From contig JADLCR010000094.1 of assembly GCA_020847095.1 (NCBI GenBank), forward strand, positions 1 through 57,691: DNA of 57,691 bases, written 5' to 3'. Shown here in pieces: positions 1-57,691 of this stretch (position 1 is the stretch's first letter; each line of letters starts with the position of its first letter). The notes under the pieces were generated by a model. It ran no database searches. It had not been told where the DNA came from and was given only the letters and a program-made list of their open reading frames with translations. Position numbers and translations under genes: made by a program. The DNA is from Oligoflexia bacterium. GTDB lineage: Bacteria; Bdellovibrionota; Bdellovibrionia; JABDDW01.

Positions 1-77
1 AATAGTGTAAAATAATGGGAAAAGTGTCGAGCTAGGCGGCCGCGGCCAATGATTGCAATTTTGGGTACTTGTCCCAT
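1..77 (-). CDS. Rossmann-fold protein, N-terminal fragment cut by window edge
   Basis: Only the first 25 codons are present; the gene continues beyond the left edge. The reading frame starts at an ATG (77-75) preceded on the minus strand by a GAGG ribosome binding site with about 9 bases of spacing. The peptide begins with a short hydrophobic beta strand followed by GRGRLA, a GxGxxA nucleotide-binding turn typical of NAD(P)-binding Rossmann folds. Families that begin this way include DUF2520/F420-dependent-type oxidoreductases, but so little is visible that the family is a guess. It is divergent from the NifU-like gene at 241. Confidence 0.55.
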   Translation of the reverse strand, partial: MGQVPKIAIIGRGRLARHFSHYFTL

Positions 78-240
78 GGATCAAGTCCTCATGTTCTAAT
101 GAAGTGTTAACATCCGGTCCGCCTCCTAATGGAGTTACGGCCTTTGTTTCAGAAATATCCTAAATCGCAGTGAACGGCAACGAACGGCTTTGGCAAGCCG
201 CGTTAATCAAGGGGGCAGGTTTAGGTTCCGATAAGGGGAC

Positions 241-675
241 GTGGAGAAAGTTTCGAGAGCAGAGATTCCAGGAAAAGAGTGGATTGAAATCAAGGTTACT
301 CTTGATGACCAAGGTCTAGTTAAATCGGTCCAATTCAGGGCCTACGGCTGTAGCCAAGTCTTAGAAGCTGCGAAAGCAATGGAGTCCAAATTGGTTGGTC
401 AGCCGCTCTCAGGCATTAGTTGGGATGGGGATTCCCATGGAGACGTCTTGGTTCGCGAGGCCATTCAAAAGCTCCAGGGCCGGTTCTCTTTACCATACAC
501 ACCCGATCAAGAGCTGTGTCATTGTCGAAAAATTCCAGCTTCAAAGGTCGATCAAGCCATTTTACTTGGGGCTAAAACGCCAGAGAAGGTTAAGGCCTGG
601 ACGTCGGCCAGCTCTGGTTGCGGAACTTGTCGACCTGATATAGAAAGTCTTATCAAGTTTCGAAAGGCGAAGTAG
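241..675 (+). CDS. IscU/NifU-like domain fused to BFD-type [2Fe-2S] domain
   Basis: 144-residue protein starting at GTG. Residues about 14-80 resemble the IscU/NifU scaffold fold (strand-rich start, then YGC at residue 37). Residues 93-130 form a BFD-like [2Fe-2S] domain with Cys93, Cys95, Cys127 and Cys130 (CxC-x31-CxxC), as in the middle domain of classical NifU. Only one of the three scaffold cysteines of IscU is visible, so cluster assembly on the first domain is doubtful. It is followed 4 bases later by a gene for the NifU C-terminal domain, so the NifU modules are split. The role in iron-sulfur cluster assembly or transfer is inferred. Confidence 0.7.
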   Translation: MEKVSRAEIPGKEWIEIKVTLDDQGLVKSVQFRAYGCSQVLEAAKAMESKLVGQPLSGISWDGDSHGDVLVREAIQKLQGRFSLPYTPDQELCHCRKIPASKVDQAILLGAKTPEKVKAWTSASSGCGTCRPDIESLIKFRKAK

Positions 676-679
676 CAGT

Positions 680-922
680 ATGAATCAGCCATCACTACTC
701 GAAAAAGCTAAACTCCTGATCGATGAGCATATCCGCCCGATGATTCAAAGTGACGGCGGTGATATTGAGGTGGTGGAGTTGACATCAAGCGGAGTTCTTC
801 GCATTAGACTCGTGGGAGCTTGCAGTCAATGTTCAGCAGCACCCATGACTGTTTCATTTGGTATTGAAGCCCATATTCGAGATCTCTTGCCTGAAATCAA
901 GTCTGTCGAGCAGGCATCTTAA
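680..922 (+). CDS. NifU C-terminal (Nfu) domain iron-sulfur protein
   Basis: 80-residue single-domain protein. It matches the Nfu domain: a helix with IRPMIQSDGGDIE, then a strand and the CSQC motif (Cys48 and Cys51) that binds a labile cluster between two subunits in the family. Members deliver Fe-S clusters to apo-proteins in the cytoplasm. It is almost certainly cotranscribed with the preceding IscU/BFD gene (4-base gap). Its stop codon overlaps the stop of the convergent BFD-type gene by 3 bases. Confidence 0.85.
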   Translation: MNQPSLLEKAKLLIDEHIRPMIQSDGGDIEVVELTSSGVLRIRLVGACSQCSAAPMTVSFGIEAHIRDLLPEIKSVEQAS

Positions 923-1146
923 GAAGATTTTTTCGGGGCAGAGGGTGTAGAGCGGCTCAGGAATTCCTCTAAGATCGGAGCAATTTTGCGCCGACAACTT
1001 CCGCCGCAAGGGCCAATACCAGCAGTGGTTTTGTCGTAAATTTCATTGAGTGTTTGAGCTCCCTCTTGAATAGCCTTTTCAATGACTTCTTTTGAAACTT
1101 GGTTGCAAAAACAGATGAGCTCTAGTTTTTTTGATTTTTTATTCAC
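919..1146 (-). CDS. BFD-like [2Fe-2S]-binding protein
   Basis: 75-residue protein with four cysteines, Cys12, Cys14, Cys47 and Cys51. This is the BFD (bacterioferritin-associated ferredoxin) pattern except that the second pair is CxxxC (CGGSC) rather than the usual CxxC. The N-terminus is Lys-rich and the C-terminus Ser/Pro-rich. It lies 2 bases downstream of the nrnA-like gene and is probably cotranscribed with it. It points tail-to-tail at the Nfu gene, so three small Fe-S genes sit together. Electron transfer or iron sensing is possible; the partner is unknown. Confidence 0.7.
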   Translation of the reverse strand: MNKKSKKLELICFCNQVSKEVIEKAIQEGAQTLNEIYDKTTAGIGPCGGSCRRKIAPILEEFLSRSTPSAPKKSS

Positions 1147-1148
1147 GG

Positions 1149-2150
1149 CTATCCGATTCGAGATTTCGAATGCTCGTGATCGTCAAAAAGTTTCTCAAAT
1201 TCCTCAACGACGATTTTGATGATTTCTTGATAGGATTTTTTAATGTAGGCACCAGAGGCATAGTTGTGTCCGCCACCACCGAGTGATTGCGCGAGGTGGT
1301 GCACCTTCAATATTCCTTTGCTCCTGAAACTGAGTTTAAAAGTATTGTCAGCGTCTTCTCTAAAGAGAGCGGCAGCTTCAATGGACTCAACGTTGATGAT
1401 CATGTCGATAATATCGCGGGTTTCATCCATCTCTAGGCCAAACTTTTCCATATCTCCTTTTTTGACTCGAACACAAGCCAGTCGGCCATCGAGATGGTAA
1501 TCAATTGATCCTAGAATCTGAGACAGAAACTTAATTTTCTGGGCTGTGTGATTTCCAAAAAGATGGCGATGAACTTTTTGAGGTTCAATTTGATGGCGCA
1601 AAAGTTCTGCGGCGATTAAGTGAGGAGTGGGGTCATTGCGAATGTAACGAAAATTATTCGTATCAAAAACGATACTTGTATAAAGAGGTACGGCCATCTG
1701 GCGATCCATCGGAATTTCAAGTCCCTTGATCAGTGAATAAACGAGTTGGCCCGTCGAGCTGGCACCAATGTCGATAAAGTGATTTTCATCCAAAGGGTAT
1801 CCATCCAAGGGCGGATGATGATCAATAAAGAGAACTCGCGAGCAATTTTTCTGAAGCTCGGGCCAGAGTCCTAAAAGCAATGTCGGATCATTAGTGTCGA
1901 AGATTAAAGCCAAGTCCGTTTTCTTGATGGGGTTTTTGATCTTGTTAAATGTTTCAATGACCTGACCCTGCTCTAAGAAATGATACTTTTTTGGTGTTTC
2001 ATCGACATTGAGGACTCGAACGGTTTTGCCCGCTTTTTTCAGTGCCCAGTACATCGCTAACTGGGAGCCAAGCCCATCTCCGTCAGGTTGAGTATGGGTG
2101 CTGAGCACAATGGATTGCGCTTTTTTGATGTGTTCGAAAATGGGATGCAT
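1149..2150 (-). CDS. nrnA: DHH/DHHA1 phosphoesterase, NrnA-like (oligoribonuclease / pAp phosphatase)
   Basis: 333-residue protein with the DHH family order: STHTQPDGDGLGS (metal-binding H-x-D-x-D) near the N-terminus, FDTND around residue 89, the DHH signature in FIDHHP, and a C-terminal DHHA1 glycine motif GGGGHNYASG. Members hydrolyse short RNA oligomers and 3'-phosphoadenosine-5'-phosphate. Length and motif order fit NrnA rather than RecJ, which is longer. It is divergent from greA and followed by the small BFD gene. Annotation as family member is secure; substrate is inferred. Confidence 0.85.
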   Translation of the reverse strand: MHPIFEHIKKAQSIVLSTHTQPDGDGLGSQLAMYWALKKAGKTVRVLNVDETPKKYHFLEQGQVIETFNKIKNPIKKTDLALIFDTNDPTLLLGLWPELQKNCSRVLFIDHHPPLDGYPLDENHFIDIGASSTGQLVYSLIKGLEIPMDRQMAVPLYTSIVFDTNNFRYIRNDPTPHLIAAELLRHQIEPQKVHRHLFGNHTAQKIKFLSQILGSIDYHLDGRLACVRVKKGDMEKFGLEMDETRDIIDMIINVESIEAAALFREDADNTFKLSFRSKGILKVHHLAQSLGGGGHNYASGAYIKKSYQEIIKIVVEEFEKLFDDHEHSKSRIG

Positions 2151-2241
2151 ACTTTATTAATTCTCCCAGTGTCAGAGTGGAAGCGCAACGCGAGCTTGGT
2201 CTTGATCTTAAGTGCTTGAAATTACTAAATAAAAAAGGGTA

Positions 2242-2271
2242 TTGATCTTATTCGGGAAGGCAAAGTATACT
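2242..2271 (+). promoter_or_regulatory. Sigma70-type promoter for greA
   Basis: TTGATC at 2242-2247 and TATACT at 2266-2271 are separated by 18 bases, four to five matches to each consensus box. The predicted start of transcription is near 2278, leaving a short leader with an AGGAG ribosome binding site 7 bases before the GTG start of greA. It lies in the divergent nrnA-greA gap. Confidence 0.55.
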
Positions 2272-2297
2272 GCCGAGCTTTTAACGAGGAGTGTCAA

Positions 2298-2789
2298 GTG
2301 GCAGAAGATACAGTTCCCATGACCTTGGCTGGGAAGAAAAAATTGGAGGACGATCTCAAAAGACTCATGTCGGTTGAGCGTCCCAACATCATCAAGGCCA
2401 TTGAAGAGGCCCGCGCTCAGGGTGATATTTCTGAGAATGCCGAATATGAAGCGGCGAAAGAGCGCCAGGCTTTTATCGAAGGAAAAATCAGTGAAATAAA
2501 TTCTAAGTTGGCCCGGGCTCAGGTGATCAACCCCTCATCAATTAAGAGCGACAAAGTTGTCTTTGGCGCCACCGTTGTGATTGAGGATCTGAACGCTAAT
2601 GGAAAATCATCGAAGAAGTTGAAGTATCAAATCGTTGGGGTTGATGAGTCAAATGTCCAAGAAGGCTTGCTTTCAGTAGCATCTCCGCTGGCGCGCGCTA
2701 TGATTGGAAAGACTGAAGGCGATGTTATTTCGGTCAATACTCCTAATGGAATAAAAGAATACGAGATCGTGGAGTTCTTTTACGAGTGA
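2298..2789 (+). CDS. greA: Transcription elongation factor GreA
   Basis: 163 residues, the usual GreA length, starting at GTG with AGGAG 7 bases upstream. The N-terminal coiled coil carries the family signature: EEARAQGDISENAEYEAAKE with the acidic D/E tip that reaches into the RNA polymerase secondary channel to stimulate cleavage of backtracked RNA. The C-terminal FKBP-like domain follows (VVFGATVVIED to the end). The following gene begins close by, with its apparent frame running out of the end of greA. Confidence 0.95.
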   Translation: MAEDTVPMTLAGKKKLEDDLKRLMSVERPNIIKAIEEARAQGDISENAEYEAAKERQAFIEGKISEINSKLARAQVINPSSIKSDKVVFGATVVIEDLNANGKSSKKLKYQIVGVDESNVQEGLLSVASPLARAMIGKTEGDVISVNTPNGIKEYEIVEFFYE

Positions 2790-2859
2790 CCATCGAAGTC
2801 AGCTCTTAGAACTTTTTGAGGAGATCGGCTCCGAAGCCCGACTCATTGAAATACTTAAC

Positions 2860-3162
2860 GTGTTTTATGAAAGCCTAGCGTCTGACCTGATGCTGGGCTT
2901 TTTCTTTTCTGGACGCGATGTCAGGCAAATTGCGCAAAAACAGGCCTTGTTTATGCTTAAGGCCATGGCAAAACCTGTTGCTCTTCCCGTCAAGCCCCCA
3001 CATATGGCGCATTTAGAATTGCCGCCCATATTAGAAGGTCACTTCAATCGTCGGATTGTCATTTTGAAACGCACATTAGAGTCACAAGGTCTAAAAGAAA
3101 AAGCGATTCAAACTTGGGTTTCGTTTGAGTCGCTTTTCAAAGATCAAATCGTGAAGAGCTGA
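2860..3162 (+). CDS. Truncated haemoglobin (globin), start missing or frame-broken
   Basis: From the only canonical in-frame start (GTG 2860) the protein is 100 residues. It carries globin-like features: Tyr3 in VFYESL (B10 position), GFFF, Q-K-Q-A-L-F-M, and a histidine cluster HMAH (His48, His51) with His51 the likely haem ligand, then GHFNRR. Globin-like sequence clearly continues upstream in the same frame (LLELFEEIGSEARL, about 2803-2844), but no ATG, GTG or TTG exists there before a stop at 2752. A GTG overlapping the greA stop (2786) is in another frame and stops at 2807. A one-base frameshift, a rare start codon or a sequencing error would explain this. It follows greA directly. Confidence 0.6.
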   Translation: MFYESLASDLMLGFFFSGRDVRQIAQKQALFMLKAMAKPVALPVKPPHMAHLELPPILEGHFNRRIVILKRTLESQGLKEKAIQTWVSFESLFKDQIVKS

Positions 3163-3164
3163 AT

Positions 3165-3575
3165 TTAGTTGGCCCGAGCTTTTAAATAACGGTCGCAAAC
3201 CATGCTCTTGTCATATTCATCATTGTCCGCATGAATTTCGAGAGTGGCGTAATGCTTTCCTGCCTTATTGGGTGTCTTGAAAACAGTGAAGATCACATAA
3301 ATAAATCTTCCTGAATTAACATCTCGGGTCGCCCCTTCATAAATAGTCGTGTGAGTCGTTTGGGCCTTTTGAATCTGATGATCAAAGAGCTGGGCAACGG
3401 TTCCGATTTGCTCGATAGTTGAAGAAATAACTAAGACCGCCGGATTGTCGGTTCCAAACTCTGCATGGACATGGTTGTTTAAAATCACCTTGAATTCTTG
3501 GTTGTCACACCGAAATCCACTGGCGTTAGCAACTGTCGACAAGGCCAATGTGAGTATTAAGGCCGCAAATTTCAT
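3165..3575 (-). CDS. Small secreted protein with N- and C-terminal cysteines
   Basis: 136 residues with a clear signal peptide (MKFAALILTLALSTVANA, cleavage after ANA). The mature part is strand-rich and contains two cysteines, Cys23 at its beginning and Cys127 near its end, suggesting a disulfide that pins the termini. No family is recognised. The same layout appears in the proteins at 17491, 37721, 40997 and 44714. It ends 2 bases from the globin gene stop, convergently. Confidence 0.7.
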   Translation of the reverse strand: MKFAALILTLALSTVANASGFRCDNQEFKVILNNHVHAEFGTDNPAVLVISSTIEQIGTVAQLFDHQIQKAQTTHTTIYEGATRDVNSGRFIYVIFTVFKTPNKAGKHYATLEIHADNDEYDKSMVCDRYLKARAN

Positions 3576-3679
3576 AAAACCCCCTTTGTAGGACTGCCTC
3601 GGGAGTAAATCTCATTGGGGTTTGTGTCAAACCCTTTTTTGGTTGATGATGCCTTGCATTACCGTGACACTATTAGAAG

Positions 3680-4135
3680 ATGAGCCGCTGGAGAGTTGAA
3701 ACATCAATTGAAATCCGTGCCCCTGCCGAACAAGTTTGGCAAGAGTTAATGGATTTTCAAAGCTTTCATGAATGGAATCCACTCTTTACCCTCATTGAGG
3801 GTGATATGCGGATCGGGGGGCGACTCGTTGAAACTATCAATCTATTTGGTGGCCGGCCAGTTCGATGGGCCTCTCGCATCATTCATTTAGAGCCTCCACA
3901 CAAGTTTGCTTGGCGCGGCCATGTTTGGTTTAAGCAGTTTGGTGAAGGTGAGCATCACTATCAGGTAACTCCACTCTCAGATCAGCACTGCCGGTTTGAT
4001 CATTGGGAGTATTTTTTCGGAATAGTTCCTAACTTGCTGGGGCCTGTGTTCACCTACGTCGCTAAGAAAAAGTTCGAAGCAATGAATCAAGCCATGAAAA
4101 TGCGAGTTGAAGGAAAGCGAATGGGATTAAGATGA
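3680..4135 (+). CDS. SRPBCC (START/Bet v1-like) family protein
   Basis: 151 residues. It starts with the SRPBCC pattern TSIEIRAPAEQVWQELMDFQSFHEWNP, a first strand followed by helices and the W-N-P turn, and continues with G-x-R and W-x-R-H repeats of the beta sheet. Members enclose a hydrophobic ligand pocket; substrates are diverse and cannot be named here. The stop overlaps the crcB start (ATGA), so the two are translationally coupled. Confidence 0.8.
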   Translation: MSRWRVETSIEIRAPAEQVWQELMDFQSFHEWNPLFTLIEGDMRIGGRLVETINLFGGRPVRWASRIIHLEPPHKFAWRGHVWFKQFGEGEHHYQVTPLSDQHCRFDHWEYFFGIVPNLLGPVFTYVAKKKFEAMNQAMKMRVEGKRMGLR

Positions 4136-4512
4136 ATCGTCTATGGGTCTTTCTTGGCGCCACTCAGGTCGGAGCGTTGGTCCGATATTTTGTAGATATG
4201 CATTGGGGTGGGGATTTTAGGCAGCTTTCGTTGGCAACTCTTGCCATAAATCTTATGGGATCTTTTATAGCAGGTTTTTTTATCAGCATTGGTGAATCGG
4301 GGGTTTGGTCAAGAGAGATGACCGTAACGCTTATCGCGGGCCTGTGTGGTGCCTTGACGACGCTATCAGGACTCAGCAGCCAATCGTTGTTGTTGTATGA
4401 GCAAGGCGAATGGAAGCTTTCGGCATTTTTAGTTTTTGGAACTGCGTTTTTCGGTCTGGTTATGGTTTGGTTGGGGAGAGCTTCCGGTCGCGTAATCGTT
4501 GGGGGATTATGA
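4132..4512 (+). CDS. crcB: CrcB/Fluc-family fluoride channel homologue
   Basis: 126 residues with four hydrophobic segments. Family motifs: GATQVGALVRY at the start, AINLMGSF with the pore Asn at residue 40, and GLCGALTTLSGLS at 72-82. Fluc proteins dimerise in the inner membrane and export fluoride. The usual TTFSTFS motif of the Phe box reads TTLSGLS here, so both Phe positions are Leu (78 and 81). Start and stop overlap both neighbours by 4 bases (ATGA). Confidence 0.8.
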   Translation: MNRLWVFLGATQVGALVRYFVDMHWGGDFRQLSLATLAINLMGSFIAGFFISIGESGVWSREMTVTLIAGLCGALTTLSGLSSQSLLLYEQGEWKLSAFLVFGTAFFGLVMVWLGRASGRVIVGGL

Positions 4513-5288
4513 AAAAACAACGGTGGGTTGTTAAAGTCGGCAGTCAAATGGTTTGTGCCGGAGGGGCTGTCCAAATCCGATCGTGGATGACTCAAGTGAG
4601 AAAGCTCAGCGCTCAGCACAATATCGAAGTGATTTGGGTGACCAGCGGTGCCATCGCTACGGCACTTGAAAGAACTCGATTTCGAAAAAATCGAAACAGT
4701 TGGAAAATTTCTGAAAGCCAAGCGTTGAGTGCTATTGGCCAGCCGCTCTTAATGGATTTGTATCTCTTGGCCATCAACGCCCTGGGCATGAGTGGCGCAC
4801 AAGTGCTCTTAACTTATGACGACATAAGAAATTCAATTCGAAAGCAGAACTTAAAAAATACTCTCTCGCAACTTCTTAAATGGAAAACCCTTCCGTTGAT
4901 TAATGAAAATGACGCTGTCTCTAGCGAGGAGATTCGGTTTGGAGACAATGATTCCCTGTCAGCCAAGGTGGCGATCTTGTTAGGCGCCGATCAACTTGTC
5001 ATTTTGACTGACGTAGACGGTCTTTATGATAAAGACCCAAGAGCCCACGACAAGGCAAGGCTCATTCACCGGCTTGATCGCATTTCTGAAAAGCTACTCA
5101 AGCAAGTGAAGGGAGCCAAAAGCTCAAAGACTGGAACCGGCGGCATTTATTCGAAGCTGAAGGCCGCCCGTGAAGCCGGAATGGCGGGAATCAAAACCGT
5201 ATTGGTTCGGGGAGATATCCCTCACGTTTTAGAAAAGTTGGCCCAAGGCGAAGCTGTGGGTACTTTGATTAATCCGAGATCGTCATGA
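4509..5288 (+). CDS. proB: Glutamate 5-kinase, without PUA domain
   Basis: First step of proline synthesis: ATP-dependent phosphorylation of glutamate. The start is the ATG at 4509 overlapping the crcB stop. The amino-acid-kinase fold is evident: VVKVGSQMV at the N-terminus, VTSGAIA, INENDAVS with FGDNDSLSA, LTDVDGLY, and K-S-x-x-G-T-GGIYSKLKAA. At 259 residues it ends after the kinase domain and lacks the C-terminal PUA domain of E. coli ProB, as in a number of short bacterial enzymes. proA follows with an ATGA overlap. Confidence 0.93.
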   Translation: MKKQRWVVKVGSQMVCAGGAVQIRSWMTQVRKLSAQHNIEVIWVTSGAIATALERTRFRKNRNSWKISESQALSAIGQPLLMDLYLLAINALGMSGAQVLLTYDDIRNSIRKQNLKNTLSQLLKWKTLPLINENDAVSSEEIRFGDNDSLSAKVAILLGADQLVILTDVDGLYDKDPRAHDKARLIHRLDRISEKLLKQVKGAKSSKTGTGGIYSKLKAAREAGMAGIKTVLVRGDIPHVLEKLAQGEAVGTLINPRSS

Positions 5289-6550
5289 TCACAAAAACGC
5301 TAAGTAAATTAAATTTTCAACAAGGTCTCTCTAAAATCAAAAGCGGCGCTGAGGTGCTTCGTAACATACAATCAGAAACAAAAAATCTGGTGTTGACCCA
5401 AATTGCTGACGAAATCTGGTCTCAGCGAGACAAGATTCTAAGTGCCAACCATAAAGATCTCAAACTTGCGAAGGGTCATCCGGCGGCGTTTATTGATCGT
5501 TTGACGTTGAACACTAGGCGCCTAGAAACCATGATTGAAAGTCTGCGCGAAATTGTCAAACTTTCTGATCCTGTTGGAGAAGTGGTTGAAACTAAAACAT
5601 TATCTAACGGATTGAAGTTGAGCAGGGTTCGAGCTCCTCTGGGAGTGCTATTTATGATTTTCGAATCTCGCCCCAATGTGGCGCTTGAAGCCTTTTCGAT
5701 CGCTTTTAAATCGGGTAACGCCATTATTTTAAAAGGGGGACGGGAGTCTAAAAACACTGTTGAGGCTATTTTTAAAATAATAGACACGGTCTTAAGTCGC
5801 AACGGGCTACCAACTCATCTTTTTTGGGGATTATCTGATTTTGATAGAAAATGGGTTTTGAAATTCTTAAAAGAAAAAAACACGCTTGATGTCGTTATCC
5901 CGCGTGGGGGTGACGCGCTCATTGATTTCGTCGTCAAAAATTCTTTAATACCAATAATTAAAAACGACCGAGGTCTTTGTCATATCTACGTTCACGAAGA
6001 TGCGGACATCGAAATGGCACTAAAAATAATTATTAACGCGAAAACTCAAAGACCTGGTGTGTGTAATGCCGTCGAAACGATTTTAATCCATAATCAAATT
6101 GCATCAAAGCTCTTGCCTCAGCTGCATCAGATGATGCCCGGTGTGCAGTTTGTTTGTGATTCAAAGGCCAAAGCGATGCTGAAGGATTTTGATCGGATTT
6201 TGCCGGCAACAAAAAAGAGTTGGGATACAGAATATTTGGATTTGTTTCTTAACGTTTGTGTTGTTGAGACTCTCAAGGCCGCTGTCGATCACATAAGAAA
6301 ACATGGGTCACGGCATTCGGAGTCTATCATTGCGCGCGATCAAAGTGTCGCCACCGAATTTATTTCAATCGTTGATGCGGCCGCGGTCTACTGGAATGCC
6401 AGCACCAGATTTACTGATGGGTTTGAAATGGGCTTAGGCGGTGAAATTGGGATCTCAACTCAAAAACTGCATGTTCGTGGGCCCGTGGGACTCAAAGAGC
6501 TGACTTCATGTCGATGGGTTGGCGTCGGAAACGGGCAAGTGAGAGTGTAA
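5285..6550 (+). CDS. proA: Gamma-glutamyl phosphate reductase
   Basis: 421 residues, the standard ProA length. Second step of proline synthesis, NADPH-dependent reduction of glutamyl-5-phosphate. An aldehyde-dehydrogenase-like fold is indicated by APLGVLFMIFESRPNVALEAFSIAFKSGNAIILKGG, IPRGGDALI and the catalytic cysteine in RPGVCNAVET. The C-terminal FTDGFEMGLGGEIGIST is characteristic. It is coupled to proB by an ATGA overlap; proC is not in the window. Confidence 0.96.
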   Translation: MITKTLSKLNFQQGLSKIKSGAEVLRNIQSETKNLVLTQIADEIWSQRDKILSANHKDLKLAKGHPAAFIDRLTLNTRRLETMIESLREIVKLSDPVGEVVETKTLSNGLKLSRVRAPLGVLFMIFESRPNVALEAFSIAFKSGNAIILKGGRESKNTVEAIFKIIDTVLSRNGLPTHLFWGLSDFDRKWVLKFLKEKNTLDVVIPRGGDALIDFVVKNSLIPIIKNDRGLCHIYVHEDADIEMALKIIINAKTQRPGVCNAVETILIHNQIASKLLPQLHQMMPGVQFVCDSKAKAMLKDFDRILPATKKSWDTEYLDLFLNVCVVETLKAAVDHIRKHGSRHSESIIARDQSVATEFISIVDAAAVYWNASTRFTDGFEMGLGGEIGISTQKLHVRGPVGLKELTSCRWVGVGNGQVRV

Positions 6551-6683
6551 AATTGTCTCTAGTCAATTTTCCATCGTGACGAAAAACGGTTTCTGGTTTG
6601 AAAAATAAATCCTGACATTTCCATAGGATACATAATTTTGACCAGTCGCACTGGCCCCTTGATTGCTCTTGTGACGCGTTGCC

Positions 6684-8735
6684 ATGGAAGCGCGTATGTT
6701 TTTAGTGCCATTACTGATCTGGAGTCTCGTCTTTTCGACGACTTCCGATGGGTGGGCCAGCCAAGGAAGGCCTTTTTCTTCTAAAGCCAAATCGAAACCG
6801 GCGGCGAAGCCCGCCGGGGAGCGAATGGTTTTGATCAAGCCGTCGGTAACTGACCAGGAGATGGAAGAACTCCTGATGGCCGAGGACTTGGTTTTAGAGA
6901 AAAAAGAAGACGAGTGGTTTCAAGAAGACCTTAGAGCCATTGAGCAAACGTTTCCGCAAAATCCACGGCGGCAATGGAGAACCTTACTACTTCGCGAATA
7001 TTTAAACATCATGCTTGAGAGCGGAAAGAAGTACGCCCTTCTTTCGGGATCACGGGATATTTGGGCCCTAGCTGACGGACTTCAAAACAGTCCCGTCTTT
7101 CGAGGACTTTATAAAAAATCGCGCATCATGCAAGACACCCTTGCAAACCAAACCTTCGAGCCTATTGAATTCATCTCCCTACTTTTGCCGGTCTCGTTTT
7201 TCTTAGAAAAAGAGTACGCAAGGCTTAAAGCGGCAAAGGCGGAGACCGATCGATGGGAACATTTGATCAAGCAAGGTTACGCGCGTAAGGGGGATCCGGA
7301 AATCCAAGCAAAAATCGAGCAAAACAGTAAAATCATGGGCGAGATTTTTTACCGTCTAAATTTCTTACTGGCTCGTGAACCCACATTAGCCATGTTGATG
7401 GAACCGGTTACTCCCGGAAAAGATGACTTCTTTTTTCAGTATGTCATGGAATCTCTGAAACGGGGACGTGAAACCGGTGCCCGCGGGGAAGTGCTTTTGC
7501 GTCAAATGCAAAATCAACTTTGGCCGCAGGTTCAAAAATTCTCCAGAGAAATGTCCAAAGGTCACTTCACCGCAGTGGCCTATGCATGGCGAGCCGGCAC
7601 TAGCCTTCAAGAAAACTTCGAGTATTTTATGCGCCATCATGGCTTGAAAGACCGTTTGCTTGAGCGGTTTGCGCGAATCAGCCCCTCGGTCAAAGATCAA
7701 TGGGATAAAACTGATATTCAAATTGGAGAACAATTGGGAATTTACAAATTTAATTCCGTTCGGTTTGTCACAGGAGTGGGCGTAGGACTTGCCGGTTCGT
7801 CGGCGGCGTATGCATTGGGTGGTCTACCAGGAATTGCATTTGGAATTGCAGCTACAGGAAACTTCTATCTCCAAGCGCGAGGATTTCGAGAGGCAACGGC
7901 TTTTGGCGCTGCCACGGGACTCAACACCTATGAAGTGGCCCGAAGGGCCTCTGAGTCGAAAACTGAAAATCGAATTCTCACGTCAGGTATCGGGCTTAGC
8001 GTTTTAGGCCTCACGAGTTTTAGAGCCTTTGGCGGTATGTTCGGAGCAGTCAGAGCCATACCAAAAGCTGCGGCCGCTGTTCCTGCCACAATTAAATCGG
8101 TGAGAGCGTTCCCGTCGGCTATCAAAGAAACGGGTCTTCGTGCTTGGGCGGGCGCCCATAAAGAAGAGCTCTTTGGAATGGCCATTGCTCAAGTTATGAC
8201 GGTTGCACCCTATCCAATTGGAGCTTCTAAGCATCCGCTTGATGACTTTAGAAACGATCAAAACATCAGGTTCAATTTGGTGACTTCGTTTATTTTGAAT
8301 TCTATCTTGGGGTACTATTGGAGAAACATTACCGCGTTATCTTATCCGCAGGTGCTTTGGATCATTGCAGGATCCCAAGGGATGCTGACGACCATTCAGT
8401 CCTTATACAGTGACGACCACATCAAACTTGAATCAGTTGTTTTTGATGTGTTTTTCGTTTCAATTTTCGCCGCTGCCAAGTCCCGATTTGTTTTCAGACC
8501 CTTCGGTGATTATTTAAGAAACTCCGTGGAGGCTCGTTTTGCCGCAAGTCCCGTGGCCGCGGAAGTACTGAAACGACTCACCGGATTTGTGAACTCATCG
8601 ACCAGCTCAACGACGTCGACCGTGACCTACGCGGAATATCAAAAAGAAGTCATCGAGACTCAATTTAAAGCTATGGTTAAGGCACAAATTGAAGAGCCTG
8701 TACTTGTGCCTGTTGACGTCATGCTTCGTCGTTAA
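6684..8735 (+). CDS. Large envelope protein of unknown function
   Basis: 683 residues; not a family I recognise. The N-terminus is a signal peptide or anchor (start ATG 6684, or ATG 6696 which gives a tidier signal). Residues about 30-350 are charged and helical, without an obvious repeat. The second half has several hydrophobic Gly/Ala-rich stretches (about 355-400, 430-460, and pairs near 525-600) that look like membrane segments. It stands alone between proA and fbaB. Likely an envelope protein; no enzyme motif seen. Confidence 0.7.
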   Translation: MEARMFLVPLLIWSLVFSTTSDGWASQGRPFSSKAKSKPAAKPAGERMVLIKPSVTDQEMEELLMAEDLVLEKKEDEWFQEDLRAIEQTFPQNPRRQWRTLLLREYLNIMLESGKKYALLSGSRDIWALADGLQNSPVFRGLYKKSRIMQDTLANQTFEPIEFISLLLPVSFFLEKEYARLKAAKAETDRWEHLIKQGYARKGDPEIQAKIEQNSKIMGEIFYRLNFLLAREPTLAMLMEPVTPGKDDFFFQYVMESLKRGRETGARGEVLLRQMQNQLWPQVQKFSREMSKGHFTAVAYAWRAGTSLQENFEYFMRHHGLKDRLLERFARISPSVKDQWDKTDIQIGEQLGIYKFNSVRFVTGVGVGLAGSSAAYALGGLPGIAFGIAATGNFYLQARGFREATAFGAATGLNTYEVARRASESKTENRILTSGIGLSVLGLTSFRAFGGMFGAVRAIPKAAAAVPATIKSVRAFPSAIKETGLRAWAGAHKEELFGMAIAQVMTVAPYPIGASKHPLDDFRNDQNIRFNLVTSFILNSILGYYWRNITALSYPQVLWIIAGSQGMLTTIQSLYSDDHIKLESVVFDVFFVSIFAAAKSRFVFRPFGDYLRNSVEARFAASPVAAEVLKRLTGFVNSSTSSTTSTVTYAEYQKEVIETQFKAMVKAQIEEPVLVPVDVMLRR

Positions 8736-8838
8736 CCCGGCGCATTAACTATAAGTCTTACTTGATCAATCAGAGGCCCAAGTGTAAGCATGGGGGACTT
8801 ACTGAACACAGAAAAATTCAAAAAGGAGAGGGGCCTCA

Positions 8839-9759
8839 ATGACTCCACGTGTGAAAGAGATTTTGAGTTGGTATGGATCGGACAATCCTGGGGTTTTAGC
8901 AAATCTTGCGCGATTAATGAATTCGGGGCGCTTAGCGGGAACGGGTAAGCTCGTTATCCTGCCTGTTGATCAGGGATTTGAGCATGGCCCTCATCGATCA
9001 TTTGCCGTTAATCCCCCGTCAATGGACCCTCGATACCATTTCGAACTAGCCATTGAATCAGGTTGTAATGCTTATGCGGCTCCACTTGGATTTTTGGAAG
9101 CGGGGGCTCGGGAATTTGCGGGAGAAATTCCACTCATTCTCAAGCTTAATAACTCGGATGTGCTGTTTTCAAACAAAGATCCTAAATCGGCTGTTACGGC
9201 AACTGTGCGTGATGCCTTGAGGCTTGGCTGTGCTGGAATTGGATTCACCATCTATCCTGGAAGCGCTCAACGAAATGACATGTACGAAGAGATTCGCGCG
9301 ATTGCGGAAGAGGCAAAAGCCAATGGGCTTGCGGTTGTTGTTTGGTCTTATCCTCGCGGCGGCGGGATGAGTAAAGACGGCGAGACCGCAGTTGATGTAG
9401 TTGCCTATGGTGCTCATATCGCTGCCCAATTGGGTGCTCACATTGTAAAAGTGAAGCCACCGACGGCCCATCTTGAGCAATCAGAAGCAGCCAAAGTTTA
9501 CGAAAAAATGAAAATTCCCGTTTCCACCCTGAGCGAGCGCATCCAACATGTGGTGCAGTCCTGTTTTGCTGGCCGTCGTATTATTATTTTTTCTGGAGGC
9601 GCGGCAAAGTCGGATCAAGAAGTGCTGGACGAAGTAAAAGGCCTAGCACAAGGAGGAGCGTTTGGATCAATTATGGGACGAAATGCCTTCCAAAGACCGA
9701 AGAAAGACGCCATTAAATTACTTCATACTGTACAAGATATTTTTAGAGAAGGTCGATGA
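8839..9759 (+). CDS. fbaB: Class I fructose-bisphosphate aldolase (DhnA/FbaB type)
   Basis: 306 residues. Cleaves fructose 1,6-bisphosphate or condenses triose phosphates through a lysine Schiff base. Motifs of the archaeal/FbaB group are seen: ILPVDQGFEHGP, AAPLGFLE, LKLNNSDVL, GFTIYPGSA, the Schiff-base lysine region HIVKVKPP, and the phosphate-binding FSGGAAK and GSIMGRNAFQR. It starts at ATG with GGAGAGG upstream. The stop overlaps the lysS start (ATGA). Confidence 0.92.
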   Translation: MTPRVKEILSWYGSDNPGVLANLARLMNSGRLAGTGKLVILPVDQGFEHGPHRSFAVNPPSMDPRYHFELAIESGCNAYAAPLGFLEAGAREFAGEIPLILKLNNSDVLFSNKDPKSAVTATVRDALRLGCAGIGFTIYPGSAQRNDMYEEIRAIAEEAKANGLAVVVWSYPRGGGMSKDGETAVDVVAYGAHIAAQLGAHIVKVKPPTAHLEQSEAAKVYEKMKIPVSTLSERIQHVVQSCFAGRRIIIFSGGAAKSDQEVLDEVKGLAQGGAFGSIMGRNAFQRPKKDAIKLLHTVQDIFREGR

Positions 9760-11237
9760 GCCAAGAGCAAGACAATCCGATTAAAAGTGAAAAGCGAAGA
9801 AAGCTTCATGCCTTAAAAGCGGCGGGAATTGATCCGTTTCCTCACGAGTATCAACGCAACTCAACGGTAGGTGAAATTCGTGCGCGCCACGGGGGATTAA
9901 AAGCAGGAGAACACACTTCTGAACCTGTTTATCGGATTGCTGGACGGGTCATGACCGTTAGAATCATGGGTAAAGCGGCCTTTTTCAACCTTCAAGATCA
10001 ATCGGGAATTCTTCAAGTCTACTTGAAAACCGCTGAGCTTTCAGAGAAAGACCGCATCGTCTTTGATCACTTAGATCTCGGGGACATTGTTGGGGTTGAA
10101 GGTACCATGTTTGGTACGAAAACTGGTGAGCTTACCCTAAATGCTAAGTCGATAACCATGCTCTGCAAGACTTTGGAGCCGCTCCCGGATAAACATTCTG
10201 GGCTTGCCGACGTCGAACTGAAGTATCGAGCGCGATATTTAGATCTCTTATCAAGTCCGGAGTCCCGCCAGGTATTTGAGATCCGTTCCAAAGTGATAAG
10301 AGAGATTAGAAATTTTCTAGATTCACGGGGGTTTCTCGAAGTTGAAGTTCCGATGCTTCAGCCCATTTACGGAGGTGCGGCGGCTCATCCATTTAAAACG
10401 CACCATCGAGCATTAGATTTGGCACTGTATTTAAAAATTTCTCCGGAACTTTATCTCAAAAGACTCATCGTGGGTGGGTTTGAGAAAGTTTATGACTTAA
10501 GTAAAAACTTTCGAAATGAGGGAATTGATCGAAGCCACAATCCTGAATTTATGATGCTTGAGTGGTACGAGGCGTACACGGATTATAACTATCAAATGAA
10601 GCAGTTTGAAGAATTGGTCTCTCAAGTCGCAATGAAGGTGGTTGGCAAGACTCGCGTTCCCTATCAAGGGCAAGAGATCAATCTTGCTCCTCCTTGGAAG
10701 CGCATTTCTATGATTCAGGCGATTCAAGAGTTTGGTGGCCTTGACGTTAGTCGGCTCAACGATAAAGAACTATTCGCAAAGGCAAAGGCCGCAGGATCCG
10801 ATCTGGAGACCGCGCCAAGTCGTGGCGAGCTCATTTGTGAATTGTTTGAATTACTGGCGGAAAAGAAGATCGTTCAACCTACATTCATCATCGATCACCC
10901 CGAAGAGATCTCTCCTCTGACAAAGGGGCATCGACAAACCAAGGGACTGGTCGAGAGATTCGAGCCCATTATTTGCGGCATGGAAGTAGGAAATGCCTAC
11001 ACAGAACTCAACGACCCCGAGGAGCAACGAAGTCGTTTAGAGTCACAAGATAAAAAGCGGGTCATTGATGATGAAGCTCACCCCATGGACGAAGATTTTG
11101 TTCGCGCCATTGAGGTTGGTATGCCTCCCACCGGCGGCGTCGGTCTTGGAATTGAGCGTCTGGTGATGCTCCTCACAGATCAACATTCCATTCGAGATAC
11201 AATTTTATTTCCGACAATGCGACCGAGGTCCAATTGA
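9756..11237 (+). CDS. lysS: Lysyl-tRNA synthetase, class II
   Basis: 493 residues, usual for LysS. An N-terminal OB-fold tRNA anticodon-binding domain (about 65-150, VMTVRIMGKAAFFNLQD) precedes the class II catalytic core: motif 1 around VRREI-like IREIRNFLDSRGFLEVEVPML, motif 2 FRNEGIDRSHNPEF, motif 3 GVGLGIERLVMLL. Charges tRNA-Lys in the cytoplasm. It sits between fbaB and a rhodanese gene, overlapping both by 4 bases. Confidence 0.97.
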   Translation: MSQEQDNPIKSEKRRKLHALKAAGIDPFPHEYQRNSTVGEIRARHGGLKAGEHTSEPVYRIAGRVMTVRIMGKAAFFNLQDQSGILQVYLKTAELSEKDRIVFDHLDLGDIVGVEGTMFGTKTGELTLNAKSITMLCKTLEPLPDKHSGLADVELKYRARYLDLLSSPESRQVFEIRSKVIREIRNFLDSRGFLEVEVPMLQPIYGGAAAHPFKTHHRALDLALYLKISPELYLKRLIVGGFEKVYDLSKNFRNEGIDRSHNPEFMMLEWYEAYTDYNYQMKQFEELVSQVAMKVVGKTRVPYQGQEINLAPPWKRISMIQAIQEFGGLDVSRLNDKELFAKAKAAGSDLETAPSRGELICELFELLAEKKIVQPTFIIDHPEEISPLTKGHRQTKGLVERFEPIICGMEVGNAYTELNDPEEQRSRLESQDKKRVIDDEAHPMDEDFVRAIEVGMPPTGGVGLGIERLVMLLTDQHSIRDTILFPTMRPRSN

Positions 11238-12130
11238 CTGCCGTGACCTTTAACTTTCTTTGTGCATGGCTCGTCACGGCCACCGTTTGGGCTCAACCAG
11301 TTGTGATACCCTTAGAAAAGGCACCACCGACGCTCAAGAGAGAAAAACCGGTGGTGACAGCGGCCATTTTAGATGCGCGACCTAGCTTCGAGTATGCCAT
11401 GGCTCACCCTCGAGGAGCAGGTCACATCCGCGTTGAAGATTATAATCAAACCGAAGCCCCTCACCTTGGTGCTCTGGATCCAGACTTTAATTTATTAGCC
11501 TCAAAACTGCGGGCCCTTGGAGTGCACCCAGATCGTACTATCACGGTTGTAGGACGAGGAAAAGACGGCCGTGGTGAAGAGGGGCGAGTGGCTTGGATGC
11601 TCAAGTTTTTGGGGGTTTCTAAGGTGAAGATTATCAATATTCAAGAGGTGAAGAAAAAAACTTCTGGCCAGAAAGAGAATATTGAAACCGCACCCATTTG
11701 GAAACCCGAAGTGAAATCGAGTCTTCGGATCACGACAAAGGAACTTCAGGCGCTCTTAACTCAAAAGCGCGCGGACTATGTTTTGATCGATGTTCGATCG
11801 CGTGACGAATACGACGGTAAGGGTGAAGATGCGGTAGCACGTATGGGACGATTGCCCGGCGCTATCAATATTCCTTGGACCGAATTTGTCAGTGCGCAAG
11901 GAGTGCCGGTAAATAAAGACGAAGCTCGTCATCTTTTAACTTCTCGGGGAGCTGATCTTTCAAAACGACTTATTTTTTATTGCGCAAGTGGACTTCGCGC
12001 TGCCTACGCCACTAACGCCGCACTAGAAGCCGACCTCGATGCAACTAATTATGACGGTGGATTGAAAGAATGGGTAGGGATTAGAGATACCAATCAAAAC
12101 CAAAATAACCGTAATACATCAAACCATTAA
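11234..12130 (+). CDS. Exported double-rhodanese sulfurtransferase-like protein
   Basis: 298 residues from a TTG start overlapping the lysS stop (TTGA). A short signal peptide (FLCAWLVTATVWAQ) predicts export. Two rhodanese domains follow: residues about 35-140, inactive because no cysteine lies in the VVGRGKDGRGEEG active-site loop, and about 165-285, with LIDVRSRDEYDG and the active-site loop CASGLRA. Such proteins move sulfane sulfur in the periplasm. The last 50 bases overlap the convergent barrel gene, an unusually long tail overlap. Confidence 0.8.
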   Translation: MTAVTFNFLCAWLVTATVWAQPVVIPLEKAPPTLKREKPVVTAAILDARPSFEYAMAHPRGAGHIRVEDYNQTEAPHLGALDPDFNLLASKLRALGVHPDRTITVVGRGKDGRGEEGRVAWMLKFLGVSKVKIINIQEVKKKTSGQKENIETAPIWKPEVKSSLRITTKELQALLTQKRADYVLIDVRSRDEYDGKGEDAVARMGRLPGAINIPWTEFVSAQGVPVNKDEARHLLTSRGADLSKRLIFYCASGLRAAYATNAALEADLDATNYDGGLKEWVGIRDTNQNQNNRNTSNH

Positions 12131-12683
12131 CATGATTGCTGATATCTTGATTTGAAGTCGCCATACCTTGCCGGGTCATCACGGCCCCGAAATCGCAACG
12201 TTCTGCTCCCGCATTGAAACTCAGTCTAAACGGCTGATTTTCGGTTCCTATCAAATCCCACCCCAGTTGGCCCCCAAAACTGCCCCCTAAGTAAGACGTG
12301 ATATTCGTGATGTTTCCTGAGTAAGTCATGAATTCATAGCGAGCCATGGCCATTTTTGCCTTCAGTGATAAGCTCTCTGTTAAATAAATCTTGGCGGAGC
12401 CCCCAAGGGTGGCGACGTAGTCCCAAATGCGACCTTGAAGAGTTAATAACGATGCTTCAATTGAAAACACCAAAATGTTGATGTGAACGCCGCCGTTGAT
12501 TGTTGTGTAAATGCCCCCAACATTCCATCTTTGACTGCCGTCGCTAAAATCGATGGCTCCCACGCCGCTGCCGAATCCTACAGAAAATCCAAATGGGCCC
12601 GTATTGGCAAAAGCGGGAGCCGTGCTTAAGCAAAGCCAAACCAAGATGCTGAGTAATCTCAGATGCATAGCTTCATTGTGCAA
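12081..12683 (-). CDS. Outer-membrane beta-barrel-like secreted protein
   Basis: 200 residues with a signal peptide ending near AFA-NTG (start ATG 12683; ATG 12668 is also possible). The mature part alternates polar and hydrophobic residues in short strands, is rich in Gly and aromatics, and ends in YYGYFGFDWYL, an aromatic C-terminal strand as in outer-membrane barrels. No named family. The C-terminal strand is encoded within the 50-base overlap with the rhodanese gene. Confidence 0.65.
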   Translation of the reverse strand: MHNEAMHLRLLSILVWLCLSTAPAFANTGPFGFSVGFGSGVGAIDFSDGSQRWNVGGIYTTINGGVHINILVFSIEASLLTLQGRIWDYVATLGGSAKIYLTESLSLKAKMAMARYEFMTYSGNITNITSYLGGSFGGQLGWDLIGTENQPFRLSFNAGAERCDFGAVMTRQGMATSNQDISNHVNGLMYYGYFGFDWYL

Positions 12684-12764
12684 CAGCTCTCAAAGGTTGA
12701 CTACGAGCTTCGAATGGTTGGTCAAGAATTCGGACGTTAGCCCTGGAGGACTGAAGTCGAGAGT

Positions 12765-13223
12765 CTAACTATTTTGAGGATGGTCGAGGTCGACTTGAAA
12801 GCTAATACCGTGTTGCTTGAAGCCTAGCTTTTCATAGAAGCGATGGGCATCAACTCGGACCTTATTCGAACTTAAGACGAGCTTGTAACAGCCGCAGGCT
12901 CTTGCCTCGTTCATCGCATGCCTCATCATGGAACGTCCAATTCCTTGCGATTGGAAATTGGGGTGCACCACCACGTTTTCGACGATAGCCGACGGCACTC
13001 CCTTGTGTGCCATATTATCCATGACAAGCAGTGAGTACGTACCCACGATACTATTGTCTCTCAATGCCAAAAAGATTTTGTAGTTAGGGTAACTTTGAAT
13101 CTTTCCAAAAATGCTTGCGGCTTTGTCGGGCGGCATGGCCTGTTCTTGCGGTGCTAAAACGGTGTAAAGAGTGATGAGTGCGGGTAAATCAAATGGATTT
13201 GCCTGTCGAATTTGTAAGCTCAT
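12765..13223 (-). CDS. GNAT-family N-acetyltransferase
   Basis: 152 residues with the GNAT core: motif A VVHPNFQSQGIGRSMM (Q-x-x-G-I-G, acetyl-CoA pyrophosphate loop) and a C-terminal FYEKLGF signature. The acceptor substrate cannot be deduced. The start overlaps the stop of the upstream CPBP gene by 4 bases, so the two are coupled. Confidence 0.88.
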   Translation of the reverse strand: MSLQIRQANPFDLPALITLYTVLAPQEQAMPPDKAASIFGKIQSYPNYKIFLALRDNSIVGTYSLLVMDNMAHKGVPSAIVENVVVHPNFQSQGIGRSMMRHAMNEARACGCYKLVLSSNKVRVDAHRFYEKLGFKQHGISFQVDLDHPQNS

Positions 13224-13846
13224 GACAGTCTGAAAGCCGAATAGAATCCTAAGTTAAACAAAAAATGCAAAGCGATGGGGGTTGCAAGTGACTGGGTTTG
13301 GACAAAACGCACTCCCCACCAGCAGCTCACCAAAAAAGTATAGGCGGTTTGAAATAAAACAAATGAGTAAAGTTCCTGAGGAACGATAAAAATCGCAAAC
13401 AAATGGCCCCAGGCAAATAAGATGGCAGAAAGTAAAATGACTCGAGTCATTGATTTATTAAAAGCCGCCAAGGGCCACCAAAGAGCATGGCGAAATAAGA
13501 ACTCTTCAAGAAGGGGACCGATTAGTAATAGAAATAAAACATTTTGAGAGTCGTTTAAGTCCCATGGAATTAACAAACCGCTTTGTTGAGCTACGCGATA
13601 CACCAAATATCCAAACGCCCATGAAAAGATAAGATCCATCATGAAGCGGGGAGTGACGTTAACTTTAAGAGCCAAGCGCTTTCGATAAATTCCGATGCCC
13701 ACAGCAATGGCGAAAATAATTTCGATCCCGTAGCTAAAAAGCGGGTGGAGACGGGCGTAAAATCCGTCGAGCGGGAATCGCAACGCCAAATAAGCCAAAA
13801 TGACGAGAATTCCAAAACGGCTTTCAGCGTTTCTAAACCATTTCAA
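13220..13846 (-). CDS. CPBP (Abi/CAAX-like) intramembrane metalloprotease
   Basis: 208 residues with several hydrophobic segments. The CPBP motifs are complete: EEFLFR (Glu114, Glu115, Arg119), a histidine in FAWGHLF (His148) and HFLFN (His194, Asn198). Family members cleave or process substrates inside the inner membrane; the substrate here is unknown. It is coupled to the downstream acetyltransferase and divergent from the threonine aldolase gene. Confidence 0.85.
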   Translation of the reverse strand: MKWFRNAESRFGILVILAYLALRFPLDGFYARLHPLFSYGIEIIFAIAVGIGIYRKRLALKVNVTPRFMMDLIFSWAFGYLVYRVAQQSGLLIPWDLNDSQNVLFLLLIGPLLEEFLFRHALWWPLAAFNKSMTRVILLSAILFAWGHLFAIFIVPQELYSFVLFQTAYTFLVSCWWGVRFVQTQSLATPIALHFLFNLGFYSAFRLS

Positions 13847-13978
13847 TTGGAGCTCCTTTCAATTAGACCACCATTCACACTAGCGAAAAAGGTGAACCTC
13901 ATCAAGCAATCGAAATGGGGCTAGACAGTGCTTCCATAATGGTGCAAATATAACACGCCACAGCAATAGGGATTTGTG

Positions 13979-15019
13979 ATGACAAAGATACTTAGAAAAT
14001 TCAGAAGTTTTGCGAGCGATAACAATTCCGGGGTGCATCCAGAAGTCATGAGCGCCATGGAGGCGGCCAACGGTGACCATGTGGTTGCCTATGGTGACGA
14101 CCCGGTTACTGATCAAGCGGAGCAAAAGTTCCAATCAGTTTTTGGAGCTGATACCGAAGTTTACTTTGTATTCAATGGGACGGCGGCTAATGTTTTGTCT
14201 CTGATGTCTTGTTGCCCAAGTTATGGGGCGATCGTGGCGTCGTCGACAGCCCATTTGGCCCATGATGAGTGTGGTGCCCCGGAGAAACATTTGGGATCAA
14301 AAGTGATCCAAGTTCCTCATCGCGACGGGAAAATTGCTGTAGATGATCTAGAAGCCGTAATGGTTGGCTTTGGAGATGCTCATCGCGTGCAACCCAAGGT
14401 GTTAAGCCTGACCCAGGCAACCGAAATGGGTTCGGTTTATCAGCCAGGGGAAATTCAATCTTTAGTGAAGGTGGCAAAGAAGTACGGCCTTCTGGTTCAT
14501 ATGGATGGGGCTCGTATTTCAAACGCTGCGGTGAGCCTCGGGTTGAACCTAAGGCAAGCAACCAAAGATCTCGGAATCGATATTTTATCTTTGGGTGGAA
14601 CCAAAAATGGATTGATGGGTGCTGAAGCGGTCGTGTTTTTTAACTCTCAACTTTCTCGCAATTTTCAGTTTTTAAGAAAGCAAAGTATGCAGCTGGCTTC
14701 AAAGATGAGATTTCTCTCGGCACAGTTTTTGGCATTTTTTGAAAATGATTTATGGAAGCGAAATGCGACTCATGCCAATCAAATGGCTAAAAAGCTGGGG
14801 CAAATGATTGTCGATATTCCAGGAGCTCAACTTGCTCGACCTGTTGAAGTCAATTCTTGTTTTGTTAGAATGAGTTCGTCAGCGATTGAGAAGCTCCAAA
14901 AGGAATTCTTTTTTTATGTTTGGGAACCGCAATATAATGAAATTCGTCTCATGACTTCGTTTGACACGACGGACTCAGATCTCGTGAAACTCACTGAGGC
15001 TATTAGAAAGAGTCTATGA
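13979..15019 (+). CDS. Low-specificity L-threonine aldolase-like PLP enzyme
   Basis: About 346 residues; the start is ATG 13979 with AGGG 8 bases upstream (GTG 13976 is adjacent). It has the beta-eliminating lyase/threonine aldolase fold: ASDNNSGVHPEVM, YGDDPVT, FNGTAANV, HMDGARI and the PLP lysine in LGGTKNG. The reaction is cleavage of threonine/allo-threonine to glycine and acetaldehyde. The stop overlaps the start of the antiporter gene (ATGA). Confidence 0.9.
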   Translation: MTKILRKFRSFASDNNSGVHPEVMSAMEAANGDHVVAYGDDPVTDQAEQKFQSVFGADTEVYFVFNGTAANVLSLMSCCPSYGAIVASSTAHLAHDECGAPEKHLGSKVIQVPHRDGKIAVDDLEAVMVGFGDAHRVQPKVLSLTQATEMGSVYQPGEIQSLVKVAKKYGLLVHMDGARISNAAVSLGLNLRQATKDLGIDILSLGGTKNGLMGAEAVVFFNSQLSRNFQFLRKQSMQLASKMRFLSAQFLAFFENDLWKRNATHANQMAKKLGQMIVDIPGAQLARPVEVNSCFVRMSSSAIEKLQKEFFFYVWEPQYNEIRLMTSFDTTDSDLVKLTEAIRKSL

Positions 15020-16293
15020 GTTATACTCCAGCGGAATTCGTCAATTTGATGCTTTCGATAGTGGTGCTCATGCTTTTTGCCCATGGGGGCGGGTATATTT
15101 TTTCTAAGCTTAAACAACCTCAGGTCGTTGGTGAGATTTTGGGGGGCCTACTTTTAGGTCCAACTTTTCTGCAGCGATTGTTTCCGGATTTTATGAATCA
15201 GCTGTTTTTTACTCAAAGCTCTACACAAGCCGTACTGGGCGCCATTTACCAACTTGGAGTTATTCATTTAATGTTTTGTTCTGGTCTTGAAATTCGAACG
15301 CATTTTCAGGCCAATGAGCGACGACTCGTTACTTTTTTAGTGCTGTTTGGCACGTTACTACCGTTTGTTCTTTCTTGGGTGGTGCGTCCTCTATTTTCTC
15401 AAAGTCAAATGTTGGGTGAGGCGCAAAACGAATTAGCGATGTGGCTTATCTTTGCGCTGGCCGTAAGCATAACGTCGATTCCGGTTATATCGAGAATTTT
15501 GCATGACCTTGATCTACTAAAAACAGGCTTTGCTCGGGTAGTTCTGACCTCCGCCGTTGTTGAGGACATTGCTCTGTATGTGGTTTTAACTTTGACTCTA
15601 TCTCTAGCTGGAGCGGGCACAGGTCAACATTTTGGGGTAGGAGCCTTACTCCAAGGTCAGACCGAATGGGTCAAGATGGTCTATCACGCGGTCGTATCGC
15701 TTGGATTTTTTGGAGCATCTTTGTGGGCAGGCCCGAGATTTTTTAAGCTCGTCGATCGTTCTTCATTTAACGTTTTACGAAAGGCCAATCCCTTTGCTTT
15801 TTTAATTGCCTTTATGTTGGCGGTGACTTCCCTTGCTGCATCGCTAGGAATTGCTCCAATGTTTGGCGCTTTTGTTGCCGGTCTCGTTGTTCAAGGAGCG
15901 GATACCAAACTGGATCGAGCAAAAGAAGATGTGAAGGCTTATTCATTTGGAATTTTTATTCCAATATATTTTGCCTTAGTTGGAATGAAATTGGATTTGC
16001 TCAAGAATTTAAACCTCAAATTTTTCGCCATGTTTTTCGCGGTGGCGTGTGTAATCAAGCTGGCGAGTACCTTTGCTGGAGCAAGATTTGCCGGTGTCTC
16101 AAATAAAAGATCGCTGCTCTATTCGGTCGCCATGAATGCCCGAGGAGGCCCGGGAATTGTGCTCGCTTCTTTGAGTCGTGACGCTAAAATCATTTCTTCT
16201 GAGTTTTATACAGCTTTGATTATTTTGGCGATCACAACGAGCTGCATTGCGGGAAGTGTATTGCAGCTCAATCGCCACAACCTAAAAGATTGA
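15016..16293 (+). CDS. Monovalent cation:proton antiporter (CPA2/Kef type)
   Basis: 425 residues with about 12 hydrophobic segments. CPA2 features: PQVVGEILGGLLLGPT at the first helices, then VVEDIALYV (the conserved acidic residue in the ion path) and a later FGAFVAGLVVQG and ALVGMKLDL. It has no C-terminal RCK (TrkA-N) regulatory domain. It exchanges K+ or Na+ for protons across the inner membrane; ion choice cannot be read. Coupled to the threonine aldolase gene. Confidence 0.88.
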   Translation: MSYTPAEFVNLMLSIVVLMLFAHGGGYIFSKLKQPQVVGEILGGLLLGPTFLQRLFPDFMNQLFFTQSSTQAVLGAIYQLGVIHLMFCSGLEIRTHFQANERRLVTFLVLFGTLLPFVLSWVVRPLFSQSQMLGEAQNELAMWLIFALAVSITSIPVISRILHDLDLLKTGFARVVLTSAVVEDIALYVVLTLTLSLAGAGTGQHFGVGALLQGQTEWVKMVYHAVVSLGFFGASLWAGPRFFKLVDRSSFNVLRKANPFAFLIAFMLAVTSLAASLGIAPMFGAFVAGLVVQGADTKLDRAKEDVKAYSFGIFIPIYFALVGMKLDLLKNLNLKFFAMFFAVACVIKLASTFAGARFAGVSNKRSLLYSVAMNARGGPGIVLASLSRDAKIISSEFYTALIILAITTSCIAGSVLQLNRHNLKD

Positions 16294-16324
16294 CTTACTC
16301 TTCCTTCAGCGCGAAAATTTGCAA

Positions 16325-16816
16325 ATGGCACTCATTGGTGATGGACAAGTCGTTGCGAAAAAGGCCCCTGATTTTGAATTAAGGGATCACAAGGGTGGGG
16401 TTGTCAAACTTTCGGAAGCACTGCGAGTGGCTCCTGCCTTGCTCGTTTTCTATCCCGGTGATTTCACACCGGTCTGCACAGCGCAGCTTTGCAATTACCG
16501 CGATAACTTTGAATCGCTTATTAAGCATGGAGTTCAGGTTTTTGGAATTAGTCAAAACACGCCTGAAGAGCACGCCAAGTTTGCGGGAGAGTACGACTTT
16601 CCATTTCTGCTGCTTTCGGATCCGGGAAATGCGGTCGCCAAGGCCTACGGTTGCACTTCAATTTTGATGTTTGGCAAAGTCAGTCGCGCTGTATTCATTG
16701 TGAACACTAAGGGAATCATTCTGTATCGCTATGTTGAGCCTGTGGCCATTACTCACCGAAAGGCCGACGAGCTAGTCAAAGTGCTTTCAGATCTAAAAGA
16801 GAACAACTTAATCTAG
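16325..16816 (+). CDS. Peroxiredoxin, BCP/PrxQ type
   Basis: About 163 residues from ATG 16325 (a TTG at 16319 would add two residues). Thioredoxin-fold peroxidase: VFYPGDFTPVCTAQLC holds the peroxidatic Cys51 and a second Cys56 five residues later, the spacing of atypical 2-Cys PrxQ/BCP enzymes. It reduces peroxides, probably with thioredoxin. It follows the antiporter gene by about 30 bases and may share its transcript. Confidence 0.88.
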   Translation: MALIGDGQVVAKKAPDFELRDHKGGVVKLSEALRVAPALLVFYPGDFTPVCTAQLCNYRDNFESLIKHGVQVFGISQNTPEEHAKFAGEYDFPFLLLSDPGNAVAKAYGCTSILMFGKVSRAVFIVNTKGIILYRYVEPVAITHRKADELVKVLSDLKENNLI

Positions 16817-16862
16817 TTGGCCCGATCATCGCAAAATTTGTTTGCCATTGAGGTATACACAA

Positions 16863-17372
16863 ATGAAGAGATTTTATTTGTCGCTTATTGGCTTTGCTAT
16901 GAGTTTGGTTGTTTCTACGGCTGGTGCTGAAATCGTAGAAATCACCTACAAGATCGATCGTAGTAAGACAGCAAGTATCAATAAACAACAATTTCGCGTG
17001 CAAGATGAAGAGGCTCCTGGAGAAACTCTCGAATTGCGACGTTTGAAATACCTGGGTCACGGTGGGTTTCAGGTAGATGCAGTGAAAAGGCAGGGAAGGC
17101 GAATCATCGTCAGATATAGTTTTGCTCCTGAGTTCACTGGTTTAGGCGCTGGATTCCCATCGGCTATGCTCGATCATTTTAAGATTCGCGACGGAGTCAT
17201 TTTTGCGGTGGCCCCTACGGTAACCGGCGGTAGCGTTGAAATGGCGCTGGGAAAAATTGATTCCGATAAAAATATTAAGTTAGGCAAAGGAGTTAGCCTT
17301 GGTCTCTGGGAGACCGTGGTTGACGGAAAAATTTTAGGCCTTGATCTGATCTTTTACGGTCCGGGCAATTGA
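16863..17372 (+). CDS. Secreted protein of unknown function
   Basis: 169 residues. ATG 16863 is chosen because GAGG lies 9 bases upstream and a signal peptide starts at once (MKRFYLSLIGFAMSLVVSTAGA). The mature chain is strand-rich and basic, with many G-x-V repeats and no cysteine. No family recognised. It stands alone between the peroxiredoxin and a second small secreted protein. Confidence 0.65.
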   Translation: MKRFYLSLIGFAMSLVVSTAGAEIVEITYKIDRSKTASINKQQFRVQDEEAPGETLELRRLKYLGHGGFQVDAVKRQGRRIIVRYSFAPEFTGLGAGFPSAMLDHFKIRDGVIFAVAPTVTGGSVEMALGKIDSDKNIKLGKGVSLGLWETVVDGKILGLDLIFYGPGN

Positions 17373-17490
17373 TGCCAATTCTTGGCTTAGCTTCGTCCAA
17401 ATGTTAAACGCTCGATTCATATCAATTTAAAATTATGCGACCTGACAAGCATGTCCTTTGCTCATTGGAAAGTATTTGGAGGACGAAATC

Positions 17491-17844
17491 ATGAAGCACT
17501 TATTGACGTTTTTGATTCTAGCAGTTTGGGCCGCGACAGCCAACGCGAAGCCAGAAATCAGTTGTCCGGCAACTAAGCAATTCCCCTATAGCATTCAAAT
17601 TCAATCGGTTGGAGCGCAACCTTGGGAAAAAGTGGCGTCCATAAAACGTGGAAAGCAGTTGGTTTATCAAAATAAGGTGCGGCTTTATGATCGCTCAACT
17701 CAGAAAGACTACACGTCTGGAAATTTATTTAATTTAACTTTGGTAAAGGCACCAAATAAGCGCGCTAAGCTCGTTGCTGTGGTATCAGAAAAGGGCGATC
17801 GCAAATTCATTTCTGATGGATCTTTAGCCTGCAAAATACTTTAG
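17491..17844 (+). CDS. Small secreted protein with N- and C-terminal cysteines
   Basis: 117 residues. ATG 17491 follows GGAGG by 7 bases and opens a signal peptide (MKHLLTFLILAVWAATANA). The mature chain is strand-rich, with Cys25 near its start and Cys114 three residues from the end. No family recognised. It shares this layout with the proteins at 3165, 37721, 40997 and 44714. Confidence 0.65.
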   Translation: MKHLLTFLILAVWAATANAKPEISCPATKQFPYSIQIQSVGAQPWEKVASIKRGKQLVYQNKVRLYDRSTQKDYTSGNLFNLTLVKAPNKRAKLVAVVSEKGDRKFISDGSLACKIL

Positions 17845-17868
17845 GGCGGATCCTCATTTCGCCAACCC

Positions 17869-18906
17869 CTAGTACGGGCAGTTGGTTCCTTGAATCGCAT
17901 TTCCAATACGCGTGTGTATAGGTTTTAACTCGGGATGTTCTCTAGTTCCTGAGCCTCGGCCATAAGAAAACATCGTTACGGCGAGAACGCGATCATCTTC
18001 AAAGGCTTTTTGATAGGTGGGGAGTTGGAGCTCTTTTAAAGTATTCATGTTGGTCCAAGCTCCATTGCGGGCGTAGGCCATCATCACAAGTACAATTTTT
18101 TTGTCTCTTGGCACTCGCGCCTTAGCCTGATCCAAGAATTTCTTAAGCTTGTTGACGTTGACGGCTGAATTCGGATCTCCCGGAGGATCGACATAAGCTT
18201 CAATTCCAACCCAATCCAAACCTTGAGAAAAAATAGCATCTTCGTTCATGAGTTGCTCGCGGGTATAAACGACTCCAACCGGTCGGTCGCTTAATCCTTT
18301 AGCCTGAATTTTAGATCGTAAACCGCGAATGGCGGCTTCAGTTTCTCCCTTGTTCCATGAAGGTTCATCGGAGAGCTCGATGAGGTCAACCTTGTTCCAA
18401 TGAGGAGACATGAGATCTAAAACGCGATTAACGGGAGTAACTCGATTAGGATCGGTTTCGGCCAAGTTCATGCCAAGATAAATTCTTTTTCCGGCATTGG
18501 CATTGGCTTCAACTGATTTTCTCATCACCGGAATCCAAACGTCGTCAGTCACATCGGTACTGGATTCATAGCCCGCGCGAGCCAAAGCGACATAGAGGTT
18601 GGTATAACATTCGACTTCTTTTCTAAAGTTTCCATATTTGCCGTCGCTAAAATAGTAACCGTACAAAAGCGGATGATTCGGAACTGGAATTCCGTCAATG
18701 ACAACAGGAGTAGGTGATGGAGTAGGAGATGGTGGAGGTGTGGCTGTCGCCGAAGGACTTGGTTGAGTTGTGCCGGCGGGACTAGGTTTTATGGAGGCCG
18801 AGTTGTTGTTTTGAACCTGTGAGGCTGTAGGTGTTTGATAAGTCTTTGGACTACAACCCCAGAACGCAAGCGCTACTAAGCCAAGAGCCAATCGAAATGA
18901 TTTCAT
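17869..18906 (-). CDS. Lipoprotein with Pro/Ser linker and possible glycoside-hydrolase-like domain
   Basis: 345 residues from ATG 18906. The signal ends in a lipobox (LAFWGC), so it is an acylated lipoprotein. A low-complexity Pro/Ser/Thr/Ala linker (about residues 25-70) leads to a globular domain of about 270 residues. That domain has alternating strands and helices (RIYLGMNLAETD, IELSDEPSWN, VGVVYTREQ, WVGIEAYVDPPG, IVLVMMAYARNG), which resembles a TIM barrel with acidic residues at strand ends. This suggests a glycoside-hydrolase-like fold, but no catalytic pair is proven. Confidence 0.6.
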   Translation of the reverse strand: MKSFRLALGLVALAFWGCSPKTYQTPTASQVQNNNSASIKPSPAGTTQPSPSATATPPPSPTPSPTPVVIDGIPVPNHPLLYGYYFSDGKYGNFRKEVECYTNLYVALARAGYESSTDVTDDVWIPVMRKSVEANANAGKRIYLGMNLAETDPNRVTPVNRVLDLMSPHWNKVDLIELSDEPSWNKGETEAAIRGLRSKIQAKGLSDRPVGVVYTREQLMNEDAIFSQGLDWVGIEAYVDPPGDPNSAVNVNKLKKFLDQAKARVPRDKKIVLVMMAYARNGAWTNMNTLKELQLPTYQKAFEDDRVLAVTMFSYGRGSGTREHPELKPIHTRIGNAIQGTNCPY

Positions 18907-19015
18907 GAGTCCCCCACCCTGAATTACTAGACTCATCGGCTAAGGTCGGGCCCCACCTAAGGCCAAAAGCAGAAAACCGAAAATTGAAAAGTGAGGAATT
19001 CTGTTAAAGGTTTGA

Positions 19016-19057
19016 TCAAAAAATAAAAAACCCCACAAGCCTGAAAGGCTTGTGGGG
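19016..19057 (-). terminator. Strong intrinsic terminator, minus strand
   Basis: A perfect 11-base-pair stem (19031-19041 with 19047-19057, five-base loop) is followed on the minus strand by a run of T broken by one A. It lies upstream of the lipoprotein gene on the same strand, not downstream of any known gene. Confidence 0.85.
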
Positions 19058-19098
19058 CAATGGTTTCAGGGTTGCTGTTGAGCAGGGCCCCCTGGTTG
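19016..19098 (-). ncRNA. Candidate small RNA ending at orphan terminator
   Basis: A predicted transcript of about 80 bases would start near 19098, downstream of TTGACG-N18-TAGCAT on the minus strand, and end at the 11-base-pair terminator hairpin. No coding frame with a ribosome binding site is visible in it. It does not resemble 6S, SRP or tmRNA by eye. The promoter is weak at -10, so the call rests mainly on a terminator that has no other gene to serve. Confidence 0.3.
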
Positions 19099-19285
19099 GT
19101 CGCCATGCTATGGGGGGATTTGGTAGCTCGTCAACTCGAAAACCCCTCTGGTAAAGGGTTTGGGGCTGACTAAGGGATATGGTACTGGTTAAAACGTTGG
19201 CACTTTTATAATGCTAAGTATTGGAAATCACAGGGGTAATGTTGGACTACTCGTTGCTCTAAGGTAAGCCCAAAGGGGAGGCAAA

Positions 19286-19816
19286 ATGAAGTCCATATTA
19301 TGGGTTTTAACCGTGATTCTAGGCTTCGCTCAAATGGCCAACGGCGAAGAATGCACATTTAAATTAGGCCCATCAGACACTCAAGTTGCGGGGGCAGCAG
19401 TGCAGAGAACCGAGTTGAGGTCTCGATTTCTTATTTTTCCTCAACGTTCACTTTTTTCGACTCTTGAACGCGACCAATCGATTTTAAGCGTTTGTTTGGA
19501 TTCCGATTTAGCGCCCACGATGGAGGGTCGGATAGATTTCCAAAATGGACTGTTGAGCATTGAAACTTCTAATTTGAGCTCTCGAGGCCAAATCAAGTGC
19601 TTTGATTCGCCAGAGCTTTGCCTGCCGTTTTTATCGGAATTTGATCGCATAGTCGAAAGCGCCCTTAAAACACATACGCCCAATAGAGATCAAATTAACC
19701 AGCTTAGACGCACTCAAAAGGCCGCATCTGATTTCAAACTCAAGTTGGCTGATATAGCTCAAAAGCGAATGACAAATACCAAGCTGTCAGGGCGCACGGC
19801 CGACTTGGCCCGTTAG
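19286..19816 (+). CDS. Secreted protein of unknown function
   Basis: 176 residues starting at ATG with GGGGAGG upstream and a signal peptide (MKSILWVLTVILGFAQMANG). The mature chain starts with EECTF and has four cysteines (about residues 23, 70, 105, 112). The last third is helical and basic. No family recognised. It is the first of three secreted-protein genes in tandem (19286, 19882, 20442), possibly one transcript. Confidence 0.65.
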   Translation: MKSILWVLTVILGFAQMANGEECTFKLGPSDTQVAGAAVQRTELRSRFLIFPQRSLFSTLERDQSILSVCLDSDLAPTMEGRIDFQNGLLSIETSNLSSRGQIKCFDSPELCLPFLSEFDRIVESALKTHTPNRDQINQLRRTQKAASDFKLKLADIAQKRMTNTKLSGRTADLAR

Positions 19817-19881
19817 ATATTTTAAGTTGTCTTGATTTCCCCCTTTGGATAGGTTCAATAGATCTCAAGTTAGGGGGGACC

Positions 19882-20397
19882 ATGGTATCAATATTAGCAC
19901 TCTTAATAGGCATGTCCGTGGGGCAGACGGCAGAAACTTGCTTTCAAAAGTTAGCAATTCGCTATCAAGTACAAGAACCAAAGGACATCCAGAGAGTTGT
20001 TTCCGCTTGCGAAAATTCAAATCCTAAATGCCTTGAAAAGGTATCGGCACTTCTGTGGAATATTGATTTTGATCATTCACTAAAGGCGGCGAGCAGTTGC
20101 CAAAAAACAGAATCCGGGTGTCTGAATTTTGTTTTGGACCAAATAGATCAACCGCGATTTAAAGACGGGCTAAAGGCCGCTGAAGCTTGCCGGCAATCAT
20201 CCCTGACGTGTCTCAAGGCCCTTTCTGGTGGGAGCAGTCACGCCGATTTTAACGAAGTTTTGGCCGACGCTCGGTTGTGTCAAAAAGTAGATGACTCTTG
20301 CGTGCAAAGCATATTGGACGGGGGCTCAGCCAATTCAAGGGAAGAGTTTTTGACTCTAATCGAATACTGCCGAGCCAAAAAAATACCCTTGTCATAA
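19882..20397 (+). CDS. Secreted protein with CX6C helical repeats
   Basis: 171 residues, start ATG after GGGGGG. A short N-terminal hydrophobic segment (MVSILALLIGMSVGQTA) looks like a signal peptide. The rest is built from four imperfect repeats of about 35-38 residues, each holding two cysteines six residues apart (C-x6-C) preceded by an Ala-rich helix ending in 'A..C'. Disulfide-stapled helical hairpins of the Sel1-like type would be one model. No known family matched by eye. Confidence 0.65.
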   Translation: MVSILALLIGMSVGQTAETCFQKLAIRYQVQEPKDIQRVVSACENSNPKCLEKVSALLWNIDFDHSLKAASSCQKTESGCLNFVLDQIDQPRFKDGLKAAEACRQSSLTCLKALSGGSSHADFNEVLADARLCQKVDDSCVQSILDGGSANSREEFLTLIEYCRAKKIPLS

Positions 20398-20441
20398 GAC
20401 ACTCCGGCCGATAGGGTACCGAGTCATTAGGGGGGTAGTCC

Positions 20442-21500
20442 ATGGGGATGGTCTACGTAGGGGTTTTGGGTCTTATGGGCCTGATGTTCAATTCCGGGGC
20501 ATCAGCGGCCACATTGCTAGATGAACTCACAGTGAAACATCGTTGGTTGTCGCCCGTTGAAGTGCAAAAAACACTGGATGAGGCCGAAAACCTTTCCGTT
20601 GGTGAAACTCATAACGACGGTCAAGAATCTAAACTCTTTAACAGTCTTTATTTAGAGAAATGGAAAATTGGGGATCGGCGACCTCGCTGCTTAGTGGAGT
20701 CGTTCAAAGAGATTTTTCCTGAATCCGATGTGAATTACCCACTCTTTAGGCAAGGTTGCGAAAAAATAAAAAGCACTCTAGGCAATGGTCCAGGGCAGAC
20801 GGTCTTTAAGCAATCGCTTACCGAAGCTTATAACGAAGGCCGAAATATTCTGACCCATAGCGGGTTTCGCCATGTTTTGCCTTGGGGACTTGTTTTTCCA
20901 TTTGATTTTCAGCCGGCCCGAATAGATTTCCAAGAGCAAGGAACCATTGTCAGTCAGTGGGCCAAGCAAGACAAACGAATCAGTCACACCGTGTCTCTCA
21001 TTCCGTTTGAAGAATTAGTCTATAACAAAATGAGATATGTTATTTATCGCTTGGCTCGTGAAAATCACGACGCTGAACAGTTTCTCGAAGATCAAATTCA
21101 CGATTTGAATATTGATATTGAAAGAGTCGAAGCGTTGGCGAACTCTAAGGACTTATGGTTTAACCTTGATTTAGCTTCGAACATAAATCCTCGTGGCAAG
21201 AATCTCTTATGGATCTTAAAATACGGAAAGGTTAACTTTCGCGTTATTGAAGGCGTCCTTCGATCCGATGACTTCAAGAGATTTATCGGGTTAACCAGGC
21301 CCAACGAGCGGATTTACGGAACCTTCGTTGTTCGAGGAGACATGTACTTCGGATCTGATCTTATTAAAGATGGAGGGTTGCTCTTTTTTACGACTCGAGC
21401 GGCCCTCCATATTCAGCCAGACGGAACTATTTTATTGAATACCGATCCCAGTCAAGAAAGCATCCGAATTGGGATCACGTCCCAAAAATTTACGAAGTAA
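20442..21500 (+). CDS. Secreted protein with GETH motif, function unknown (possibly ChaN-like)
   Basis: 352 residues; start ATG after a GGGGGG run, with a signal peptide ending near ASA-ATL. Residues about 50-70 read LSVGETHNDGQESKLFNSLY, which recalls the GExH motif at the start of ChaN/haem-binding and erythromycin-esterase-like folds, but the rest does not confirm either. The final 69 bases overlap the end of the convergent M3 peptidase gene. Confidence 0.55.
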   Translation: MGMVYVGVLGLMGLMFNSGASAATLLDELTVKHRWLSPVEVQKTLDEAENLSVGETHNDGQESKLFNSLYLEKWKIGDRRPRCLVESFKEIFPESDVNYPLFRQGCEKIKSTLGNGPGQTVFKQSLTEAYNEGRNILTHSGFRHVLPWGLVFPFDFQPARIDFQEQGTIVSQWAKQDKRISHTVSLIPFEELVYNKMRYVIYRLARENHDAEQFLEDQIHDLNIDIERVEALANSKDLWFNLDLASNINPRGKNLLWILKYGKVNFRVIEGVLRSDDFKRFIGLTRPNERIYGTFVVRGDMYFGSDLIKDGGLLFFTTRAALHIQPDGTILLNTDPSQESIRIGITSQKFTK

Positions 21501-23480
21501 ACTCAGAGCGTCTTCGCTGTTTCCAGATTCCAAAATAATTTTACGATATTCCTGGCCCACGGATTTGGCATCAAGACCCAATTTAACAAACTGAGTGAAC
21601 ATATCGGCTGCGTATACTTCTGACCATAAGTAGCCGTAATATCCAGCATCGTATCCGCCCATCATGTGACCAAAGCTTGCCATAAAGTGATTATCTGTTG
21701 GAGCCTCATAAGTCATGACTTTGAGGTGTGTGCGATCAAAGGCCTGTTTTGAATCTACCGCGCCCGACGCCGAATGGATTGTCATATCGGTAAGGGCAAA
21801 AGTGAGTTGTCTCGAATATTGATAGCCGATATTGAACATTTTAGATTCGACCATCTTTTTAATAATGGCCTTTGGCAATTTTTCGCTGGGGTTTTGATAG
21901 TGACCGGAAATGTACATCAGTTCATCTTCATCCCATGCCCAGTTTTCTAGCATTTGAGAAGGTGCTTCAACAAAATCTTGGGCTACATTCGTGCCTGATA
22001 GAGTAGCAAACGGTGCTCGGGTCAGAACTTGATGCAGGATGTGCCCAAGTTCGTGAAAGTAAGTTTCGACCTCACCATGTGTTAGCAGCGAAGGGCGGTC
22101 GGCCGTCGCCGCCGTAAAGTTCGCAACAATGGCAGCCACCGGAGTAGAGTAGGCCTGGCCCAATCGTCGTCCAGCAATTAACGGAAACGCAGCCGCGTGG
22201 CCGTACTTACCATCCCGAGGGCTGAGATCAGCATAAAAATAGGCGATAGGTGAGTCATGGCGATGATTTTGATTATAGATCGCATAGAGCTTTACGTCAG
22301 AGTGCCAGACTTCTGGATTGCTAACCTCCACAAATTCAATTCCAAGCATTTCAGAATAAATGGAATAAATTCTTTCTAGAACCTGATCTCTTGGGAAGTA
22401 TTGTTTAATCAACTCGTTGTCTAAGGCGTACTCAGTTTTTTTAATTTGATTTGAGTAATAGTCGATATCCCAGGCATCAAGCGACTTTGCTTCCGGATGT
22501 TCTGCTTGCTTTTGCACCAACAATCGGTCGAGATCGTTTTTGAGTCGGGGTTTGAGTCGGGTTTGAAGGTCCTCTAAGAAGTTCATCACGCGCTCTGGCG
22601 TATCAGCCATATTCCCTTTAATCCGATAGCCAACCCAACTTGAAAAGTTGAGAGCCTTTGCAATCTGTTGGCGAATACCTATGGCCTTTTCTAAGAGCTT
22701 GGTATTGGCGGGTGCACGGTTCAAATAGGCCGATTGCATGCGACGACGGGTTTCGGAATCTTTGGCCTGAGTCATAATCATCACGTAGTCCGTGCTTTTA
22801 GTCGTCAGAACAACTTTCCCATCTTGATCTCGCGGGAGAAATTTTAAAACTGCTTCCGGTACTCCGGCCAATTCAGATTCAGAAAATGCCAAGCGAGACA
22901 CATCTTCATTTAGGTTTTTAGAAAACTCGGTTTCCAGCTGAGTGAGTTGCTGTTTGAGGTCTTGAACTTTTGCGAGAGTGTCATCATCGAGCTTCATTCC
23001 ATTTTTTTCGAACATAGTCATGAGGACTTCTCGGAGTCGGCCTTCTTCGGGAAACATTGGCGTAGATGACGCTACGACATTATAAAGGTCGCGCCGCGAA
23101 TAAATGGCCACTTTGAACTTATTGACCTCGGCTTCGCAATTTGATCCGGCGTCTCTCAATTCAGATTCCGTAGAAACATAGGCCATGAAAATCAGGGGCT
23201 GAACGGCATCGTCAAAATCACCCAATATAGTATCCAAAGAAACCAAGCGATTTTTTGATCGCGATGACGCAGTTAATCCATCTAACTGGCTTTGGGTTGT
23301 TTGAATGGCTGAATTACAACGTCCTTGTAGCTCTAAACTTGTCTGCGGAAGATTCAATAGGCCTTGAGATTGAGTTTGTTTTGGAAAAGCTTTCGCCTCG
23401 AACTGGCGATCCTTTGGTGAACAGCTGGATAACAACAGTAATGCGCATAGCGATGCTGCTAAATTCTTAAATGTATTCAT
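21432..23480 (-). CDS. M3-family metallopeptidase lipoprotein (oligopeptidase-like)
   Basis: 682 residues. The signal ends in a lipobox with Cys20 (LLSSC), so this normally cytoplasmic enzyme class is predicted to be membrane-anchored outside the cytoplasm. The zinc motif HELGH (476-480) lies in ETYFHELGHILHQ with a downstream acidic ligand region, and the C-terminus FLGRDPNSDAFL is typical of M3 peptidases. Members cut short peptides inside a deep channel. A role in periplasmic or surface peptide digestion is inferred. Its 3' end overlaps the convergent gene by 69 bases. Confidence 0.88.
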   Translation of the reverse strand: MNTFKNLAASLCALLLLSSCSPKDRQFEAKAFPKQTQSQGLLNLPQTSLELQGRCNSAIQTTQSQLDGLTASSRSKNRLVSLDTILGDFDDAVQPLIFMAYVSTESELRDAGSNCEAEVNKFKVAIYSRRDLYNVVASSTPMFPEEGRLREVLMTMFEKNGMKLDDDTLAKVQDLKQQLTQLETEFSKNLNEDVSRLAFSESELAGVPEAVLKFLPRDQDGKVVLTTKSTDYVMIMTQAKDSETRRRMQSAYLNRAPANTKLLEKAIGIRQQIAKALNFSSWVGYRIKGNMADTPERVMNFLEDLQTRLKPRLKNDLDRLLVQKQAEHPEAKSLDAWDIDYYSNQIKKTEYALDNELIKQYFPRDQVLERIYSIYSEMLGIEFVEVSNPEVWHSDVKLYAIYNQNHRHDSPIAYFYADLSPRDGKYGHAAAFPLIAGRRLGQAYSTPVAAIVANFTAATADRPSLLTHGEVETYFHELGHILHQVLTRAPFATLSGTNVAQDFVEAPSQMLENWAWDEDELMYISGHYQNPSEKLPKAIIKKMVESKMFNIGYQYSRQLTFALTDMTIHSASGAVDSKQAFDRTHLKVMTYEAPTDNHFMASFGHMMGGYDAGYYGYLWSEVYAADMFTQFVKLGLDAKSVGQEYRKIILESGNSEDALSLLRKFLGRDPNSDAFLTGIGIQ

Positions 23481-23537
23481 TTTTCCCCTCTCCCAATTTG
23501 AATCCTTTACGGATCGGGGAACTTTATAAGTCTGATA

Positions 23538-23990
23538 CTAAAGGGTGCCAAGATCTAGTTTCATCAGGACATGAGGACCAACGGGCGGTTTTTCGTAAGG
23601 CTTCGAAATAACTACGAATTTCATTGATTTATAAAATTCACAGGCCGACACTCTTGCGTCGCACCATAAAGTCTGTACTCCACGGTATTGCAGCTGAGAA
23701 ATGGCTTCTTTGACCAGTAATTTCCCGATTCCCTGCCCCTGAAACTGGGAATCTACGGCCATTCCTCGCAGTTGCCAGGTTTGAGGTCGCTGGGGATCCA
23801 TTGGCATGGGTTGAGGGTATAAGGTCACAATGCCAACTAAGCGGTCATCCGCCCAAGCTCCTAAATGCAAAGTCGTTTGATCGTCATCTCGGGGCCATTT
23901 CATTTCTTCGAGGGTTTGCATGGGGCGCAGAATCTGTTGCCGGAGTGATCTGGTGAGTTCTGCCTTAATGGGTCTTACGCTTATAGCCAT
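23538..23990 (-). CDS. GNAT-family N-acetyltransferase
   Basis: 150 residues with motif A MAVDSQFQGQGIGKLLV (Q-x-x-G-I-G-K), then LWCDARVSACEFYKSMKF as the C-terminal part of the fold. The short spacing and the A-R-x-x-A-x-x-F-Y pattern resemble YesJ/ElaA-type small acetyltransferases; the acceptor is unknown. It stands upstream of and in line with the peptidase gene. Confidence 0.87.
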   Translation of the reverse strand: MAISVRPIKAELTRSLRQQILRPMQTLEEMKWPRDDDQTTLHLGAWADDRLVGIVTLYPQPMPMDPQRPQTWQLRGMAVDSQFQGQGIGKLLVKEAISQLQYRGVQTLWCDARVSACEFYKSMKFVVISKPYEKPPVGPHVLMKLDLGTL

Positions 23991-24096
23991 CGGAAGTCTT
24001 CTAACTCAAAAGCCTCGAAGATACAAAATTTCAAGTTTATCCCTTGCCATCATAGTCGAGTTTGACTACAAGTCGCTCAACATAAGGGGGTAAGTA

Positions 24097-24711
24097 ATGA
24101 AAACATCTATAAAATTAGCATTTGGAACAATGGCTCTCATGGGACTTGTAGCCTGTGACGACATTAAAGGTGGCTTAGATGTAAACGCACCATTGCCGCT
24201 TACAACAGAAAAAGGCGTCAATTTGCGCTTAGAACCATCTAGTTATCCGGCGCAAATCAAACTCAATGACGATAAGAGGCTCATTGAATTCAAAATCAAG
24301 CGGGGAGACGAAACCGTAAAGCTCAAGGTCAAGGTGCCTTATTCTACTGATCTCGATGGGCGAAGTGCTAAGTTTGACATTAAATCTGTACAATCCGGGC
24401 AGCCTTTCGATCTCGTTGGTGAGCTGTACACCAACTACAGCACCAGCGGAAAGTACTATGAAACCGAGTCTTGCACCTACGGAGAGCATTACCGCGAGTG
24501 CTCAACCTATAATGGTAGAACCCATTGCCGTGATGTCTCTATTGCTAGAAATGGAAGACGGCATGTGACCTATCATTACCTCTATCGGGTAACAAAGGTC
24601 TCAGCTCAATTCTTGGGTGCAGCAGACCAAGAGACGCTGGCTGTTTTCACTGCTGAAAAAGACACAACTTCCCGTATTGTTGATCATTACGGAAGCTGCC
24701 GAAGATACTAA
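24097..24711 (+). CDS. Lipoprotein of unknown function
   Basis: 204 residues; signal peptide with lipobox (MGLVAC, Cys20). The mature chain is strand-rich. Around residues 127-150 there are four cysteines (ESCTYGEHYRECSTYNGRTHCRD), likely disulfides, and one more near the C-terminus. No family recognised. A strong intrinsic terminator follows, so it is a single-gene transcript. Confidence 0.7.
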   Translation: MKTSIKLAFGTMALMGLVACDDIKGGLDVNAPLPLTTEKGVNLRLEPSSYPAQIKLNDDKRLIEFKIKRGDETVKLKVKVPYSTDLDGRSAKFDIKSVQSGQPFDLVGELYTNYSTSGKYYETESCTYGEHYRECSTYNGRTHCRDVSIARNGRRHVTYHYLYRVTKVSAQFLGAADQETLAVFTAEKDTTSRIVDHYGSCRRY

Positions 24712-24741
24712 TTCTTATTAGAAACTGACTAAGTTTACTGG

Positions 24742-24775
24742 GGCACCTCATTGAATAAATGAGGTGCCTTTTTAT
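24742..24775 (+). terminator. Intrinsic terminator after lipoprotein gene
   Basis: Eleven-base-pair stem (24742-24752 with 24758-24768, five-base loop) followed by TTTTTATT. It separates the lipoprotein gene from the envelope-machine operon that starts at 24950. Confidence 0.9.
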
Positions 24776-24903
24776 TACTGGTGCCAGAAATCGTCACGTC
24801 CGTTGAATCAATTTCCCTTTAATTGGTTTTCCTTAGAGTAAGTGCCCAAGGCGCAACGGCACCTGGCTTGCTTCAGGGACGTTCGTCGTTTTGTGTAATT
24901 AAC

Positions 24904-24924
24904 CGGAGCCGAAAATTGGCTCCG
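24904..24924 (+). promoter_or_regulatory. Stem-loop in the leader of the Agl/Glt-like operon
   Basis: CGGAGCC and GGCTCCG form a perfect 7-base-pair stem around a 7-base loop, 25 bases upstream of the first start codon. No T-run follows, so it is not a terminator; it may stabilise the mRNA or act as a binding site. No convincing -35/-10 pair was found before it. Confidence 0.45.
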
Positions 24925-24949
24925 AATCTTATGACGAGGTGATTTTCAT

Positions 24950-25624
24950 ATGGAAGCTTTCGCAACTATCGCCGAAGCGTTTCGTAGCGGCGGTATCTGG
25001 ATGTGGTTAATATTTATGGCGCAAGTCGTGAGTCTTGCGATCATTGCAGAAAGGGTAATGGCCCTTTACTTGAGTCGCAAAGGCGGGCAGCGTCGTATTG
25101 CGAAGCAATTTGAAGAAGACATCAGAAAGGGTAACCTCGAAAAGGTTATCACTCGATCCCAAAATCTTGGTGGTTCAGACCCAATTGGAAAAGTAATCCA
25201 AGCAGGTTCGCAAGCAGCTCTCGATCTTGGTGGGCGAGAAGAAATTCAAGCTCGAATGGACGAAGTTCTGTTGGCTGAAAACACCCGAAATGAAAAGCGC
25301 ATTGGCTTTTTGGCCATGATGGGTAACGTCGGAACCTTGCTGGGTCTTTTAGGAACGATCATCGGTATGATCGAGTCCTTCTCATCGGTTTCAAGCGCTA
25401 ATCCAGTTGAAAAGGCGACAATGCTTTCTCACGGAATTTCGATTGCCATGCACGCAACGGCCTACGGCCTCATCGTGGCGATTCCCGCACTGGTGATGTA
25501 CTCGGTGCTTCAAAATCGCGCTAACATGTTGTCTGAAGATCTTAATCAAGGTGCCCTCATGGCATTCAATTGGCTGAGCTTCAGTAGCGATTCGATTTCC
25601 GGAAGAAAAACAAAGTCTAAGTAA
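24950..25624 (+). CDS. MotA/TolQ/ExbB-family proton-channel protein (AglQ-like)
   Basis: 224 residues with three membrane segments: about 15-40, 108-135 and 150-185. Family motifs include IGFLAMMGNVGTLLGLLGTIIGMIESF and HGISIAMHATAYGLIVAIPALVMY, the two helices lining the ion path. Five such subunits normally surround two ExbD/TolR-type subunits to turn proton flow into movement. Two ExbD-type genes follow directly, so this is the stator of the operon. Start ATG with GAGG upstream. Confidence 0.9.
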   Translation: MEAFATIAEAFRSGGIWMWLIFMAQVVSLAIIAERVMALYLSRKGGQRRIAKQFEEDIRKGNLEKVITRSQNLGGSDPIGKVIQAGSQAALDLGGREEIQARMDEVLLAENTRNEKRIGFLAMMGNVGTLLGLLGTIIGMIESFSSVSSANPVEKATMLSHGISIAMHATAYGLIVAIPALVMYSVLQNRANMLSEDLNQGALMAFNWLSFSSDSISGRKTKSK

Positions 25625-25650
25625 TTTTATCCCGTAAATCGGGAGGATTT

Positions 25651-26106
25651 ATGCACGTTGGTGGAAGACAATCGAAAAAAGATCTGAACTTCGAACTGAA
25701 TCTGATTCCTATTATGGATATTCTTTCAGTTTGTATCTGTTTCTTGCTCCTAACAGCAGTTTGGGTTCAGGTCGGCGCCATGCAGGTCAATCAAGCTCTT
25801 GATGGAACTGCACAAGGACAAACCAAAAACCCCCCAGCCATCTGGGCGACATTCAGAGCTGATGGAGGGGTGGATCTTGTCTTAAAGAACGGTCGAGGGA
25901 GCTTGTCTTCAACGGTCGTTAACCAGTCTGGGCGGCTTGCCTGGAAACAGTTAGTTGATTTCACAAAACAAGCACGGCGCCGAAATCCTGAGCTTCAGAC
26001 AGCCATCGTGGTGCCACAGAGAAATACGTCATATTCGGACCTTATGAATTTAATGGATGAATTGAAGACTTCTAACATCAGGGATATTGGGCTTTCGCCT
26101 ATTTGA
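25651..26106 (+). CDS. ExbD/TolR-family protein 1 (AglR/AglS-like)
   Basis: 151 residues: short cytoplasmic tail, one membrane helix (about 19-42) with the conserved proton-carrying aspartate (Asp23 in PIMDILSV), then a periplasmic domain with the TolR-like end VVPQRNTSYSDLMNLMDELKTSNIRDIGLSP. The ribosome binding site GGGAGG is 6-7 bases upstream. It is the first of two adjacent, divergent ExbD-type subunits. Confidence 0.88.
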   Translation: MHVGGRQSKKDLNFELNLIPIMDILSVCICFLLLTAVWVQVGAMQVNQALDGTAQGQTKNPPAIWATFRADGGVDLVLKNGRGSLSSTVVNQSGRLAWKQLVDFTKQARRRNPELQTAIVVPQRNTSYSDLMNLMDELKTSNIRDIGLSPI

Positions 26107-26118
26107 GGAGTTTGATCG

Positions 26119-26610
26119 GTGATTAGGCAAGAATTTATTAAAGGTATCATGAATCAAAGCGTGCTCGGCACCGTATCGGCTTTGAAGCCGAGTGGCCAGC
26201 GTGTCGGAAAAAGCCTAATCTTTAATCTTAGCTTAACATCACTCATAGATACATTTTCTGTTATCGTGATTTTTCTCCTTGTTAACTACTCAATGAATAC
26301 AAGTGATCTCACTATCAATAACAACATGAATCTTCCGACCGTGAATACAAGCGAGGGTATTCGCATGGGTGTCGTCGTTAGTATCAAAGATAATCGCTAT
26401 TACATTGATGATGTTCCAGTTCAAAGTCGCGATCTGGTTCGACGTCTCCTTGAGGCGAAAAAGAAATCAACAGAATCTCCCTCTAATTTAATCGTTCAAG
26501 CTGACAAGAAAACTGACTATTCAGTTTTGAATCCTATCATTCAAGCGGCGGCTCATGCAGGATATGAGCAGTTTAACTTCGCTGTTCTGCCATACGGGAG
26601 GAAAAACTAG
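26119..26610 (+). CDS. ExbD/TolR-family protein 2 (AglR/AglS-like)
   Basis: 163 residues from GTG with GAGGAG 8 bases upstream. The cytoplasmic segment is longer (about 34 residues) than in the first copy. The membrane helix holds the conserved Asp44 (SLIDTFSV), and the periplasmic end reads VQADKKTDYSVLNPIIQAAAHAGYEQFNFAVLP. Two unlike ExbD-type proteins with one TolQ-type protein is the arrangement of the myxobacterial AglRQS motor. The last base of its stop is the first base of the next start codon. Confidence 0.88.
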   Translation: MIRQEFIKGIMNQSVLGTVSALKPSGQRVGKSLIFNLSLTSLIDTFSVIVIFLLVNYSMNTSDLTINNNMNLPTVNTSEGIRMGVVVSIKDNRYYIDDVPVQSRDLVRRLLEAKKKSTESPSNLIVQADKKTDYSVLNPIIQAAAHAGYEQFNFAVLPYGRKN

Positions 26611-29570
26611 TGCATCGAATTGCCTCCCTCATATTCTGCCTCCTCTTTGGTTTTTCTGTGCTAGCTGAAAAGCTCGACACAGAAACAAATACGGTTGTCA
26701 TTGATAAACTTGAAAAAGTGTTGATGAACCTTTCTAGGGGCGATGAAACAAGAGAGAGCGTACTTCTGAGGCTCGGAGATCTTTACTCAGAGAGAGCTCG
26801 ACTTCGTTTCATGAATGATATGGAGGCCGAAGGTAAAATCGGCCGTGGGACCAGGCTTGATCGTGAGCGCGCGATAACTCTTTATGAAGAAGCCATTCAG
26901 GGACCATTTCAGGCGAGCCACAATGCCGCGATACTTCAACTTGGATACTTGTATGTTGCCCAGGAACACTATTCAAAAGCCCAAGCACTTTATGCGCAGG
27001 TCGTTGCTCGAAAGAAGCCCTACTCAAATGAAGTCTATGGATCTGCTTTGGCGGGGCAAGCGAGCGAAGCCTTTAGATTAGCAAAATATGAGCGGGCTCG
27101 AACGCTTTACGACAAAGCCTTACAAATCAAAGAACTGCCTAAGCGAGGCTTTGCATTGAATCGACGAGCTTGGGTCGCATTTCATTCGGGTCAGTATAAA
27201 GAAGCAGCGGATCGCATGTTCGGCCTGCTATCGGAGCCACAGTTTTTCACAAATCCCACGAACGGATCTGTTGATGTTGCCTTTCAGGAAGAATCTGCTA
27301 GGGATTTGGCGGCATTCTTAGCCCGCGGTCAAGTCACCGAACGGGAAATCAAGAAACTATTGTCTGTTTCACCGGAGCAATCAAAACAAGAAATCTTGCA
27401 ATCATTTTCAAGAGAACTTGATCGACTCGGAAAAAAACAAGCCGCACTTATGGTGCTCAAGCGCGCTCAAACCAATCCGGATTCTCAAGCTGAGAAGCTA
27501 GAAGGTCATATTCGATTTGCTCAGCTCCACTATGACATTGCAAAGAATCAGGAAGTTGTAAGTGAGTTAGAAAAATTGGCAACTCTTTGGAAATCCGAAG
27601 GTTGCGAGCCCGAGGCGGATTGCGAACAAATTCGAGTGAGATTTAGAAAGCTTGTCACCGATTGGGGGCGTGCTGAAGAAGAACATCCAAGTCGCCATCT
27701 CGTTCGTTCTTATGTTGCTTACGTTAATGTGTTTCCTGAATACGATATGGCATATTGGGGTGCTCAGGCGGCCAGAAAAAACTACGATTGGAAGACTGCC
27801 CAAAGATTATATCGCATGAGTTCGGATTTGCTGGCCCGGATATCAGATACGGCGAGAACGGCATCTCAACGAAGAATTTTCGAAGGCAGTCTCTTAGGTG
27901 ATGTTGAAGTGGCCGAGCTTGCAAAAGACACGGACGCTCGCGATGAGGCTTATCAAAGATATCTGAAATTGAATCCTGAAGGCAGTTACGCCCCGACAGT
28001 GAGATATCAAAAAGTAAAACTTCTTTATGACAAAGGACAATACCGTAACGCTGCCGATGGATTCTTGGAGATCGCTTTAGGTTCTGGTGGATCCAATCCA
28101 GAAATTCAAAACAAAGCAGCGGATCTCGCGCTCGATTCACTGGTGCTCGCTAAAGAACCTCACAAGATTGAGGAGTATGCGAATCGCTTATCAGGACGTT
28201 TTCCAAATCGAAGTGCGGAGTTTCAACGGATTTCAAGACAATCTGTTACCAATCAGGTGGCCCTAGTCATCAACAATCCAAAATCAGATGAGTCTGACGC
28301 GGAAGATGCACTCAAAAAATTGAAATCGGTCAAACTTGATGGCGCGACAACCGCCGAACAAATTGCACTATTCAAGAATCGCATAGCTCTTGCCGAGAAA
28401 ACACGAGACTTGGATGAAATCGAGCGTTCCTCTCAGGGGCTCTTGCAGATACGTGGACTACCGGAGTCCGACAAAGAATTTGCCCTTTCTCGACGGGCAT
28501 GGGCTGCTGAAATGAGATTAGATTTTGGTAAAGCCTACGCCATCTACAAAACCATGAAGTTATCTCAGTTGTCCTCGGCTGATCGTGAAGTTAAATTGGG
28601 AGTTCTTGCTGATCTTGCCGGAAGAAACGCCACACCCCATTATGAGGCTTTTCTTAAACTTTCTCGTAACTCTACGGCTGTTCAGTCTGTGGCTGCTCGG
28701 CTTATTCGCACGGCAAATAATCCTTCGAAGGCATTTAATAAGTATGAAGGTTACCTGAAAGCAAATGCGTCGCTTTACTCACTGGTTGCCCTTGAGATTT
28801 ACGCTCAGGACCGTGACTATCAAGCTGCCGAAAGACGTTTGATTAAGTCCGGTATGGGGCGCACTTCTGCAGGGGCTGTGTTCAGTCGGATTGCCTTTTT
28901 TCAATCGTTTGATCAATCCAGAAAAGCTTTAATCACCCAGCCAGTTAACGGGTCTTCAACGGCCGTGCTTGCAACGTCACTGCGACGGTATTTGAATAAT
29001 TTAAGTGATGTAGAGCAATTTGGGTTAAAAGCGGTTCGCTCGGGCGATCCGTTGGCGCAATTTGCAACCTTATCTGTTGCTCAAGCAGGATACGCTCGCT
29101 TGGCCGAATCCATTCAGAATTTGCCGATTCCACGCGGACTTAATTCAAAAGCTCAGAAAGAGTATCGAACACAACTAGAGTCTCAAGCCGAACCCTATCA
29201 GAAGAAAAGTGAGATCCTTGATCAGAAAGTCAAAGAACTTTGGAAGAAGGCCGATTTAGAAGACGAACTTGAAAAGACCTTAGCTTCAAGCCAAGGACCC
29301 ATTCGCCGACTCTTCGTGGATCAAGTGCGGTATTTAGAAACCGTTGCAAGTACTCGATATAAATCAGATCTTTCGGATATAAGAGACACCGATTCTAAGT
29401 CCCCAAGCGCCAGTCATATCCAAGAAGCTAAACGAAATGTTCAGGCTGACCCATTTAATACGGGTCGAATTAACAAATTAAAAGAGCTGCTCCAGCAAGC
29501 CGGCGATGAAACCTTTGTTGGTTATCTGGACGCCCGAATTCAATCGATAGAAGGTGGGAGACGATTATGA
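26610..29570 (+). CDS. Large periplasmic TPR-repeat protein
   Basis: 986 residues; GTG start with GGGAGG upstream and a signal peptide (IASLIFCLLFGFSVLA). The mature protein is helical almost throughout, with TPR-like units such as HNAAILQLGYLYVAQEHYSKAQALYAQVV, YGSALAGQASEAFRLAKYERARTLYDKAL and YQKVKLLYDKGQYRNAADGFLEIA. TPR solenoids act as scaffolds; in the Glt machinery large TPR proteins link motor and outer membrane. The next gene starts within its last four bases. Confidence 0.85.
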   Translation: MHRIASLIFCLLFGFSVLAEKLDTETNTVVIDKLEKVLMNLSRGDETRESVLLRLGDLYSERARLRFMNDMEAEGKIGRGTRLDRERAITLYEEAIQGPFQASHNAAILQLGYLYVAQEHYSKAQALYAQVVARKKPYSNEVYGSALAGQASEAFRLAKYERARTLYDKALQIKELPKRGFALNRRAWVAFHSGQYKEAADRMFGLLSEPQFFTNPTNGSVDVAFQEESARDLAAFLARGQVTEREIKKLLSVSPEQSKQEILQSFSRELDRLGKKQAALMVLKRAQTNPDSQAEKLEGHIRFAQLHYDIAKNQEVVSELEKLATLWKSEGCEPEADCEQIRVRFRKLVTDWGRAEEEHPSRHLVRSYVAYVNVFPEYDMAYWGAQAARKNYDWKTAQRLYRMSSDLLARISDTARTASQRRIFEGSLLGDVEVAELAKDTDARDEAYQRYLKLNPEGSYAPTVRYQKVKLLYDKGQYRNAADGFLEIALGSGGSNPEIQNKAADLALDSLVLAKEPHKIEEYANRLSGRFPNRSAEFQRISRQSVTNQVALVINNPKSDESDAEDALKKLKSVKLDGATTAEQIALFKNRIALAEKTRDLDEIERSSQGLLQIRGLPESDKEFALSRRAWAAEMRLDFGKAYAIYKTMKLSQLSSADREVKLGVLADLAGRNATPHYEAFLKLSRNSTAVQSVAARLIRTANNPSKAFNKYEGYLKANASLYSLVALEIYAQDRDYQAAERRLIKSGMGRTSAGAVFSRIAFFQSFDQSRKALITQPVNGSSTAVLATSLRRYLNNLSDVEQFGLKAVRSGDPLAQFATLSVAQAGYARLAESIQNLPIPRGLNSKAQKEYRTQLESQAEPYQKKSEILDQKVKELWKKADLEDELEKTLASSQGPIRRLFVDQVRYLETVASTRYKSDLSDIRDTDSKSPSASHIQEAKRNVQADPFNTGRINKLKELLQQAGDETFVGYLDARIQSIEGGRRL

Positions 29571-29842
29571 AGTTATTGATCAGTCTTGTCATCGCATTAT
29601 CGGGCCAATGGGCGTTAGCTAAGTCACCAACTAAAGCGTCTGAACGATCACCTGTGACAAAGGTGAAGAGAAACGAAAAGTTCAAAACCGAATTAGACTT
29701 TTCGGATCGAGCCGTAAAGGGACAGTTTCAACAGCCTTCATCGGGAGTAGTGACTGTCGAGAACGAAAAGGCAATTGACGATTTATTAGGTATTAGAAAG
29801 CACTTTAAAGATCGAATGAAGGAATCGGCTAACCGCCATTGA
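29567..29842 (+). CDS. Small exported protein in Agl/Glt-like operon
   Basis: 91 residues: signal peptide (MKLLISLVIALSGQWALA), a basic linker, then FSDRAVKGQFQQPSSGVVTVENEKAIDDLLGIRKHFKDRM. It is not a family I can name. Coupling with both neighbours (ATGA overlap upstream) and its signal peptide suggest a small periplasmic subunit of the same machine. Confidence 0.7.
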   Translation: MKLLISLVIALSGQWALAKSPTKASERSPVTKVKRNEKFKTELDFSDRAVKGQFQQPSSGVVTVENEKAIDDLLGIRKHFKDRMKESANRH

Positions 29843-29850
29843 AGGTGATT

Positions 29851-31020
29851 ATGGTTTCGAAGTTGGTATTAGAGAATAAGTTAGGTCAGGTCGTAAGACA
29901 GATTCAATGGAAGGGACAAGATTTTCATCTTGTCTACCGCCATGATACTCGCCGAGTCGTAGCTATTAGTGATCTTAGTCAGCTTGATCATGAGTCGATT
30001 CCTTACACCATCATAAGTCAGGTGGGTTCAAAAGATTTAAGCCATACAAAAGGATTTAAGGTAGGGGCGTTTGGATCGCTTCGCCTAGTTTCTTCAAATG
30101 ATGAGATGCACCTTAGCCCCTCTATTGAGCTTACCAAAGAAGAAGAAGATTTATTTCCGTTTGTATTTAAACGTACTTTAGTTGCCACAGTGGCTTTATT
30201 GGCCATTATTTTCTTACTTTCATTCTTTGTCGGTGAAGAGGAACCTGAAGTTGTGGTGGTGAGAATCACTCCGACTCAGCCATTACCTCCGCCGCCGGTC
30301 GTTGCTCCTGTTGAAAAGCCAATCCCACAAGCCCAATCCCAAGTGAAACCTAAAAAGGTGGTTCAAAACAAGGTTGCCCGACCAACCCATGCGCCAATTA
30401 AAACCATGGGAGCTTTAGCCGTACTTGGCAGTCTCAACGGCAAATCGAAGCAAGTCGGTGGACTCGCTTCGGCTCAAGTTCAAACGAGTCGTGGCGTAGG
30501 TCTTGGCGGCGGTACTCAAGGAAGCGGCGGTGTTCAAACGGCCTATTATGGCAAGGGTTTGATGGCGGCTCCCTTAGGCCCCGGCGCGCGTGCCTCTGGA
30601 GCTGGTGGTTATGGCACTCGCGGCAAGGGCGGCGGCCAAGCTGGTTACGGACAAATGAGCCTAGTTGGAAGCTCATCTGGTTTTTTTGAACCCGTTGGTC
30701 GTGAGATGGTGATTGAAGGAGGTTTGACTCGAGAACAAGTCGACGCCGTCATTCGCCGAAATCTCGGTCAGGTGACCTACTGCTACGAGCGAGTGCTTCA
30801 GACAAATCCAAATCTTGGGGGCCGAGTGGCTCTCAAGTTCTTTGTTAATGGCGGAGGTCAAGTAAGCTCTGCCAATATTACGAGTTCAAGTCTTGGAAGT
30901 CCTGAAATTGAAAAATGTTTGGTGACGCGTCTCAAGGGTTGGCAATTTCCCAAGCCACGAGGCGGAGTTACTGTGAAAGTTAGTTACCCCTTCGTCTTTA
31001 ATAAAGTGACGCAAGGGTAG
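29851..31020 (+). CDS. AgmX/PglI C-terminal domain protein, TonB-like energy transducer (GltG/GltJ-like)
   Basis: 389 residues from ATG 29851, chosen because GAAGG lies 5 bases upstream (a TTG at 29839 overlapping the previous stop is an alternative). Order: cytoplasmic domain of about 105 residues that might be a degenerate FHA fold; one membrane helix (about 112-133); a Pro-rich stretch (PTQPLPPPPVV); a Gly-rich stretch; and an AgmX/PglI C-terminal domain of about 95 residues with two cysteines (YCYERVL and EKCLV). This layout resembles TonB, spanning the periplasm to pass motor force to the outer membrane. Confidence 0.85.
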   Translation: MVSKLVLENKLGQVVRQIQWKGQDFHLVYRHDTRRVVAISDLSQLDHESIPYTIISQVGSKDLSHTKGFKVGAFGSLRLVSSNDEMHLSPSIELTKEEEDLFPFVFKRTLVATVALLAIIFLLSFFVGEEEPEVVVVRITPTQPLPPPPVVAPVEKPIPQAQSQVKPKKVVQNKVARPTHAPIKTMGALAVLGSLNGKSKQVGGLASAQVQTSRGVGLGGGTQGSGGVQTAYYGKGLMAAPLGPGARASGAGGYGTRGKGGGQAGYGQMSLVGSSSGFFEPVGREMVIEGGLTREQVDAVIRRNLGQVTYCYERVLQTNPNLGGRVALKFFVNGGGQVSSANITSSSLGSPEIEKCLVTRLKGWQFPKPRGGVTVKVSYPFVFNKVTQG

Positions 31021-31031
31021 GAGTGAAACTC

Positions 31032-32462
31032 ATGAAGAAGCTAAATTATAAACTGTTTATTCTCTTGGCCTTGGGAGTGGCGGCTTGCGCTAAGTCGGAT
31101 CCAAATCCTGCCAAAGACTACGCGGATTTGCCGGTTGTAAAACCCCATGGGGAAGTCGCTCCGACTCAGCAAGAAATGACAAATCCTTTTGTAATAGATG
31201 TTGTTGGCCCTTACGACCAGAACGTGGCTCAGTTTTCGGAAGGCGAAACCAAAACCATTCAATTAAGTGTTAGGGTTTTGGAGCCAGATATCAAACGCTT
31301 TGTCCTTCGCGCTTTCGACTTACCAAAAGGAATGGTCTTTGGACAAAACCCTCAAGTCAAGAATCAGTATACTTTGACTTGGACTCCTAAGTTGATCGTA
31401 CCTGCAGGCCAACCTGATACGAAGTTTACGATCCGATTGGAAGCGGCGGTGGTAGAAACCCGAGACCCCAGACTTCGCTCGATTGTCAAGAATCACAATC
31501 TTCAGATCGTTGTTGCCGCTAATAGAAAAGTACCTGTGATCGAAGGGCTTTCTTGGGGAGCACAAGTAAAATCCGATGGCCAGCGAGCTCACTTTGAAGA
31601 AGGTTCTGTTATTCCGTTTGCAGTGGTCATTTCTGATCCCTCAAGCTTTTCAAACATTCCTCCCAAAATGAGTCGAGTTCCATATGAAGATGGTGGCAAC
31701 TCAGAAACTTTCAAGGCCGATGCTTTAGGGTTTGTAAGACCGGATCGCAATGCCGGGGCCCCCAGGAAAGTAGATAACAACGGTAAATGGGAATTTCGTT
31801 ATATCCTTGACTTAAAATCCATGACCCTTCCAACTCCACTTAAACGGGATGGGTCCTTTGATTTGGATGCTGATAGCGTGAACATGTGCTTCAGTTTTCA
31901 AGGTGAGAGTCAAGCAGGTGTTCCTTCGGCAGATTATCCATTCTGTTTTTCAGTGAGCTTTAAATCTAAAGCGCCTGAAATTGTTTGGCCCGATACTCAA
32001 GGTAAGGGCTATATCACTTTGAGAGCTAACGCCTTAAATCGAATCACGTTCTTTGTTCGCGCCGTAAATGGTCGTGGATCATTAGATATTCAAGGAACTG
32101 ATTTTGAGGCATTACCAGGTCCTGCAACGCTCGTTTGTGCAAAAGCCAAAGACAATCAAGTTATTAGAACCTGTGAAATTGAATGGTTCGTATCTTGCGA
32201 TATGCCCTCTCCTCAAGTGGTCGAAGTTAAAGCCACCAATAAAGTGGGAAATCGAGAGAACTTCAATACGAGTCGCCGAGAGTTTAGGGTTGAAAAAAGT
32301 GGCGATGCTTGCCCACCCCCGACTCCTCGTCCGGCAAAAAAGGTAAAGAAAACAATTGTTCCTGTTCCCGAAGAGACTCCAGTGCCGGCTCCATCGGTTC
32401 CGGCTGCTGAACCGTCACCTTCGCCAGCTACAGAGCAAAAGCCCTCAGGAGGTAAGTCATGA
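31032..32462 (+). CDS. Lipoprotein in Agl/Glt-like operon (GltK-like position)
   Basis: 476 residues from ATG 31032 (GGAG 9 bases upstream; GTG 31023 is too close to it). Lipobox LGVAAC. The body is strand-rich with repeats that look like Ig-like/cadherin-type folds (for example EGETKTIQLSVRVLEPDIKRFVLRAFDLPKGM), and ends in a Pro/Glu/Lys-rich tail. No firm family. Position between the TonB-like gene and the barrel gene suggests an outer-membrane lipoprotein partner. Confidence 0.75.
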   Translation: MKKLNYKLFILLALGVAACAKSDPNPAKDYADLPVVKPHGEVAPTQQEMTNPFVIDVVGPYDQNVAQFSEGETKTIQLSVRVLEPDIKRFVLRAFDLPKGMVFGQNPQVKNQYTLTWTPKLIVPAGQPDTKFTIRLEAAVVETRDPRLRSIVKNHNLQIVVAANRKVPVIEGLSWGAQVKSDGQRAHFEEGSVIPFAVVISDPSSFSNIPPKMSRVPYEDGGNSETFKADALGFVRPDRNAGAPRKVDNNGKWEFRYILDLKSMTLPTPLKRDGSFDLDADSVNMCFSFQGESQAGVPSADYPFCFSVSFKSKAPEIVWPDTQGKGYITLRANALNRITFFVRAVNGRGSLDIQGTDFEALPGPATLVCAKAKDNQVIRTCEIEWFVSCDMPSPQVVEVKATNKVGNRENFNTSRREFRVEKSGDACPPPTPRPAKKVKKTIVPVPEETPVPAPSVPAAEPSPSPATEQKPSGGKS

Positions 32463-33178
32463 AAACCGGTGTAATGTTTATTTTAACTCTTGTTGTTGCA
32501 CAGGTGAGCTTGGCAAAGCCTAAGATTGACATCAAGAAGGATTTCGACTCTCTCGGAACCAATTCGGCAATTGCTGAAAAAGCCCAGGAGCTGGATCCAG
32601 AAAATCGAGTGCGAATTGTTCAGAATCGCAAAGTTGACCGGACGAACCGGCTCGAACTCGGATTCAATTATGGGCTTGTAACGGGTGGCGATGCTTACTA
32701 CAAAACTCAGAATATCGGTGGTTTGCTTGAGTGGCATTTTAATCCAAAGTTTTCAGCAGGATTAAGATACAGCAAAGCACTCAACTCGTTAACTTCAGAG
32801 GGTGATTCACTCTATAAAGATGCGCAACGACGATATCAGGCCGATCCGACTTCTGGTTATGCAGTTCCGGACCTAGATTATCCCATCGAAACAGGTTTGG
32901 TTACGGTCAGCTTCTATCCTGTTTACGGGAAATTCAATTTCTTTGAGTTAGGTGTTGCTCACTTCGACTTTTACGCCATTGCAGGATACGGAAAAATGAA
33001 TTTGAAGTCAGGTCAAACTGACACGTACACGGCGGGTATTGGAGTTGGTCTGTGGGCTGCTCAGAATCTGGCGATGCGTCTTGAAGGTCGATGGCAGCCC
33101 TACATGGACAAGGTTTTCACAGGCGAACGGAGACTTGACACGGTTGTGGTAAACGCAACCCTTAGCGTATTGTTATGA
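32459..33178 (+). CDS. Outer-membrane beta-barrel protein (GltA/GltB-like)
   Basis: 239 residues with signal peptide (MKTGVMFILTLVVAQVSLA). After a charged N-terminal segment the chain shows barrel strands: RLELGFNYGLVTGG, GGLLEWHFNPKFSAGLRYSKAL, LVTVSFYPVYGKFNFFELGVAHFDFYAIAGYG, and ends in VVVNATLSVLL. This matches the outer-membrane beta-barrel domain proteins of gliding/sporulation machines. It starts at ATG with AGGAGG upstream, overlapping the previous stop. Confidence 0.8.
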   Translation: MKTGVMFILTLVVAQVSLAKPKIDIKKDFDSLGTNSAIAEKAQELDPENRVRIVQNRKVDRTNRLELGFNYGLVTGGDAYYKTQNIGGLLEWHFNPKFSAGLRYSKALNSLTSEGDSLYKDAQRRYQADPTSGYAVPDLDYPIETGLVTVSFYPVYGKFNFFELGVAHFDFYAIAGYGKMNLKSGQTDTYTAGIGVGLWAAQNLAMRLEGRWQPYMDKVFTGERRLDTVVVNATLSVLL

Positions 33179-34485
33179 AATTGATGTTGTTGGTCATTTC
33201 ATTCTTATTTCAAACTGCGGCATTCGCTCAGAGTGTTGCTGGAGAGGAAGCTGTTCAGGCGCTGAATCAGTATAAGAATGGGGCTAAAGTCTCAGGAATT
33301 GAGGCCCTTTTGCGAGTTTCAAAGCCCAAGCAAATACCGCCAGACGTTAAGAGTGACTGGAATCAAGCGACTGAAAAAGACAATGAAACCTGGAAACAAA
33401 TTGGTACCCGTTGGACAGCTCCTTTCTCAGGAGTTTTGGATGGAAATTTCGAGAATCATCTTCGGGCTTGGCAACTCAGAGCTAGGGATATCAAAAGCAG
33501 CGCCGATGAACGATCCGTCGAAGAGCTGATCTCTGTATTGCCAGAAAATGGTGACGCTAAAACTTGGGCGCAATGGCAATTGGCAATGCATTATGGGATT
33601 GAAAATAAAACCAAAAGTGCCAGCCGAGTTCTGCAATCGATACTGGATAGCGATCAAGAATTGATCGATCAAAACCAAGTTCTTTTGGCAGTGGCTCGTA
33701 TCTTTTATCAAGAGAACCGCCTTGATTTATCAGCGAAGTATTTTCGCATGATTGATAAGTCCTCGGATTACTGGCTCGACTCTGTTGAAGAACGCGCTTG
33801 GATTACAACTAAACAAAAGGCCTATGACAAAACCCTCGCTGACTTAACGACGACGCTATCGTCACTTTGGGAAAATAAAACAGGTCCTGAGTCTTTCTTC
33901 TTGGCCATGTTCTCAAATCTCAAGCTTTGTGATTATAAGAGGATATTTGAGCTGACATCATTATTTAAGAAGAGGTTTTTGCCTCGAGTGGTCGCCCTGC
34001 AAGATTTAGAGCGGCGTGGATTTAATGATGCGTCTCAATATGTGATCGATGAGTTTAAAGACGGCGATCACCCTAAAATTAATAGTGAACGCGCATTAAA
34101 GCTTCCGCGGTTTGTTGATCGAGATGAACTGCTCAAGCGTGAGGCCGAAGCATTACAGATCGTAGAAGACGAACAAAAAGAAAACGGAAATGCCCTGACA
34201 TCAGTTTCATTAATGAATATTAAAAATCGCATTGCGACTCGGTTTAAGCAACTGGCACGTGCGGATCTTGAAGAAATCAAAAAGAACTTAACAAAGATTC
34301 AACTTGTCGAGGCCGAAGCAATTCAAAGAATGCACCTTAATCCTAAATTGGCTGAGAAAAAGGGAAGAAGTAAAATTTCAGACGGGCTCTCGACAATCGA
34401 ATTCCCTTATGACGAAGAAGTTTGGCTTGATGAATTAGATAATTACCATGTGGACGCCCGCGGGTGCCCCACCAAGGGAGGATGA
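33175..34485 (+). CDS. Periplasmic helical-repeat protein (GltC-like position)
   Basis: 436 residues: signal peptide (MKLMLLVISFLFQTAAFA) and a helical, charged mature part with TPR-like segments (TWAQWQLAMHYGIENKTKSASRVLQSIL, QVLLAVARIFYQENRLDLSAKYFRMI). Gene order barrel-then-TPR matches gltA-gltC in myxobacteria, but sequence identity to GltC was not checked. It has an ATGA overlap with the barrel gene and no clear ribosome binding site of its own. Confidence 0.7.
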   Translation: MKLMLLVISFLFQTAAFAQSVAGEEAVQALNQYKNGAKVSGIEALLRVSKPKQIPPDVKSDWNQATEKDNETWKQIGTRWTAPFSGVLDGNFENHLRAWQLRARDIKSSADERSVEELISVLPENGDAKTWAQWQLAMHYGIENKTKSASRVLQSILDSDQELIDQNQVLLAVARIFYQENRLDLSAKYFRMIDKSSDYWLDSVEERAWITTKQKAYDKTLADLTTTLSSLWENKTGPESFFLAMFSNLKLCDYKRIFELTSLFKKRFLPRVVALQDLERRGFNDASQYVIDEFKDGDHPKINSERALKLPRFVDRDELLKREAEALQIVEDEQKENGNALTSVSLMNIKNRIATRFKQLARADLEEIKKNLTKIQLVEAEAIQRMHLNPKLAEKKGRSKISDGLSTIEFPYDEEVWLDELDNYHVDARGCPTKGG

Positions 34486-34490
34486 TTCCC

Positions 34491-35651
34491 ATGTTACGTA
34501 GAATGACATTTGTATTCGCATTGGTCTTGGCAATCGCAAATTGCGGCCCCAAGTCACCGCGATTGGTAAATCCGGTTGAAAAACCGGTTCCTTTTCAGCT
34601 TGACGACCAAGTGATTGAAATTCCGGGTGACGCGAAAGTTGATATTGTTTTTGTTATGGATAATTCCAAAAGCATGTTGCCTCATATGGTCAATCTTCAA
34701 AATAACATCGATCGATTTGTGGGCGCTTTTGCGAAGAATTCCATGATCGATTATCATATTGGGGTTTTAGCAATCTATGATTCAAAGCAACCTAGGGAGA
34801 AAAATCCAAGTTTTGATGTTTTCCCATTGGGACAGCTATTGCCGTTGACGGATCCGTCAGTGGCCGCACCTGCGTGGAATCCTGAGCACCCTAATAAGCC
34901 TAGAAAGGTTTTAGAAGGGCCGCGGTTTGTGACAAGACAAACGGTCAAAATGCAAAAAACATTAGGTGACACAATCAATATCGGCTGGTGGCATGGTCCT
35001 GAGTATGAAGAGTTGTTTTCTCCGGTATTGGCGGCCATTAGTCCCGAGAATCAAACTGGCGCCAATGCGGGCTTCTTCAGATCCGATGCCTACTTAGTTG
35101 TCATTATGGTTACCGATGCCGATGACGACTCAGAGGGAATTTCTCCTGAGCAGCTTTACTACAAATTGTTAGATTTTAAAGGCAACGAACGTGAGAAAGT
35201 CATGGGCTTTGCCGTTGTTTCGCCTGTCGAAGAAAAAACCTGCAAAAAAGACCCCTCTATCAAGAATGGCGGCGGGCCGTTTCGAATTTTAAAATTCGTC
35301 GAATTGACTGATGGTTATTCTGATTCATTCAGCCTTTGCTCTCCTGAGTTTGGAAAGAAGCTGACTAACCTTGGAGATACTATCAATCAACGAGTTGGCC
35401 GAAAGGTTATTAAGTTGCCTTACAAACCCGATTTCAAAAATCGCATTGAAATTAAGTACGGAACACAATTGAGAGTGATCGACCTTCAGCAAGGTCAATT
35501 TCCAAAGGGATGGCAATATGATGCGGATGCCAATGCCTTAATTGTGGATTCAAATCATGATTTCAAAATGGAGCCGGGTGCTAATTTCTCGATTAAGTTA
35601 TTGCCGGTGAAATTGATAAACGTTAAGAACGGAAAAACCGAGAGAATTTAA
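34491..35651 (+). CDS. VWA-domain lipoprotein closing the Agl/Glt-like operon
   Basis: 386 residues. ATG 34491 is chosen for its GGGAGG about 9 bases upstream; an ATG at 34482 overlaps the previous stop but sits on top of that site. The lipobox is LAIANC. Residues about 45-260 form a von Willebrand A domain with the metal site DNSKS (D-x-S-x-S) and a later TDADDDSEG. The C-terminal 100 residues are strand-rich. VWA domains bind partners through a metal ion. It is the last gene before a terminator. Confidence 0.85.
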   Translation: MLRRMTFVFALVLAIANCGPKSPRLVNPVEKPVPFQLDDQVIEIPGDAKVDIVFVMDNSKSMLPHMVNLQNNIDRFVGAFAKNSMIDYHIGVLAIYDSKQPREKNPSFDVFPLGQLLPLTDPSVAAPAWNPEHPNKPRKVLEGPRFVTRQTVKMQKTLGDTINIGWWHGPEYEELFSPVLAAISPENQTGANAGFFRSDAYLVVIMVTDADDDSEGISPEQLYYKLLDFKGNEREKVMGFAVVSPVEEKTCKKDPSIKNGGGPFRILKFVELTDGYSDSFSLCSPEFGKKLTNLGDTINQRVGRKVIKLPYKPDFKNRIEIKYGTQLRVIDLQQGQFPKGWQYDADANALIVDSNHDFKMEPGANFSIKLLPVKLINVKNGKTERI

Positions 35652-35653
35652 TT

Positions 35654-37669
35654 TCAGTTGCCCGTGGGAAGAAGGAATTTCCCCGGGCTTTTCTTAAATT
35701 CTGACCAAGTTGCTTTGAACAACACCCAGAGCCAGCCGCGGTGAATGCGACGGGCGCGAGCGGCAACAAAAAGCGATAATGAAAAGCTGACCGTGAGATT
35801 TAATAATCCAATAAAACCAATTCCTGCCAATGCCCAAATGGCGCTGTTCCAGGACTCGTGCCATCCTAATGTATAAACGGCAACAGTTGCAGACCCCGCA
35901 GACAATGTGACGTGGCGAACATCTAATGGGAGTCCGAAAAACTTGCCAAAAACAGGTGTGAAACCCAAACAAAATCCAAGTGAAATGCTGCCTCCAAGCC
36001 CTGCCATGGATTGGGTAAGCCAACGACTCAATCGTTCACTGTTTTTAACGCCAACTATTCGATTAAGAGTTCTGTGCTTTGAAATGGCTTCAGGTAGCCG
36101 ATTAAAAACAAACCAGTTGTCAATCCAACCGGCGGCGATGCTTGAAAACCACAATATGACGCCAGTAAGTGCTGCCAAGGGAATTGTGAGGCTTTTAAAT
36201 GGATGAAGACCTTCCAAAATATAGCGAGCATATTCGGGAGTCATGACAAACCCACTGTTGAATTTCGACAATCCCCAACAAAAAAGAACACAGCCGGGCA
36301 CTACAAACCCGACATTTCCCGCAATGGCCGCTATTTGAGATCTTGTGAGGCAGGCTGACTCTAGCACAAAAGATTCTACGTCGCGTTCGGTTTTTAGGTT
36401 TTTAAGTTGAGCGGCCAGAGTCGATGCGGTCATTGCCGGTTGTTTTGTAGCCAAGGTCAGATGTCCAAACTGCAAGACTACAAAACTGGTGGCGTAATTA
36501 AGGCTTGCAAAGAGTCCGTCAAAAAAAAGCGGCAGTTTTAGTTGTGAAATGGCCGATTTTAACACGGTCGTGAAGACCGTAAGAATTCCACCGCCCGATG
36601 CTGATAAGAGCATGCGGCGATATTCTTGTGGGCTATGAGTAATATAGTGAACGCCGGTTTCTGCTGTGCGCTCAACGATCTTTCTCGATAAGAGGTGAAT
36701 GTTAGAGTCAAATAACCCCCAAATCCCTCGCGAGTGATCGACTTGCTCAATTAGATTAGAAACAAAATCTTGGGCTAGCTCGAGAGAGCGATTTTCATCT
36801 TCATTGAAAAAGAACCGCAGCAAGGATTCTATGCGATAGAGTCCGGATGCCATTTGATCAAGCGAATATACCAGATTAACGCTAACCCCTGACTGTTCGA
36901 GGTGACCGAGGATAGATTGAATGGCACTTTGGCATTCAAAAACAGCTTTCAAGCTTGCTTCGAAAGACTGATGGCTTACTTCGTCAGTAACATCGGTGGA
37001 GGTGAGATGCTCAACGGTTTGGGCTACAGATTTTGTCAGTCGATAAAAAGGGTTTTGACTGACGGTTCGATACTGAAGGCGACTTCTGATGACCTCATCG
37101 AGTCCGAGACTTGCCACCTGGGAGCTCAGAATGAGGAGAGCTTCTGTTTGTGCAAAGCGAATGCGAAAAAACGGATCCTCATGGGCGCCATGTTCAATTA
37201 GGGCCACAATCTGGCGCACCACATCTGTCGGAAGTTCTGAAACCCATTTCGCATCTGATTCATCGGGAAAGATGCGAATAAAGAGCTCCCACAAACTTTT
37301 CTCAGTAGGTGGGGAGGGTAAGATCTTTCTGACCAACCGCTCGACGAGCTCGCTAAAAAACGACTCCTCACGAACAAGCCCTGCATGAGCAAACAAAGAA
37401 AGGGACTCTGTTTCCTCTAAAAGACATCGCAAATTCTCTGCAAACACCTGTTTTAATTGAGGATTATTGTCCAAAACCTGTAAGAGATAGCGAAGTCTTG
37501 TTGAGGGGTTGTCTTTTCGAATCCAAATAAAGAGCTCTTCAATGGCAACCACTCGATTGGCCAGGGTTGTCTCAAGTTCCAAAGATGTTAGAAGGCTGAG
37601 GAGTTGTTTATTTGCTCCATAGAATGGCGAAAGAAGGCGGTTAAGTAGACCCCGTTTCGGTGACATCAT
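35654..37669 (-). CDS. Gcr/SpecificRecomb (PF10136-like) membrane protein
   Basis: 671 residues. The sequence resembles the family labelled 'site-specific recombinase' (Gcr). The first about 340 residues are helical and soluble. The second half has five or six clear membrane segments, such as IAAIAGNVGFVVPGCVLFCWGL, LTIPLAALTGVILWFSSIAAGW and LAGIGFIGLLNLTVSFSLSLFV. There is no tyrosine- or serine-recombinase active site. The membrane topology argues against a DNA recombinase; the function is unknown. It is convergent with the VWA gene. Confidence 0.75.
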   Translation of the reverse strand: MMSPKRGLLNRLLSPFYGANKQLLSLLTSLELETTLANRVVAIEELFIWIRKDNPSTRLRYLLQVLDNNPQLKQVFAENLRCLLEETESLSLFAHAGLVREESFFSELVERLVRKILPSPPTEKSLWELFIRIFPDESDAKWVSELPTDVVRQIVALIEHGAHEDPFFRIRFAQTEALLILSSQVASLGLDEVIRSRLQYRTVSQNPFYRLTKSVAQTVEHLTSTDVTDEVSHQSFEASLKAVFECQSAIQSILGHLEQSGVSVNLVYSLDQMASGLYRIESLLRFFFNEDENRSLELAQDFVSNLIEQVDHSRGIWGLFDSNIHLLSRKIVERTAETGVHYITHSPQEYRRMLLSASGGGILTVFTTVLKSAISQLKLPLFFDGLFASLNYATSFVVLQFGHLTLATKQPAMTASTLAAQLKNLKTERDVESFVLESACLTRSQIAAIAGNVGFVVPGCVLFCWGLSKFNSGFVMTPEYARYILEGLHPFKSLTIPLAALTGVILWFSSIAAGWIDNWFVFNRLPEAISKHRTLNRIVGVKNSERLSRWLTQSMAGLGGSISLGFCLGFTPVFGKFFGLPLDVRHVTLSAGSATVAVYTLGWHESWNSAIWALAGIGFIGLLNLTVSFSLSLFVAARARRIHRGWLWVLFKATWSEFKKSPGKFLLPTGN
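35660..35695 (+). terminator. Probable intrinsic terminator of the Agl/Glt-like operon
   Basis: A stem of 5 base pairs, one mismatch and 5 more pairs (GCCCG 35660-35664 with CGGGC 35684-35688 outermost) is followed by TTTTCTT. It overlaps the final codons of the convergent membrane-protein gene. Confidence 0.5.
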
Positions 37670-37720
37670 AAGATGATCTGAGGTTATTGAGCCTTAAGCC
37701 ATGATGTCAATGGCAAGTTG

Positions 37721-38095
37721 TTAGATGCGAGTGCAGGTCATTGTCGCTGAAATATCGTGATTACCAACGCGACCTTTAAGAAATCCGCTATAGCGTCGAT
37801 CGCCCTTTTGCAATGAAAGCGAAATTTGGCGCGCGCGAAAAGTATGACCGTTTTGATTGATGATATCGAAAATGCCAACTTGTTGAGGACGTCCTGAAAC
37901 TTTGGTGAACAATTTAAGCGAAGATTTTGAACTAAACCCAGATGATTCAATGGTCGCAAAAAAGCCCCCATCACGTTCAGGGCGCACGTCGTTGCACGCT
38001 GTATGAATTTGAGGTCGGTGGGCGCGCATCACAAATACCAGGGCAAGGGTCAAAATGGCGGCAAAGCCGATGATGGCGAATTTCTTCGATTCCAT
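37721..38095 (-). CDS. Small exported/anchored protein with N- and C-terminal cysteines
   Basis: 124 residues: an N-terminal hydrophobic segment (about 7-23) that may be an uncleaved anchor, then a strand-rich domain with Cys34 at its beginning and Cys121 three residues from the end. No family recognised. The layout is the same as in the proteins at 3165, 17491, 40997 and 44714. Confidence 0.6.
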   Translation of the reverse strand: MESKKFAIIGFAAILTLALVFVMRAHRPQIHTACNDVRPERDGGFFATIESSGFSSKSSLKLFTKVSGRPQQVGIFDIINQNGHTFRARQISLSLQKGDRRYSGFLKGRVGNHDISATMTCTRI

Positions 38096-38208
38096 GAATA
38101 CCTCACTGGATCATATAGCAAGGGTGGGACCAACCTATAGAGCAGGGTCTATTGGTTCAATAGAGACGATTGAGAAACCATTACCGTGTACCGGTGACGT
38201 AAATGAGC

Positions 38209-39048
38209 TCAGAAACGCAGGATTTTTCGAATAAAAACGGCAAGAATAATGAATGCTCCGCCGACAAATGCCCAAAGGCTGGGCATTTCCCCCGTGAAGA
38301 GAAGTACCCAAACCGGATTGAGTATAGGCTCAAGCATGGGAATGAGGCTCCCTTCAAGAGCCGTCACGCGCCTTATGGCAACTGAAAACATAATGTATGG
38401 AATCGCCAGTTGAACCGTGCCCATGAGTAAGATGAGGGCCACCGATTGACCTAATAGGGGAGAGGGCAATTGTGCAAATCCTGACACGGCAAAAGGAATG
38501 CAAACCAGTGCCGTCAAGGCATTTCCCAAAAGGACAGATTCCGAAGTTGAGGTTTCGTGCCCCTTTTTCATAAATAACGTAAACCCGGCAAACGCAACAC
38601 CGCTAGCAATGGCGACAAGGGTGGCGAGAAGTGAGGAAGCGTCCAATTTATCGACGAAGAATAGACCCATTCCCGCTAATGCAATAACGATAGAAATCCA
38701 ATCGGCCTTTGTGATTCGTTCGCCCAAAAACCAATGACTCATTAATGCGACATAAACAGGAGCGGTGTACTGAAGGACTATGGCATTGGCCGCGGGGCCG
38801 AGCTTTGTAGCTGAAACAAATAATATAACTGTACCAACATAGCAAAAGGCAGCGCCCCATTGGGTCCAGTGCCAAGTGAATTTAGGACGGCGGAGAAAGG
38901 CCCAGATCACAAGCGCCGCAACCACACTGCGACTTCCAGCAATGGCTAAAGGGTGAAGAGGGATTAACTTGATGAGTACTCCACCCAAAGACCAAAGAAA
39001 GGCTGTGCAAAGTAAGAGAAAAAATGCGGTTCGGTGCGTGTGAGTCAA
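38209..39048 (-). CDS. EamA/DMT-family transporter
   Basis: 279 residues with about ten hydrophobic segments in two EamA repeats. The second repeat starts near residue 140 and ends in the typical EGSLIPMLEPILNPVWVLLFTGE. Members export amino acids or other metabolites; the substrate is unknown. It lies 12 bases downstream of the PEP carboxykinase gene on the same strand, so cotranscription is likely. Confidence 0.85.
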   Translation of the reverse strand: MTHTHRTAFFLLLCTAFLWSLGGVLIKLIPLHPLAIAGSRSVVAALVIWAFLRRPKFTWHWTQWGAAFCYVGTVILFVSATKLGPAANAIVLQYTAPVYVALMSHWFLGERITKADWISIVIALAGMGLFFVDKLDASSLLATLVAIASGVAFAGFTLFMKKGHETSTSESVLLGNALTALVCIPFAVSGFAQLPSPLLGQSVALILLMGTVQLAIPYIMFSVAIRRVTALEGSLIPMLEPILNPVWVLLFTGEMPSLWAFVGGAFIILAVFIRKILRF

Positions 39049-39060
39049 ATCAAGTACTTC

Positions 39061-40896
39061 TTATACGTGTGCGTTTGGTCCCTGAGATTCTGAAATATTT
39101 GAAAGCTTTTCCTTCAATGAACTTTGAATTTCAGAAAAAACCTTAGGTAAACGACTGCCAATCTTATTAAAAAACTCTTCCTGACTTTTCAGTTCCTGTT
39201 CCCAGTGCGCCAACTCAAGAGTCATCAGCTTTTCAAAGGTCTCTTCTGAAAATGATTCAAGCCCTGACCAATCAAGATCGTGAAATTCCGGACTCCAGCC
39301 CAAAACATTTTCAGTAGCGGAGGTTTTGCCATCGACACGCTCAAAAATCCATTTGAGCACTCTCATATTGTCGCCAAATCCAGGCCATAGAAACTTTCCG
39401 TTTGTGCCTTTACGAAACCAATTGACGCAAAAGATTTTAGGTAGACGGGAGGTTTTTGATTCAAAACTCACCCAGTGGTTAAAGTAATCACCCATGTTGT
39501 AACCACAAAACGGCAGCATGGCCATTGGATCTCGTCTCACGACTCCGACGGCGCCAGTGGCGGCCGCGGTGGTTTCTGAGCCGGTCGTGGCGGCCATGTA
39601 AACTCCAGATTTCCAGTCACGACTTTCGCAAACAAGTGGAATCGTATCCGCTCGTCGGCCGCCAAAGATGAATGCCGAAAGCGGCACTCCCTCAGGATTG
39701 TCAAATTGACTATCGAGGCTCGGACATTGGGTTGCGCTAACAGTAAATCGAGCATTGGGATGGGCGGCCGGTCGTCCACAGTCTGGGGTCCAATCTTGTC
39801 CTTGCCAATCAATGAGATGACTTGGAGGTGTTTCGGTCATTCCTTCCCACCACACATCGCCTTCATCGGTGAGCGCCACATTGGTGAAAATAGTGTTTCG
39901 TGAAAGTGTTTTCATGGCATTGGGATTTGTCTTAGCCGATGTTCCAGGCGCCACACCAAAAAAACCAGCTTCGGGATTGATCGCTCGCAGTCGGCCTTCA
40001 GAATCCAAACGAATCCAGGCAATATCGTCTCCGACGGTAGTTACTTTCCAACCATCGAATCCTTTAGGAGGAATGAGCATAGCAAAATTAGTTTTCCCGC
40101 AAGCGCTTGGAAAAGCTGCCGCAACGTATTTCTTTTCTTTTTGCGGAGACTCGACTCCCAAAATGAGCATGTGTTCGGCAAGCCAACCTTGATCGCGTCC
40201 CATCGTCGAGGCGATGCGCAGTGCAAAGCATTTCTTGCCGAGTAGTGCGTTGCCACCGTAACCGCTTCCAAACGACCAGATAGATTCTTCTTCGGGAAAA
40301 TGAACTATGTATTTCTGTTCTTTGTTGCAGGGCCATGGAGCGTCTTTTTGACCAGGCAAGAGCGGCTGCCCCACACTATGAAGACATTTAACAAAGTCTC
40401 CATCGGCTCCAAGTTGGCGCAGGGCTTTGGCCCCCATGCGAGTCATGATTTTCATGCTGACGGCTACATAGGGGGACTCTGTTAGTTCTACACCGAGTTT
40501 TGACAAGGGTGAACCAAGAGGGCCCATGCAAAACGGAACCACATAGAGGGTTCGACCCTTCATGCAGCCTCTGAATAGCCCATTGAGTTTGGTTTTCATT
40601 TCTTTTGGATCAACCCAGTTGTTCGTCGGCCCAGCGTCTTCGGGTTTTTGCGAACAAACAAATGTTTTGTCTTCAACTCGAGCGACGTCGCTTGGGTCTG
40701 ACAGGGCTAGAAAAGAGTTAGGTCGTTTATGCGGATTTAGTGGCTTGAGGGTTCCTTGGCGGACGAGCAGATTGCAAAGATCTTGATATTCGTTTTCCGA
40801 ACCGTCACACCAATACACTTTATCAGGTTGGCACAAATCGACGATTTGATTGACCCAAGATTTTAACCCTTCATGGTGCACGTCGTTTACGTTCAT
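39061..40896 (-). CDS. pckG: Phosphoenolpyruvate carboxykinase (GTP)
   Basis: About 611 residues, the size of GTP-type PEPCK. Converts oxaloacetate and GTP to PEP, CO2 and GDP, the entry step of gluconeogenesis. Signatures: kinase P-loop [11 protein letters not shown], the metal and substrate sites [15 protein letters not shown] and GDDIAWI, and NWFRKG. Start taken as ATG 40896; GTG 40899 or TTG 40917 are possible. Class I aldolase at 8839 belongs to the same pathway. Followed by the EamA gene. Confidence 0.95.
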
Positions 40897-40996
40897 CACA
40901 GATGAATCCCCTTTCAAAGTGTCCGGCCCGTTGACTCAAAAATAACTCCTCGATGCGATGCCCTGCAACTTCAAAAGCGTCAAATGACTCACGGTG

Positions 40997-41389
40997 TTAT
41001 TGATCGGGAGGTCGACAGAATATCTTCATAGGTTCGGCGCCTTCAGAAAGGGTCAGATCGGCCTGATAGGCTTTAAGGGAGGTGTGATACAAAACAGTAA
41101 TTTTAAGATCGAACCCGCGGGCAGTTTGGCTTGTAAACTTTGCCAAATGCAGACTGTCTCCGGGCTCCGCTGTGACCCAAAAACTGTTCATTCCTTCGGA
41201 TGTGCGAAGATTAATATGAATACCGCGAATTTGATGGTTTTGGGTTCTCGCTAAGTACTCTTCTACATCCAGACTAAGTTGGCGGCCGATAGAAAAACAT
41301 TTCCATAGCGGCAAATTGTAGTCGGTGCAGTAGCCAACTTGGCTAAAACAAACAGAAATAAAAATAAGGAGGAGAGTTAAAGATTTCAA
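40997..41389 (-). CDS. Small secreted protein with N- and C-terminal cysteines
   Basis: 130 residues with a signal peptide (MKSLTLLLIFISVCFSQVGYC). Cysteines at 21 and 31 lie near the mature N-terminus and Cys125 six residues from the end. No family recognised. Its start overlaps the end of the radical SAM gene by 4 bases, so the two are coupled even though one product is exported and the other cytoplasmic. Confidence 0.6.
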   Translation of the reverse strand: MKSLTLLLIFISVCFSQVGYCTDYNLPLWKCFSIGRQLSLDVEEYLARTQNHQIRGIHINLRTSEGMNSFWVTAEPGDSLHLAKFTSQTARGFDLKITVLYHTSLKAYQADLTLSEGAEPMKIFCRPPDQ

Positions 41390-42345
41390 ACGGCAAACGC
41401 CCTCTTAAAAAAGCGACCTTGGTATCTCCCATGACGATTCATCGAATCGATGATGTATTGCCGGCTTTCCATTTTTGCTCTCACCCATTCGGGCGCGATG
41501 AGTTGATTCCAGCGAGGCACAACGGCAGTGAGTCTATGGATGGCTATTTCTGGATTTAATTCTTCAAGAAAGCTGATTACCTTTTCTGAATAGACTTCAA
41601 TTGATTCAGGGTTGAATCGCCCTTCTGAATAGTGCGTTGCGAGTTCAGTACCCTTTAATACATGTAGGTTATGTAGCTTCACATGATTTATTGGCAATTC
41701 GTTACATATGGCGGCAGCTTTTTTTATGTCGTCAATGGATTCGTTGGGCCAGCCAAAAATAAGATGAATTCCCATGTCGATGGAACATCGACGAGCAAGT
41801 CTCTTAATACCTGCGATTGCTTTTTCAGCTGAGTGCCCACGATTCATCCACTGGAGGGCCTCGTTACAAAAACTTTGAACCCCGAGTTCAATGGAAACAG
41901 GAAAGATTTTTTGATACCGGTTTAAGAGTTCAAACAACTGATCCGAAAGGCAGTCGGGCCGAGTTCCGATGATGACTCCCTCAAAGTCCTGTGTGGTTCT
42001 TAATGCTTCAAGCATCATTTCGAGCTTTTGTACGCTCATAAGCGTGGTTGTATAGGCTTGAAAATACGCAACCCACCCGGAGGCTTTATACCTGTGCAAT
42101 AAATCTTTCTTTTTAATTTCAATTTGATCGGTGAGAGAAAGGTTTTGATTTTCCGGATAGGCAAAAGATCCAGTTTCGTCACAAAAACTGCAGGTTTTCA
42201 TTCCTTGGAGACCCATGCGATTTGGACAAGTGGAGGCAAATGACAACGGGAGCTTTACTATTTTATCACCAAAAATCTTTTGGTAATGGCTGCTGATAGG
42301 GTAAAAAGGAAGGCCCTTCCAGTGCGGGTTTGAGTCCATAGGCAC
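41386..42345 (-). CDS. TIGR01212-family radical SAM protein (YhcC/YtqA-like)
   Basis: 319 residues. The N-terminal cluster-binding motif is CPNRMGLQGMKTCSFC (Cys40, Cys52, Cys55), the extended spacing of the YhcC/YtqA group. Then GVIIGTRPDCL, IELGVQSFCNEAL and MGIHLIFGWPNES follow the radical SAM barrel order. It is divergent from a stand-alone MnmD-type tRNA methyltransferase 36 bases away. As I recall, Bacillus YtqA works on the 5-substituent of tRNA wobble uridine; a similar role here is inferred from that and from the neighbour. Confidence 0.88.
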   Translation of the reverse strand: MPMDSNPHWKGLPFYPISSHYQKIFGDKIVKLPLSFASTCPNRMGLQGMKTCSFCDETGSFAYPENQNLSLTDQIEIKKKDLLHRYKASGWVAYFQAYTTTLMSVQKLEMMLEALRTTQDFEGVIIGTRPDCLSDQLFELLNRYQKIFPVSIELGVQSFCNEALQWMNRGHSAEKAIAGIKRLARRCSIDMGIHLIFGWPNESIDDIKKAAAICNELPINHVKLHNLHVLKGTELATHYSEGRFNPESIEVYSEKVISFLEELNPEIAIHRLTAVVPRWNQLIAPEWVRAKMESRQYIIDSMNRHGRYQGRFFKRAFAV

Positions 42346-42381
42346 CTTGTACTTCAGGATCGGGAAAAGAGGAAGCTCGAG

Positions 42382-43065
42382 TTGTTAGAAGGATACGAAC
42401 AAGTCATGACCCAAGACGGGAGTCCAACTCTCCGACTATTACGCTCTGGCGAGTGCATGCATAGTATTTCTGGGGCCGTTTCCGAAACCCTTTATATTTT
42501 ACAACCCGGATTTGACTGGCTCGTAAGCCAAAATTTGCCAATCAGGCTTTGTAGTGTGGGTCTTGGAATAGGATATGTTGAGCTTGGAACAATGGCTTTG
42601 TTTGGCCGTGAAATATCTCGAATCAATTCGTTCGAAACCGAGGGGCCACTTATTTCGGGCTTTCAAGATTGGCTTAATGGATGTGAGTCCGACTTTTATG
42701 ATGAAGTGTTAAATCATGTTTCGCAAAGCTCAGGAGTACAGGCCGAGTCTATTAGGGATCGCGCCGCTAAAACAATTGGAGCCGGTAAGTGGAATTTTAA
42801 AGGGAGTATTTTGAACGAGGCACCGGATGAATTATGTAACATGATTTCGTTTGATCCCTATAGCGGCAAATCTTCACCAGAGTTATGGACTGAGGAGTCG
42901 TTAAGTTCGTTTATTAAGAGACATTGTGCTCCTGAATCTATTTGGGTCACTTATTCATCCAAACCCCTGTTGCGAGAAGTTCTTCAATCACACGGGTTTC
43001 ATTGTGTTCTCCGTCAGGGGTACGGTCTTAAAAAAGAAAGCCTTTTAGCAATAAGATCCACTTGA
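42382..43065 (+). CDS. mnmD: MnmD-type tRNA 5-methylaminomethyl-2-thiouridine methyltransferase
   Basis: 227 residues from TTG with GAGGAAG 8 bases upstream. It has the methyltransferase half of MnmC only: TQDGSPTLRLLRSGECMHSISGAVSET at the start, the SAM site SVGLGIGYVELG, an acidic FETEG, FDPYSGKSSPELWT (residues 157-170, catalytic Asp158), and a C-terminal GFHCVLRQGYGLKKESL. It should methylate nm5(s2)U at the tRNA wobble position. The FAD oxidase domain of E. coli MnmC is absent. Start could be ATG 42406. Confidence 0.85.
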   Translation: MLEGYEQVMTQDGSPTLRLLRSGECMHSISGAVSETLYILQPGFDWLVSQNLPIRLCSVGLGIGYVELGTMALFGREISRINSFETEGPLISGFQDWLNGCESDFYDEVLNHVSQSSGVQAESIRDRAAKTIGAGKWNFKGSILNEAPDELCNMISFDPYSGKSSPELWTEESLSSFIKRHCAPESIWVTYSSKPLLREVLQSHGFHCVLRQGYGLKKESLLAIRST

Positions 43066-43074
43066 GTTTGGTCA

Positions 43075-43713
43075 ATGAGATCAGCTTTAATAGACAATAT
43101 GAGAAGCATACTTGTTGGGTTTTTATTTTGGGGTTTATTGATTTTTAATTCGACGACGGCCATGGGCGCATTTGGCTGGAGTCTTGGCTATCAAACTTAC
43201 AAAGTCGATACCGATAAATTTAGAGATCTTTATGTGACAAATGGGTTTACTTCTCCTGAATTTTCACCGGGAGCCTGGGAAGTTGCTTTTCTCTGGCAGT
43301 GGGATACTGGGTTTCGAGTTGGAGCGGCATTTGATTGGATGATGCCAAAGGAAGATGCTCAAGGTAGAAATGTCATTACTTACAATAATTCAATTTCTTC
43401 AGCTGTCGTTGGCTACAACATCTTTCCCGGAGTATTTCAAGTCGTTCCGGAATTTCGGTTGGGATGGGGTAGAGCTGAATTAGAAGCATTCAGCCAAGTG
43501 CAGGATTTTAGCATTGAAAATCATCACTATGTATTTCAACCGGGAATTGGATTTGAAGTCAGATTTAATGAGTGGCTTCAGTTAGGCGCCCGGGCATCGT
43601 ATTTGTTCTTTCGTCAAGAGTATCAAAAGTCCAAGGGTGATCAAGTGACGGTCGACCTTCTTCCTAAGGATGGCTTCAATGCGGTTATTTCCCTTCAAAT
43701 GGGCAATCTCTAA
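43075..43713 (+). CDS. Outer-membrane beta-barrel-like secreted protein
   Basis: 212 residues (ATG 43075; ATG 43099 possible). Signal peptide ends near TAMG-AFG. The mature chain has barrel-type strands (FGWSLGYQTYKVD, WEVAFLWQWDTGFRVGAAFDW, VVPEFRLGWGRAELEAF, FQPGIGFEVRFNEWLQLGARASYLFF) and ends AVISLQMGNL. It resembles the OprW/OmpA-barrel class; no precise family. The next gene starts inside its last 35 bases. Confidence 0.65.
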   Translation: MRSALIDNMRSILVGFLFWGLLIFNSTTAMGAFGWSLGYQTYKVDTDKFRDLYVTNGFTSPEFSPGAWEVAFLWQWDTGFRVGAAFDWMMPKEDAQGRNVITYNNSISSAVVGYNIFPGVFQVVPEFRLGWGRAELEAFSQVQDFSIENHHYVFQPGIGFEVRFNEWLQLGARASYLFFRQEYQKSKGDQVTVDLLPKDGFNAVISLQMGNL

Positions 43714-44692
43714 ACTGAGACTCAGACAGTTTGCCGTTTTCTTTGGGGTACTCATTTTGGGGATCGCGATAAAGTATGCTTTCGAACTTACCAAGAAACC
43801 TCAAATCGTCAGAGTTTTAAAGGTTGATGGACGATCGACGTTTCCTGTACAGCCCGGATCTTCTGTACCATCGAGCTTAATCGTTGATGGTCGAGTTATA
43901 TATTCTGTTACTTACAACTTTGATCAATACGGACGAAGAAGAACTGTTTTACCACCCGGCCGAAAAGACCGAGATATCGTTTTGTTTGGTTGTTCTTACG
44001 TGCTGGGTGAAGGGTTGGAAGATCACGAAGTAATTGCTTCAAAGATGGCAAAAAACAGTCCAAATTGGAACATCGGGAATCATGGTGTTTCCGGAGGGGC
44101 TATTGATACTTCATTGGCACAGCTTGAAGCTCTCCCTAATAACTTGTATCGAAATGACGGTGTTGCACTTTATGGCTTTTTGTTTGATCATCCGAGACGA
44201 GTATTTAGATCGCTGCATTGGTTTGCTTTAGTAGATGATTGGCGAAGGCCGTATTATGATAGAAGCTCGTCAGGCGAATGGTATAAAACCTCTGGATTTA
44301 GAGCCGCTCATCCCTGGATTTCAAGACTTTATGATTTCTTAATCTTAACCCGATTTACCAAAGTTTGGGGCGTGGACGTTCCTTTTCGAATTTCCCCCGA
44401 CTGGGAAAGAGATTATGCGGAACTGATTGTTCATTTTTATAGGAAACTTCATCAGAAGTTTCCTAAATTGAAATTCTCCGTTTTTGCATATCCCTCTGTG
44501 AGGCCAAGAATTGAAATCAGAAGAGTATTAGAAAGTGCCAGAATTCCATTATTTCAAATTCCATTTGTCAACGACCCTGAGCTTAAAAATAAAATGGTGA
44601 TCGATCAAAAATATGATTCGCACCCAAGTTCATACGCCACAGGGTACATCAGTGAATATTTAGTGCGGCAAATTAACTCATTTCGCTGGTAG
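43679..44692 (+). CDS. Membrane-anchored SGNH-hydrolase-like protein
   Basis: 337 residues. ATG 43679 is chosen because AAGGA lies 8 bases upstream. A membrane anchor at about 17-37 is followed by a periplasmic domain with SGNH-like blocks: VLFGCSYVLGEGL (Ser), NHGVSGGAIDT (Asn/Gly), and YDSHPSSYATGYISEYL (Asp-x-x-His). Such enzymes remove acyl groups, for example from sugars or cell-wall polymers. The substrate is unknown. It overlaps the end of the barrel gene. Confidence 0.7.
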   Translation: MRLFPFKWAISKLRLRQFAVFFGVLILGIAIKYAFELTKKPQIVRVLKVDGRSTFPVQPGSSVPSSLIVDGRVIYSVTYNFDQYGRRRTVLPPGRKDRDIVLFGCSYVLGEGLEDHEVIASKMAKNSPNWNIGNHGVSGGAIDTSLAQLEALPNNLYRNDGVALYGFLFDHPRRVFRSLHWFALVDDWRRPYYDRSSSGEWYKTSGFRAAHPWISRLYDFLILTRFTKVWGVDVPFRISPDWERDYAELIVHFYRKLHQKFPKLKFSVFAYPSVRPRIEIRRVLESARIPLFQIPFVNDPELKNKMVIDQKYDSHPSSYATGYISEYLVRQINSFRW

Positions 44693-44713
44693 ATGTAAGC
44701 GGATCACTGAGAG

Positions 44714-45109
44714 TTATAGTTTTTGACAATTTGAAAACTGAAATACTACTTCCGAATCAATGTCGAAAAACCGGATTTCATAAAATGTTTGAGTGAACTC
44801 GCGGCCCAACTCATCAATTAAGTGCCGATCAACTTTAAAGCCAATCACAGCGTCAGTTGAATTGGCCTGACAGTTGAATGCCATTGTTCCTTGCGAGAGC
44901 CGGCAATTATTCATCGCCAAAGATTCGAATACTGGTTTTGAATTTCCTGTCTCCAATATTTGAGCTTCAAACTGGGTGTCTTCCACTTTTATGAGTTGAA
45001 ATTCAAGTCGCTCCCCACGGCATTCAACAAGTATAGACTGATTTGCCGCATTGGCATGCAGTGATAAAAGACACAAGGTAGTGAATAAGATAGTCAACGT
45101 AGTTTTCAC
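44714..45109 (-). CDS. Small secreted protein with N- and C-terminal cysteines
   Basis: 131 residues with signal peptide (MKTTLTILFTTLCLLSLHANA). Mature cysteines at 30, 69, 80 and 128; the first and last sit at the ends of a strand-rich chain. No family recognised. It is convergent with the SGNH gene. Confidence 0.65.
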   Translation of the reverse strand: MKTTLTILFTTLCLLSLHANAANQSILVECRGERLEFQLIKVEDTQFEAQILETGNSKPVFESLAMNNCRLSQGTMAFNCQANSTDAVIGFKVDRHLIDELGREFTQTFYEIRFFDIDSEVVFQFSNCQKL

Positions 45110-45182
45110 TGCATTTCAGCTTAAGTGATTCGGAGCTTGATTATAAAGGGAAAAAGCAGCTAGAAAGAAGTTTGGAGGAATT

Positions 45183-45272
45183 ATGGTGAAAAAGAAGCGA
45201 AAGAAAAACCGCCACCACGCTCGTCGTCTTGCTACAAAAAAGCGGATGAATAAGCGTAAGAAGCGCAAATAA
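45183..45272 (+). CDS. 29-residue, extremely basic protein
   Basis: ATG 45183 preceded by TTGGAGGAA, a near-perfect Shine-Dalgarno (GGAGG) about 5 bases upstream. The 29 residues include 19 Lys/Arg (about 65%) plus two His; only Met1, Val2, Leu16, Met22 and a few Ala are not polar or basic. A terminator starts 3 bases after the stop. The size and charge recall small ribosomal proteins of the THX/bS22 (AURKAIP1/COX24-like) classes, but no alignment was possible. A nucleic-acid- or ribosome-binding role is inferred. Confidence 0.65.
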   Translation: MVKKKRKKNRHHARRLATKKRMNKRKKRK

Positions 45273-45275
45273 AAA

Positions 45276-45299
45276 GGGACGGCTAAGCCGTCCCTTTTT
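45276..45299 (+). terminator. Intrinsic terminator (bidirectional) after the basic peptide gene
   Basis: Stem GGGACGGC/GCCGTCCC (45276-45283 with 45287-45294, loop TAA), followed by TTTTT on the plus strand and preceded by AAAAA, so it can also end minus-strand transcripts. Confidence 0.92.
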
Positions 45300-45321
45300 A
45301 TTATTGGTTTAGTCACAAATT

Positions 45322-45738
45322 CTAGTTACATTTAAACTTCATTTCTGAAGTGTAGTCGTTGCCACCGGCCATGATGGAACCGACTCCGCCTCCCACGCCA
45401 ACTACGCCTCCTGCCGTTCTAGTTCCTTCGTCTTTGCCAAATGTTGAGGCTGTTCCTCCGACGACCATGGCAGCTTTTGAAGCCTTTCGAACGGTGTCAC
45501 GAGTCTTTTCGTCCATGTTGCCGGTATAAACGGTTTTTTCCTCAATAAAAGCAGGACGTTTTTCAAATTCTTTGCAATAATGTTCGGCCTGCGAAATCGC
45601 CGATCGCTCAGCTTCTTCTTTTTCTTCGCCTCGAACGGTGACTTTATGTACTCCGTCGGCTCCTGGACGAACATCGCGATGATGCCCGCAGCTGGAAAGT
45701 AAAAAACCAAGCGTCACAATTCCAAAAAGTTTTCTCAT
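45322..45738 (-). CDS. Lipoprotein with glycine-zipper-like segment
   Basis: 138 residues from ATG 45738, which follows AAAGGAGA. Lipobox LLSSC. The centre is charged (EEKEEAERSAISQAEHYCKEF); residues about 85-125 hold a Gly-rich hydrophobic stretch (AAMVVGGTASTF, TAGGVVGVGGGVGSIMAGG) like the glycine zippers of small envelope lipoproteins. It ends with Cys at the penultimate position. Function unknown. Confidence 0.7.
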   Translation of the reverse strand: MRKLFGIVTLGFLLSSCGHHRDVRPGADGVHKVTVRGEEKEEAERSAISQAEHYCKEFEKRPAFIEEKTVYTGNMDEKTRDTVRKASKAAMVVGGTASTFGKDEGTRTAGGVVGVGGGVGSIMAGGNDYTSEMKFKCN

Positions 45739-45812
45739 GATTTTCTCCTTTAATTGAACCATGATGTTAAAAATAAGAGTTCCAGTCAATACTTTGAAGC
45801 TGAGGAAAATAT

Positions 45813-46217
45813 ATGTGGTTAAAATTGTTGCCGATTTACACAGGCTTAGCCATTGTTATTCAAGGAATACTGAATCATCAAATGTCGACACGATGGCCCT
45901 TAAGCTGGGTGGTGTCTTTGAACGGACTCATGCTTTTCTTGGTCAGCTTAATGTTTTCGTTGAATCAATCAAAAATGGACGGATTTGAATGGTGGTATGT
46001 AGTGCCGGGAATTTTGGGATTTACCATCGTTTTTTCTATCCCATATGCCATTGGGTTGATGGGGCCCGGTACGACCTTGATTTTGGTGGTCGCAAGTCAA
46101 ATTGTTGTGGGAATGTTGGCCGATGTTTTTATGTATGATCTTAAAGTATCAGCATTGCGGGCGGTGGGGGCATTGTTCGTGGTCATCGGAGCGGGATTGG
46201 TTCTATTAAAGCCTTAA
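45813..46217 (+). CDS. Small DMT-superfamily membrane protein (YdcZ/DUF606-like)
   Basis: 134 residues with four or five hydrophobic helices (LLPIYTGLAIVIQGILNHQM, WVVSLNGLMLFLVSLMFSL, WYVVPGILGFTIVFSIPYAIGLMGPGTTLILVVASQIVVGM, ALFVVIGAGLVLL). The G-x-x-x-x-x-x-Q-x-x-x-N-x-x start resembles YdcZ/DUF606 half-size transporters, which work as dimers. Substrate unknown. Convergent with the ABC operon. Confidence 0.75.
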   Translation: MWLKLLPIYTGLAIVIQGILNHQMSTRWPLSWVVSLNGLMLFLVSLMFSLNQSKMDGFEWWYVVPGILGFTIVFSIPYAIGLMGPGTTLILVVASQIVVGMLADVFMYDLKVSALRAVGALFVVIGAGLVLLKP

Positions 46218-46218
46218 G

Positions 46219-46875
46219 TCAGTTACTGAGTTTTCCATCGGCGATAAAGATTTGTCTTGAGGCCATTGCGGCATAATCCGGTTCGTGAGTGACGAGCAAT
46301 ATGGTTGCGCCAAATTCCTTGTTCACCCGTTGCAGTAACTTCATAACGGTAATGCCATTAGTCGTATCAAGGTTTCCGGTGGGTTCGTCAGCAAAAATAA
46401 ATTTGGGCTTCATGATCAAAGCTCGGGCGATGGCCACTCGTTGTTGCTCGCCGCCCGACAACTGGCTTGGTAGGCGCTTAGTTTTATCTTGAAGACCGAA
46501 CTCAGCTAGCAATTCTAAGGCATAAGGAATCTTCTGTTCAACATCGCCGGACTTTCGAGACGGAAGAGTAACATTCTCTAAGACATTGAGTTCCGGCAAT
46601 AGATAGTGAAATTGAAAGACGTACCCAATATTTTTATTTCTAAACCAATGCATGTCTTCTTCGCTAAGGGATGCAGGATTTATTCCTCCGATTTCACAAA
46701 TGCCTGTCGAGGGCGAATCAAGAGTGCTCAAGATATAGAGAAGAGTAGTCTTACCTGATCCCGATTTGCCAATGATAGACACGAATTCGCTCGGATTAAT
46801 TTGAAGATCGATAGGGTGGAGGACCTGCGTTGGCGGATCTTCGAATCGTTTTGTGACCTTGGTGGCTTTTATCAT
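46219..46875 (-). CDS. ABC transporter ATPase, LolD/MacB type
   Basis: 218 residues: Walker [11 protein letters not shown]-loop [17 protein letters not shown] (typical of LolD/MacB-type ATPases), signature [15 protein letters not shown], Walker [13 protein letters not shown]-loop THEP. It powers the permease encoded just upstream, whose stop overlaps this start by one base (TGATG). Third gene of an adaptor-permease-ATPase operon. Confidence 0.92.
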
Positions 46876-48116
46876 CAGCCCTCCGACCTAATAATATCAA
46901 CGGGAGTCATTTTTCTGGCGGCCCGAGCAGGGATAAATCCCGCAACTAACGAAGCTGCAACAGCCATTAAAAATCCCTGAATATAAATTGAGGGCTTATA
47001 AGAAATGATGAATCCCCGAGGCCCGAGAGCTTTAATGTCGAGATTGTCAATGTAAACACAAAGAAGGAAGCCCAATCCTAACCCCACAACGGCGCCAATT
47101 AGCCCTAAAATTAAACCTTGTTGAAGAAAGAGTCTCTCAACTTGCTTCGGTGAAAAACCCAGCGCTCGCAAAATGGCGATTTCTCTGCGCTTCTGATTCA
47201 CGATGATGCTGAGAACGTTGTAAATCCCAAAGGCGGCCACGATCATAATTGAAATTGTGATAAAGTTTCGAACCACATCCTGGATGAGAAAGAGCTGTAA
47301 GAAATTAGCATTCGCCATATCCCAACTCTGGACCTTTTCGCGGACGAAAGAGCCCCAACGATTGGCGATGAACTGCGCATCGTCAACAGAATCGAGCCGC
47401 ACCGATATGTCACTCACTCTTCCTGGATTTCCACTCAATTGCTGAACATCGGTTAGAGAACCATAAGCCATGGTTTCGTCTAACTGGTGAACTCCAGTCT
47501 CGAGAATGCCGACTACTTTAAATGGAGACGCCGGACCTGACCCGGTTGTGAGAAAGAGCGTGTCTCCCAATTGAGCACCAAGTTTTTTAAGCAATCCCGA
47601 ACCAACAACAACTCGATTTCCCGAGCTGCCGATGGCTTGTAAACTTCCCTCATTAATGTCTTGTGAAAGCTTCGTGACACGAACCTGCTTGTCGACATCG
47701 ATGCCTATGAGCATTCCTGATTGACGAATGCGTCCTCTTGAAAACAGCGCTTGGGCTTTGAGCTGAGGAGCATAGGCTACGACATCTGGACTTTGAGAAA
47801 GTCGCTCGTACCAGCCCTGCGCATAAATGATATGGGGCTCATCACGTTTTCCCGTGGGAGGAACATGCCATCGTACTAATGTCTTTTCTTCGGGAAAAAA
47901 TATTGGCTGCATGTTCTCTTTTGAGATTTCTTCTTCATGACCAGTGATGCGAATGTGCCCATCGGAATCGACCAATTTTTCAACGATAAACTCCCGAAAT
48001 CCAAGTTGAATACCGGCGATCGCCACATAAATGAGGCTGCCTAGGCTGATGCCCGATAAAATAAGGGCCGTTTGCTTTTTGCGGGACAGGAGGTGACGAA
48101 TAGCTAGAAAGAACAT
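46875..48116 (-). CDS. ABC transporter permease, FtsX/MacB/LolC-E type
   Basis: 413 residues: a first membrane helix (about 18-40), a large periplasmic domain (about 50-285), then three helices near 290-310, 330-360 and 375-395. Typical end motifs are KRREIAILRALGFSPKQVERLFLQQGLILGLIGAVVG and PARAARKMTPVDIIRSEG. Such permeases work by mechanotransmission and handle lipoproteins, peptides or drugs outside the inner membrane. Substrate unknown. Confidence 0.92.
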   Translation of the reverse strand: MFFLAIRHLLSRKKQTALILSGISLGSLIYVAIAGIQLGFREFIVEKLVDSDGHIRITGHEEEISKENMQPIFFPEEKTLVRWHVPPTGKRDEPHIIYAQGWYERLSQSPDVVAYAPQLKAQALFSRGRIRQSGMLIGIDVDKQVRVTKLSQDINEGSLQAIGSSGNRVVVGSGLLKKLGAQLGDTLFLTTGSGPASPFKVVGILETGVHQLDETMAYGSLTDVQQLSGNPGRVSDISVRLDSVDDAQFIANRWGSFVREKVQSWDMANANFLQLFLIQDVVRNFITISIMIVAAFGIYNVLSIIVNQKRREIAILRALGFSPKQVERLFLQQGLILGLIGAVVGLGLGFLLCVYIDNLDIKALGPRGFIISYKPSIYIQGFLMAVAASLVAGFIPARAARKMTPVDIIRSEG

Positions 48117-48119
48117 CTT

Positions 48120-48902
48120 TTATTCCTTGCGCGTCACAATTTCGTCGCCGGGTCTGACATCACCTTCTAAGATTTCTGCTTGGTTACCGTCGACAATTCC
48201 AATTTTGACTGTGGTCTTTTGGCGATTGCCGTTTCTGAAAATGGTTACGGTGCCATTTGAAATTGATGAAGCTGGAACCAGCGTTGCTGAATCCTTCGAG
48301 CCTACTTCAATGGCAACGTCGGCGGTCATGCCTGGTAGAATTTCAGGCGGAATGTTGTCGACTTTGATTCGTACAATGAACTGATCATCCTTTGGATAAA
48401 CAGATTGAATCGCTCCCTTAACTAAAGTGCCCCGTAGACTTTCAAAACTAAGGCGCGCTAGTTGCGCGGGGCGTACGCGCAATGCTCCCTGTTGTTCCAA
48501 ACTAACCTCAACATAGAGACTTTTTAGATCTTCAACTCTCAGCAATACGGCCTGAGGAAAAATATTTTCTCCTTCATGAAATGGAAGGTGAGTGACCGTT
48601 CCTGAGAAGGGAGAGCGAATAGCAACGCCCTCGTCGAGTTCGACAAGCCTTTCGCCTGCGGCCACCGATTGTCCTTCCCGCACATTCATTTTGCGAATGG
48701 TTCCGGTGACCCCGGGTTTTGCCTCAAACACGTTATGAGATTTGACTTTTCCCAAGCCGTAAATGGCTTCTTGAATTTTTCCTGAAACAACGGGAGCAAG
48801 TTGGCTATTGGATTTTTTAAATTTATAAGCCAATCCGGCGGCAAACGCGGCGAGAATGACGATTCCGATAATCCACTTTGAATTAATCTTAGATTTTGTC
48901 AT
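48120..48902 (-). CDS. Periplasmic adaptor (MacA/HlyD-like) of the ABC exporter
   Basis: 260 residues: an N-terminal anchor (about 10-27), two half lipoyl domains joined with almost no coiled coil (EAKPGVTGTIRKMNVREGQSVAAGERLVELDEG directly followed by AIRSPFSGTVTHLPFHEGENIF), a beta-barrel domain and a C-terminal MP domain. The helical hairpin that contacts TolC-type channels in MacA is missing, so it may not dock to an outer-membrane channel. First gene of the operon. Confidence 0.85.
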   Translation of the reverse strand: MTKSKINSKWIIGIVILAAFAAGLAYKFKKSNSQLAPVVSGKIQEAIYGLGKVKSHNVFEAKPGVTGTIRKMNVREGQSVAAGERLVELDEGVAIRSPFSGTVTHLPFHEGENIFPQAVLLRVEDLKSLYVEVSLEQQGALRVRPAQLARLSFESLRGTLVKGAIQSVYPKDDQFIVRIKVDNIPPEILPGMTADVAIEVGSKDSATLVPASSISNGTVTIFRNGNRQKTTVKIGIVDGNQAEILEGDVRPGDEIVTRKE

Positions 48903-48952
48903 AGAGATTGATTATCGATAATTTCAGCTGCCGAATCAACATGAGAACGCGA

Positions 48953-49492
48953 TTACTTTTTGATCTTGGCTTTTAATTTTTGGTAAAGTTTAAGTGCCTG
49001 TTGGATAATTTTTTTGGCATCTTTATGGTCTAAAAACGATTTAACCACGACCTTCTTTTTTTCTAGAATCTTGTAATCTTCAAAAAATCTTTGAACTTCT
49101 TGTAGACGATGGGGCGGGAGGTCATGAATGGAATCATAGTGTGCGTATTCGGGGTCGTGGGCATGGACGGCAATGATTTTATCATCGGATTCTCCTTGAT
49201 CGGCCATTTTCATGACTCCGATAGGTTTGGCCACCATTATTGAAAGAGGCACAGTGCTTTCTTGACCAAGCACTAAAATATCGAGGGGGTCATTATCTTC
49301 ACAATAGGTTTGAGGGATAAACCCGTAGTTGGCCGGGTAATGAACCGAGCTGAATAGCACGCGGTCCACTTTGATCAGCCCGCTATCTTTATCAAGTTCA
49401 TATTTGATTTTTGAGCCTTTGGGGACCTCGATGATTGCTGTTACTAATTGAGGTGCTTCCGGACCGACGGGGACATCATGCCAAGGGTGCAT
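48953..49492 (-). CDS. ppa: Inorganic pyrophosphatase, family I
   Basis: 179 residues from ATG 49492, which follows GGAGG by 5 bases (an ATG at 49555 lacks a site). Motifs of family [41 protein letters not shown] with the metal-binding aspartates, and [19 protein letters not shown]. Hydrolyses pyrophosphate in the cytoplasm. Divergent from the ABC-F gene. Confidence 0.95.
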
Positions 49493-49571
49493 AGGGCCTC
49501 CTAAAAAAGGATTTAGGCATTTTGCCTTGGGACTTGTCAGAGCGTCAAGGAACAACTAGATTGGGCCACTT

Positions 49572-51188
49572 ATGATTCATGCATCTGGAATATCTAAGAG
49601 CTACGGCTCTAAAATTTTATACAAAAACGGGAGCTTTCAGCTCAATCCCGGCGAAAAGGCGGGGCTTGTTGGCCCTAATGGTGCTGGTAAGACGACGATT
49701 TTTCGAATTCTTTCGGGGGAGGAGTCTCCTGATTCCGGGTCTGTTTCTAAACCTGAAAAAGTGACTATCGGGTATTTTTCTCAAGATATTGAAGATATGC
49801 GCGGACGCTCGGTCATTGATGAAGTCAAATCTGCGGCGGGAAGACTGGCATCGATTCAGCCGCGGTTGAGAGAGCTTGAACAAAAACTTGGTGAACCCCT
49901 TGAGGATGCAAAAATGACCAAGGTTCTTGAAGAGTACGGTGAACTGCAGGCGGAATTTGAAAAACTGGGCGGATATGAATTAGATAATAGGGCCGCTGCC
50001 ATTATTACGGGTCTTGGGTTTCCGCCTGAAGATCATCAACGCCCCACTGAAAGCTACAGTGGCGGCTGGAAAATGCGAATCGCATTGGCAAAAATATTGG
50101 TTCAAAATCCAGACGTTCTTTTGATGGATGAACCTACAAACCACTTAGATATGGAATCGATCATTTGGCTAGAGGAGTGGGTCCAGAACTTTAAGGGTAC
50201 ACTATTAATGACAAGCCATGATCGCGATTTTATGAATCGGATTGTCACGAAGATTATCGAAGTGGCTCATCAATCGATTACTGTTTATTCTGGAAACTAT
50301 GACTTTTATGAAAAAGAGCGAGCTCTCAGACGTGATCAACTGGTGGCTGCAGCGAAAAGACAGCAAGATATGTTGGCAAAAGAAGAAGAGTTTATTGCTC
50401 GTTTTGCCGCGCGCGCCTCTCACGCAGCTCAAGTGCAGTCTCGGGTTAAAAAGTTAGAAAAAATCGATCGTATAGAAATTCCGACGGAAGAGCAGGCTAT
50501 GAAGTTCGAATGGCCAACGCCACCTCGAGGCGGAAATGAAGTTTTGAAATTTGAAAATCTGGGTAAGACCTGGAAGCGCGATGACGGCAAAGAAATTTTG
50601 GTTTTTAAAGGAGCTACGGCCCTTGTAAAGCGGCTGGATCGTATCGCTGTTGTAGGAGTTAATGGGGCCGGCAAGTCGACGTTACTAAAGATAGTTGCGG
50701 GCCAAACGGACGCAACCGATGGATCATTCACATTAGGCGCTGGAATTGCGGTTGGCTATTTTAGCCAAAATGCCTTGGATGTTTTGGACCCTAAGAAAAC
50801 AATCTTAGATGAACTTCACGATAGGCTTCCAAATGCCACATTGGGGTTTATTCGAAATCTACTTGGCGCTTTTAAATTTTCAGGCGACGAAGTAGAAAAA
50901 AAGATTTCGGTTTTGTCAGGTGGCGAAAAGAGCCGCGTGGTCTTGGCAACGATCCTGTCGCGCCCTATTAATTTTCTAGTGCTCGATGAACCTACTAATC
51001 ACTTAGACATTCAATCTCGCGAAGTATTGCTAGAGGCAATTAAAGACTTTCCTGGCACTGTTATGATTGTCAGCCACGATAGACATTTTTTGAGGCAGAT
51101 CACAACACGTGTTTTTCGACTCGATAAACATGAGCTCACCATCTATGAGGGCGGCTGGGATTACTACCAAGAGAAAACCGGTCATTGA
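49572..51188 (+). CDS. ABC-F family ATPase (translation factor type)
   Basis: 538 residues: two ABC domains with Walker A GPNGAGKTT and GVNGAGKST, signatures SGGWKMRIA and SGGEKSRV, and Walker B LLMDEPTNHLD and LVLDEPTNHLD. A charged helical linker of about 80 residues (the P-site tRNA interaction motif) lies between them. No membrane segment. ABC-F proteins act on ribosomes. Which subgroup (EttA, Uup, YbiT, YheS) it belongs to is not settled; the length and single short C-terminus are nearest YbiT/YdiF-like members. Confidence 0.93.
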   Translation: MIHASGISKSYGSKILYKNGSFQLNPGEKAGLVGPNGAGKTTIFRILSGEESPDSGSVSKPEKVTIGYFSQDIEDMRGRSVIDEVKSAAGRLASIQPRLRELEQKLGEPLEDAKMTKVLEEYGELQAEFEKLGGYELDNRAAAIITGLGFPPEDHQRPTESYSGGWKMRIALAKILVQNPDVLLMDEPTNHLDMESIIWLEEWVQNFKGTLLMTSHDRDFMNRIVTKIIEVAHQSITVYSGNYDFYEKERALRRDQLVAAAKRQQDMLAKEEEFIARFAARASHAAQVQSRVKKLEKIDRIEIPTEEQAMKFEWPTPPRGGNEVLKFENLGKTWKRDDGKEILVFKGATALVKRLDRIAVVGVNGAGKSTLLKIVAGQTDATDGSFTLGAGIAVGYFSQNALDVLDPKKTILDELHDRLPNATLGFIRNLLGAFKFSGDEVEKKISVLSGGEKSRVVLATILSRPINFLVLDEPTNHLDIQSREVLLEAIKDFPGTVMIVSHDRHFLRQITTRVFRLDKHELTIYEGGWDYYQEKTGH

Positions 51189-51220
51189 TCGGTGCCATTA
51201 TAGAGCTATTTGACTTGCTC

Positions 51221-51239
51221 AGTGACGGATAACGTCACT
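51221..51239 (+). promoter_or_regulatory. Perfect 7-bp inverted repeat upstream of secreted coiled-coil gene
   Basis: AGTGACG and CGTCACT flank a 5-base centre, 107 bases before the start codon. TTGACT lies just upstream. No T-run follows, so it is a candidate operator or an mRNA hairpin, not a terminator. Confidence 0.45.
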
Positions 51240-51345
51240 TCCCGTTCAATATAGGCCAAATTGGCAAGGGCATGGGCGTTGCACCATGGACCCTTCGCTA
51301 AGCTTTGTCTTAATTGGAAACGAACGTTTACAGGAGTTGTTTTAC

Positions 51346-52866
51346 ATGAAAAAGTTCTTGTCATTAACACTTGTGGCAAATCTCATTGCCGCTCAGGGTG
51401 CGCTGGCGCAAGCGCCTGCACCAACAGCTTCCCCGTCACCTCAGGCAAGTCCAGAAGTGAAAGAACTTACCCCTGAAGAATCTCAGGTGTTAGTTGAAGA
51501 GCTTCAAGAATACTTGGCTGAAAAGGGCGAGCAAGCCCAAGTACAAGTTCCGACGGTTGAGGCTTCTCCCGAAGCTCAGACTGCTGAGACTCAAGTTGAA
51601 ATTGATGCTATTGCCATTTTGCCGACTCCCGAAGAGTCTCCTGAAGTGAAAACGGCTACGGCTCCTTCCGCACCTAAGACTGCACAGGTTCCGGTGGTTA
51701 TTGTCCCTGTGAAAAAGGGGCTATTTGCTACCTTAACGGGTGTAAGCTTGGCGGATTACAAGAAAGCTTTTAAAGAAGAATCGCAAAATCCTCGATATCT
51801 GGGCGGAAAAAATCCTCTCAGCCGCTTTGCTGGTGGAATCGGATATGGCGCGGTCGTTGGAGTAAAATCCGCTTTGACCGAACTTTACTACATGGGTAAA
51901 GACACCTTGTTTGGCGCGGTGGCGTACATCGCTCCCGAAAGCCGAATTGTAAAGGGCTGGAGCTTTGAGTCCGCTATTGCGAAAATGATTATGGCCAACG
52001 GTAAAGAAACCGTTAAGATTTTGCCAACTGCCATTTTTAATAATCTAGTTGATACAGTTAAAAGTGGAGACGCTCACAAGATTGGTTCTTTGACCGGAAA
52101 CGTCATTGCAACAATCTATATTCCTGCAAAAGTAACTGGCCAAATGCTTCGTTCGGCTCGCGCTTCAGCGGCAGCCGCCCGAGCAGCTAAATCAGCTCCG
52201 AAGGCTCCAGCTCCAACAGCTGGCGCCGCAACCACCACCACCGCCACTACGGCTTCTACATCACCAGCTAGTGCTCAAATGACTGTAGCCGAAATCGAAG
52301 CAGCAGCAGCCACTCTCACCGAACAGAAGGTGACTTTAGCTGCGGCTCAAGCCAATGCAGCGAAAGTTGCTGCTCAATCGGAAGCAGTGATTGCACAATC
52401 ATCAGCAGCAATCAAAGGTCTTGAATCACAACTGGCAACAGCTAAGAATGCAGTTTCCGCCGCCGAATCGGCAAAAGCAGCTTCACTTGCAACAGCAAAA
52501 ACTCTTGAAGCTCAAGTAGCCGCTTCTACAGGAAAACTGAAATCCGCGCTTCAATCACAACTTGATGCAGCTAAGAGCGTATTAGCTGATCGCACAGCAA
52601 GTGCAAAAGCTGCCGCCGCAGAGCTTGAAAAAATAAAGAACTTGGCTGCAAAAGAAGCGGCTGAGTTACAAGCAGCTGAGGCGGCCCTTAAGCGCGCACA
52701 AGAAGTTGGAAAACAACTTGGCGTTGGCGAGGCTCCGGTTGCACCGGCCGCACCTCAAGCGGGCGGTCCAGTGTCTCCATCAAGCCCAGCAGGGGCAAAG
52801 CCTGCAGCAGCTAAGCCTGCACCGACCCCCGGCATGTTTGAAAGTCTCGTAAAGCACGGCCGATAA
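51346..52866 (+). CDS. Secreted Ala-rich coiled-coil protein
   Basis: 506 residues from ATG 51346 with CAGGAG 10 bases upstream and a signal peptide (MKKFLSLTLVANLIAAQGALA). Order: acidic Pro/Glu/Thr-rich region (about 25-125), a globular part (about 130-280, GLFATLTGVSLADYKKAFKEE, GGIGYGAVVGVKSALTELYYMG), an Ala/Thr linker, and a long Ala-rich coiled coil (about 325-460) ending in an Ala/Pro tail. No enzyme motif. Likely a periplasmic or surface structural protein; no family recognised. Confidence 0.75.
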   Translation: MKKFLSLTLVANLIAAQGALAQAPAPTASPSPQASPEVKELTPEESQVLVEELQEYLAEKGEQAQVQVPTVEASPEAQTAETQVEIDAIAILPTPEESPEVKTATAPSAPKTAQVPVVIVPVKKGLFATLTGVSLADYKKAFKEESQNPRYLGGKNPLSRFAGGIGYGAVVGVKSALTELYYMGKDTLFGAVAYIAPESRIVKGWSFESAIAKMIMANGKETVKILPTAIFNNLVDTVKSGDAHKIGSLTGNVIATIYIPAKVTGQMLRSARASAAAARAAKSAPKAPAPTAGAATTTTATTASTSPASAQMTVAEIEAAAATLTEQKVTLAAAQANAAKVAAQSEAVIAQSSAAIKGLESQLATAKNAVSAAESAKAASLATAKTLEAQVAASTGKLKSALQSQLDAAKSVLADRTASAKAAAAELEKIKNLAAKEAAELQAAEAALKRAQEVGKQLGVGEAPVAPAAPQAGGPVSPSSPAGAKPAAAKPAPTPGMFESLVKHGR

Positions 52867-52891
52867 AAAATAGTCCTGTAATGTTCAAAGG

Positions 52892-52921
52892 GCCGCCCGA
52901 GTATTCTCGGGCGGCTTTTTT
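52892..52921 (+). terminator. Intrinsic terminator after the coiled-coil gene
   Basis: Ten-base-pair stem (52892-52901 with 52906-52915, loop TATT) followed by six T. It overlaps the stop region of the convergent nitroreductase gene. Confidence 0.92.
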
Positions 52922-53606
52922 ATATGCGCTTAACAAACCAGTCTTTTGAAAATCTCAATTGCTCTCCCCATATGCCTTTAGGATCTCGACGGCCCACGGA
53001 GATCACCATGACCACTCGGTGCCTATAACCGAGTCTTAAGATTCTTTTCACGCGGCACTCATCAAAACCCTCCATGGGGCAACTGTCATAACCTTGAGCG
53101 GCCACCGCCAACATGAAGTTCTCTGAGGCAAGGGCCGCCGATTTAATGCAGACTTCGTCGATATCCCGAGATGACCAAGGTCGCCGCATGATGGGGCGAA
53201 AGAGACCGACTAAATTGAAGATGAGCCACTTAACAGGAGCTAAAATAGTCCAGCCATAAAGAACGGGAACCAACTTGCCGTAATAAAATCCAATCTCTTT
53301 GGGCGCATTGGGGGAATTGAGTCTTTTCAGGAGTTCCGGAGCCGTTTTTTTATAAAGGTTAGGATTTGAAACGACCACAATCAATTCTTGAGCGGTTCGC
53401 GCCGCTCCCTGGTTCAAACAACTTTTGACAAGTGCCGCCTTTTTGTCAGGAGACTGCACCCAATAAAATTCCCAAGTCTGCAAGTTAGAGGAGTTTGGTG
53501 CGAGAAGTGCCGCATCCAGCGCAGTCTCAATGACAGTGCTCGGCACAGGCTCTTGCGTATAACGACGTACACTCCGCCGACGTTTAACAGTCTCAAAGAA
53601 GTCCAT
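52920..53606 (-). CDS. Nitroreductase-family FMN oxidoreductase
   Basis: 228 residues: FFETVKRRRSVRRYTQEPVPSTVIETALDAALLAPNSSNLQTWEF holds the FMN phosphate-binding Arg residues and PSxxNxQ motif, and the C-terminal GYDSCPMEGFD and RLGYRHRVVMVISVGRR complete the FMN site. It reduces nitro groups or quinone-like substrates with NAD(P)H. Last gene of the thiolase operon, 3 bases after the hydrolase gene. Confidence 0.9.
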   Translation of the reverse strand: MDFFETVKRRRSVRRYTQEPVPSTVIETALDAALLAPNSSNLQTWEFYWVQSPDKKAALVKSCLNQGAARTAQELIVVVSNPNLYKKTAPELLKRLNSPNAPKEIGFYYGKLVPVLYGWTILAPVKWLIFNLVGLFRPIMRRPWSSRDIDEVCIKSAALASENFMLAVAAQGYDSCPMEGFDECRVKRILRLGYRHRVVMVISVGRRDPKGIWGEQLRFSKDWFVKRI

Positions 53607-53609
53607 CTG

Positions 53610-54458
53610 CTAATCCTTTTTTCTAAGTGAAGTGAGATCTTGAACAATTTGTTCGATAACTTTTTTGTTGCGCAAAATTCTTCGGTGTCCAGATTGAGGG
53701 ATCACGACAAGTTGACCCAATTTCCAAGAAGACGCAATATCTTGCGCTTCAGTAAATGGAACTTCTTGGTCTTCAGGGTCGTGAAAAACTTTTCCCGGAA
53801 TTCCAAGATTTGGAATGAGCGTTTCAATGCTCAGATCTTCGGCCCGAATGCCGACAAGGGACTCAACTCTATGCTTAAAACGACGTCGCACTTCTGGAGT
53901 GAGGTTTAAATAATCACCATACCGATTGAAGACTCCCTGAATCTTGTTGGGTCCGGCGATATAGGCAATGTATTTGGCGTCAAGACCCTTTGAGACGGCT
54001 AACACCGATGCAAAGGCCCCGAATGAATGACCGATGACTCCAAAAGTTGGAGAGTGGGTCTCTTGAAATTTTAAAACTTTTGCAGAGAACTCTTTAAGGT
54101 TGGTATAGTACCCGGTGCTTTCCCCGTGGGCAGGACCATCAAAGGCGAGTACTCGAAACCCGGCATCTACTAATGGTTTGGCAAACGCTGACATCTGTGA
54201 ACCTCGGCCGTCCCAGCCGTGCACAAGGTAGATCCAGGGACCTGTTTCACCCCAAGTCCAATACTTGATTCCATCGGTTGATTGATGTTCTTGCGCATGG
54301 ATGAGATTTTCTACTTCCCATTGAGGTCTTTTGTGGCGAGTTGGCTTTAGAAAAAAATGAGTGGCAATATGAGCACCCAGGTGAGGTGAAATTCGTCCTG
54401 AGTATTCGATGAATTTTAGGGTCAACTTGATTTTAAGTGGTACATCTTGATTCATCAC
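53610..54458 (-). CDS. Alpha/beta hydrolase
   Basis: 282 residues: oxyanion loop HGWDGRGS, nucleophile elbow GHSFGA (Ser), acidic residue in FHDPEDQEVP, and a late catalytic His in SGHRRIL. No signal peptide. Substrate unknown; the operon with a thiolase suggests an acyl-CoA or ester substrate. The gene ends 3 bases before nitroreductase and follows thiolase without a gap. Confidence 0.88.
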   Translation of the reverse strand: MMNQDVPLKIKLTLKFIEYSGRISPHLGAHIATHFFLKPTRHKRPQWEVENLIHAQEHQSTDGIKYWTWGETGPWIYLVHGWDGRGSQMSAFAKPLVDAGFRVLAFDGPAHGESTGYYTNLKEFSAKVLKFQETHSPTFGVIGHSFGAFASVLAVSKGLDAKYIAYIAGPNKIQGVFNRYGDYLNLTPEVRRRFKHRVESLVGIRAEDLSIETLIPNLGIPGKVFHDPEDQEVPFTEAQDIASSWKLGQLVVIPQSGHRRILRNKKVIEQIVQDLTSLRKKD

Positions 54459-55724
54459 TCACTTCTCCAAAATTGCCGCAACACCCATGCCGCCCGCTGT
54501 GCAAATGGAAATCAAACCTCTGCCTGAACCTTTGATGCTGAGTCGCTTAGCAAGGGACCCTACGATGCGTGCTCCTGTGGCTGCAAAGGGGTGCCCGAGT
54601 GCTAAACTCCCTCCATCAACATTGAGCCTACTTAAGTCGATTTTTCCTAAGGGTGCTTCTTGCCCCAAGACACGCCGGCAGTAATCTGGATCCTGCCAGG
54701 CTTTCAGGGTGGCAAGGACTTGGCCCGCAAAAGCCTCATGGATTTCGTAAAAATCAAAATCCTGGAGTTTTAAATTGTTTCTTTTAAGTAAAGCAGCAAC
54801 CGCAAGTGTAGGGGCCATGAGCAGTCCATCACCGTGGGCATAGTCAACTGCGGCAGATTGAGCGTCGACAAAATACGCTAACGGTTTCCAACCGCGGCGT
54901 TTCGCCTCATCTTCTGAAGCCAATAACACGGCAGCGGCGCCATCGGTGAGGGGCGTGCTATTCCCAGCCGTAAGCGAACCTTGGCCACTTTTATCAAAAG
55001 CTGGTTTAAGTTGCCGCAGCTTTTCTAAACTAGTGTCGCCTCGAACAAATGCATCCTTTTGCACGTCACCGATTTGGACCAGTAGATCACTGTAAAACCC
55101 CTCTTTGTAGGCTTTGGATGCCGATAGGTGGCTCGTGACGGCAAGCTCATCTTGTTCTCGTTGAGTGATATGCCATTGCTTAACCATAAGCTCACAATGT
55201 TCTCCCATCGAGAGTCCGGTTCGTGGTTCAACAACTGCGGGAAATTGGGGAATAAAATAAGATGGCCTAAGTTGAAATAGAATCCGGATTCGGCTGCTCA
55301 GATTTGGAGCTTTCGAGAGTTCCATGAGTAGGCGAGAAAGTCGCTTTGTCAGCGTACCTTGAATGTCGCTATTCGTATCAGTACCGCCGGCAATGGCTAT
55401 TTCTTGGGCGCCAGAGGCAATCTTCAATGCCAACTGCCAAGTGGTTTCAAGACTTGTCCCGCAGGCTCGTTGCACATCATAAGCTGGGGTAAGCGGCGAT
55501 AGTCCTGAATCTTGTACCGCCTCGCGAGCCAAGTTCCAATCGGACGCATTTTTCATCACGGCCCCGATAGCCACATCTCCTAAGATCTCGCCATTAAGCT
55601 TATAGGCTTTAACCAGATCCTTTAAAACGGTGCTCATGAGTTCTTGGTTCGAGAGTCCCTTATAAGCTCCAAATGAACGCACAAAGGGCGTTCGTCGACT
55701 GCCAATGATTGCAACTTTTCTCAT
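54459..55724 (-). CDS. Acetyl-CoA C-acyltransferase (thiolase)
   Basis: 421 residues: catalytic Cys88 in QRACGTSLE, His378 in GHPFAATGARI, and Cys408 in CTAGGMGVAAI. It cleaves 3-ketoacyl-CoA in fatty-acid breakdown or joins two acyl-CoA units. The length matches FadI-type thiolases. Ribosome binding site AAAGGAG is 6 bases upstream. First gene of an operon with the hydrolase and nitroreductase; faces a TetR-type regulator across a palindromic operator. Confidence 0.93.
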   Translation of the reverse strand: MRKVAIIGSRRTPFVRSFGAYKGLSNQELMSTVLKDLVKAYKLNGEILGDVAIGAVMKNASDWNLAREAVQDSGLSPLTPAYDVQRACGTSLETTWQLALKIASGAQEIAIAGGTDTNSDIQGTLTKRLSRLLMELSKAPNLSSRIRILFQLRPSYFIPQFPAVVEPRTGLSMGEHCELMVKQWHITQREQDELAVTSHLSASKAYKEGFYSDLLVQIGDVQKDAFVRGDTSLEKLRQLKPAFDKSGQGSLTAGNSTPLTDGAAAVLLASEDEAKRRGWKPLAYFVDAQSAAVDYAHGDGLLMAPTLAVAALLKRNNLKLQDFDFYEIHEAFAGQVLATLKAWQDPDYCRRVLGQEAPLGKIDLSRLNVDGGSLALGHPFAATGARIVGSLAKRLSIKGSGRGLISICTAGGMGVAAILEK

Positions 55725-55733
55725 TTGAGCTCC

Positions 55734-55762
55734 TTTACAATCTACCTACTAATAGGTAGAAT
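55734..55762 (+). promoter_or_regulatory. Promoter with embedded TetR-type palindromic operator
   Basis: TTTACA (55734-55739) and TAGAAT (55757-55762) are 17 bases apart and would drive the regulator gene. Inside lies a perfect inverted repeat, half-sites TCTACCTA and TAGGTAGA with a 4-base centre (55741-55760). A TetR dimer bound here would block its own promoter and the divergent thiolase promoter. Confidence 0.75.
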
Positions 55763-55805
55763 AAATCAAATTCATTGATTTGTCCAGAGAGACACGGAGA
55801 ACCCG

Positions 55806-56381
55806 ATGAATGATTTAGAAAATAAGACTAAAACCGAAGCGTTACGGCTGGCGCGAAGTTATCTGCAAACCGTAGGTTATAATGGATTTAGTTTTCAGCA
55901 CTTGGCTGACGATCTAGGGATCAAAAAAGCCAGTTTGCATTATTATTTCAAATCGAAGGACGATTTGGGATTAGCCCTTGTGGAGTACTATCAGGCGGGA
56001 TTTGAACGCTGGGCAATGCAGGTTGCAGAATTGACGCCGAAAAAGAAGCTACAGGCGGTAGTAGAGGTATTTAGTCGTTTTGCTGAAGATGATTTTAAAG
56101 TCTGCCCGATGGGGGCTTTAAGTATTGATTTGAAAGTCTTATCGAAGAAATTGAAACATAAGGTGTTGGAATTCCATAATATGCAAAGGGATTGGTTAGT
56201 TGAAACCCTTAAGCAAGGCAAAAAGACAAAAGAGTTCTCATCTCACATCGATCCTGAGGCCGTAGCGGACATTTGGATGGCTTCAACACAAGGCGGACTC
56301 ATTATCTCGAGACTGCGGTCCGATTCTCAATGTCTAAAATCCATTCTAAAAGGGGTTCAAAAACTTATAGGAGCCTTGTGA
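55806..56381 (+). CDS. TetR-family transcriptional regulator
   Basis: 191 residues: N-terminal helix-turn-helix (about 12-58, with FSFQHLADDLGIKKASLHYYFKSKDDL) and a helical ligand-binding part that includes CPMGALSIDLK and WMASTQGGLIISR, a pattern seen in NemR/AcuR-like regulators. GGAG lies 7 bases before the start. It probably represses itself and the divergent thiolase-hydrolase-nitroreductase operon; the ligand may be an acyl-CoA-type or electrophilic compound. Confidence 0.9.
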   Translation: MNDLENKTKTEALRLARSYLQTVGYNGFSFQHLADDLGIKKASLHYYFKSKDDLGLALVEYYQAGFERWAMQVAELTPKKKLQAVVEVFSRFAEDDFKVCPMGALSIDLKVLSKKLKHKVLEFHNMQRDWLVETLKQGKKTKEFSSHIDPEAVADIWMASTQGGLIISRLRSDSQCLKSILKGVQKLIGAL

Positions 56382-56432
56382 ACTACTGAGCGCAGTGCTA
56401 GCGTTTTCATGGATGCCAAATGGGAGGGTTCC

Positions 56433-56957
56433 ATGACAATACTGAAACGCAGCGTTTTAGGATTAATTTTAGCAGTTGGATTTGCAACTCAAGTACGGGC
56501 CGCGGGACCAAGCTATGAAATGTTCGGCGGAGTGACCACACTATGGGAACAAGATATTGATTATTTTAGCCGGCCCATCTTGTTGACTCGAACGAATAAG
56601 ACAGCCATTTATCATCGGCTGCAATTCAATGTGAATCGATATGAAACATATTGTGCGCAATGGGAAAACCGATGTGTCGCATACAACCAACAAGGACAAT
56701 GCGTTTCGTATCAAAGGGTCTGTGCTTATTGGGATAAGCGGGTTTATAAAGTCGAGAAAACCATCAATCTGGATTTCAGGAAGGCCGCCGTTTTATCCGC
56801 CGGAGACAAAGAAGTTTACGAACTTCAGGTGCAGCGCATCCAACCTGGCGGAGATGGGGAAGACTTTGTCAGAACATGGATTGTCGACAAAACTGTCTTA
56901 AAACCAGTCAATATTCGTAGAATTGGCGATTACGATTATTACATCGAGTTGAAGTAG
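56433..56957 (+). CDS. Secreted Cys- and Tyr-rich protein of unknown function
   Basis: 174 residues from ATG 56433 (GGGAGG just upstream), with signal peptide (MTILKRSVLGLILAVGFATQVRA). Residues about 75-100 hold four cysteines in a Tyr/Gln-rich stretch (YCAQWENRC, QCVSYQRVCAYW), likely two disulfides. The rest is strand-rich. No family recognised. It follows the regulator gene by 51 bases. Confidence 0.65.
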   Translation: MTILKRSVLGLILAVGFATQVRAAGPSYEMFGGVTTLWEQDIDYFSRPILLTRTNKTAIYHRLQFNVNRYETYCAQWENRCVAYNQQGQCVSYQRVCAYWDKRVYKVEKTINLDFRKAAVLSAGDKEVYELQVQRIQPGGDGEDFVRTWIVDKTVLKPVNIRRIGDYDYYIELK

Positions 56958-57007
56958 TTCTAAAAGCTAGACCTCTCAATGCCGATAAGTTGGCAAAGGG
57001 AGGTCTT

Positions 57008-57298
57008 ATGCTTACACCTGCTGATCTCAGCACCGTTTACGAATTTATTAAACAAACCGGCGAAAACAACATCAAGAAGATGATGACTGGAGGAAAGATG
57101 TCTCCAGTGCATGTGGGTTTGCTCTTGAAGATTGTACGTGCCTGCAATCTCGAAGAATTCACAAAACACTGTGAAGGTTCAAGTTTTCCAAAAATAAAAT
57201 ACAAACCGGAAGAAGATAAAATTAAGGAAGCGTTTTGGGGTATTGCCTCCGAAACGTTTGTGAGTTTGGGATTAGTGAGCGTTCAAAAAGCCGCTTAA
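57008..57298 (+). CDS. Small helical cytoplasmic protein, unknown function
   Basis: 96 residues from ATG 57008 with AAGGGAGG 6-7 bases upstream. No signal peptide; helical and charged (SPVHVGLLLKIVRACNLEEF). No family recognised. Its stop overlaps the stop region of the convergent Pcm gene by 4 bases. Confidence 0.6.
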   Translation: MLTPADLSTVYEFIKQTGENNIKKMMTGGKMSPVHVGLLLKIVRACNLEEFTKHCEGSSFPKIKYKPEEDKIKEAFWGIASETFVSLGLVSVQKAA

Positions 57299-57691
57299 TC
57301 AACGAATCTGACAAATTTAACGGGAATGAGGACTTCTTGATCAAACGAGTCCTCATTTTTTTTCGTCCAAACCGTAAGCCTCTGAACTGGCTCTCCAACG
57401 GGAGCAATTAGCTTTCCACCGATGGCCAATTGTCGAAGTAAGCTCTGCGGAATATCTTTTCTTGCACAGGTTACCATAATTCGATCAAAGGGGCCCTTTT
57501 CGGACCAGCCTTCGGTACCTGAGCCCAACCTTAATTCCACATTTTTGATATTCAGGTCATTTAAGTTCTTTTGTGCTTGCCGATGAAGCTTCTCGATAAT
57601 CTCGACCGAATAAATCTTATGGGCCAAACGGCTTAGGACTGCTGTTTGATACCCACAGCCAGTTCCAATTTCTAACACTTTGTGATGAGGT
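57295..57691 (-). CDS. pcm: Protein-L-isoaspartate O-methyltransferase, 3' part
   Basis: Only the C-terminal 132 residues are in the window; the frame is open to the right edge. The SAM-binding motif VLEIGTGCGYQTAVLS is followed by VYSVEI, a strand with RLGSGTEGW and FDRIMVTCARKDIPQSLLRQLAIGGKLIAPVG, all typical of Pcm. It repairs isoaspartate in damaged proteins. The upstream part lies beyond the window. Confidence 0.92.
   Translation of the reverse strand, partial: PHHKVLEIGTGCGYQTAVLSRLAHKIYSVEIIEKLHRQAQKNLNDLNIKNVELRLGSGTEGWSEKGPFDRIMVTCARKDIPQSLLRQLAIGGKLIAPVGEPVQRLTVWTKKNEDSFDQEVLIPVKFVRFVD

Follow-up and report, generated by a model that had tools for sequence, protein, structure and literature searches.

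A conserved ten-gene operon of Bdellovibrionia encodes a putative envelope-spanning machine of the Agl–Glt class

We propose that a ten-gene operon of an Oligoflexia bacterium (Bdellovibrionia; JABDDW01) encodes a proton-driven, envelope-spanning machine of the Agl–Glt class that moves outer-membrane or surface adhesins during prey contact, a reading to which we assign a probability of roughly 0.7. This kind of machine is already known from Bdellovibrio (PMC2797640, PMC3169522); what sequence comparison adds here is demonstrated homology of the parts, a third motor lineage with adhesin-type parts of its own and a pairing with an entry-type operon of Bdellovibrio bacteriovorus HD100. The operon lies in a window (the whole stretch of DNA analysed) of 57,691 nt (GCA_020847095.1, contig JADLCR010000094.1, positions 1–57,691), in which ten open reading frames (ORF1–ORF10), all on the + strand, occupy positions 24950–35651. 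The initial annotation had described ten tightly coupled genes with gaps of 27 bases or less, and its coordinates and strand were borne out: the successive intergenic distances are +26, +12, −1, −4, −4, +2, −4, −4 and −22 bp, the largest gap being 26 bp and the junctions otherwise mostly short overlaps. The final overlap shrinks from −22 to −4 bp (ATGA) if the VWA gene begins at the in-frame ATG at 34482 and not at the GTG at 34464. A strong intrinsic terminator on the + strand (24740–24770; a 13-bp stem with a T-tract) lies between the operon and the upstream gene at 24097–24711, and on the other side a converging gene ends at 35654, just beyond the last reading frame, so that the operon limits are clear. 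The 179-bp leader showed no consensus sigma-70 promoter, and an Rfam search of the window returned 0 matches. Judging from their spacing, the ten genes would share one transcript. Of the loci examined, 14 have the ten-gene set in identical order; this count includes the window and two loci of HD100 and indicates that the arrangement is more than chance.

The first three genes encode the motor proteins. ORF1 (24950–25624; 224 aa) is an AglR-type TolQ/ExbB motor protein (PF01618, 1.9e-29) with the conserved motifs GLLGT and T-x-x-G-L, and ORF2 (25651–26106; 151 aa) and ORF3 (26119–26610; 163 aa) are AglQ-type and AglS-type ExbD/TolR proteins (PF02472, 6e-17 and 4.2e-17, respectively). Profiles were built from the window-type clade alone, to avoid borrowing from paralogues, and were then run on myxobacterial loci; two Myxococcus-type genomes were compared, one of them with AglR, AglQ and AglS lengths (245, 162 and 194) equal to those in PMC3169522. 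The profiles of ORF1, ORF2 and ORF3 scored 207, 93 and 92 bits against Myxococcus AglR, AglQ and AglS, respectively. Asp23 in the transmembrane helix of ORF2 aligned to AglQ D28, the residue at which the exchange D28N eliminates proton conductance in M. xanthus (PMC3858216), and Asp44 of ORF3 aligned to the AglS aspartate. The Pfam matches and aligned aspartates bear out the earlier description of one TolQ-type and two ExbD-type proteins with Asp23 and Asp44. A PDB sequence search returned only ExbB/TolQ matches for ORF1 and none for ORF6 or ORF10.

Five further genes encode proteins of the envelope chain. ORF4 (26610–29570; 986 aa) is a GltD-type periplasmic TPR protein (115 bits for the clade profile against Myxococcus GltD), and ORF5 (29567–29842; 91 aa) is a small exported protein of the GltF/CglF type that matched NF033764 (CglF, 3.5e-8) over nearly its full length, its clade profile scoring 28 bits against Anaeromyxobacter GltF and 26 bits against Myxococcus GltF. 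ORF6 (29839–31020; 393 aa), a GltG-type TonB-like transducer, matched NF033760 (GltG, 1.2e-39, residues 183–390) and NF033768 (AgmX/PglI C-terminal domain, 2.7e-31), and its clade profile matched Myxococcus GltG at 154 bits, restricted to the C-terminal part. In this protein a small N-terminal beta domain and one transmembrane helix are joined through a disordered, Gly-rich linker to a C-terminal domain of TonB fold; an FHA domain at the N terminus was ruled out by hhalign (probability 1.6% against FHA-type N termini), and NCBIfam and Pfam gave no FHA match. ORF8 (32459–33178; 239 aa) is an outer-membrane beta-barrel of the GltA/B type (TIGR04565 OMP_myx_plus, 4.9e-26; 35–38 bits for the clade profile against the Anaeromyxobacter GltA/B-type barrel), and ORF9 (33175–34485; 436 aa) is a GltC-type periplasmic helical protein (NF033756, 9.5e-10; 87 bits against Anaeromyxobacter GltC). 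No GltE-like gene was found in the window operon; GltE-like lipoproteins are present in two other clusters of the same genome, C4 and C73. Because GltE belongs to the seven-gene core (PMC3169522), we classify the operon as a divergent paralogous set and not as the canonical core.

The remaining two genes encode lipoproteins whose window-clade profiles matched nothing at the myxobacterial agl/glt loci examined. ORF7 (31023–32462; 479 aa; lipobox VAAC) is predicted to contain about three Ig-like beta domains: its AlphaFold model (pLDDT 81) matched cadherin and Ig chains in Foldseek, at whole-chain TM-scores so low that the assignment is to domain type, and the protein had 0 family matches in NCBIfam and Pfam. 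ORF10 (34464–35651, with ATG 34482 the likelier start; 395 aa) is a VWA lipoprotein carrying the MIDAS motif D66-x-S68-x-S70, and this DxSxS motif was invariant in 17 of 17 relatives. The same relatives matched MIDASAdhsBdello, the Bdellovibrio MIDAS adhesin model (17/17, best 1.8e-29), and CglD (15/17), and the corresponding NCBIfam matches of ORF10 itself were weak. This VWA family has ten members in HD100, and by position these probably include Bd3099 and Bd0875.

The initial annotation had placed the operon with Agl/Glt-type machines by architecture, had suggested profile searches against the Agl/Glt proteins and had named best matches to Tol–Pal/Exb components lacking Glt similarity as the result that would speak against it. 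That result did not occur; the search matched eight of the ten products to Agl/Glt homologues with the window-clade profiles, several of them also with NCBIfam, and sequence comparison thus supports the assignment through AglR/Q/S, GltD, GltF, GltG, GltC and the GltA/B-type barrel. The operon has the broad features of the class, namely a TolQ and two ExbD proteins with the proton-channel aspartate, GltD, GltG, GltC and GltF counterparts and the barrel. Homology to the Myxococcus Agl–Glt system extends to the motor, GltD, GltF and the tail of GltG and, as seen via Anaeromyxobacter, to GltC and the barrel. Unlike that system, however, the window operon lacks GltE, GltI and GltJ, has a GltG-like protein without FHA, includes the Ig-like and MIDAS lipoproteins, and encodes a motor of a separate lineage within the same operon.

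From these parts we infer how the machine would assemble, transmit force and engage its load. ORF1–ORF3 would form a stator-type motor in the inner membrane, in which proton flow via the transmembrane aspartates would be converted into motion of the GltG-like, TonB-type arm through the peptidoglycan. The GltD-, GltF- and GltC-like proteins would relay this motion to the outer-membrane barrel and the two lipoproteins. If these lipoproteins are exposed at the surface, the Ig-like stack and the MIDAS adhesin may provide the outside grip, and surface adhesins dragged along by the machine would exert traction on the prey envelope or another surface.

The source genome contains five clusters of this kind (the window operon, C4, C6, C27 and C73), which we placed in a midpoint-rooted FastTree of 62 motor sets. 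The first group joined the window clade and C27 with the Bd0412 and Bd2368 types of HD100 and was restricted to Bdellovibrionota in the sample; sequences from outside had been picked by similarity to the AglR of Bd0828, and the limits of the window clade hold for that sample. The second, the Agl clade, held Myxococcus and Anaeromyxobacter AglRQS, C4, Bd0828 and C6, and the third, M2-type group held C73, Bd1473, Bacteriovoracaceae and gammaproteobacteria. As judged from this tree, the window motor is a third lineage; it is nearly confined to the class Bdellovibrionia. Orthology to AglRQS was rejected, the motor falling in a separate clade with support of 1.0. Of the Agl–Glt identity first assigned, class membership therefore stands; the AglRQS/Glt orthologue itself is C4, and the window operon is a separate paralogous lineage.

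The main rival to an adhesin-moving machine is an Nfs-like surface transporter, in which the motor would serve envelope remodelling rather than propulsion, carrying a polymer of the envelope or surface around the cell. The Agl motor of M. xanthus additionally powers the Glt paralogue Nfs, which distributes spore-coat polymer, and the class has been called versatile (PMC3858216); the Ig-like lipoproteins could likewise bind glycans. Nfs and M2-type systems share with the window class the Glt paralogues and a TolQR-type motor, but their motor lineage differs: the window motor lies outside the Myxococcus M2 lineage, and it is C73 and Bd1473–1483 that fall on the Nfs/M2 side. Moreover, the last gene of the operon encodes a MIDAS adhesin-family protein suited to surface grip, and we consider the transporter reading unlikely. 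Somewhat less probable still is plain surface gliding, with the window operon as the direct functional counterpart of AglRQS–Glt in the source organism. Eight of its parts are homologous, and the genome encodes a GTPase that, from its sequence, we take to be MglA-like, but C4 is the better counterpart because it encodes a full-length GltG with FHA (295 bits), GltC (155 bits) and GltE (63 bits) and groups with Bd0828–0838 near Myxococcus AglRQS. C4 and Bd0828–0838 belong to the same machine class as the window operon and represent the true Agl/Glt-like set, with FHA-bearing GltG, GltE and a strong GltC match; unlike the window operon, they show no Ig lipoprotein or VWA gene in the cluster. A force-driven device for export or uptake across the predator envelope during predation is very improbable, as the operon contains no secretion channel, ATPase or effector-like gene and its barrel is of the small OMP_myx_plus type. 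Finally, a TonB/Exb uptake or Tol–Pal system, despite the TolQ/ExbB and ExbD/TolR families and the TonB C-terminal fold, is scarcely credible, given the two distinct ExbD-type proteins, the GltD, GltF and GltC homologues, the low TolQ and ExbB scores (81.7 against a cut-off of 221 and 61.9 against 206), the lack of TolA, TolB, Pal or TonB-dependent receptor partners in the operon, and the presence elsewhere in the genome of distinct TolQ/ExbB loci that have a single ExbD.

In HD100, motor genes lie where the four operons listed in PMC2797640 would be expected. A gliding-related annotation has long been attached to these operons (PMC2797640, PMC3169522, PMC9140294), a label that in Bdellovibrio is founded on homology and expression. 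The complete ten-gene order is found in Bd0412–0420 and Bd2368–2377 as well as in C27. In a nine-gene FastTree with C27-type rooting, the window and Bd0412 formed one group (0.973), from which Bd2368 was separate (1.0); genomes carrying both sets have one in each clade, and a second tree again placed the window with Bd0412 rather than Bd2368 (support 0.905). By these trees, the closest known counterpart of the window operon is Bd0412–0420, which shares all ten genes and their order (R-Q-S-D-F-G-Ig lipoprotein-barrel-C-VWA) and belongs to the same clade, with TPR proteins that are about 30% identical and with GltC-like and VWA proteins of 358 and 423 aa compared with 436 and 395 aa in the window. 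Bd2368–2377 has the same order but belongs to the sister clade, and its GltC-like protein is longer (~530 aa) and its VWA protein shorter (~340 aa) than those of the window. In HD100, Bd0412–0420 transcripts have risen 4–7 fold 30 min into predation (PMC2797640). The Bd0411–0421 proteins reach their maximum in the early bdelloplast, just after prey entry (45 min to 1 h), and for these the authors propose movement within the bdelloplast; the Bd2368–2377 proteins reach theirs at prey exit (PMC12546842). A transposon insertion in Bd0838 (aglS) blocks attachment (PMC6561027), and in the literature we found no mutant phenotype for the Bd0412 type or any ten-gene set. On the basis of orthology in type to Bd0412–0420, prey entry or establishment would be the likeliest time of use in the source organism.

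The distribution of the operon was followed by its TPR protein, for which a single-sequence query of the genome contigs found nothing and an alignment-based query worked. The window-type protein was detected in 115 of 144 genomes of the class, including all 24 of the genus of HD100, and a search across 242 genomes of the phylum gave 85 matches, of which 84 fell inside the class. Neither the class nor the phylum search detected the marker in two genomes (G047 and G048), which we take to be those of the two epibiotic predators treated in PMC11656739, namely P. exovorus JSS and Ca. B. qaytius. In the ~1.58 Mb of P. exovorus JSS that were read, the sole set was of the Bd0828 type, and the remainder was covered by the whole-genome marker search. 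This distribution suggests a link to prey entry, which is a lead only, since the two epibiotic genomes are related, the window organism is known from a draft genome alone and may not be a predator, and the Bacteriovoracaceae, which are intraperiplasmic predators, seem to invade prey without a window-type set, so that the set is not generally needed for invasion. Tentatively, the ten-gene sets could be a motor class specific to Bdellovibrionia, each set bringing a MIDAS adhesin and an Ig-like lipoprotein of its own. Duplication would have given an entry type (window and Bd0412) and an exit type (Bd2368), both pulling the predator through and within the envelope of the prey, and predators that remain outside their prey would lack them; we regard this extension as possible, though the odds are against it.

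A 2026 review describes the gliding machinery of Bdellovibrio as still unidentified, with the motor, adhesins and force transmission as a major open challenge (PMC13104615). The operon type described here unites a motor, a transducer, an envelope chain and a candidate adhesin, and its orthologue in HD100 is genetically tractable, so that the role proposed for it can be tested directly.

The phylum search with the TPR protein of the ten-gene operon, covering 242 genomes, revealed a sole match outside the class Bdellovibrionia, at locus L199 (contig C191 of genome G357, 4181–7084). The matching sequence contains one in-frame TAA, and horizontal transfer is a possible origin of this TPR gene. In P. 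exovorus JSS, the GltD-like TPR gene appears as two neighbouring open frames (718070–721288) and belongs to the sole Agl/Glt set seen in the approximately 1.58 Mb read; this two-frame state may reflect either a break or a sequencing error. At L065 (contig C24 of genome G119), which holds a Bd0412-type set, the TPR-to-VWA genes are present and no motor genes were called directly upstream of them, the place where these would stand being occupied by a 361-aa open reading frame.

The 2.7-Mb genome of the window organism carries four agl/glt-type clusters beyond the operon: a Bd0828-type cluster on contig C4 (L016), a Bd1473/M2-type cluster on C73 (L015), a second ten-gene set on C27 (L017) and, on C6 (L018), a further Agl-side lineage with an adjoining VWA gene. 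On contig C14 (L192, 1465–2055, minus strand), a gene for an MglA-like small GTPase adjoins recR- and ybaB-like genes. In the window, a gene encoding a PF10136 'site-specific recombinase' family protein (35654–37669, minus strand; 650 bits) converges on the operon and ends 2 bp from it.
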